Shown here: positions 1-33,024 of the stretch, in pieces
Numbering within the stretch: position 1 is the stretch's first letter
Layout of the letters: the number at the start of each line of letters is the position of its first letter
NCBI GenBank assembly: GCA_007125545.1
Contig: SLDA01000112.1
Coordinates: forward strand, 1 to 33,024
Direction of reading: 5' to 3'
DNA: 33,024 nt
DNA from: Thermoflexales bacterium
GTDB taxonomy: Bacteria > Chloroflexota > Anaerolineae > B4-G1 > SLSP01
Made by a program: the position numbers and the translations under genes
Notes under the pieces: generated by a model
Told to the model about the DNA's origin: nothing
The model's input: the letters and a program-made list of their open reading frames with translations, nothing else
Databases searched by the model: none

Positions 1-2
1 AA

Positions 3-1877
3 GAGCAACCGGCTGATCCAGACTCCCGGTACCAGGAGGCCCCGATGCTAGCAAGCCTCGTCGCCGCTGGTGCTCTACCGGTCGTCGACGAGCGTTTGCC
101 CTTGAATCCTTATGTGATCCCAGTACGCGAATCCATTGGGAAGTACGGTGGTACCATACGGCGGGGGTTCAATGGCGTCTCAGACCGCTGGGGTCCCACG
201 AAGTTCATCGACCGGTCCCTCGTCTGGCTTGACTGGGATCTGATGCTCGAGCCGCGCCTGATCGAAAGCTGGGATGTCAGCGCTGACGCGAAGGTCTATA
301 CGTTCCACCTGCGCAAAGGATTGAAGTACTCTGATGGCGTCGAAGTCACCAGCGCAGACTTCAAGTGGTTCTGGGATCATCAAGTCAACAACAGCGACTT
401 GATGTCGTCACCGTGGGGCCCCCTTTCCACCCAGGATGAAGACGGCAACCGCGTGCTCTGTGAGGCCAGTTTCCCGGATGACTATACAGTAGTGTATACC
501 TTCCAACACCCGCATCCGCTCTTTATGTTCTCCGGCATGCGGAACATCAACGGCTTCTTCACACCCGGTCATCATATGTCACAGTTCCATATGGATCTCA
601 CCGACGACGAAGGCGCCCTGGAAGCGGCCTACATCGACGCAGGATTCAACTCATGGACAGAGTACTGGGAGGATCGGAACTGGTGGTATCTGAACATCGA
701 TAAACCTATGGCCACGCCTTGGGTTGCCAAGAACACACTCGCTGAGGAAATCCAGATTATGGAGCGCAACCCTTACTACTTCGCCGTAGACCCCGAGGGC
801 AACCAGCTCCCGTATGTCGACAGAGTCTCTCACAGGCTCTTCGAGTCCAGCGAAGTCTTTAACATGTGGATCGTGAATGGTGAAATCGACTTCCAGAACC
901 GGCACGTCAACATCGCGAACTTCACCCTGTTCAAGGAGAACGAGGCCAGTGGCGACTACGAGGTCTTCGTCGGCGCCGCTTCGGGCCACAGCGCTCTCCA
1001 GCTCAACTTGGCGACCAAGGACGAGGCGCTCAACGCGTTCTTCAATGACCGGACTGTCCGCCATGCTATCTCCTATGCGATCAACCGTGATGAGGTGAAC
1101 GAACTGGTCTACAATGGACTGATGACGCCGCGGCAGTACAGTCCACTGTCGCTCTCACCCAACTACTATCCCAAGCTGTCCTATGCACACCTCGACTTTG
1201 ATCAGGCCAGGTCGCGCCAGATGCTGGACGATGCCGGCTATGACGCCAAGGACAACGAAGGTTTCCGCGTCTTCCCCGGCACAAACCGTACCATCACCTT
1301 CGTTATCGAAGGGACAGCGGAACCGGGCTCGCCCGGCGAGGATGCGGCGCAGTTGGTCGTGCGCTACCTGAACGACATCGGCATCAAAGCCACCTACCGG
1401 TATTTCGAGCGCTCGCTCTACACCGTGCACTTCCAGACCAATGAGATCGAGGCAGCTTGGTGGGGCGGAGATCGAACGGTGCTACCTCTGGCCCCCGGCG
1501 CTCCTATCTTCCGCGGCACGATGATCGACCGACCTTGGGCTGCCGGCTACGGTATCTGGTGGAACAGCCAAGGTACCGATCCCAATGCCGTCGAACCCCC
1601 GGAGGGGCACTTCATCTGGGACATCTGGGCTATCTGGACCCAAATCCAGGCGGAACCCGATCCGGATAGGCAGAACGCACTCTTTGAGGGAATCCTCGAT
1701 ATCTGGGCCGAGGAGATTCCGATGATAGGCGTGCTGGGCGAGGCCCCGGCTCTCGTGATCGTCAAGAACGGCTTCCGCAACTATGTGCAGGGCCTGCCCG
1801 TAGACGACCCCACGGGCGACGAGCACCTGCTGCAGACGGAAAGCTACTTCTGGGAGAACCCGGAACAGCACACCTAG
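3..1877 (+). CDS. ABC transporter family-5 (Opp/Dpp-type) extracellular solute-binding protein, 5'-truncated by window edge
   Basis: Frame is open upstream of the listed ATG at 45 (codons from nt 3 read EQPADPDSRYQEAPMLASLVAAGALPVVDERLP, typical of family-5 SBPs), so the true start is outside the window; contains FHLRKGLKYSDGVEVTSADFKWFWD typical of SBP_bac_5; followed by Opp permeases. Confidence 0.9.
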   Translation, partial: EQPADPDSRYQEAPMLASLVAAGALPVVDERLPLNPYVIPVRESIGKYGGTIRRGFNGVSDRWGPTKFIDRSLVWLDWDLMLEPRLIESWDVSADAKVYTFHLRKGLKYSDGVEVTSADFKWFWDHQVNNSDLMSSPWGPLSTQDEDGNRVLCEASFPDDYTVVYTFQHPHPLFMFSGMRNINGFFTPGHHMSQFHMDLTDDEGALEAAYIDAGFNSWTEYWEDRNWWYLNIDKPMATPWVAKNTLAEEIQIMERNPYYFAVDPEGNQLPYVDRVSHRLFESSEVFNMWIVNGEIDFQNRHVNIANFTLFKENEASGDYEVFVGAASGHSALQLNLATKDEALNAFFNDRTVRHAISYAINRDEVNELVYNGLMTPRQYSPLSLSPNYYPKLSYAHLDFDQARSRQMLDDAGYDAKDNEGFRVFPGTNRTITFVIEGTAEPGSPGEDAAQLVVRYLNDIGIKATYRYFERSLYTVHFQTNEIEAAWWGGDRTVLPLAPGAPIFRGTMIDRPWAAGYGIWWNSQGTDPNAVEPPEGHFIWDIWAIWTQIQAEPDPDRQNALFEGILDIWAEEIPMIGVLGEAPALVIVKNGFRNYVQGLPVDDPTGDEHLLQTESYFWENPEQHT

Positions 1878-1894
1878 TCAAAGATGAGTCAGAT

Positions 1895-1930
1895 CCTGTG
1901 ATCGGTACTCTGTAGAGTACCGATCACAGG
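1895..1930 (+). promoter_or_regulatory. Perfect 16-bp stem / 4-nt loop hairpin between SBP and permease genes
   Basis: CCTGTGATCGGTACTC-TGTA-GAGTACCGATCACAGG; arms are exact reverse complements; no T-tract follows, so more like an mRNA processing/stabilising or attenuating stem-loop than a classic terminator. Confidence 0.75.
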
Positions 1931-2069
1931 AACGCACAAGGCATGAGGAACAAGGAATGCGGGATATGGTTTCAAGCCACCCCTTATCCCCGATTCCTTG
2001 GTCCTTAAGCCTTAGCCATTAACGTGAGAGGGCTTAAAAGTTAAGGCCCATAAATGTAGGAGACCGATT

Positions 2070-3059
2070 ATGGCCAAGTACATTCTAAGACGCGTACTGC
2101 TGATGATCCCGACCTTGATCGTCATCTCTATGATCTCGTTTGCGGTCATACAACTGCCCCCCGGTGACTACTTGACGTCCTACGTCGCGAGCCTGCGGCA
2201 GATGGGCGATGACGTAGATGAAACGGAGCTCGAGATGCTGCGCCAGCGCTACGGGCTCGGGCAGCCAACCTACGTGCAGTACTACAAGTGGGTCTCCGGC
2301 ATCATCCTGCGGGGGGACTGGGGACAGTCGATGGAATGGCGCAAGCCGGTGAAGGATCTGATCTGGGAGCGGATGGCCCTGACGGTATTTCTGTCTTCGG
2401 TCTCGATTATGATAAGCTGGTTTGTAGCCATACCGATCGGGGTCTACTCGGCTACACATCAATATAGCCCTCCGGATTACGTCTTTTCAGGTATGAGTTT
2501 CGTCGGCGCCGGGATGCCGGGGTTTATGCTGGCTCTGGTGGTGATGTGGATCGCAATGAGGCGTTTCGGCTTAAATGTCGGCGGTCTCTTCTCACCAGAG
2601 TACATAACGGCGCCGTGGAGTGTCGACAAGTTTGTCGACTTACTCAAGCACATCTGGATACCCGTGATCATCATCGCGCTGGGTAGTACGGCGGGCAGTA
2701 TTCGCACAACCCGGGCCAACGTTCTCGATGAGCTAAGCAAACCCTACGTGGAAACCGCACGGGCAAAGGGCCTAAAGGAGCGCAAGCTTACCTGGAAGTA
2801 CCCGGTACGCGTGGCCATGAACCCGTTCTTCAGTACCGTGGGGTGGACCTTGGCCAGTCTGATCTCAGGGGCGACACTGGTCGACGTCGTGCTGAGCCTG
2901 CAGACCACCGGGCCGATGATGCTGCGAGCCCTGACCTCACAGGACATGTATCTGGCCGGCAGCTTCCTGCTTTTGCTCAGCTCTTTAACCGTCATTGGCA
3001 CATTGATCTCTGACGTTCTGCTCGCCTGGGTCGATCCGCGTATCCGGCTGGAGGGATAA
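2070..3059 (+). CDS. ABC transporter permease, OppB/DppB-type
   Basis: MAKYILRRVLLMIPTLIVISMISFAVIQLPPGDY start and ...RTTRANVLDELSKPYVETARAKGLKERKLTWKYPVRVAMNP (EAA-type loop) are characteristic; multiple TM segments. Confidence 0.93.
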   Translation: MAKYILRRVLLMIPTLIVISMISFAVIQLPPGDYLTSYVASLRQMGDDVDETELEMLRQRYGLGQPTYVQYYKWVSGIILRGDWGQSMEWRKPVKDLIWERMALTVFLSSVSIMISWFVAIPIGVYSATHQYSPPDYVFSGMSFVGAGMPGFMLALVVMWIAMRRFGLNVGGLFSPEYITAPWSVDKFVDLLKHIWIPVIIIALGSTAGSIRTTRANVLDELSKPYVETARAKGLKERKLTWKYPVRVAMNPFFSTVGWTLASLISGATLVDVVLSLQTTGPMMLRALTSQDMYLAGSFLLLLSSLTVIGTLISDVLLAWVDPRIRLEG

Positions 3060-3061
3060 CA

Positions 3062-4291
3062 ATGACAACCACCAAACAAGACGATTCCACACCGCTACCT
3101 GAAGGAACACCGGTTCCCGGTGCTCCTGGAGTATTGGGAGCAGTAGACGCACCTATTTCCGAGGATCTGCTTGACGATATCCCGGTTGTTGATGAGGAGG
3201 AGGAAAGACTTTACGTTGCGAGTCAATGGCAGTTGATGTGGTGGAAATTCCGCAGACACAAGCTGGCGTTGATCGGAGCAGCGATCCTGGCGGTGCTCTA
3301 TACGATTGCGATCTTCGCGGAATTTGTCGCGCCCTACGATCCGAGTGCCTTCTTCGTACGCTACAAGATGGCTCCGCCCACACGGATCCACATCTTCCAC
3401 GAGGGTCAGTTACGCGCCCCCTTTGTCTACCATCAAGTGCGCGATCGCGATCCCGACACACTGCGCGACATCTACACGGTGGACCGCTCGATCACCTACC
3501 CCGTGAACTTCTTTGTCCGTGGCGTTCCTTACAAGTTCTGGGGGCTCGTGGACACCGATATCCACCTGTTTGGTTTAACGGTGGACAAAGACGAGCAAGC
3601 GGTCTTCCTGCTGGGCGCCGACCGGATGGGCCGGGACCTGTTCACACGAATATGCTATGGGGCCCGTATCTCCCTGTCCATCGGCCTGATCGGCGTCTTC
3701 CTGAGCCTGATTTTTGGTGTGACACTGGGCGGTATATCGGGCTACTATGGGGGGCGAGTGGACACGGTCATTCAGCGTGTCATCGAGTTCATTCAGACGA
3801 TACCTAGCATCCCGCTGTGGATGGCTCTGAGTGCGGGATTGCCGGCTGACTGGCCGGTTGTCCGCCTTTACTTCGGCATCACGATTATTCTGTCATTGAT
3901 CGGATGGACAGGAATGGCACGCGTGGTCCGCGGCCGATTTCTACAACTGCGCGAGGAAGATTTTGTGCTGGCGGCGCGCCTGAATGGATCCAGCGAGATT
4001 CGCATTATCTTGCGCCATATGGCCCCATCCTTCTTCAGCCACATCATCGCCAGTCTGACCATCGCCATTCCCGCCACCATTCTGGGCGAAACAGGGCTCA
4101 GCTTCATCGGCTTGGGTCTGCGCGCCCCGGCGATCAGTTGGGGGGTGCTGTTGCAAGAAGCCCAGAATGTGCGTTCACTGGCCTTTGCGCCGTGGGTATT
4201 TGCTCCTGCGGTTGCCGTCGTGTTGACTGTCTTCGCCTTTAACTTTCTGGGTGACGGACTACGCGATGCAGCGGATCCCTATGCTAGATAG
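3062..4291 (+). CDS. ABC transporter permease, OppC/DppC-type with long N-terminal extension and extracytoplasmic insert
   Basis: LLGADRMGRDLFTRICYGARISLSIGLIGVFLSLIFGVTLGGISGYYGG and DFVLAARLNGSSEIRIILRHMAPSF; RBS-like ggaggg just upstream; starts 2 nt after the oppB-like stop. Confidence 0.93.
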   Translation: MTTTKQDDSTPLPEGTPVPGAPGVLGAVDAPISEDLLDDIPVVDEEEERLYVASQWQLMWWKFRRHKLALIGAAILAVLYTIAIFAEFVAPYDPSAFFVRYKMAPPTRIHIFHEGQLRAPFVYHQVRDRDPDTLRDIYTVDRSITYPVNFFVRGVPYKFWGLVDTDIHLFGLTVDKDEQAVFLLGADRMGRDLFTRICYGARISLSIGLIGVFLSLIFGVTLGGISGYYGGRVDTVIQRVIEFIQTIPSIPLWMALSAGLPADWPVVRLYFGITIILSLIGWTGMARVVRGRFLQLREEDFVLAARLNGSSEIRIILRHMAPSFFSHIIASLTIAIPATILGETGLSFIGLGLRAPAISWGVLLQEAQNVRSLAFAPWVFAPAVAVVLTVFAFNFLGDGLRDAADPYAR

Positions 4292-4393
4292 AGTCTAAGT
4301 TGAGAGCGATGAGCATGAAGGTTGCCTTGAAGGGGCATAAGAGAGTCGGACTTTCAACTTGTGACTTCTGACTCACCTGAAGGAGAGTGCCAA

Positions 4394-5431
4394 GTGGACC
4401 ATCGAAAACCGCTGATTGAGGTCAAGAACCTGAAAACCCACTTCTTCCTTGACGAAGGTACTGTACGGGCTGTTGATGGTGCAGATTTCAACATCGCCCA
4501 GGGAGAGACGCTGGGCATTGTAGGAGAGAGCGGATGCGGCAAGAGCGTCACAGCTCGCTCGATTATGCAGATCGTGACCAGGCCGGGCAAGATCGTGGAC
4601 GGACAGATCCTCTATCACCGCCACCGCTGGAACCATGGTTCCAGCGCCGGGCAAGAGATCGTCGATCTAACCGCGCTTCATCCGCAGAGCGACGAGATGC
4701 GCTATATTCGCGGCAGCGAGATCGCAATGGTGTTCCAGGAGCCGATGACATCGCTGAGCCCCGTACACACAGTCGGGAACCAGATTGCCGAGGTCATCAT
4801 CCTGCATCAAAAGGTCTCGAAGGAAGAGGCCTGGCAGAAAGCGATTGAAATGCTCGCTTTCGTGGGCATGCCGCTCCCGAATCGCACCATCGAACAATAT
4901 TCGTACCAGTTGAGCGGCGGCATGCGCCAGCGGGCCATGATCGCTATGGCGCTCTCCTGCAACCCGGCCCTTCTGATCGCCGACGAACCTACCACCGCGC
5001 TTGACGTGACCACTGAAGCCCAGATTCTGCGCCTGATGCGCCGGCTCCAAGATGAGTTGGGCATGGCGATTATGTTTATTACCCACAACCTCGGCGTAGT
5101 AGCCCAGATGGCGGAGAACGTCGTCGTTATGTATATGGGAAAGGTTGTGGAGCTGGCGTCGGTCGAGACGATCTTCCACGCGCCCGCGCACCCCTATACG
5201 CGGGCACTGCTACAATCGATCCCAAGACTGGGGCACAAAACGATGCAACGGCGGCGGTTAGCTTCGATCAAAGGCATGGTGCCCGATTCCTTCGCCCTAC
5301 CCCAAGGTTGCGCGTTCCATCCACGGTGCAGCGCGATGAAGTATGGTGTCTGCGACCAGGAGGAACCGCCTATGATCGAAGTTGAGCCCGGTCATAAGGT
5401 GGCCTGCATAAGGTACGGGGAAATCACGTGA
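4394..5431 (+). CDS. ABC transporter ATP-binding protein, OppD/DppD-type
   Basis: Walker A GESGCGKS, signature LSGGMRQR, Walker B LLIADEPT, C-terminal CAFHPRCSAMKYGVCDQEEP oligopeptide C-terminal motif. Track ORF opens at 4361; GTG 4394 preceded by GAAGGAGAG is the likelier start. Confidence 0.92.
   Translation: MDHRKPLIEVKNLKTHFFLDEGTVRAVDGADFNIAQGETLGIVGESGCGKSVTARSIMQIVTRPGKIVDGQILYHRHRWNHGSSAGQEIVDLTALHPQSDEMRYIRGSEIAMVFQEPMTSLSPVHTVGNQIAEVIILHQKVSKEEAWQKAIEMLAFVGMPLPNRTIEQYSYQLSGGMRQRAMIAMALSCNPALLIADEPTTALDVTTEAQILRLMRRLQDELGMAIMFITHNLGVVAQMAENVVVMYMGKVVELASVETIFHAPAHPYTRALLQSIPRLGHKTMQRRRLASIKGMVPDSFALPQGCAFHPRCSAMKYGVCDQEEPPMIEVEPGHKVACIRYGEIT
4625..4646. repeat. 22-nt perfect palindrome inside the OppD-like CDS
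   Basis: CGCTGGAACCATGGTTCCAGCG equals its own reverse complement. Confidence 0.8.
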
Positions 5432-5445
5432 TTTTCAGTTATCGG

Positions 5446-5493
5446 GAAAACGGCATAACGCCCGGGTCTAGCTCCGGGCATTATGCCGTTTTC
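5446..5493 (+). terminator. Rho-independent terminator-like hairpin after the Opp-type operon
   Basis: GAAAACGGCATAACGCCCGG-GTCTAGCT-CCGGGCATTATGCCGTTTTC (20-bp stem with one C/A mismatch) followed by TTTAG; lies 15 nt after the oppD-like stop. Confidence 0.75.
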
Positions 5494-5510
5494 TTTAGCC
5501 AGCAACGCCT

Positions 5511-7259
5511 ATGAGTGTCCTCCTGATCCAGCCGCCCCATTGGCTCCCGACAATGCCGCACCTGGCCTTGCCGACCTTAACCGCTCACTTGCGTGCCTAT
5601 GGGATCGAAACTGAGCAGCTCGACTTAAACATCGAAACCTTCGATACGCTACTGACGCAGCCCTACCTCGAAGGCGCGCTCGCACGCGTGCGGGAACGCC
5701 CACCACGCAACGTGCCACCGACCGCGATTGCCAGGATACTCGCACAGGCGCCACAAGTGATTGGTCGGGTCGAACCGGCCAAGGACGCGCTGCGCGATAG
5801 CCGGTTTTTCGATCCACGTACCAGCAGGCAGGCCTTTCTGACCCTCGTCCAGGGGCTGGAGCTGGCCTCTCTCCCCTTCCATCCGGCAGCCGTGCAGTTC
5901 ACCACCTTCACGCCACCCGTGCCTGAGGACAGCAGCGCCGCGCTACTCGACGTCATAGCTGATTCCGAGCGCAATCCATTTCTGACACTGTTCCGCGACA
6001 CCTTCTTGCCTCGCATCCTCGAATCCCAACCCGACCTGATCGGTATCTCCATTCCCACTTTGGGGCAGATGCTGGGCGCGATGACTCTCGGCTATCTGAT
6101 CAAGGAAGCTGATCTTCGCTGTCATGTGACCATCGGGGGGCCGCACGTCTCGATGCTGCGAGAGCTTCTTCCACGCACGCCCAAGCTTTTCGATCTCTTC
6201 GACAGCGCGGTGGTCTTCAGCGGAGAAGGGGCGCTGCTGCGTTTGGCAGAGCTGGTGGACAGCGCGAGCGTTCCTCAGCCCGACCTTTCACAGATCCCGA
6301 ACCTAATCTACCGTGACAAGGGAATCGTTCGCAGCACCCCGCTGGAGGCATTACCGGAGCCCCGCCCATGCGAGAGGCCGAACTTCGGCGCACCGGACTT
6401 TGACGGACTCCCCCTACACAGCTACCTGAGCCCCAGTCCGGTCCTACCCTTGCTCAGTTCCCACGGCTGCTACTACGGAAAGTGTGCGTTCTGCAATGTG
6501 GGCTACGGCGGACCTGATCGGTTCCACCCACTCGACCCGGAGTTGGTGGTCGAGCAGATGCTGTTCCTGCACCGGAAGCACGGTGCCCGCCACTTCTTCT
6601 TTGCCGACGAGGCTCTAACACCGCGGACCTTGCGCATTCTATCGGATAGGCTGGCGAATGTGGAGCCGACGCTCCACTGGTGCGGCTGTGCACGGTTCGA
6701 TCCCGGGCTGACTCCTGACCTGTTGAATCACATGTCTCAGGGTGGTTGTCGTATGCTTCTCTTCGGGCTGGAAACAGCAGCAGGGACGACGATCGAGCGG
6801 ATGCACAAGCACACGCAGCCGGCCACGATGAGCCGCATTTTGCGTGACAGCGTTAAGGCAGGTATCTGGAATCACACCTTCTTTTTCTTCGGCTTTCCAG
6901 GAGAGACGATGGATGCCGCGCAGGAGACGGTGAACTTCGTGTACGCCCACCAGGATGCTATCCACTCAGCCTCACCTGGCGCCTTTCTCTTGGAACGCTA
7001 TGCGCCCGCGGAACGGGAGCCGGAGGTGTACGGCATCAGCCGGGTGATGGCAGACCCGAAGCGGGATCTGGCGATCTATTTTGATTATGAAGTGGTCACG
7101 GGCCTCAATGAGGCGATGGCGGAGCGCCTGGTTTCACTGCTCGTCGACGTTCTACCGGAGAAAGCGTTCGGACAATATTACATCACAGACGTCTACCGTT
7201 TGCTCTACGCCAGCAATCTTTGGGAAAACGGACAGCCCCTCCCACTGTGGTTGGCTTGA
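5511..7259 (+). CDS. Radical SAM protein with N-terminal B12-binding-like domain
   Basis: MSVLLIQPPHW start, DLIGISIPTLGQMLGAMTLGYLIKEADLRCHVTIGGPHVSML (B12-binding-like Rossmann), SSHGCYYGKCAFCN cysteine cluster (CX4CX2C), HFFFADEALTPRTLRILSDRL, GCRMLLFGLETAAGTTIERMHK typical of B12-radical SAM proteins. Confidence 0.88.
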   Translation: MSVLLIQPPHWLPTMPHLALPTLTAHLRAYGIETEQLDLNIETFDTLLTQPYLEGALARVRERPPRNVPPTAIARILAQAPQVIGRVEPAKDALRDSRFFDPRTSRQAFLTLVQGLELASLPFHPAAVQFTTFTPPVPEDSSAALLDVIADSERNPFLTLFRDTFLPRILESQPDLIGISIPTLGQMLGAMTLGYLIKEADLRCHVTIGGPHVSMLRELLPRTPKLFDLFDSAVVFSGEGALLRLAELVDSASVPQPDLSQIPNLIYRDKGIVRSTPLEALPEPRPCERPNFGAPDFDGLPLHSYLSPSPVLPLLSSHGCYYGKCAFCNVGYGGPDRFHPLDPELVVEQMLFLHRKHGARHFFFADEALTPRTLRILSDRLANVEPTLHWCGCARFDPGLTPDLLNHMSQGGCRMLLFGLETAAGTTIERMHKHTQPATMSRILRDSVKAGIWNHTFFFFGFPGETMDAAQETVNFVYAHQDAIHSASPGAFLLERYAPAEREPEVYGISRVMADPKRDLAIYFDYEVVTGLNEAMAERLVSLLVDVLPEKAFGQYYITDVYRLLYASNLWENGQPLPLWLA

Positions 7260-7303
7260 TGCGGTGGACCCTATTATGACGACCGACCCGAGGTGAGAAG
7301 ATT

Positions 7304-7783
7304 ATGAAACGCTGGGCGCAGCAAATACTCGTATTAGCGGCGTGGTTGACGAACTGTGTCCTGGGATTGTGGGTGATGATCAGCCTGCAGCAGACCTTGC
7401 TCGCGACCCTCGCGGTCTGGTATGTACAGGACTCGAATGTGCGTGGATGGCGAGCACGCTTCTATGATCGCGCCTACTTCGTTATCGCGGGACTCCTCTA
7501 TCTGATCTTCATCTTCGTCAATGACGGCTATCTGCGGGATGGGCTGAAAAAAGGTGATACCTTCAGGCGATTCGTGAAGATCACCGGTATCGGGTTGCTG
7601 ATTCTGTTCCCTGCAGATCTGCTGAACCTGCTGGTCCAGAGCTCGGCGCGGGGAGCAGGATTGGGACAATACAGCCTTATACTAGTCGCCCTGGAATTGC
7701 TCGCAGGCACTGCTCTATTAGCCTATGCCATCCACCACAATCCCAAACGCAAAGCCAAACTCGCAGTAGAGGAGAATGCCTGA
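7304..7783 (+). CDS. Small predicted integral membrane protein (about 4 TM)
   Basis: Four hydrophobic segments (ILVLAAWLTNCVLGLWVMISL, AYFVIAGLLYLIFIFV, ITGIGLLILFPADLLNLLV, LILVALELLAGTALLAYAI); GAGGTGAG upstream of ATG. Confidence 0.7.
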   Translation: MKRWAQQILVLAAWLTNCVLGLWVMISLQQTLLATLAVWYVQDSNVRGWRARFYDRAYFVIAGLLYLIFIFVNDGYLRDGLKKGDTFRRFVKITGIGLLILFPADLLNLLVQSSARGAGLGQYSLILVALELLAGTALLAYAIHHNPKRKAKLAVEENA

Positions 7784-7785
7784 CT

Positions 7786-10431
7786 ATGACCTATGAGCGA
7801 ATCGACTATAGCCTCCACGACGGCTACATCCACACCTGGCTGGTCACTGGGCCGCAACACAGCTTTCTTGAGTTCGGACCCGACCTACAAACACCTTCCC
7901 GGCGTCTGGAGGCTCTGGCCCAGCGAGCAGAGACTACGAGCCGCGATCCGGACTTCACGACCCAACCGGTAGAACGGGCGACTGCGTCCGACGGAGAGGT
8001 CCATATCGGTGATTACAGTGGTCAATGGGATCTGTTCCACTGCATGGAAGATCACTTTCTCGATCTTTCCGATGCTACCCAGAAGGGAAGTCTGCGCGCC
8101 TGGGCTTATACCGGACTCGAGAGTCCTGCACCACAACGTGTATCACTTACCCTCACGACGACGGACTTCGCCGACGTATGGATAAACGGCGAGCACGTCC
8201 ATCGCCAATTGCGAACGGTTTCCGCCACACTGCGGCCTCCAACCAAACCGGTGACCGGCACCTTCCAGGTGATGCTGAATGAGGGCACGAACGACGTTGT
8301 CGTGAGGTTTGAGACGATAACGCCCGGCTCTACCCCTTTCGTCCTGGCACTCCGTGCGGCGGCCGACCAGGACTTGTCCGTCGCTCTACCGACACTCATC
8401 TCGCGAGTTGATCGCCGCCGACACCTCGAAGCCGTGTTCCAAGCGGCATATATCCAGCAATATGTCTTCACTCAGTATGACAAGGTTGCGGTCAACTGGC
8501 CCGACAAGGGCGAATCGGCCGTTCCCGCTGAAGCAACAGACACAGAAGAAGCAGACACAAAGACTGCGGAGGGAAAGATAACCATCCGCGTACAGACCCC
8601 GGCGGGCAGGGTTTATGGAGAAGCAGAGCGTAAGGGCGGCGCAAGCCAAACCGCTGAGATGGGATTCACCTACAAGTACCCGAACGGCCAGCTGGAAGCG
8701 CTTCTAATTCCGCCGCCAGAGGAGTACTATACCGGCGACATGCGAGTCAGTCGCACCCTTCGTTTTTGGGGGCTGGACAACGAGCCATATACTGAGACTC
8801 CTAAGGGCTCCTTCCCCGAGCGACGCTCAGAGGCATTGCTGAGCGCCGCGCGATGTGAAGCCAACATCTATTCGGAAATCGCGAAGATGGCGGTGGGCTG
8901 GTGGTCACGCCTCGAGCTGCCACTGATCCTGGAGACGGCCCGGCGGGTGCAGGATCAGAACGTCGCTCCCGACACACCGTCGCTTCTCGGGCTCATCGGC
9001 ATGCTGATGCGCTTCGGCGAGGAGCAGGGGTTCCCGGCAGACCTGCGGCAGCCTATAGCCGCCGCGATTGCGAACGCCAGATACGGTGAGCCGGGAACTG
9101 TTGCCGGCGAACTGGAGAGCCGTGCGCTCTTGAGCGCCGTCTGCGAGATCCTGGGAGGTCAACTCTTGCCGGACGTCACTTTCACGGCTTCAGGTGAGTC
9201 GGGACAATGGCACCAGGAAGAGGGTGAAAGACGGGCGTTAGCCTGGATACACGCACGAGCTACGCGCGGTTTTAGCGCCCCAGGGTCGGACACGGTCTAC
9301 GCAGAAACGATATTGGCGCTTGCCCATCTTATCGACTTCGCCGGATCCGACACCTTATGGGAAATGGGTGCAGTGCTGCTGGACAAGATCCTGTTCCTGC
9401 TCGCCACCAACTGCTATAAGGGCGTGTTCGGATCGGCGCGCGGATCGACCACGACACGCGGGGTACTAGGTGGGTATCTTGAGGCCACGTCTGGGATCAC
9501 CAAACTGATGTGGGGTACGGGCGTGTATAATATGGACTTAGCGGCGCCAGTTAGTCTCGCGCTGCTGCAGAATTACGAGTTGCCGGTGATGCTCCAGACC
9601 ATCGCTACAGACGTCCCAGAAGCTGTCTGGAGCCAGGAGCACCACGATCCCAAGGAAGCCGGCGCCACGGCCAACGGTATCAGCATCGTCGCCTACAGGA
9701 CACCAGACTTTATGCTCTCCGCGACCCAGGATGCCTATCCCGGACAAGCGGGAAGTGACGAACACGCGTGGCAGGCCACCCTCGCTCCGGGCGCGACGGT
9801 CTTCGTCAACCATCCGGTTTGTGCCGGGCTCAGCGATGCACAGCGCCCAAACTTCTGGCGCGGGAATGGGGCGCGGCCCCGGGTAGTACAATGGCAAGAC
9901 GCACTCATCGCGCTCTATGTCCTGCCTGCCGGGGATTGGATGGGCTTCACGCACGCCTACTTTCCGATTCACGCTTTCGATGAACACGTCCTACGCGGGA
10001 GCTGGGCTTTTGCGCGCAAGGGCAACGGCTACATTGCGCTCACCGCCAGCGAAGGGCTCAGCTTGACACGCACCGGACACAGCGCCTACCGCGAGCTTCG
10101 CTCGTCCGGAAGCCAGAACGTCTGGTTGTGCCAGATGGGACGGACCGCCCTGGATGGTGATTTCGCCGCATTCCAAGATCGTGTGTTGGCTCTGCCCCTG
10201 ACCTATGCTGCGTCCGATACTAACACCCTCCCAGGGGTTCGCTGGACAACACTGCGAAGCGACGAGTTACAGCTCGACTGGGCCGGGCCTTTCCTCATGA
10301 ACGGCGAGATCACGCCGGTCGCCGGTGATCACCATATCGCGAATCCTTACTGCGTCGCGCCATTCCCCGCAGACCTGCTGGATATTCACTACGAGGGCAC
10401 CGTGATGCGCCTCAGTTTCGAAAAGCAATAA
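7786..10431 (+). CDS. Large uncharacterised protein, paralogous to 15094-16968; predicted carbohydrate-active (helical + beta-sandwich) candidate
   Basis: Long ORF in operon context, RBS GAGGAGA before ATG, starts 3 nt after upstream stop; shares ATSG-TKLMWGTGVYN, YRTPDFMLSATQDAYPGQ, WQATLAPGATVFVNHP, RPNFWRGNG, HAYFPIHAFDE, ARKGNGYIAL segments with 15094-16968. Confidence 0.7.
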   Translation: MTYERIDYSLHDGYIHTWLVTGPQHSFLEFGPDLQTPSRRLEALAQRAETTSRDPDFTTQPVERATASDGEVHIGDYSGQWDLFHCMEDHFLDLSDATQKGSLRAWAYTGLESPAPQRVSLTLTTTDFADVWINGEHVHRQLRTVSATLRPPTKPVTGTFQVMLNEGTNDVVVRFETITPGSTPFVLALRAAADQDLSVALPTLISRVDRRRHLEAVFQAAYIQQYVFTQYDKVAVNWPDKGESAVPAEATDTEEADTKTAEGKITIRVQTPAGRVYGEAERKGGASQTAEMGFTYKYPNGQLEALLIPPPEEYYTGDMRVSRTLRFWGLDNEPYTETPKGSFPERRSEALLSAARCEANIYSEIAKMAVGWWSRLELPLILETARRVQDQNVAPDTPSLLGLIGMLMRFGEEQGFPADLRQPIAAAIANARYGEPGTVAGELESRALLSAVCEILGGQLLPDVTFTASGESGQWHQEEGERRALAWIHARATRGFSAPGSDTVYAETILALAHLIDFAGSDTLWEMGAVLLDKILFLLATNCYKGVFGSARGSTTTRGVLGGYLEATSGITKLMWGTGVYNMDLAAPVSLALLQNYELPVMLQTIATDVPEAVWSQEHHDPKEAGATANGISIVAYRTPDFMLSATQDAYPGQAGSDEHAWQATLAPGATVFVNHPVCAGLSDAQRPNFWRGNGARPRVVQWQDALIALYVLPAGDWMGFTHAYFPIHAFDEHVLRGSWAFARKGNGYIALTASEGLSLTRTGHSAYRELRSSGSQNVWLCQMGRTALDGDFAAFQDRVLALPLTYAASDTNTLPGVRWTTLRSDELQLDWAGPFLMNGEITPVAGDHHIANPYCVAPFPADLLDIHYEGTVMRLSFEKQ

Positions 10432-10453
10432 GCACGCAAGGAGACCTCATCCT

Positions 10454-12754
10454 ATGAACACACTAACCTTCGAGAAGATCTCGTGCTATGAGCGACAAGC
10501 AGAACCGATATCCGTTAGTATTCCTTTCGCCTCAGGGCAGCTTGCCGGCGCAGAACAGCTCATCCTACGCGATGGAGATACCCCTATCCCATCGCAGGCT
10601 CGGGTGCTGGCTTCGTGGCCCGATGGCAGCATCAAGTGGCTGCTGGTTCACGCCCAGGCAGACCTACCGGGTAACCAGGAGAAGGTTCTGACCTTTGAGA
10701 TCTCGGATACACCGACAGCGCTCTCGGTCTCCGACCGGGTCACAGTCACGGAGACGGAGAATGGACTTCACGTCGACACCGGTCCGCTGGCCTTCTTGGT
10801 GCCGGCGACCGGATTTCTGCCACTGCGTGATGTACAGCTCGGCGGGAAGGCGCTGTGGCATGCCACACCCTTTGATGGCTTCACACTTCGCTATGACGGT
10901 GTCGTCGTCTCAACCGCTATCGGCGCAGTCACGCTGACCGTCGAGGAAGCCGGGCCGCTCAAGGCCGTCATTCTCGTCGACGGGAAGCACCGTCGGCCTG
11001 ATGGCAGCGGATACCTTGACTTTCACGGACGCGTCACGGCCTACGCCGGCAAACCTTATGTTGAGGTGGAGCACCAGTTCATTCACAGGGAAGAGGAAGT
11101 GGAGTTGGCGCTTGAATCGCTGACACTCCGCTTCCGTCCTAGAGCCGATCCGGCGGAGCAGGCTGCACCCCTGCCGACGTCGAGCCCTCAGTTGGCACTA
11201 GGCCAGGGATACTACCGGACGTTGATCCAGCAATCCGAGGGATCGCCGTTGGGTATGGTCATCGACACAGAGACCCTGCTCTATCAAGCTAACGAACACT
11301 TCATCGACAGTTTCTACGGCGATTTTTGGGCTGACTGGCGCGATGCAACCGGCGGGCTAGCGCTCTCTCTCTACCAGGCACACCAGAACTTTCCGAAAGG
11401 GTTGCTCGTGTCACCGGACGGGATCGACGCGCAGCTCTACCCCGAGACAGTAGCGCCCGCGCTACTGCTGCGGGGCATGGCCAAGACTCACCGGCTGCTG
11501 CTCCATTTCCACGAGGGTGAGCCTGCCGCGAACGAGGATGAAGGGTTGCTGGACTTGGTCAGCACGCGAAGCTTGCAGTTCCAACTTCCTGACCATCCGG
11601 CTCTCTCGCGGGAGTGGTTCCGCGCGAACAACCCCTGGCTCGAGGACTTCTTTCCAGCCCAAATACCCGATCGTCTGATCACCTTCCTCAACAGGCTCCA
11701 CGACGGACGCCCGGAGGCATTGGGCATGTTTCACTTTGGCGACGCCCCGGACGCCGGTTACACCAATCAGGGACGCGGGCAGGGCCATAGTGTTTGGGTC
11801 AATAATGAATACGACCGGCCTCACGCTTGCGCCCTCTACTACGCACTCACGGGTCAGCGGCGGGTACTCGACTCGGCCCTGGTGAGTGCCCGGCATTGGC
11901 TGGACGTCGACTTCTGTCACTACGATCCCGACCCCCTGATCGATGGCGGGTTGAAGATCCACACCCGTTACCACGTCACCGGCGGCGTCACCCCCTCCCA
12001 CGAGTGGACGGAGGGGTTCCTCGACTATTACTTCTTGACCGGGCGCACCGAAGCCCTGAACGCGGCGCGGTCGGTGGCGGAGAACATATTACGTCACCTC
12101 GAACGCCCCACGATGCAGACACCCGGCGCGACGTCGGTACGGGAGGGAGGCTGGGCGCTACGGGCGCTTGTGGGCATGTGGATTGGGACCGGAGAGGAGC
12201 GCTGGCGCGAAGCCGCGCGCCGGCTAATCACGATGTACCTGGACTGGTTCGACGAGTTTGGAGCACTGCTGGCGCCCTACACCAGCCACAGCATGCCGCG
12301 CGTCCCGTTTATGATCTCGCTGACCGTTAACTCGTTTGCGCGCTATCTCTTGATCGAGCCGGATGGCGAGTTGGCGGAGCGGGTCAAGGGCTTGATCATC
12401 GGGACGGTAGACGATATGCTCGCCCATTGTATGGGCCCCGACGGCATCGCCTATTACAAAGAGCTACCCTCGCTGCGACGCACGGCACCTACTTACCACC
12501 TGTTGGAAGCTCTGACCTACACCTACCGTGCGACCGGTGACGAGCACTACCTCCAAGTAGCAACACGCCAATTCGCGGCAATGAGCCAAGAGATAGGTAC
12601 ACGTGCGCGCCCCAAGTTCGCTGACGACAGCGGCGCCGTCATCGATGGAGAGGGGGGCGGGCGCATCTTCGCGGACAAATACACCTCCCTCCTGCTCTAC
12701 GCAGGCGCGGCAACCGCGGCGGGGATGTTGGATTGGTACGAGTACCCCTACTAA
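10454..12754 (+). CDS. PcRGLX / PL26-like (exo-rhamnogalacturonan lyase-related) protein
   Basis: N-terminus EPISVSIPFASGQL...LRDGDTPIPSQARVLASWPDGSIKWLLVHAQ resembles the PcRGLX-like N-terminal RIFT-barrel domain; HVTGGVTPSHEWTEGFLDYYFLTGRTEAL resembles the (alpha/alpha) toroid part; RBS AAGGAGA upstream. Confidence 0.72.
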   Translation: MNTLTFEKISCYERQAEPISVSIPFASGQLAGAEQLILRDGDTPIPSQARVLASWPDGSIKWLLVHAQADLPGNQEKVLTFEISDTPTALSVSDRVTVTETENGLHVDTGPLAFLVPATGFLPLRDVQLGGKALWHATPFDGFTLRYDGVVVSTAIGAVTLTVEEAGPLKAVILVDGKHRRPDGSGYLDFHGRVTAYAGKPYVEVEHQFIHREEEVELALESLTLRFRPRADPAEQAAPLPTSSPQLALGQGYYRTLIQQSEGSPLGMVIDTETLLYQANEHFIDSFYGDFWADWRDATGGLALSLYQAHQNFPKGLLVSPDGIDAQLYPETVAPALLLRGMAKTHRLLLHFHEGEPAANEDEGLLDLVSTRSLQFQLPDHPALSREWFRANNPWLEDFFPAQIPDRLITFLNRLHDGRPEALGMFHFGDAPDAGYTNQGRGQGHSVWVNNEYDRPHACALYYALTGQRRVLDSALVSARHWLDVDFCHYDPDPLIDGGLKIHTRYHVTGGVTPSHEWTEGFLDYYFLTGRTEALNAARSVAENILRHLERPTMQTPGATSVREGGWALRALVGMWIGTGEERWREAARRLITMYLDWFDEFGALLAPYTSHSMPRVPFMISLTVNSFARYLLIEPDGELAERVKGLIIGTVDDMLAHCMGPDGIAYYKELPSLRRTAPTYHLLEALTYTYRATGDEHYLQVATRQFAAMSQEIGTRARPKFADDSGAVIDGEGGGRIFADKYTSLLLYAGAATAAGMLDWYEYPY

Positions 12755-12805
12755 ATTCCATTCTTAGTCCTGCGCCCGACCAAAGGTTGGATCATGGGAG
12801 GCACT

Positions 12806-13960
12806 ATGGCAAAGACAGGTGTGGGAGCACGATGGCAGTCCGAATTGAGCATCTATAAAGACCCGGTGAGTGGTGCGACGGTACACCAGCTTACCGGCTA
12901 CAAGGGGCACAGCAGTCACTTCTACTTCACCTACCCCTGCTGGTATGACAACGGCCGTAAGATCGTCTTTTACTCCGATCGCGAAGACCGCACAAATCTG
13001 TTTGGAGTAGACCTGCTCAACGGAGAGATCACGCAGCTCACAGATTTCGCTCCTGGAGTCAAGGCTGGAGGATTGAGCAAGAACCCTGTGCGTGAAGAGG
13101 TCTACCTATCCGTGGACGGCACTGTGACGGCGCTGGATCTTGCGACGTTGGAGACGCGAGCCATCTACACACGCCCCGAAGGATATGTCGGTGGCAGCTC
13201 GAACGCGACCGCCGACGGCAACTATATCTGCGTCGGACAGTACAAAGACCTCTCCGACCAGTTTATGATCGATCTGGGGCACGGCTACGTCGGCTTTCGC
13301 GAGATCTGGGAGGCACACCCACACACAACCCTTTACAAGATCCCCGTGGATGGCGGGGATCCGGAGTTGATCTACGAAGAGGACTACTGGCTGGGCCATT
13401 TCAACTGCTCCAGTAAGCACCCGAATGTGATGACCTTCTGCCACGAAGGGCCCTGGCACCTGGTGGAGAACCGCATCTGGGGTCTCGATCTCAATAGCGG
13501 GGAGAGATGGGCAATTCGTCCCAACGCGCCTGACGAAGCTATCGGACACGAGTACTGGATGCAGGATGGCGAGCATATTGGGTACCACGGGAAGACGCCC
13601 CAGGGCCCGGTCTACGGCGCAATTCGCTACGACAATACCAACCAGACCGAAGCGCCATTCGAGGGGCACTGCTGGCACTTCCACAGCTACATGCTGGATT
13701 TAGTGGTGGGGGATGGTGATGCCAAGGATCCCTACCTGTTGCTCTGGCGCTTCAAAGATGGCGCCTTCGAGGGACCGAAAGTGCTGACCTGGCATCGTGG
13801 TTCCTTCCACACGCAACGGCTACACTTGCACCCTTGTGTGAACGGCGACGGGACCCAAATCATCTACACCGCAGATCCACAGGGTTACGGGCAAGTCTAC
13901 GCGGTGGACGTACCCGCCTTTGAATCGCTACCCGACCTCGAGGACGTGAAGAAAGGCTGA
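12806..13960 (+). CDS. Oligogalacturonate lyase-like (PL22) beta-propeller protein
   Basis: TYPCWYDNGRKIVFYSDREDRTNLFGVDLLNGEITQLTDF, MTFCHEGPWHLVENRIWGLDL, TQRLHLHPCVNGDGTQIIYTADPQGYGQVY; Q-x-x-H-x-H metal-site pattern retained. ATG 12806 has GGGAGG upstream (track ORF opens at 12794). Confidence 0.82.
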   Translation: MAKTGVGARWQSELSIYKDPVSGATVHQLTGYKGHSSHFYFTYPCWYDNGRKIVFYSDREDRTNLFGVDLLNGEITQLTDFAPGVKAGGLSKNPVREEVYLSVDGTVTALDLATLETRAIYTRPEGYVGGSSNATADGNYICVGQYKDLSDQFMIDLGHGYVGFREIWEAHPHTTLYKIPVDGGDPELIYEEDYWLGHFNCSSKHPNVMTFCHEGPWHLVENRIWGLDLNSGERWAIRPNAPDEAIGHEYWMQDGEHIGYHGKTPQGPVYGAIRYDNTNQTEAPFEGHCWHFHSYMLDLVVGDGDAKDPYLLLWRFKDGAFEGPKVLTWHRGSFHTQRLHLHPCVNGDGTQIIYTADPQGYGQVYAVDVPAFESLPDLEDVKKG

Positions 13961-14067
13961 GATGCCGGATAACAGAGCCTGGAGTCGAGGTAGATACATA
14001 CACAACGAGGAAGCACCGCTCAGGCCCTTCCTCAGTGACGGGTTGGAATAGCCAAAGGATTCGACGC

Positions 14068-15024
14068 ATGATGCTATACAGCGACTCATCGAGACGTGGA
14101 CGACCCTTTGCCAAGGACCCTGCGGTCGTGCGCTTCAAAGGGCAGGCTTGGCTCTACTACTCACTACCGCCCTTCGGCAGTGGGCAGACGCACGATGGCG
14201 TCGACGGTCAGGCACCCTGGCTCGCTCACAGCGGATGGGCTATCGGCATCGCCCGCAGTGACGACCTGCAAACGTGGATGAAGTGCGGTCAGATCGTCGC
14301 TGACGCCGAATACGAGGACCGGGGGCTCTGTGCACCCGCCGCCTTCGTGCTCGATGACAGAATTCACCTCTTCTACCAGACTTATGGGAATGGTCCCAAG
14401 GATGCCATCTGCCACGCCGTATCCGACGATGGGATCTCATTTGTGCGCAACCCCACTAACCCCATCTTCGCGCCCACCGGTGACTGGACTTGCGGTCGAG
14501 CCATCGACGCCGACGTAGTCGTCGACGGCGACCGGCTGCTGCTCTACTTCGCAACCCGCGACCCGACTATGACGATCCAAATGCTGGGCTTAGCCGCAGC
14601 GCCTCTGAATTCCGATTTCGGTCGGGATAAGTGGACCCAGCTTTGTGACGAGCCTATCTTGAAGCCGGAGCTATCCTGGGAGCAGGAGTGCATCGAAGCA
14701 CCCGCCGTATGCAAGCACGGCGACCGGTTCTTTATGTGGTACGGCGGAGCATACAACAATATGCCGCAGCAGATCGGGTGCGCAGTGAGCAAGGACGGCA
14801 TTCGCTGGGAGCGGCTCTTTGAGAAACCTTTCCTGCCGAACGGCGAACCCGGAAGCTGGAATGCGTGCGAGTCGGGACACCCTTACATCTTCGAGGACCA
14901 CGATGGTCAGACCTACCTCTTCTACCAGGGCAACAATGACCTGGGGGAGACGTGGTATCTCTCGATGCGGCGCATCCTCTGGCGCGAAGGCTGGCCGCTC
15001 CTTGGCGACAGTGAACCAGACTAA
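14068..15024 (+). CDS. Five-bladed beta-propeller glycosidase-like protein (GH43/GH32/GH117 clan-like)
   Basis: AKDPAVVRFKGQAWLYYS, GWAIGIARSDDLQTWMKCGQIV, CAPAAFVLDDRIHLFYQTYG, CIEAPAVCKHGDRFFMWYGG, ESGHPYIFEDHDGQTYLFYQGN repeated propeller-blade motifs. Track ORF opens at GTG 14035; ATG 14068 with AAAGGA upstream preferred. Confidence 0.72.
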   Translation: MMLYSDSSRRGRPFAKDPAVVRFKGQAWLYYSLPPFGSGQTHDGVDGQAPWLAHSGWAIGIARSDDLQTWMKCGQIVADAEYEDRGLCAPAAFVLDDRIHLFYQTYGNGPKDAICHAVSDDGISFVRNPTNPIFAPTGDWTCGRAIDADVVVDGDRLLLYFATRDPTMTIQMLGLAAAPLNSDFGRDKWTQLCDEPILKPELSWEQECIEAPAVCKHGDRFFMWYGGAYNNMPQQIGCAVSKDGIRWERLFEKPFLPNGEPGSWNACESGHPYIFEDHDGQTYLFYQGNNDLGETWYLSMRRILWREGWPLLGDSEPD

Positions 15025-15093
15025 GCGCACCAGGACAAGTTTGCTTGGATACAGATTCCTAGCGCGTCCTTCGACACAAACGAGGTGGATCAT

Positions 15094-16968
15094 ATGCAAG
15101 ACACGTATTGGGCCGAGCCTCAAGACACCTATGAGGAGCGGCGCCAGGAATATCTAGCCTTCTGCGCAGCACAAACGCCGGATAACAAGAGGACGGGTTT
15201 CTTCAGCCAGATCGCGAGGTTGGAACTGGGCTATCCTATCGATGAAACCGCCCTTCGGCAGGGCATCGCGTTTGCCAACTCCCGCCAGGACTGCTGCGAT
15301 TTCGCCGTTGGCGGACTGCTACGCATCCTGTATCTATATGCGGACAGCCCGCATCTTGATGCCCAGTTGAAGAACGAGATCGAGGCGTGCTTGCTGGGGT
15401 TCAAGTATTGGTGGGACGAGCCGGCAGGCGACAATCGGCGCTGCTATCATACCGAGAACCACCAAATCATCTTCCACAGCGACGAGCTACTGGCAGGGCA
15501 GTTATTCAAAGATCAGATCTTCAAGAACAACGGGGAGGACGGGCGCGCTCATATGGCCCACGCCCTACATTTCATCCGGCGCTGGCTAGACTGGCGGCTG
15601 CGCTTCGGGTTCAGCGAATGGCTCTCCAACTGCTACTTCGAGGAGGACCTGCTGGCGCTGGTCAACCTCTACGACTTCGCGGAGGATGCAGAGATCCGGA
15701 GTCTTGCGGGGACCCTCATCGACACGCTGCTCTATGAGATGGCGCTACACACCTATCGAGGCGTCTTCGGCTGCACGCACGGACGGAGCTATCCCCGCCT
15801 GATAAAAGGTGGACGCCGGGAATCCGCGGCATCCACCGCCAAATTGGTGTTCGGAATGGGCTTATTCACCGATCCGGCCAGTCTGGGCACCGTGCCGCTT
15901 GCGACGAGTAACTACCGCTGTCCACCGATCCTTTCAGCCATTGCTGCCGATCTGGACCCGCCGATGCGCGCCAGAGAGCGGCACAGCCTTAACCTTGAAG
16001 ATGCGCCCGCGCACGGACTCGCTTATGACAGCATCGAAGATGGGCACCTCTACTGGAGCATCCAGGATTATCTACATCCGAGCGTCGTCGAACTCTCCAA
16101 GCGGATGTCGGATATCTATGGCGTCCGCCTTCACGAGGACTACGAACAGCGCTATCAGCAGATGTTCGGGTGGCAGCTCGATACTTACGGCAAGATCGTG
16201 GATCCGGACATGGACTGTCATGCTCTGACCGAGGTGCATATCGAGACCTTCCGCACATCCGACTACCTACTAAGCTGCGCGCAAGACTATCGCCCAGGTA
16301 AGCCCGGCTACCAGCAACACATCTGGCAAGCGACCTTGGGCATTGACGCGGTGGTCTTCACCAACCACCCCGGTTCGGATGACGAAACCTCACGCCCCAA
16401 CTATTGGGGAGGCAATGGGATTATGCCCCGCGCGGCACAAGTCGAGAATGTGCTGATCTGCATCTATCACCTGCCGGATGACGATGCTTACCCCTTCTCG
16501 CACGCCTATTTCCCCCGCCACGCTTTCGACGAGGTCATCGAGCGCGCAAATTGGGTCTGTGCGCGCAAGGGCACAGGCTACATCGCACTCCATACTCAAC
16601 ACCCACCGCGTTGGATGGCGGATGGCGAGACACCCGACGTAGAGCTGCGAGTTGATGCACCGGATACTATCTGGGTTTGCGAGATGGGACGAGAGGCCGA
16701 CTGGGACTGCTTTATGGGATTTGTGAACGCCATCACCGAGAGCGCGCTGCATCACGATGGACTGGACATCCGCTATGGGTCGCCCTCCGTGGGAGAGGTT
16801 ACCTTTGGTTGGGAAGCACCACTGCGGATCGACGGGCAGGAGGTATCTGTTCGTAGCTCCTTACGCTATGACAATCCCTATTGCCAGGTCCCGGTCAGCG
16901 AGACGGCATGGACGGTGCGCCGCGGTGAGGATCATCTGGACATCGGAGTTCGGAACGAAGGAGGCTGA
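15094..16968 (+). CDS. Uncharacterised protein, paralogue of 7786-10431; predicted carbohydrate-active candidate
   Basis: STAKLVFGMGLFTDP, FRTSDYLLSCAQDYRPGKPGYQQHIWQATLGIDAVVFTNHP, RPNYWGGNGIMPRAAQ, HAYFPRHAFDE, ARKGTGYIALH align with the 7786-10431 product. ATG 15094 preceded by GAGGTG (track opens at GTG 15085). Confidence 0.72.
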   Translation: MQDTYWAEPQDTYEERRQEYLAFCAAQTPDNKRTGFFSQIARLELGYPIDETALRQGIAFANSRQDCCDFAVGGLLRILYLYADSPHLDAQLKNEIEACLLGFKYWWDEPAGDNRRCYHTENHQIIFHSDELLAGQLFKDQIFKNNGEDGRAHMAHALHFIRRWLDWRLRFGFSEWLSNCYFEEDLLALVNLYDFAEDAEIRSLAGTLIDTLLYEMALHTYRGVFGCTHGRSYPRLIKGGRRESAASTAKLVFGMGLFTDPASLGTVPLATSNYRCPPILSAIAADLDPPMRARERHSLNLEDAPAHGLAYDSIEDGHLYWSIQDYLHPSVVELSKRMSDIYGVRLHEDYEQRYQQMFGWQLDTYGKIVDPDMDCHALTEVHIETFRTSDYLLSCAQDYRPGKPGYQQHIWQATLGIDAVVFTNHPGSDDETSRPNYWGGNGIMPRAAQVENVLICIYHLPDDDAYPFSHAYFPRHAFDEVIERANWVCARKGTGYIALHTQHPPRWMADGETPDVELRVDAPDTIWVCEMGREADWDCFMGFVNAITESALHHDGLDIRYGSPSVGEVTFGWEAPLRIDGQEVSVRSSLRYDNPYCQVPVSETAWTVRRGEDHLDIGVRNEGG

Positions 16969-16971
16969 GCT

Positions 16972-18336
16972 ATGTCCGCTGTTAAAGTCACGATTGTAGG
17001 AGCTGGAAGCGTCGTCTTCTCTTTGGGCTTGGTCAAGGATCTATGTCTGACTGAAGGGCTGAAGGGCAGCAGCGTGCACTTCATGGATATCAACGAAGAA
17101 CGACTGGACGTCGTTTACCGGCTGGCTCAGCGCTACGCCGAGGACTTGGGCGCGAACCTCACCTTTGCACGCTCGCTCGACCGGAGTGAAGCCCTGGCGG
17201 ATGCGGATTTCGTCATCAACACGGCGACGGTCACGCACAACGAGTATTTCATGAAACGCCGGCGGGAGTTGACCGCCGAACACGGCTATTTCTATGCTCG
17301 CACGGGGATGCCCGAATACCACAATCTGCAGATGATGCTGGATGTGGCGCGTGACGTGGAGGCGATCAGCCCGAACGCCTGGATCTTGCTGGCGGGAAAC
17401 CCCGTCTTCGACGGCACGACATTGATGGGCCGCGAGACAGACGTGAAGGTCTGCGGCCTCTGCCACGGACATTACGGCTATCGGGGTGTCGCGCGCCTGA
17501 TTGGACTAGAACCGGAAAAAGTCACATGGCAGGCGCCGGGTCTGAATCACAACATCTGGCTGACGCATTTCCACTACGAAGGACAGGATGCGTATCCGAT
17601 CCTCGATCAGTGGATCGCAGAGAACATCGAGCAGTACTGGGACGACCACAAGGAGAGCGGAGTGCCGGCGCAATGGTCGCGCTCCGCCATCCACCAGTAC
17701 AGAATGTTCGGCCTCTTGCCCATCGGGGATACTCCGCGACGGGGCGGATGGTGGTATCACACAGACCTCGAAACACGAGTTCGCTGGTATGGCGCCGGTG
17801 GCGGGGGAGACACGCCCGAGGGGCGCGACCGGATTCTGAAGGGTAAAGAGGAGAAATATGCCCAGATGAAAGCGGCAGCGTACGATGCTGAGGTGCGCCC
17901 CATCACGCTTTTCGGTGACATCAAGACGACGGAGCAGCACGTGCCCATCATTGATGCCCTTGTGAACGACAACGAGTACCGGGCGCAGGTCAATGTACTG
18001 AACCACGGGGCCTTGCCGGGCCTGCCGGATGATGTGGCTGTGGAGGTGCCCGCCGTCGTGAACCGGATGGGAATTCAGCCGCTCCGCGTCGAACCGCTGC
18101 CGGCCAAGGTTATGCTCGAATGCATCTACCCCGAGTGGCTGAGGATGGAGCAGGGATTAGAGGCATTGCTGACGGGCGATAAGTCAATGATGTTGTACGG
18201 AATCCTCCAGAGTCACCAAACAAGGTCGTACGAGCAAGCTATGGCGATGCTGGAAGCCCTCTTCGATATCGAGCCGAATGAACCAATGGCTTACATCGAG
18301 GATATTCACGATCACTATCATTGGCCACAATTCTAG
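16972..18336 (+). CDS. GH4 family NAD/Mn-dependent glycosidase, alpha-galacturonidase (LplD)-like candidate
   Basis: VTIVGAGSVVFSLGLVKDL Rossmann start, ADFVINTATV, ILLAGNPVFDGTTLM, CGLCHGHYGYRG, APGLNHNIWLTHF are GH4 hallmarks; pectin context and Lpl-like transporter nearby. Confidence 0.87.
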   Translation: MSAVKVTIVGAGSVVFSLGLVKDLCLTEGLKGSSVHFMDINEERLDVVYRLAQRYAEDLGANLTFARSLDRSEALADADFVINTATVTHNEYFMKRRRELTAEHGYFYARTGMPEYHNLQMMLDVARDVEAISPNAWILLAGNPVFDGTTLMGRETDVKVCGLCHGHYGYRGVARLIGLEPEKVTWQAPGLNHNIWLTHFHYEGQDAYPILDQWIAENIEQYWDDHKESGVPAQWSRSAIHQYRMFGLLPIGDTPRRGGWWYHTDLETRVRWYGAGGGGDTPEGRDRILKGKEEKYAQMKAAAYDAEVRPITLFGDIKTTEQHVPIIDALVNDNEYRAQVNVLNHGALPGLPDDVAVEVPAVVNRMGIQPLRVEPLPAKVMLECIYPEWLRMEQGLEALLTGDKSMMLYGILQSHQTRSYEQAMAMLEALFDIEPNEPMAYIEDIHDHYHWPQF

Positions 18337-18372
18337 GATAGATAAGGAAGTCCGAGAAAGGAGTTGTTGACA

Positions 18373-18654
18373 ATGGCTAACAAGTGGGCGGTAGCGGGGC
18401 CGAATTCGACTTTCAAGCAGCCCGGAGCGGCTCCTGCCGGATTCTGGGCCGGACTTTGGCACGGGATGATCATGCCGATTACCTTCTTGATCAGCCTTCA
18501 CAATCCTGGCGTTCGCATCTATGAAACTCACAATGCGGGCAAGAGCTACGATTTCGGGTTTCTGCTGGGCGCCTCTATGGCTTTCAGTAGTAGCGGAAAA
18601 CGCGTCAATGTGCGCGTAAATGGGCAAGACCATAAGGCGGGCGCAGATCGATGA
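18373..18654 (+). CDS. Small conserved-looking membrane protein
   Basis: MANKWAVAGPNSTFKQPGAAPAGFWAGLWHGMIMPITFLISLHNPGVRIYETHNAGKSYDFGFLLGASM; AAAGGAG upstream of ATG 18373; TGA overlaps next ATG (ATGA). Confidence 0.75.
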   Translation: MANKWAVAGPNSTFKQPGAAPAGFWAGLWHGMIMPITFLISLHNPGVRIYETHNAGKSYDFGFLLGASMAFSSSGKRVNVRVNGQDHKAGADR

Positions 18655-20681
18655 AAATGAAGCCGCAAGTTCTCCCGCCTGACTTCAATCCCGAAACCCA
18701 TATGATCGCCAAAGTCACGGAGAACGGCGTCTTTCACGAGTCGCGTAAGGGCGCGCGACTCGCCTCGGAGCTTGTCGCGAACGGGACGCCGGAGGATCTC
18801 AGGCTTGCGGAGAAGGTGCTGGATGTCGTGCTCACCTGCCAGGAGCGGCATACAGAGGACCCGCATTGCGGCAACTTCATGTGGATGCTCGAGGACGACG
18901 TCGTAGGCGATCTCAACGCCGTCGAGTTCAACCTGGAATACCTTATCCCGATGATGCTCCAGCACGCCGATCGCCTCTCACCGGGGATGAGCGAGCGAGT
19001 CCAGGAGGCAATCCGGCTGGGCTTGGACGAAATCCGGCGGCTCGACGTGCTGCCTGCCTACACAAATATCACGCTGCTTGATATCCTCAATACCTGTCTG
19101 GGTGGAGAGTTGCTCGGCGACCCTGCAATCGCGGGTCGCGGGTATCGCAAGCTTGTCGAGTGGATGGCGCTGACCGACAGAGAAGGGACAACCTTCGAAT
19201 ATAATAGCCCTACCTATACGGCGGTCACCCTCCGTGCCCTGGCACAGCTCGCCGCCCATGTGCAGCATGCTCCTACACGCACGCGCGCGCGAACGGCCCT
19301 AGCCCGCCTCGGTCTCAGTGCCGCACTCCACATCCACAGCGGTACCGGACGTTGGGCCGGACCGCACAGTAGAGCCTACCATCCCAGCGTCGTCGGAGAA
19401 ACAGACGCCGAAATCCACCTTCTACGTGGCTGGCTCGAGGACGGCACGCTGCCGGGTTGGATTGAGGATGCGCTGACCCGGCACCTCGAGGCCTTTGAGA
19501 TCACCGAGACCGCTTTTGCGGCACGGGACCTGGGCATCACTACGTACCACAGCAGCTCGTTTGCACTCGGCGTCTCCGTCAAGGAGGCGGGTGGGCAGTC
19601 GGATGTGATGATGGCACACTATGTACGCGAAGGTGCTTCCCGTCCTGGCGTCCTCTACACCCGCTACCTGACCAATGACAAGTGGCTGGGGGATTTCTAC
19701 CACGCTACGGATCGCACGAAGTCCCGAAACCTGATCGAGGAAGGGCGCTTCTATGGCGTGCAACAGGGGCCTCGCGCGATCGGTCTCTATACGCTCGGGA
19801 GCACCGGCACCCTACACAGCGCCAAGGCTGCCCTGATCTGGACCCAGCGAGAGCTGGTCGACGAGATATGGATCGGCGGCGAGCGTGTCCACGAACCACC
19901 CGCCGACCTTGTGCCGGGCCAGGTTGTTGTGATTGGCAGCGGAGACGTCTGGTTCGCCGTTCTACCGCTCACCGTGACCGACCTGGGTCGCGGCGCTCCG
20001 CTCCGCCTGGTCGAGCGCGAAGGCGATCTCGTCCTGGAGCTCCATAACTATCTCGGTCCCGAGAAGAGCTTCTGGGAGCTGCGCTGGCCCGGCGCTTTCT
20101 ATCAAGGACAGCCCCAGTGCGGCTTCTACCTCGAAGTTGCTGAGCGCGAGGACTATCCGGATGGCTCAACCTTCGCGCAGGTTATAAAACGGGGAGCGCT
20201 ACTAGACGAGGCTGGGCCGCCCTTCACCTACGCCGGAGAAGGAGCGCGCAACTGGACAGTAGAGTATTCGAGGGATGAGCAGACGCTGGGAATCGAAGTC
20301 GACTTGATGCAGTGGCAGCTTTTGCGGCGATGGACCGGCACCGGCCCCCTCAATTGGCCGATGCTTGAGTCCCCGGTAGCTCGCCAAACACGGAGGGGGC
20401 GGATCGAGGTCGCTGAAGCCGTCTTGACCTGCGGTTCCGAAGCGAGTTGGCTTTTTGCCAGCCCGGAGACCGGACGTTACGTTGCAGCCTACCACGGACT
20501 GAGACCGGCTCCACTCACTCTTACAGTGCCTGGCGGACAGGTGCACATTCCGATGATGGCAACGGGTACCGTGCTATGGGACAACGGGATCGTGACCGTC
20601 GATGCTGTGGGCCTCCAGGGCGAGATCGCGGTATCGGGGGGCGTAGAGAAGACGCAGGAAACCACCTCAGCGGCTTCCTGA
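18651..20681 (+). CDS. Uncharacterised protein, predicted helical-toroid plus beta-sandwich; possible polysaccharide lyase/hydrolase
   Basis: 676-aa ORF overlapping upstream stop by 4 nt (ATGA); contains EYNSPTYTAVTLRALAQLAAHV and GRWAGPHSRAYHPS followed by beta-rich C-terminal half; located in pectin operon. Confidence 0.68.
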   Translation: MKMKPQVLPPDFNPETHMIAKVTENGVFHESRKGARLASELVANGTPEDLRLAEKVLDVVLTCQERHTEDPHCGNFMWMLEDDVVGDLNAVEFNLEYLIPMMLQHADRLSPGMSERVQEAIRLGLDEIRRLDVLPAYTNITLLDILNTCLGGELLGDPAIAGRGYRKLVEWMALTDREGTTFEYNSPTYTAVTLRALAQLAAHVQHAPTRTRARTALARLGLSAALHIHSGTGRWAGPHSRAYHPSVVGETDAEIHLLRGWLEDGTLPGWIEDALTRHLEAFEITETAFAARDLGITTYHSSSFALGVSVKEAGGQSDVMMAHYVREGASRPGVLYTRYLTNDKWLGDFYHATDRTKSRNLIEEGRFYGVQQGPRAIGLYTLGSTGTLHSAKAALIWTQRELVDEIWIGGERVHEPPADLVPGQVVVIGSGDVWFAVLPLTVTDLGRGAPLRLVEREGDLVLELHNYLGPEKSFWELRWPGAFYQGQPQCGFYLEVAEREDYPDGSTFAQVIKRGALLDEAGPPFTYAGEGARNWTVEYSRDEQTLGIEVDLMQWQLLRRWTGTGPLNWPMLESPVARQTRRGRIEVAEAVLTCGSEASWLFASPETGRYVAAYHGLRPAPLTLTVPGGQVHIPMMATGTVLWDNGIVTVDAVGLQGEIAVSGGVEKTQETTSAAS

Positions 20682-20704
20682 ACAGAGGGTTGCCGTTTAG
20701 GAAC

Positions 20705-20739
20705 AAGCAAAAAGTGGCCACGTGAGCCACTTTTTGCTT
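20705..20739. terminator. Bidirectional rho-independent terminator between convergent genes
   Basis: AAGCAAAAAGTGGC-CACGTGA-GCCACTTTTTGCTT: 14-bp perfect stem with A-rich left and T-rich right arm, between the + CDS ending 20681 and the - CDS ending 20744. Confidence 0.85.
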
Positions 20740-20743
20740 TGGT

Positions 20744-21805
20744 CTACGACCAGGCGAAGCCCGCTCCTGCCGGCATCGGCACGCAGCCCTCCTCGAGGGC
20801 GAACGGAGAGTCAGGACCCAAGAGGCCGGTCTCCAAGTAGATCGCGTTGGGCAGGCAAGCCATGACGTTGAGCTGCACGGGACCTCCGCCGTGCGAAGCA
20901 TAGGACCGGCGGAAAGCAGCCGCCAGCGTGCCGATCTGCAGCATAGCCGTAGGACCGCCTGCGCGACGCAGGTCGGGTTGGATGATGTCTACAGCATCGC
21001 GCCGGAGGAAGCGTGCAAAGTCTGCCGGCGTGTAGAGATTCTCGCCCGTGGCGATGGGAATATCGAGCGCCTGAACCAGTGCTGCATACCCATCGACGTC
21101 GGCGGCGGGAATTGGCTCCTCCCACCAGAAACAACCCAGTTCCTGGAAGGCCCGACCCCGTCGAATGGCCTCAGCCGTGCTGAGTGCTTGGTTGGCATCG
21201 ACCATCAGGGCAACATCGTCGCCCACGACCGTACGGACAGCTTCAATGCGCACCACATCTTCACGCAATGTCGGTGCGCCTACCTTGATCTTAACGCCAC
21301 GGAATCCCTGCGCGACAGCTTCTGCGCAGATCTCCTGCACCCGGCTCAAGCTGTAGTTGAGCCACCCGACCATCGCATAGGCCGGCAGGCGCGAATGAAT
21401 GCCGCCCCAGAGCTGCCAGCAGGGCACGCCCAGTGCCTTGCCCTGGCAGTCCCAGAGAGCCGTATCGATTGCAGCGATGCCGAAGGTCGCCAGACCTGCG
21501 GTTCCGTGATATTCCGTTTCGCGCACCATCGCCGCGTGGGTAGCCCGAACGAATGCGGGATCAGAGCCCAGAACAAGGGGCTGCAACTCGTGCTCGATCA
21601 GGGAAGCGAGTGCATCGGGTGCGCCCGCGATACGTCCAAAGTAGATCTCACTTGTACCGCTGATGGAAGCACCGTGCACGGTTTCATCGGTGTGTAGTGT
21701 GACCTCGACAGACCCGGCGCCGGGAAGGGCTTGCAGGGCATCACGAATAGGGTCGGGGTTGGGAACACGGTGATGGACGGTGATTTCGAGACGTGTAATT
21801 TGCAT
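20744..21805 (-). CDS. Enolase superfamily, mandelate racemase-subgroup sugar-acid dehydratase/racemase candidate
   Basis: GFRGVKIKVG (KxK), MVDANQ, WWEEPIP, ATGENL, SYASHGGG (His) give the MR-subgroup ligand/base pattern. ATG at 21805 preceded by GAGGAGG on the - strand (track opens at 21829). Confidence 0.88.
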   Translation of the reverse strand: MQITRLEITVHHRVPNPDPIRDALQALPGAGSVEVTLHTDETVHGASISGTSEIYFGRIAGAPDALASLIEHELQPLVLGSDPAFVRATHAAMVRETEYHGTAGLATFGIAAIDTALWDCQGKALGVPCWQLWGGIHSRLPAYAMVGWLNYSLSRVQEICAEAVAQGFRGVKIKVGAPTLREDVVRIEAVRTVVGDDVALMVDANQALSTAEAIRRGRAFQELGCFWWEEPIPAADVDGYAALVQALDIPIATGENLYTPADFARFLRRDAVDIIQPDLRRAGGPTAMLQIGTLAAAFRRSYASHGGGPVQLNVMACLPNAIYLETGLLGPDSPFALEEGCVPMPAGAGFAWS

Positions 21806-21859
21806 AGGATTCCTCCTCGGAACGATCAAGTATCCGCCGCCGGGCCAGGCTCGGGGCGC

Positions 21860-21896
21860 GCATAACCGGCGGAGGGGATCCCGCCACCGGTTATGC
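21860..21896. other. Strong intergenic hairpin between SIMPL gene and enolase-superfamily gene
   Basis: GCATAACCGG ... CCGGTTATGC 10-bp perfect outer stem with further GC-rich inner pairing; no clear T-tract on the - strand. Confidence 0.55.
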
Positions 21897-21957
21897 AGGT
21901 TTGTGCTCCTATTCTAGTTCAGGCCTGCGGGCAAACAAGCCAGCTCGCTCAATGCGG

Positions 21958-22749
21958 CTAGCGGATTGCGAAGACCACCTGCACGCTTACCGAAACAGAG
22001 AAAGAACCCGGATTGACACGCGGCGAGACAGCATCTTCCGCAAAGCCCATGCCCATCGACCGTTCGTAGGGCCCATGTGCAGAGCTACCGGTCTCAGTCA
22101 CGAGGGTCGGGGGGCCTAACTGGATAGACAGCTCTCCGGCAAGCTGCTCGGCGCGGGACTTAGCGTCGCGAACCGCAGCCTCGCGGGCCTGTCGCTGTAG
22201 CGCATCCGAGTCCTCGACAACGAAGTTCACACCGGAGATCGCGTTCGCGCCCGCATTAACGATGCTCGACAGCAGTTCACCGACGGAATCAATGTTGCGT
22301 GTCGTCACCTGGACCTGGTGCGAGAGGTGGTAGATAATCTCGTCCGTCGGGCGACCCGTCTCAGGATCGTAGACAGTCTCGACCCAGAGATTGTAATTTA
22401 CGGTCTGGGTCTTCTCTTCCAAAACGCCAAACGCCTCAGCCGCTGCCAAAGCGGCTTCCATCGTCGCAGCTGCTTCGGATACGAGCGCGTCCGAATTTGA
22501 GCCCCGAAGCTCCACACCGAAGTTCACCTGCGCCAGGTCGGGCTCGGCACTCGCGGTCCCCGTCCCAAAAACGGCCACACCCGCGCTCGGTTGTCCGTTG
22601 GGCATCAGCGCGCCGCTCTCGCTGCGCATTGAGACAGCACCGTCCGGCACGAGAGCAGACAGCCTTCCTACCGGAGCGCCACAGCCGGCCAGCAGTGCCA
22701 GTGCACTCAAGATCATCAACACGACAAACGGCCAACGATACGTCTTCAT
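21958..22749 (-). CDS. SIMPL (DUF541) domain lipoprotein
   Basis: Lipoprotein signal MKTYRWPFVVLMILSALALLAGCGAP; VAVFGTGTASAEPDLAQVNFGVELRGSNSDALVSEAAATMEAALAAAEAFGV and ARDAKSRAEQLAGELSIQLG are SIMPL-domain hallmarks. Confidence 0.88.
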   Translation of the reverse strand: MKTYRWPFVVLMILSALALLAGCGAPVGRLSALVPDGAVSMRSESGALMPNGQPSAGVAVFGTGTASAEPDLAQVNFGVELRGSNSDALVSEAAATMEAALAAAEAFGVLEEKTQTVNYNLWVETVYDPETGRPTDEIIYHLSHQVQVTTRNIDSVGELLSSIVNAGANAISGVNFVVEDSDALQRQAREAAVRDAKSRAEQLAGELSIQLGPPTLVTETGSSAHGPYERSMGMGFAEDAVSPRVNPGSFSVSVSVQVVFAIR

Positions 22750-22909
22750 CTTCTATCTCCCCACTCGTATTTTTTTTGGAGACGTGCGCTCCAATACTGC
22801 CTGACATTCATCGGGAAGGCGTGGGAACTCTGATGTCTCGAATCTTCACGATGCTCCCCTTACTGCTCATAACGCAACGGTCCGGTAGAAAGTTCCAAGT
22901 TGGTCTGGA

Positions 22910-22950
22910 TTGCGTGAATCGCGAGCTGACATATCATAGCTGATCATATC
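22910..22950 (+). promoter_or_regulatory. Possible promoter/operator region upstream of the second PL22-like gene
   Basis: TTGCGT (22910-22915), 16-nt spacer, TATCAT (22932-22937); CATATC repeated directly at 22930-22935 and 22945-22950. Confidence 0.3.
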
Positions 22951-23034
22951 TGGTGGCACTCCCGGGACTGGTAGAACCAAGACCACCGTCCCGACTCCAT
23001 AGAAATCCGCAAGTGCGAGCACAAGGAGGTATTT

Positions 23035-24213
23035 ATGAAAGGCGACATTAGCTACTCCGAGATGCAGAAGGCAAACGACCCGGATACCGGTGTCGAAGTT
23101 ACCCGGCTGAGCGGCGGAGGAGCAGAGACCAACCACCCCTATTTCACGGCATCGCAGGTGGACTTGGACAATCGCTTCGTGATCGTCAACTCGAACCGGA
23201 CGGGACAGGATCAATTCTACACGCTGGACTTCGCTGACGGCAAGATGGTGCAGCTTACCGATGACGTCGACGTGCACAGCGCCTGCCTGGACCAGGCCAA
23301 CCACCGAGTCTTCTATTTCGTGGGACAGACGTTAAAATCGGTGCGGCTTGATACGCTGGAGGAAGGGGAGCTGATGGAGATGTCTACCAGTTCCATTCCT
23401 GCGAGCCTGACTTGCACACAGGACGGACGCTATCTAGCCTGGACAATCGTAGAGTTGAACGACGTCGAATTGTGCACGGCGCGCTACGAAGGCGAGTTCT
23501 CGGGTGGGTCGAAGGGCTTCCGTGAGAAGTTCTTTCGCTATCCCACAAGCCTCATTCTGCGCTACGATACTGAGGCCAACTCGGGTTATGTGGTGACCGG
23601 TGACCAGCGGCGGATGACCCACGTGATCATCCATCCGCAGGATGGCAACACTATCCTCTTCTGCCATGAAGGTCCATGGACGCTGGTCCAGCGAATGTGG
23701 GTCGCAAACGTGGCGACGGACGAAGTGCACCCGCTCATCGAGACGAAACGCCATCTGGAGCGAGCCGGTCACGAGTTCTTCACTATGGACGGGCGCATCG
23801 GGACTCAATATTCGTACCGCTACCGATCCGATATGGACTGGCTTTTCGATGCCGACATCTACGTGAATCCCGACGGCTCGGGTGAGCAGCGCTACTACTA
23901 CCCCTACCGGCGCCCGGTTCACGTTCATGCTAACCGCGAGAGCGAGCTGGCAGTAGGCGACACAGGCCAAATCCACGAGACAGACCCTGCATGGCGTGAC
24001 TACATCTCGCTCATCAAGTACGACGCCGCCGGTCACCGTGCGATCGTAGGACGCCTCTGCCGGCACGGCACCTCCTGGCGTAAGAGCAGCCATCCCCATC
24101 CTGTGCTAACGCCAAATGGGAAGCACGTAATCTGGGGCTCGGACATAGGCGGGAAAATGAACGTCTATATGGCACCGGCGGATTGGGACGCGTGCGTGAA
24201 GAGCGACCGCTAG
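23035..24213 (+). CDS. Oligogalacturonate lyase-like (PL22) beta-propeller protein, second copy
   Basis: TNHPYFTASQVDLDNRFVIVNSNRTGQDQFYTLDFADGKMVQLTDD, ILFCHEGPWTLVQRMWVANV, SSHPHPVLTPNGKHVIWGSDIGGKMNVYMA; AAGGAGG RBS before ATG. Confidence 0.82.
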   Translation: MKGDISYSEMQKANDPDTGVEVTRLSGGGAETNHPYFTASQVDLDNRFVIVNSNRTGQDQFYTLDFADGKMVQLTDDVDVHSACLDQANHRVFYFVGQTLKSVRLDTLEEGELMEMSTSSIPASLTCTQDGRYLAWTIVELNDVELCTARYEGEFSGGSKGFREKFFRYPTSLILRYDTEANSGYVVTGDQRRMTHVIIHPQDGNTILFCHEGPWTLVQRMWVANVATDEVHPLIETKRHLERAGHEFFTMDGRIGTQYSYRYRSDMDWLFDADIYVNPDGSGEQRYYYPYRRPVHVHANRESELAVGDTGQIHETDPAWRDYISLIKYDAAGHRAIVGRLCRHGTSWRKSSHPHPVLTPNGKHVIWGSDIGGKMNVYMAPADWDACVKSDR

Positions 24214-24248
24214 ACTCAAGAACAGAAGACGTAAAGGAAGATGCCGAC

Positions 24249-25127
24249 GTGAAAGAGACCACTATGCCGGAAACTGAATGGATCACTTGTGGGCGTGAGT
24301 TGCCGCTGCAGGAGCGGTTCTGCTATCGGGCACTGCGGGTTTTCGCCTACAAGGCAACGCCCCAGTTGGAGCTCCACCTTCACGTTCACTACCCCCACGA
24401 CTGGCGGCCCACTGACCGGCGTCCCGCACTCGTTTTCTTCTTCGGCGGGGGGCTCCAGGATGGCACTGTGGAGCAGTTCACGCGGCAGGCGGTCTATTTG
24501 GCGGGACGTGGGATGATCGTCGCGCGCGCCGACTACCGGGTTATGCTCAAGCACGGCGTTACAGCGGACGCCTGTGTAGCGGATGCCAAGAGCGCTATCC
24601 GGTGGGTGCGCGCGCACGCCGGCGAGCTGGGCATTGACCCTGACAGGATCGCCGCGGGCGGCGGCTCCTCGGGCGGCTTCCTGGCGGCAGCGACGGGGAT
24701 TCTGCCGGGGCTCGATGAGGCCGAGGAAGACTCGACCGTTTCCTCGCGGCCCAACCTGATGGTGCTTTTCAACCCGGCATTCGACATCCACTCGCGGACT
24801 GTGCTTATCGTGGATGAGATTCCGGGACATCTCCACGATCTGCTTCCAAAGTGCCTGGCACCTTCGGAGGAGCTGGCGCAGATTCTGCACATACCCTCGC
24901 AACTGACCTCAGACGCGCCACCGATGTGGATCTGGTACGGGACGGCGGATCCCATCTATCGCTTCGCGCAGGGATTCCTGGCGCGAGCGCGCGAGCTTGC
25001 GTGCCGGATGGACCTGCTATTGACCGAGGGTGCCAACCACGGAGACTTCAACGACTACATAACGCCCTATCGCGAAACCCTGGCAGGAGTGACCGCGTTT
25101 CTGGATAGCGCCGGCTATCTCTCTTAA
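24249..25127 (+). CDS. Alpha/beta hydrolase (esterase/HSL or BD-FAE-like)
   Basis: PALVFFFGGGLQDGTVEQF oxyanion-type region, DAKSAIRWVRAHAGELGIDPDRIAAGGGSSGGFLAA (nucleophile elbow), C-terminal MWIWYGTADPIY (Asp) and GANHGDF (His). GTG 24249 with AAAGGAAGA upstream or ATG 24264 are likelier starts than track start 24183. Confidence 0.8.
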   Translation: MKETTMPETEWITCGRELPLQERFCYRALRVFAYKATPQLELHLHVHYPHDWRPTDRRPALVFFFGGGLQDGTVEQFTRQAVYLAGRGMIVARADYRVMLKHGVTADACVADAKSAIRWVRAHAGELGIDPDRIAAGGGSSGGFLAAATGILPGLDEAEEDSTVSSRPNLMVLFNPAFDIHSRTVLIVDEIPGHLHDLLPKCLAPSEELAQILHIPSQLTSDAPPMWIWYGTADPIYRFAQGFLARARELACRMDLLLTEGANHGDFNDYITPYRETLAGVTAFLDSAGYLS

Positions 25128-25179
25128 TCCTGTTGAAACAAGGAGATGACGTTCCATGCGTTTCGACAGGACCGGGGAA

Positions 25180-25207
25180 TTGCTCGCGAGCAAAGTTACG
25201 GTATAAT
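25180..25207 (+). promoter_or_regulatory. Predicted sigma70-type promoter for tRNA-Gln
   Basis: TTGCTC - 16 nt - TATAAT (consensus -10 at 25202-25207), 11 nt before the tRNA 5' end. Confidence 0.65.
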
Positions 25208-25218
25208 ACGGAGTGTGT

Positions 25219-25290
25219 TGGGGCGTGGCCAAGTGGTAAGGCAACGGACTTTGAATCCGTGTATCGCACGTTCGAATCGTGCCGCCCCAG
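25219..25290 (+). tRNA. tRNA-Gln (anticodon TTG)
   Basis: TGGGGCG acceptor pairs with CGCCCCA; ACGGA-CTTTGAA-TCCGT anticodon arm; GCACG-TTCGAAT-CGTGC T arm; discriminator G; CCA not encoded. Confidence 0.95.
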
Positions 25291-25293
25291 CCT

Positions 25294-25325
25294 GCAACAG
25301 CCCGGGTCCTCGCCCGGGCTGTTGC
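25294..25325 (+). terminator. Rho-independent terminator downstream of tRNA-Gln
   Basis: GCAACAGCCCGGG-TCCTCG-CCCGGGCTGTTGC 13-bp perfect stem followed by TTTAT. Confidence 0.75.
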
Positions 25326-25354
25326 TTTATCCCCTCCAGGAAGGAGCGAGCTCA

Positions 25355-27619
25355 ATGAGCCTATCGTCAGAGAGCGCAATCGCAGATCCGGGCTGGTCCA
25401 TCGATCTCGAGGAGCGCCTTCAGAAGCTGCAAACAGACACCCTTCTGCTGGTACTCGCGGCTGTAGCAGGACTGGGCGTCTTGCTTCTGCGGGTGCCAGA
25501 GTCGCTGTTAACCACTTCGCAGAGTACGATGGGCACCATACTAACCTTCACACTCGCGGGCAGCGTCTATGCTTTGCACCGTTGGCGGGATGACATCGCG
25601 ACCTGGGTGCTATTGTTTGGTGTGACGGCGCTCGTGTTGCTCTTAATGACCTGGTCGGGCTACGACGCTCTCGTTTTTCTACTGATTCTGCCCACGATTA
25701 TCGCGACACTGCTGGTCAGTATGCCTGTGGGTTTGGGAGCGGCTGGTATCTTCAGTCTCCTTGTGGGGTTTTCGCCTGGTTGGATCATGGACCTGGATGC
25801 AGTCATCCGCGGTACCGCCCTGATCGCCATATGGGCGGCGGAGGGCGCATTGCTCTTGACTCTGAATCCACTCTTGAACACGGTCCAGTGGGCTTGGTAT
25901 GGTTATGAGCGCACCCGCGACGCACTCGATCAGTCGCGGGAGTCGCAGCAGAAACTCCACGAGACCCTTGAGGATCTGACAGAAGCGAATGTGCAGCTCA
26001 CCCGTCTGAACCGGCTGGCGCAAGCCCTCCGGCAGGCGGCGGACAATGAGCGACGCATCAAGGAGCAATTCGTGGCCAATGTGAGCCACGAGCTGCGCAC
26101 GCCCCTTAATATGATTGTGGGATTTTGCGAGATGATTATGGAGACTCCTGAAGCCTACGGTGAGCCCGTACCGCCTATGCTCCTCTCCGATCTCGATGTC
26201 GTTTTCCGGAACAGCCAACACCTGGCAAGTCTTGTCGACGATGTCCTGGACCTCAGTCAGATTGAGGCGGGGCAAATGTCTCTCGTCCGCGAGCACGTCG
26301 TCTTCCGAGACATTATCGACTCGGCGATCACGGCGGTACAGCCTCTCTTTCAATCCAAGTCCCTGTATCTCGATGTTAGCATACCGGATGATCTGCCGGC
26401 TGTCTTTTGCGACCATGTGCGCGTGCGGGAGGTGATGCTGAATCTGCTCAGCAATGCCGGGCGATTCACCGAAGAGGGCGGCGTCCAGGTGACAGTCCGC
26501 CAGGAGGCAAAGGAGCTGCTAATCAGCGTCGCTGATACAGGGCCCGGCATCTCGACGGTGCAGCAGACCCGTCTCTTTAAGCCTTTCGAGCAACTGGACG
26601 GCACCATCCGCAGGCGCTATGGGGGCACCGGGTTGGGCCTCAGCATCAGCAAGAGCTTTGTCGAGCTGCACGAGGGCCGAATGTGGGTGGAGAGCGAGGA
26701 GGGCAAGGGCACGACCTTCTGCTTCAGCCTCCCCATAACGCGACGGGCGCCGCTGGATGAAAAGTATATGCGCTGGGTCGATCCGTACAACCCTTACGAG
26801 CCGCGCGCGCGCCCGCTGCGTCTGCCGCAAGTCGATGTGAAGCCGCGCTGGGTTATCATAGAGCAAGGGAACGCGATGCAGCGGCTGCTGTCGCGTCATG
26901 TGGAGGGCGTCGACCTGGTCGCCGTTCCAACTCTCGAGGGTGCCAGGCAGAGCCTCATCGAAACACCGGGCCAAGCGTTGTTGATCAACCAGCTTGACGT
27001 CCCGGCAAGCCTGACGGAGCTGCACGACCGGCTAGCGCTGCCTTTTGCAATTCCCATCATCGTCTGCTCTGTTCCCGGTATAGAGCAGGCTGTCAATGGG
27101 TTGGGCGTGTCTGACTATCTAATCAAACCGATCTCGCGCGAGAAACTCCTATCAGCGCTGCAGAAGCTCGACCGTCCCATCAAGACCGTCCTGATCGTCG
27201 ACGATGAACGAGAAGCGCTGATGCTCTTTCGGCGTATCCTCTCCGCCTTCGATCCGGAGTGCCGCGTATTGCGAGCGCAGAATGGCAGGCAAGCCCTTCA
27301 GATTCTCCAGCAACACCGTCCGGACGTGATTCTTCTCGACTTGACGATGCCGGAAATGGATGGCTTCGAGCTTCTCAAGCTGCGCCAAGAGGCGCCATGG
27401 CAAGACATCCCGATTATCCTCATTTCGGCCCGCGATCCCCTCGGTCATCCAATTGTCAGTAACGCTATGGCGGTCACCGTTTCGAACGGATTGTCCGTTA
27501 GCCAGATCCTGACCGGCATTCAGATGTTCACAAAAATGCTATCTCCGGGGATCATAGATCAGGACAATTCTCTGGTTGCGTCAAGTCGGTCAACTCAGCA
27601 AAGAGAGACTCCCGCGTAA
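25355..27619 (+). CDS. Membrane hybrid sensor histidine kinase with two C-terminal receiver-like domains
   Basis: Multiple N-terminal TM helices; HisKA EQFVANVSHELRTPLNMIVGF; HATPase VMLNLLSNAGRF, VADTGPGI, YGGTGLGLSISKSFVELHEG; two receiver-like modules (RWVIIEQGN..., TVLIVDDERE...DVILLDLTMPEMDGFE). ATG 25355 with GGAAGGAG upstream; track start 25133 spans the tRNA and is rejected. Confidence 0.88.
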   Translation: MSLSSESAIADPGWSIDLEERLQKLQTDTLLLVLAAVAGLGVLLLRVPESLLTTSQSTMGTILTFTLAGSVYALHRWRDDIATWVLLFGVTALVLLLMTWSGYDALVFLLILPTIIATLLVSMPVGLGAAGIFSLLVGFSPGWIMDLDAVIRGTALIAIWAAEGALLLTLNPLLNTVQWAWYGYERTRDALDQSRESQQKLHETLEDLTEANVQLTRLNRLAQALRQAADNERRIKEQFVANVSHELRTPLNMIVGFCEMIMETPEAYGEPVPPMLLSDLDVVFRNSQHLASLVDDVLDLSQIEAGQMSLVREHVVFRDIIDSAITAVQPLFQSKSLYLDVSIPDDLPAVFCDHVRVREVMLNLLSNAGRFTEEGGVQVTVRQEAKELLISVADTGPGISTVQQTRLFKPFEQLDGTIRRRYGGTGLGLSISKSFVELHEGRMWVESEEGKGTTFCFSLPITRRAPLDEKYMRWVDPYNPYEPRARPLRLPQVDVKPRWVIIEQGNAMQRLLSRHVEGVDLVAVPTLEGARQSLIETPGQALLINQLDVPASLTELHDRLALPFAIPIIVCSVPGIEQAVNGLGVSDYLIKPISREKLLSALQKLDRPIKTVLIVDDEREALMLFRRILSAFDPECRVLRAQNGRQALQILQQHRPDVILLDLTMPEMDGFELLKLRQEAPWQDIPIILISARDPLGHPIVSNAMAVTVSNGLSVSQILTGIQMFTKMLSPGIIDQDNSLVASSRSTQQRETPA

Positions 27620-28802
27620 ACGGCTTCTGAAGAAAACCAGCAGCGCCCAGGGCCGTCGCGAGCTTGACCTGAGGCAGTATGGTGCAGATGATCACGGGGA
27701 TATCGTGTGTTTGGGGATGCTCGCGCAGCTGCCCGAGAAGCTCCCAGCCGTCAATCTCCGGCAGCATCACGTCGAGCACAATCGCCTCCGGCTGTAAAGA
27801 TGCTGCCAGGCCCAACACCTCCTTCGGCTCCGAGACAGTGACCAGTTCGAAGCGCGTGCCGGCAACATACCTGTGGAAGAGCTGTAGCGTATCGGTATTA
27901 TCATCGATCACGAGGATTGGAATCTTCCGGGGAAGGGCTGTAGGCAACGACAATGCCACCACGGTGCCCCGGGACGGATCACCCATCTCCAGTTTTCCGC
28001 CGCCCAACTCAATGAGTTGACGGCTAAGTGCGAAGTTGTTAGCCATAGCCTGATCAACGCGCACAGCCGAGCCATCTCGACGCGAACCGAAGACGAGCAA
28101 CGTGATTTCGGTCTCAGTCACCTCAACCCGGATCTCAATATGTCCATTTCCCGCAGCCGGGGCAACTGCCGAAAGGACATTTAAAAGAGCCTGCCGCACG
28201 GTAGAAAGCTGGCCACGTACGGGCATAAGGTCAGGCGGCACTTCCAGAGATACGGTCACACCTAACGCCTCTGTGAGCGGGCCCGCCGTGGAGAGCGCGG
28301 ACTCAACCACCGACCGGACATTCACAGTCTCACTCGGCAGTGTCTGTCGCAGCCACTCCAGTTCGCCATTTCGCCCATGCTTACCTGAAGGCAGATCATC
28401 ACCGGAATCCCCTACATTGAGCTGATCCAGCTGTACCGCGTGCCGGTGCAGTAAGAGGTCTGCCAGGACGCGAATCGCGGCATGCTCGTCGCGGCGCAAT
28501 TGCCGCACGCTCAGGCAGAGATCGGCTGCAACCTCGCGCTGGCTCAGTTGCTCCACGTAACGATAGGTTAGAATATTGTAGAGGCGCCAGGCGTGGGCAT
28601 CAACAGGGACATGCCGGTCAGGCTTGAGCGATTCCACAGCATCGGCCAAAGTGCGTCGCAGTTGTGTGAGCGGACTTTGGCCGCCCTCAACGCCCAGCAT
28701 TTCAAGAAGCCGGTTCTTACGCAATTCAGTCGGATCATATAAGTGTTGGAGGGCGTGATGCACTTCCTGCTCATAGTGCTTTCCCTCTTGCTGTGTCGTC
28801 AT
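27552..28802 (-). CDS. Regulator with N-terminal HTH-like region, HATPase-like domain and C-terminal receiver domain
   Basis: LSQREVAADLCLSVRQLRRDEHAAIRVLAD (HTH-like); STVRQALLNVLSAVAP...ALSRQLIELGGGKLEMGDPSRGTVVALSLP (HATPase-like); PILVIDDNTDTLQLF...AIVLDVMLPEIDGWELL...GFLQKPF (canonical REC). Confidence 0.8.
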   Translation of the reverse strand: MTTQQEGKHYEQEVHHALQHLYDPTELRKNRLLEMLGVEGGQSPLTQLRRTLADAVESLKPDRHVPVDAHAWRLYNILTYRYVEQLSQREVAADLCLSVRQLRRDEHAAIRVLADLLLHRHAVQLDQLNVGDSGDDLPSGKHGRNGELEWLRQTLPSETVNVRSVVESALSTAGPLTEALGVTVSLEVPPDLMPVRGQLSTVRQALLNVLSAVAPAAGNGHIEIRVEVTETEITLLVFGSRRDGSAVRVDQAMANNFALSRQLIELGGGKLEMGDPSRGTVVALSLPTALPRKIPILVIDDNTDTLQLFHRYVAGTRFELVTVSEPKEVLGLAASLQPEAIVLDVMLPEIDGWELLGQLREHPQTHDIPVIICTILPQVKLATALGAAGFLQKPFTRESLFAELTDLTQPENCPDL

Positions 28803-28958
28803 GTCCGCTGCCTGTCCTCTGATTGTCCGATCTTCATACCTGGACCGTAACCGATTGAATTATACTAGGGTGAGTCTGTGGTTTCAACTCCTCCCTATGG
28901 CATATCTAGGCTTAACTATAGACCCACGATATGAGCTGCCCAATAAGGTGAGCCAACT

Positions 28959-29954
28959 ATGATCCAATTGTCAAAAACTAAAGCCGCTACAACCACCCAG
29001 GCGCCGAGCTTGCGCCGCGAGCACAGAGGCCTCCTGAGCATACTGGATGAGATCCGGAAGAATCATCTCATCCTGCTCCTGGCGATGCCGGCGATTATCT
29101 TGATATTCCTGCTGAGATATATCCCGATGTTTGGTATTGTGGTCGCCTTCCAGGATTTCCACGCGGAGACGGGGTTCTTAAGCCCGTGGGTGGGTTTCAA
29201 GAACTTCAATCTGTTGTTCGGTTCCCCTGTGATCTGGCGGCTGGTACGGAATACGATTATGCTCAACGTCCTCTTCCTGATAGCCGAGACGGTTTTCTCT
29301 GTGGGAATCGCGCTGATGCTGAACGAGCTCGGCAAGCCGCTTTTCAAAAAAGTGAGCCAATCGATCATGTACCTGCCCTTCTTTATGTCCTGGACCGTGG
29401 TGGCGATGATCCTCTACGGCTTCTTCGACTTCGAAGGCGGTATGGTGAACTCGGTTCTGCGGACCATTGGGTTGAGCCCGATGTCGTTTTATGACAAGCC
29501 CGAGTGGTGGCCGGTGATACTGACCACGCTCCGAGTATGGAAGGGCACCGGCAGCGGATGCATTCTCTACCTGGCCGTGCTTGTGGGAATTGACTTTCAG
29601 CTCTACGAGGCAGCAGAAATCGATGGCGCCAGCCGGTGGCAGCGTATGCGGCTGATCAGCTTGCCGTTGCTGCTGCCGACGATTGTCTTACTCACGCTAC
29701 TCTCCATCGGACGGATCTTTTACGGTGACTTCGGGATGATTTATACCGTGGTCGGGAACAACGCCCTCCTCTACCCGACGACAGACGTCATCGACACGTA
29801 TATCATCCGGGCGCTTCAGACCACGACCAACTTCGGAATGAGCACCGCCGTGGGTCTGAGTCAATCGGTATTAGGTTTCATTGCCATCTTCGGCTCCAAC
29901 TGGCTTGTCAAGAAATGGTCGGAGAAACGCGGGGAAGACTTCTCGCTCTTCTAG
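28959..29954 (+). CDS. ABC sugar transporter permease, LplB/YtcP-partner type
   Basis: PMFGIVVAFQDFHAETGFLSPWVGFKNFNLLFGSP, LYEAAEIDGASRWQRMRLISLPLLLPTIVLLTLLSIG; typical of LplB-like CUT1 permeases. Confidence 0.92.
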   Translation: MIQLSKTKAATTTQAPSLRREHRGLLSILDEIRKNHLILLLAMPAIILIFLLRYIPMFGIVVAFQDFHAETGFLSPWVGFKNFNLLFGSPVIWRLVRNTIMLNVLFLIAETVFSVGIALMLNELGKPLFKKVSQSIMYLPFFMSWTVVAMILYGFFDFEGGMVNSVLRTIGLSPMSFYDKPEWWPVILTTLRVWKGTGSGCILYLAVLVGIDFQLYEAAEIDGASRWQRMRLISLPLLLPTIVLLTLLSIGRIFYGDFGMIYTVVGNNALLYPTTDVIDTYIIRALQTTTNFGMSTAVGLSQSVLGFIAIFGSNWLVKKWSEKRGEDFSLF

Positions 29955-29994
29955 AGTGCCGGACCATATTCGGATCGCGACCTAAGAGGAATGA

Positions 29995-30888
29995 ATGAAA
30001 TATACTAAGCTGAGCGACAAGCTCTTCACCGCCTTTAACTACGTAGCCGTATCCGTCTTTACGGTCCTCTGCTTCGTCCCTTTCTACCTGCTGGTGATCT
30101 CATCGATCACCGACGCTCAAGCGCTGCAAGTCGATGGTTATACGCTCTGGCCGCGCAAGTTCTCGCTCGAGGCTTACCGTTGGGTGCTGCGCGGTCAGCA
30201 GGTACTGACCGGATATCAGGTCTCAACCTTTGTTACCATCGTGGGAACTCTATTGAGCGTGATGCTGATGTCGGGTATTGCGTACGCCCTCTCGTCCAAA
30301 AAGCTTAAGTGGCGCAACCAACTGTCCTTCTACGTCTATTTCACTATGATCTTCGGGGGTGGGATTATCCCGTGGTTCATCACGATGCGAATGCTGGGTC
30401 TCTTCGACAACATCTGGGCCCTGATCGTACCGATGCTCATCAATCCATGGTGGATCTTTATCCTGCGCAACTACTTCAACAGCTTGCCGGGCGAGATTAT
30501 GGAATCTGCCTACATCGACGGTGCGTCGGATTGGACGATCCTCACTCGCATCGTTCTGCCGCTCTCCACACCCGTGCTGGCGACAACCGCTCTCTTTGTG
30601 GCGGTCGCTTATTGGAACGATTGGTGGCACGGCGTCATCTTGCTGCAATTCGCTGAGTTCCGCCCGCTTCAGGTACTGATTCTGCGTGTCATCAACAGCA
30701 TCCGCGCTATCCGCGCCGCGATGCAAATGCCGGGCGGACAGACCCTAGCCATCGGCACCGAGCAGATTCCGGCCAAGTCGATTCGCATGGCGATCGTCAT
30801 GGTGACCATCGGTCCCATCATCCTGCTCTATCCCTTTGTTCAACGTTATTTCATCAAAGGCCTGACTGTGGGCTCGATCAAAGGTTGA
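29995..30888 (+). CDS. ABC sugar transporter permease, LplC/YtcP-like
   Basis: MKYTKLSDKLFTAFNYVAVSVFTVLCFVPFYLLVISSITDAQALQVDGYTLWPRKFSLEAYRWVL, MESAYIDGASDWTILTRIVLPLSTPVLATTALFVAVAYWNDWWHGV. Confidence 0.92.
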   Translation: MKYTKLSDKLFTAFNYVAVSVFTVLCFVPFYLLVISSITDAQALQVDGYTLWPRKFSLEAYRWVLRGQQVLTGYQVSTFVTIVGTLLSVMLMSGIAYALSSKKLKWRNQLSFYVYFTMIFGGGIIPWFITMRMLGLFDNIWALIVPMLINPWWIFILRNYFNSLPGEIMESAYIDGASDWTILTRIVLPLSTPVLATTALFVAVAYWNDWWHGVILLQFAEFRPLQVLILRVINSIRAIRAAMQMPGGQTLAIGTEQIPAKSIRMAIVMVTIGPIILLYPFVQRYFIKGLTVGSIKG

Positions 30889-31031
30889 ATCGTAGGATTC
30901 GTGACTTGAAAGGAGGCGAAGCAAGCATTCAAGATAGAATCAAGTTCGCGGCAAGTTGCATTCTGTAACGTATTGGCTTTGTGCCCATCAGACGAAGGAT
31001 TGGCATTCGATTACCCACAGGAGGAGTCAAA

Positions 31032-32804
31032 ATGGCTATGAGATTAACACGACGTGAGATGTTGCGTCTGCTGGGTTTGGCCGGCGCCGGCGCGCTGGTC
31101 GGTTGCGCCACCCCCCAGACCATTGTTGAGACTGTTGAGCAAACCGTCGAAGTTGAAAGGGTCGTCGAGGTTGAAAGAGAAGTCCAAGTCGAGATTGAGA
31201 AGGTCGTCACCGCCGTCCCGGGACCCGACGGCCCCAAAGTGATCACGTATGTCGAATCGGCGGGGTTCGGTGTCCCCCAGTATCGCGAGACGATTGCTCC
31301 CATCGCCGCGGCGCTGTCAGAGAAGATGCAAAGCGAGGGCATAAACCTCGAGCTGCGGGTTCTACTGCTCGATGACCCGGCAACCGAGTATCCTCTGCTG
31401 TACGCCAGTGGCGCGGACTTCACGTTCGCATTCGATGCGCCCTGGAAGAACATGAACAGCCTCCGCGATCAGGGGTATCTGCGTCCGCTCCAATCCCTGC
31501 TGCCGGATTACCCGAACATCGTCGAGGCCATTACGCCCGAGGTGATCGAGTACAACTTTATGCACGGCAACCTATACGGCCTGCCGACCGGATTCTATGT
31601 GGCGTCCCATTCCGCTGGGCACGTGGTCTACCGCCAGGATCTGGCAGAGAAGTACGGGATGTACCCGCTCAAAACCCTTGATGAACTGGAGCTCTTCTTC
31701 GACGAGGTCCTCGCCAATGAGCCCGGTATGATCCCCATGGGCTGCGACCCCACGTTCAATCCCTACTATCTAACCGGTCCCTGGAGTTGGCACCAGCCCG
31801 AGGAATATCCGGCCAAGTACGGCTATAACCCGGGCAACGCTATGATCGGCGCCGGTGTCGAGGACATCATCCGCGAGAAGCTCAGCTACGTAGACTCAGA
31901 AACCGAGGATGGCTTCCGTGCCAAAGCGGAGCGGGCACGCGAATGGTCTCAGAAGGGCTACGTCAACCAGAACATGCTCCAGCTCTTGGACGTCAATGCC
32001 TACGACGAGTTCTTCAACCCCGGCAAATGCGCGTCGATCGTTTACAATGAGGCAATTCTGAAGGCCAAGCTGGAAATCCAGCCCGCACTACAGACCTATG
32101 TACCCGATGGGCTAGCAGCAGGATTCGACCAGACCGACTCACGTGCAGGTGGCAGCCTTGCTTTCGCGGTGTTCAGACAATGGAACTTCCAAGTGTTTAA
32201 CTCAAACTCCGCGTTGGAGGACACCAAGGCAGGTCTCGCCTTCTTTGACTGGATGTTGGCCGATCAGGACAATATCGACATCTGGTTGATGGGTATTGAT
32301 GGCGTCAACTACAAGAAACACGCGGACATGCGCTACGAGGATCTACCCGGCGTGGACGGCACCACTAACTACCGCCGGCGCTGGTTCGTCGCGGGTGTGC
32401 CCGGGCGCTTCGAGCGCGTACCGGTAGACGCTTCAGATGAGTATCTGGAGGTCCTGGAGTACATCACCAATCCCGACCACCATCTACCCAACCCGATGGA
32501 GCTGTACGAACCTGACCGCAAGGTTGTCGAGACGGAGCTGGCCCAGATGGACGCCGCGAACAAAGAGGCGCTCCTGCCGATGCAAGCAGGACAGGTGGAC
32601 GTTGCACAGGGCACCGCCACCTACACAGCGGCCCTGGACGCTGCAGGACGTCAGCGGGTTAAGGAGAATTTCCAGGAGCAGCTCGACACCTGGATTACTG
32701 AGAATGAGTCACAGTTCCGCGACCAGTTGACGCGAGCGCAGGCCAAGCATGCAGAGTGGGAAGCCGGTCCGCACGCAGATTGGTTGGCAAGCCGCCAGGG
32801 GTAA
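31032..32804 (+). CDS. ABC transporter extracellular sugar-binding lipoprotein (LplA-like), possible Tat lipoprotein
   Basis: MAMRLTRREMLRLLGLAGAGALVGCA signal (twin Arg + lipobox), VE-rich linker, then SBP body; ATG 31032 with AGGAGGAG RBS; downstream of two cognate permeases. Confidence 0.9.
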   Translation: MAMRLTRREMLRLLGLAGAGALVGCATPQTIVETVEQTVEVERVVEVEREVQVEIEKVVTAVPGPDGPKVITYVESAGFGVPQYRETIAPIAAALSEKMQSEGINLELRVLLLDDPATEYPLLYASGADFTFAFDAPWKNMNSLRDQGYLRPLQSLLPDYPNIVEAITPEVIEYNFMHGNLYGLPTGFYVASHSAGHVVYRQDLAEKYGMYPLKTLDELELFFDEVLANEPGMIPMGCDPTFNPYYLTGPWSWHQPEEYPAKYGYNPGNAMIGAGVEDIIREKLSYVDSETEDGFRAKAERAREWSQKGYVNQNMLQLLDVNAYDEFFNPGKCASIVYNEAILKAKLEIQPALQTYVPDGLAAGFDQTDSRAGGSLAFAVFRQWNFQVFNSNSALEDTKAGLAFFDWMLADQDNIDIWLMGIDGVNYKKHADMRYEDLPGVDGTTNYRRRWFVAGVPGRFERVPVDASDEYLEVLEYITNPDHHLPNPMELYEPDRKVVETELAQMDAANKEALLPMQAGQVDVAQGTATYTAALDAAGRQRVKENFQEQLDTWITENESQFRDQLTRAQAKHAEWEAGPHADWLASRQG

Positions 32805-32864
32805 GCCCGCTTTGAGTACGTCGAAGCTGAAACGGAACTGCAACGACAGAGTAATAGGAAACCG

Positions 32865-32893
32865 GGGGCGCTGCTCTATGCAGCGCCCCTTTT
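32865..32893 (+). terminator. Rho-independent terminator after the Lpl-like transporter operon
   Basis: GGGGCGCTGC-TCTAT-GCAGCGCCCC 10-bp perfect stem followed by TTTT. Confidence 0.85.
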
Positions 32894-33024
32894 GACGATT
32901 GGACGAAGGGTGCGATAACTGGTTCATCGCATTCGGCCTGCTGCGGACCTACCGGCGCCCGGACTGCGTAAACGGAGAGTTTATGAACGGTATCATATTC
33001 AACATACAGCGTTTCAGTGTCCAC

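Follow-up and report, generated by a model that had tools for sequence, protein, structure and literature searches.

The 881-amino-acid protein P0001 is encoded at positions 7786 to 10431 of the forward strand in the window, the whole 33,024-nucleotide stretch of Thermoflexales bacterium DNA that was analyzed. It belongs to a family of proteins with a polysaccharide-lyase fold, centered on Chloroflexota, and has lost three motifs that most of the family retains. With moderate confidence, we interpret P0001 from its sequence as a cytosolic pseudo-lyase, derived from lyase-fold enzymes, which would bind imported pectin oligosaccharides or a partner without performing lyase chemistry. If this is correct, Anaerolineae Chloroflexota carry an unassigned lyase-fold family that degrades acidic plant oligosaccharides in the cytosol. 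The family would then be a natural set of cases in which active sites were lost independently, from which catalytic residues could be predicted ahead of any assay. It would also provide a clean setting in which to study the roles of dead carbohydrate enzymes beside live ones, and would caution against annotating all large operon proteins of this kind as enzymes.

The P0001 gene and its operon

The open reading frame was recovered exactly as the preliminary description had given it, with 881 codons and an ATG start. The flanking genes and tight spacing reported there were also confirmed: the stop codon of a gene for a 159-amino-acid protein with four predicted membrane segments (7304..7783, +) lies 2 nt before P0001, and a PcRGLX-like gene begins 22 nt after it. 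The ribosome-binding site, described as clear, was confirmed in part, in that a GAGGAG stands upstream of the ATG but at a longish spacing of 12 nt. Full-length homologues with 36-53% identity are present in many genomes, and close pairs of relatives gave dN/dS values of 0.06-0.17; the frame is therefore not a chance one.

P0001 sits in a pectin/rhamnogalacturonan operon, in keeping with the pectin operon of the preliminary description. An importer of the SBP_bac_5 plus OppB/OppC/OppD type (45..5431, +) lies in the same operon and is a conserved neighbor of the family, and relatives of the 159-amino-acid membrane protein recur immediately upstream of family genes. Downstream are a PcRGLX-like protein that has a RIFT-barrel domain, a central beta domain, and a GH127-like catalytic match (10454..12754, +; Pfam PF21345/PF19501), a PL22 oligogalacturonate lyase-like protein (12794..13960, +), a GH43/GH130-like enzyme (14035..15024, +), the 627-amino-acid paralogue P0002 (15085..16968, +), which has intact motifs and no N-terminal jelly roll, and a GH4 enzyme (16972..18336, +). 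Further along, the cluster includes another PL22 together with an MR/MLE protein and an esterase. Between the importer and the membrane protein lies the gene for a B12-binding radical SAM protein (5511-7259, +), and 18 of 66 loci have a protein of this type beside the family gene. The 676-amino-acid protein P0003 (18651-20681, +) contains EYNSPTY and GPHSRAY stretches and had no Pfam, NCBIfam, or PHROG match; a relative 69% identical to it adjoins a family member at another locus (L065:3029), and P0003 is possibly another lyase-like protein.

A simple hydrophobicity test found no signal-peptide-like N-terminus in P0001, P0002, the PcRGLX-like protein, PL22, or the GH43/130-like enzyme, while the hydrophobic start of the GH4 enzyme is one that we take to be its NAD-binding strand. 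The earlier suggestion of a surface enzyme was thus not supported for P0001. Because such N-termini are absent and an Opp-type importer is present, the operon fits cytosolic processing of imported oligosaccharides.

Fold and toroid motifs of P0001 and P0002

P0001 itself had no match in Pfam, NCBIfam, PHROG, or PDB sequence searches (0 Pfam families at E<=1, and PDB profile searches likewise negative), and two family alignments used as queries gave no significant match in the same four collections. For PL8, PL12, PL21, PL26, GH105, and GH88, the families named in the preliminary description, neither a Pfam model nor a solved member matched in sequence. The idea of a new carbohydrate-active family holds at the family level, since none of Pfam, NCBIfam, PHROGs, and PDB describes it, and by these searches the family appears to be new.

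An AlphaFold model of P0001 built from 69 sequences had a mean pLDDT of 90.5 and a pTM of 0.91. Secondary structure assigned by DSSP divides it into an N-terminal part (residues 1-340; 7786..8805, +), an alpha/alpha toroid-like helical domain (residues 341-610; 8806..9615, +), and a C-terminal beta domain (residues 611-881; 9616..10428, +). The N-terminal part consists of a GH2 galactose-binding-type jelly roll (about residues 70-203) followed by an Ig-like beta domain. It matched GH2 beta-glucuronidases in Foldseek (E 1e-6 to 2e-8), and 8 of 30 family members weakly matched Pfam PF22666 (GH2 galactose-binding-like). The beta-rich segment previously likened to a jelly roll (residues 119-141) falls inside this domain by both Foldseek and PF22666, and the order of helical region and C-terminal beta block was as described, with helices at 343-607 and strands at 614-877. 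The likeness of P0001 to GH2 is limited to the N-terminal beta domains: residues 343-607 are helical, and the TIM-barrel catalytic domain of GH2 is missing.

P0002, modeled separately (pLDDT 84.2), has helices at residues 16-288 and thereafter mainly strands, so that both models show the toroid-then-antiparallel-beta order of alpha/alpha-toroid lyases. The 41 best PDB matches of P0002 in Foldseek were all toroid lyases or dermatan sulfate epimerase, spanning PL8, PL15, PL33, PL35, xanthan lyase, and DS-epimerase. The best came from the PL8 hyaluronate/chondroitin AC/xanthan lyases (2brv, E 5.5e-6; 1n7q; 1cb8), and 6hzn, 8khw, and 8r71, from PL33/PL35/PL39 and DS-epimerase 1, which share the fold class, were also among them. 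The PL15 structures 3afl/3a0o were matched by both proteins, P0001 hitting the alginate exolyase Atu3025 with an E of 3e-7. Whole-chain TM-scores in these comparisons were 0.2-0.34, below 0.5, with an rmsd of about 13-25 Å, and we therefore claim only the fold class and not close superposition. The Foldseek comparison proposed in the preliminary description thus revealed a fold resembling acid-polysaccharide lyases, at low TM.

At the sequence level, profile comparison showed no relationship to the heparinases. P0001 did not match the Pfam heparinase II/III-like models (PF16889/PF07940), and hhalign against heparinase II/III-like proteins of the same class gave E values of 0.1-0.4, with column-shuffled profiles scoring equally high. 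One such alignment (E 0.37) set ENH and SNxY opposite the heparinase-family NNH and SxxY; because of this E value and the equal scores of shuffled columns, we did not count it as homology.

Three toroid motifs, ENH, SNxY, and HGRxY, are common to most family members, as is an RxDCxDF element. Among 81 sequences, 53 carry all three motifs, 25 carry none, and 3 carry one or two, so that presence is all-or-nothing in 78. P0001 has lost all three. At the first site (family ENHxxxxH) it reads LESRALLSA (residues 443-451; 9112..9138, +), at the second (ExxSNxY) APGSDTVY with Val504 in place of Tyr (residues 498-505; 9277..9300, +), and at the third (HGRxY) RGSTT (residues 552-556; 9439..9453, +). 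By alignment, the replacements are N445S, H446R, H451A, N502D, Y504V, H552R, R554S, and Y556T. The family-invariant beta-domain residues H660, Q663, R699, Q702, and H723 are all kept. In P0002, the motif residues N125, H126, N182, Y184, H232, R234, and Y236 are intact, as is H412, the counterpart of P0001 H660, and N125, Y184, and H412 are invariant across motif-bearing members.

Toroid lyases use a catalytic set of Asn/His, Tyr, and a beta-domain His, with an Asn-to-Tyr spacing of 52-59 residues in PL8/12/15/17/21/33/35/39; the Asn-Tyr-His set has been described for PL33 and PL35, where mutants show the Tyr to be essential for activity (PMC12088678, PMC11848413). The Tyr is likewise essential in PL15 (PMC11921355). 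The motif-bearing members resemble PL15 (Atu3025, exoheparinase) and the PL12/PL21 heparinases in domain order and in having Asn-His at a helix start, a Tyr 53-59 residues on, and a putative beta-domain His; the family has no significant sequence or profile similarity to them, and P0001 differs further in its additional GH2-type N-terminus and in lacking the Asn, His, and Tyr. The distance from N125 to Y184 in P0002 is 59 residues, the same as in PL8, and PL8 also shares with P0002 an Arg about 50 residues past the Tyr. In contrast to PL8, P0002 has Gly175 where PL8 has a His 9 residues before the Tyr, and no PL8 Pfam model matched. Relative to PL33/PL35/PL39 and DS-epimerase 1, there is no sequence similarity to solved chains, and the Tyr-to-His distance of P0002 is 228 residues, longer than in known lyase families and compared with roughly 130-166 in this group. 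We infer that H412, and H660 with it, corresponds to the lyase beta-domain His.

On this basis, the proposed catalytic set of P0002 would comprise toroid N125/H126, Y184 as acid/base, the R234/Y236 pair, and beta-domain H412. P0001 should not carry out beta-elimination, because all of these except the beta-domain His are replaced: neither the Asn nor the Tyr of toroid lyases is present (N445S, H446R, Y504V), with H660 retained. The earlier proposal of an active lyase or hydrolase probably fails for P0001, in which toroid residues that are invariant in most of the family and outline its presumptive active site are replaced.

Distribution of the family and repeated loss of the motifs

The family is almost confined to Chloroflexota, mainly Anaerolineae. 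Nine stretches of P0001's own genome match it, two of them within the P0002 ORF, and among 60 related genomes 16 had family members, as did 75 of 396 genomes of the same class. Scanning one genome from each species gave 80 loci. Almost all are recorded as Chloroflexota (Anaerolineae, Caldilineaceae, Thermoflexus, Litorilinea, and Candidatus Roseilinea), with one record labeled Bacillota and one labeled only "bacterium". In a 301-genome sample of the phylum, where few candidates per genome were scored, only 2 genomes besides the window's own had matches, both to divergent motif-less members. The viral contigs searched contained no relative.

Several members depart from the common pattern. A third, divergent motif-bearing clade comprises L056:7317-9905, L071:5792-8347, and L121:16348-18957, and its gene in L056 stands directly upstream of the P0001 orthologue. 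In the genome of P0001 itself, a very divergent paralogue (36%; L005, C316:6778-9276) has the HGRxY loop wholly deleted. At L080:10001-14497 there are two tandem family genes, the second reading SNCT rather than SNCY; this may represent an early stage in losing the active site.

Family trees were computed with the motif columns removed. The motif-bearing state is probably ancestral, because P0002 and the outgroup clades retain the motifs. A tree test rejected the hypothesis that motif-less members arose only once (p-AU 5e-13), and at least 5 motif-label changes are required by the well-supported branches. P0001 forms a motif-less clade with two congeneric orthologues. A well-supported set unites this clade with motif-bearing genes found at the same position of the operon in neighboring genera.

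Constraint was relaxed in the toroid and not elsewhere. At matched beta-domain divergence, toroid identity was 0.569 in motif-bearing pairs vs 0.400 in motif-less pairs, and the N-terminal part showed no such drop. Motif-less members keep 93% of family-invariant positions in the beta domain, 84% in the N-terminal part, and 66% in the toroid. Their pairs gave a dN/dS of 0.13-0.17, a ratio taken from relatives because P0001's own dS is saturated. This pattern is as would be expected if one toroid activity was lost while the remainder of the protein stayed functional. A pseudogene reading of P0001 was rejected, the ORF being intact and the dN/dS of motif-less relatives as given.

These data also bear on whether the motifs are catalytic at all. 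If they were not, P0001 could be as active as the rest of the family, and the low TM-scores of the lyase fold similarity leave some room for this. We nonetheless hold it very unlikely, since the motifs were lost in concert, all or none, in several lineages, relaxation was restricted to the toroid, and the motif spacing agrees with that of known lyases.

Possible roles of P0001 and other motif-less members

We propose that uronic-acid oligosaccharides enter through the SBP5/Opp transporter and are most likely cleaved through beta-elimination by motif-bearing members, P0002 (encoded four genes downstream) among them. The jelly roll and beta domain of P0001 would then be held by selection, most plausibly to bind an oligosaccharide or a protein partner, and P0001 may be a subunit for binding, scaffolding, or regulation. 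Candidate partners are the adjacent four-segment membrane protein and the motif-bearing paralogue. Of 15 checked genomes with a motif-less member, 9 also have a motif-bearing one; none was found in the other 6, although these are incomplete MAGs. A strict model, with every motif-less member dependent on a motif-bearing one, fails in those 6, which speaks against an active partner being obligatory.

The main rival to a binding role is that P0001 is still an enzyme, with an active site rewired around D502, R552, and T555 together with beta-domain H660, R699, Q702, and H723, and acting on another substrate or by another chemistry. The beta-domain polar residues are invariant even among motif-less members, in which purifying selection continues, and the P0001 clade shares D502 and R552-G-x-T555. 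That clade, however, amounts to only three sequences, separate motif-less clades differ from one another in the residues that replace the motifs, and the toroid constraint is relaxed overall. We consider a rewired site rather unlikely and retain the binding role as the better account of P0001.

A further reading is that motif-less members, including P0001, sense sugars or serve as adaptors and so provide input to signal-transduction proteins, as in some pseudoenzymes that became ligand-binding regulators. A soluble LacI-sensor/histidine kinase/receiver/AraC hybrid regulator and/or a stand-alone receiver stands just upstream in 7 of 21 motif-less loci compared with 0 of 45 motif-bearing loci (Fisher p 1.5e-4, loci counted without correction for relatedness); one of these loci (L070) shows the receiver only, since its contig begins there. 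However, the seven loci represent about two lineages, the cassette is absent from P0001's own clade, and the HisKA/receiver gene of the window (25133-27619) lies 15 kb off and is differently built. Because of the few lineages and the absence from the P0001 clade, a regulatory role is only a lead, and for P0001 and the motif-less members at large we judge it quite unlikely. In a broader form, which we rate as doubtful but slightly less so, the lyase-fold lineage would repeatedly have become noncatalytic sugar-binding regulators, some of them wired to a soluble LacI-sensor/histidine-kinase/AraC hybrid, with the dead lyase reporting imported acidic oligosaccharides.

Soluble hybrids that combine LacI-type sugar-binding, histidine kinase, receiver, and AraC domains were found at L078:5568-9224, L120:5232-8825, and L133:8-3304, the full domain scan covering L078 and L120. 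All three have no predicted membrane segment and stand directly upstream of motif-less members, followed by a stand-alone receiver domain.
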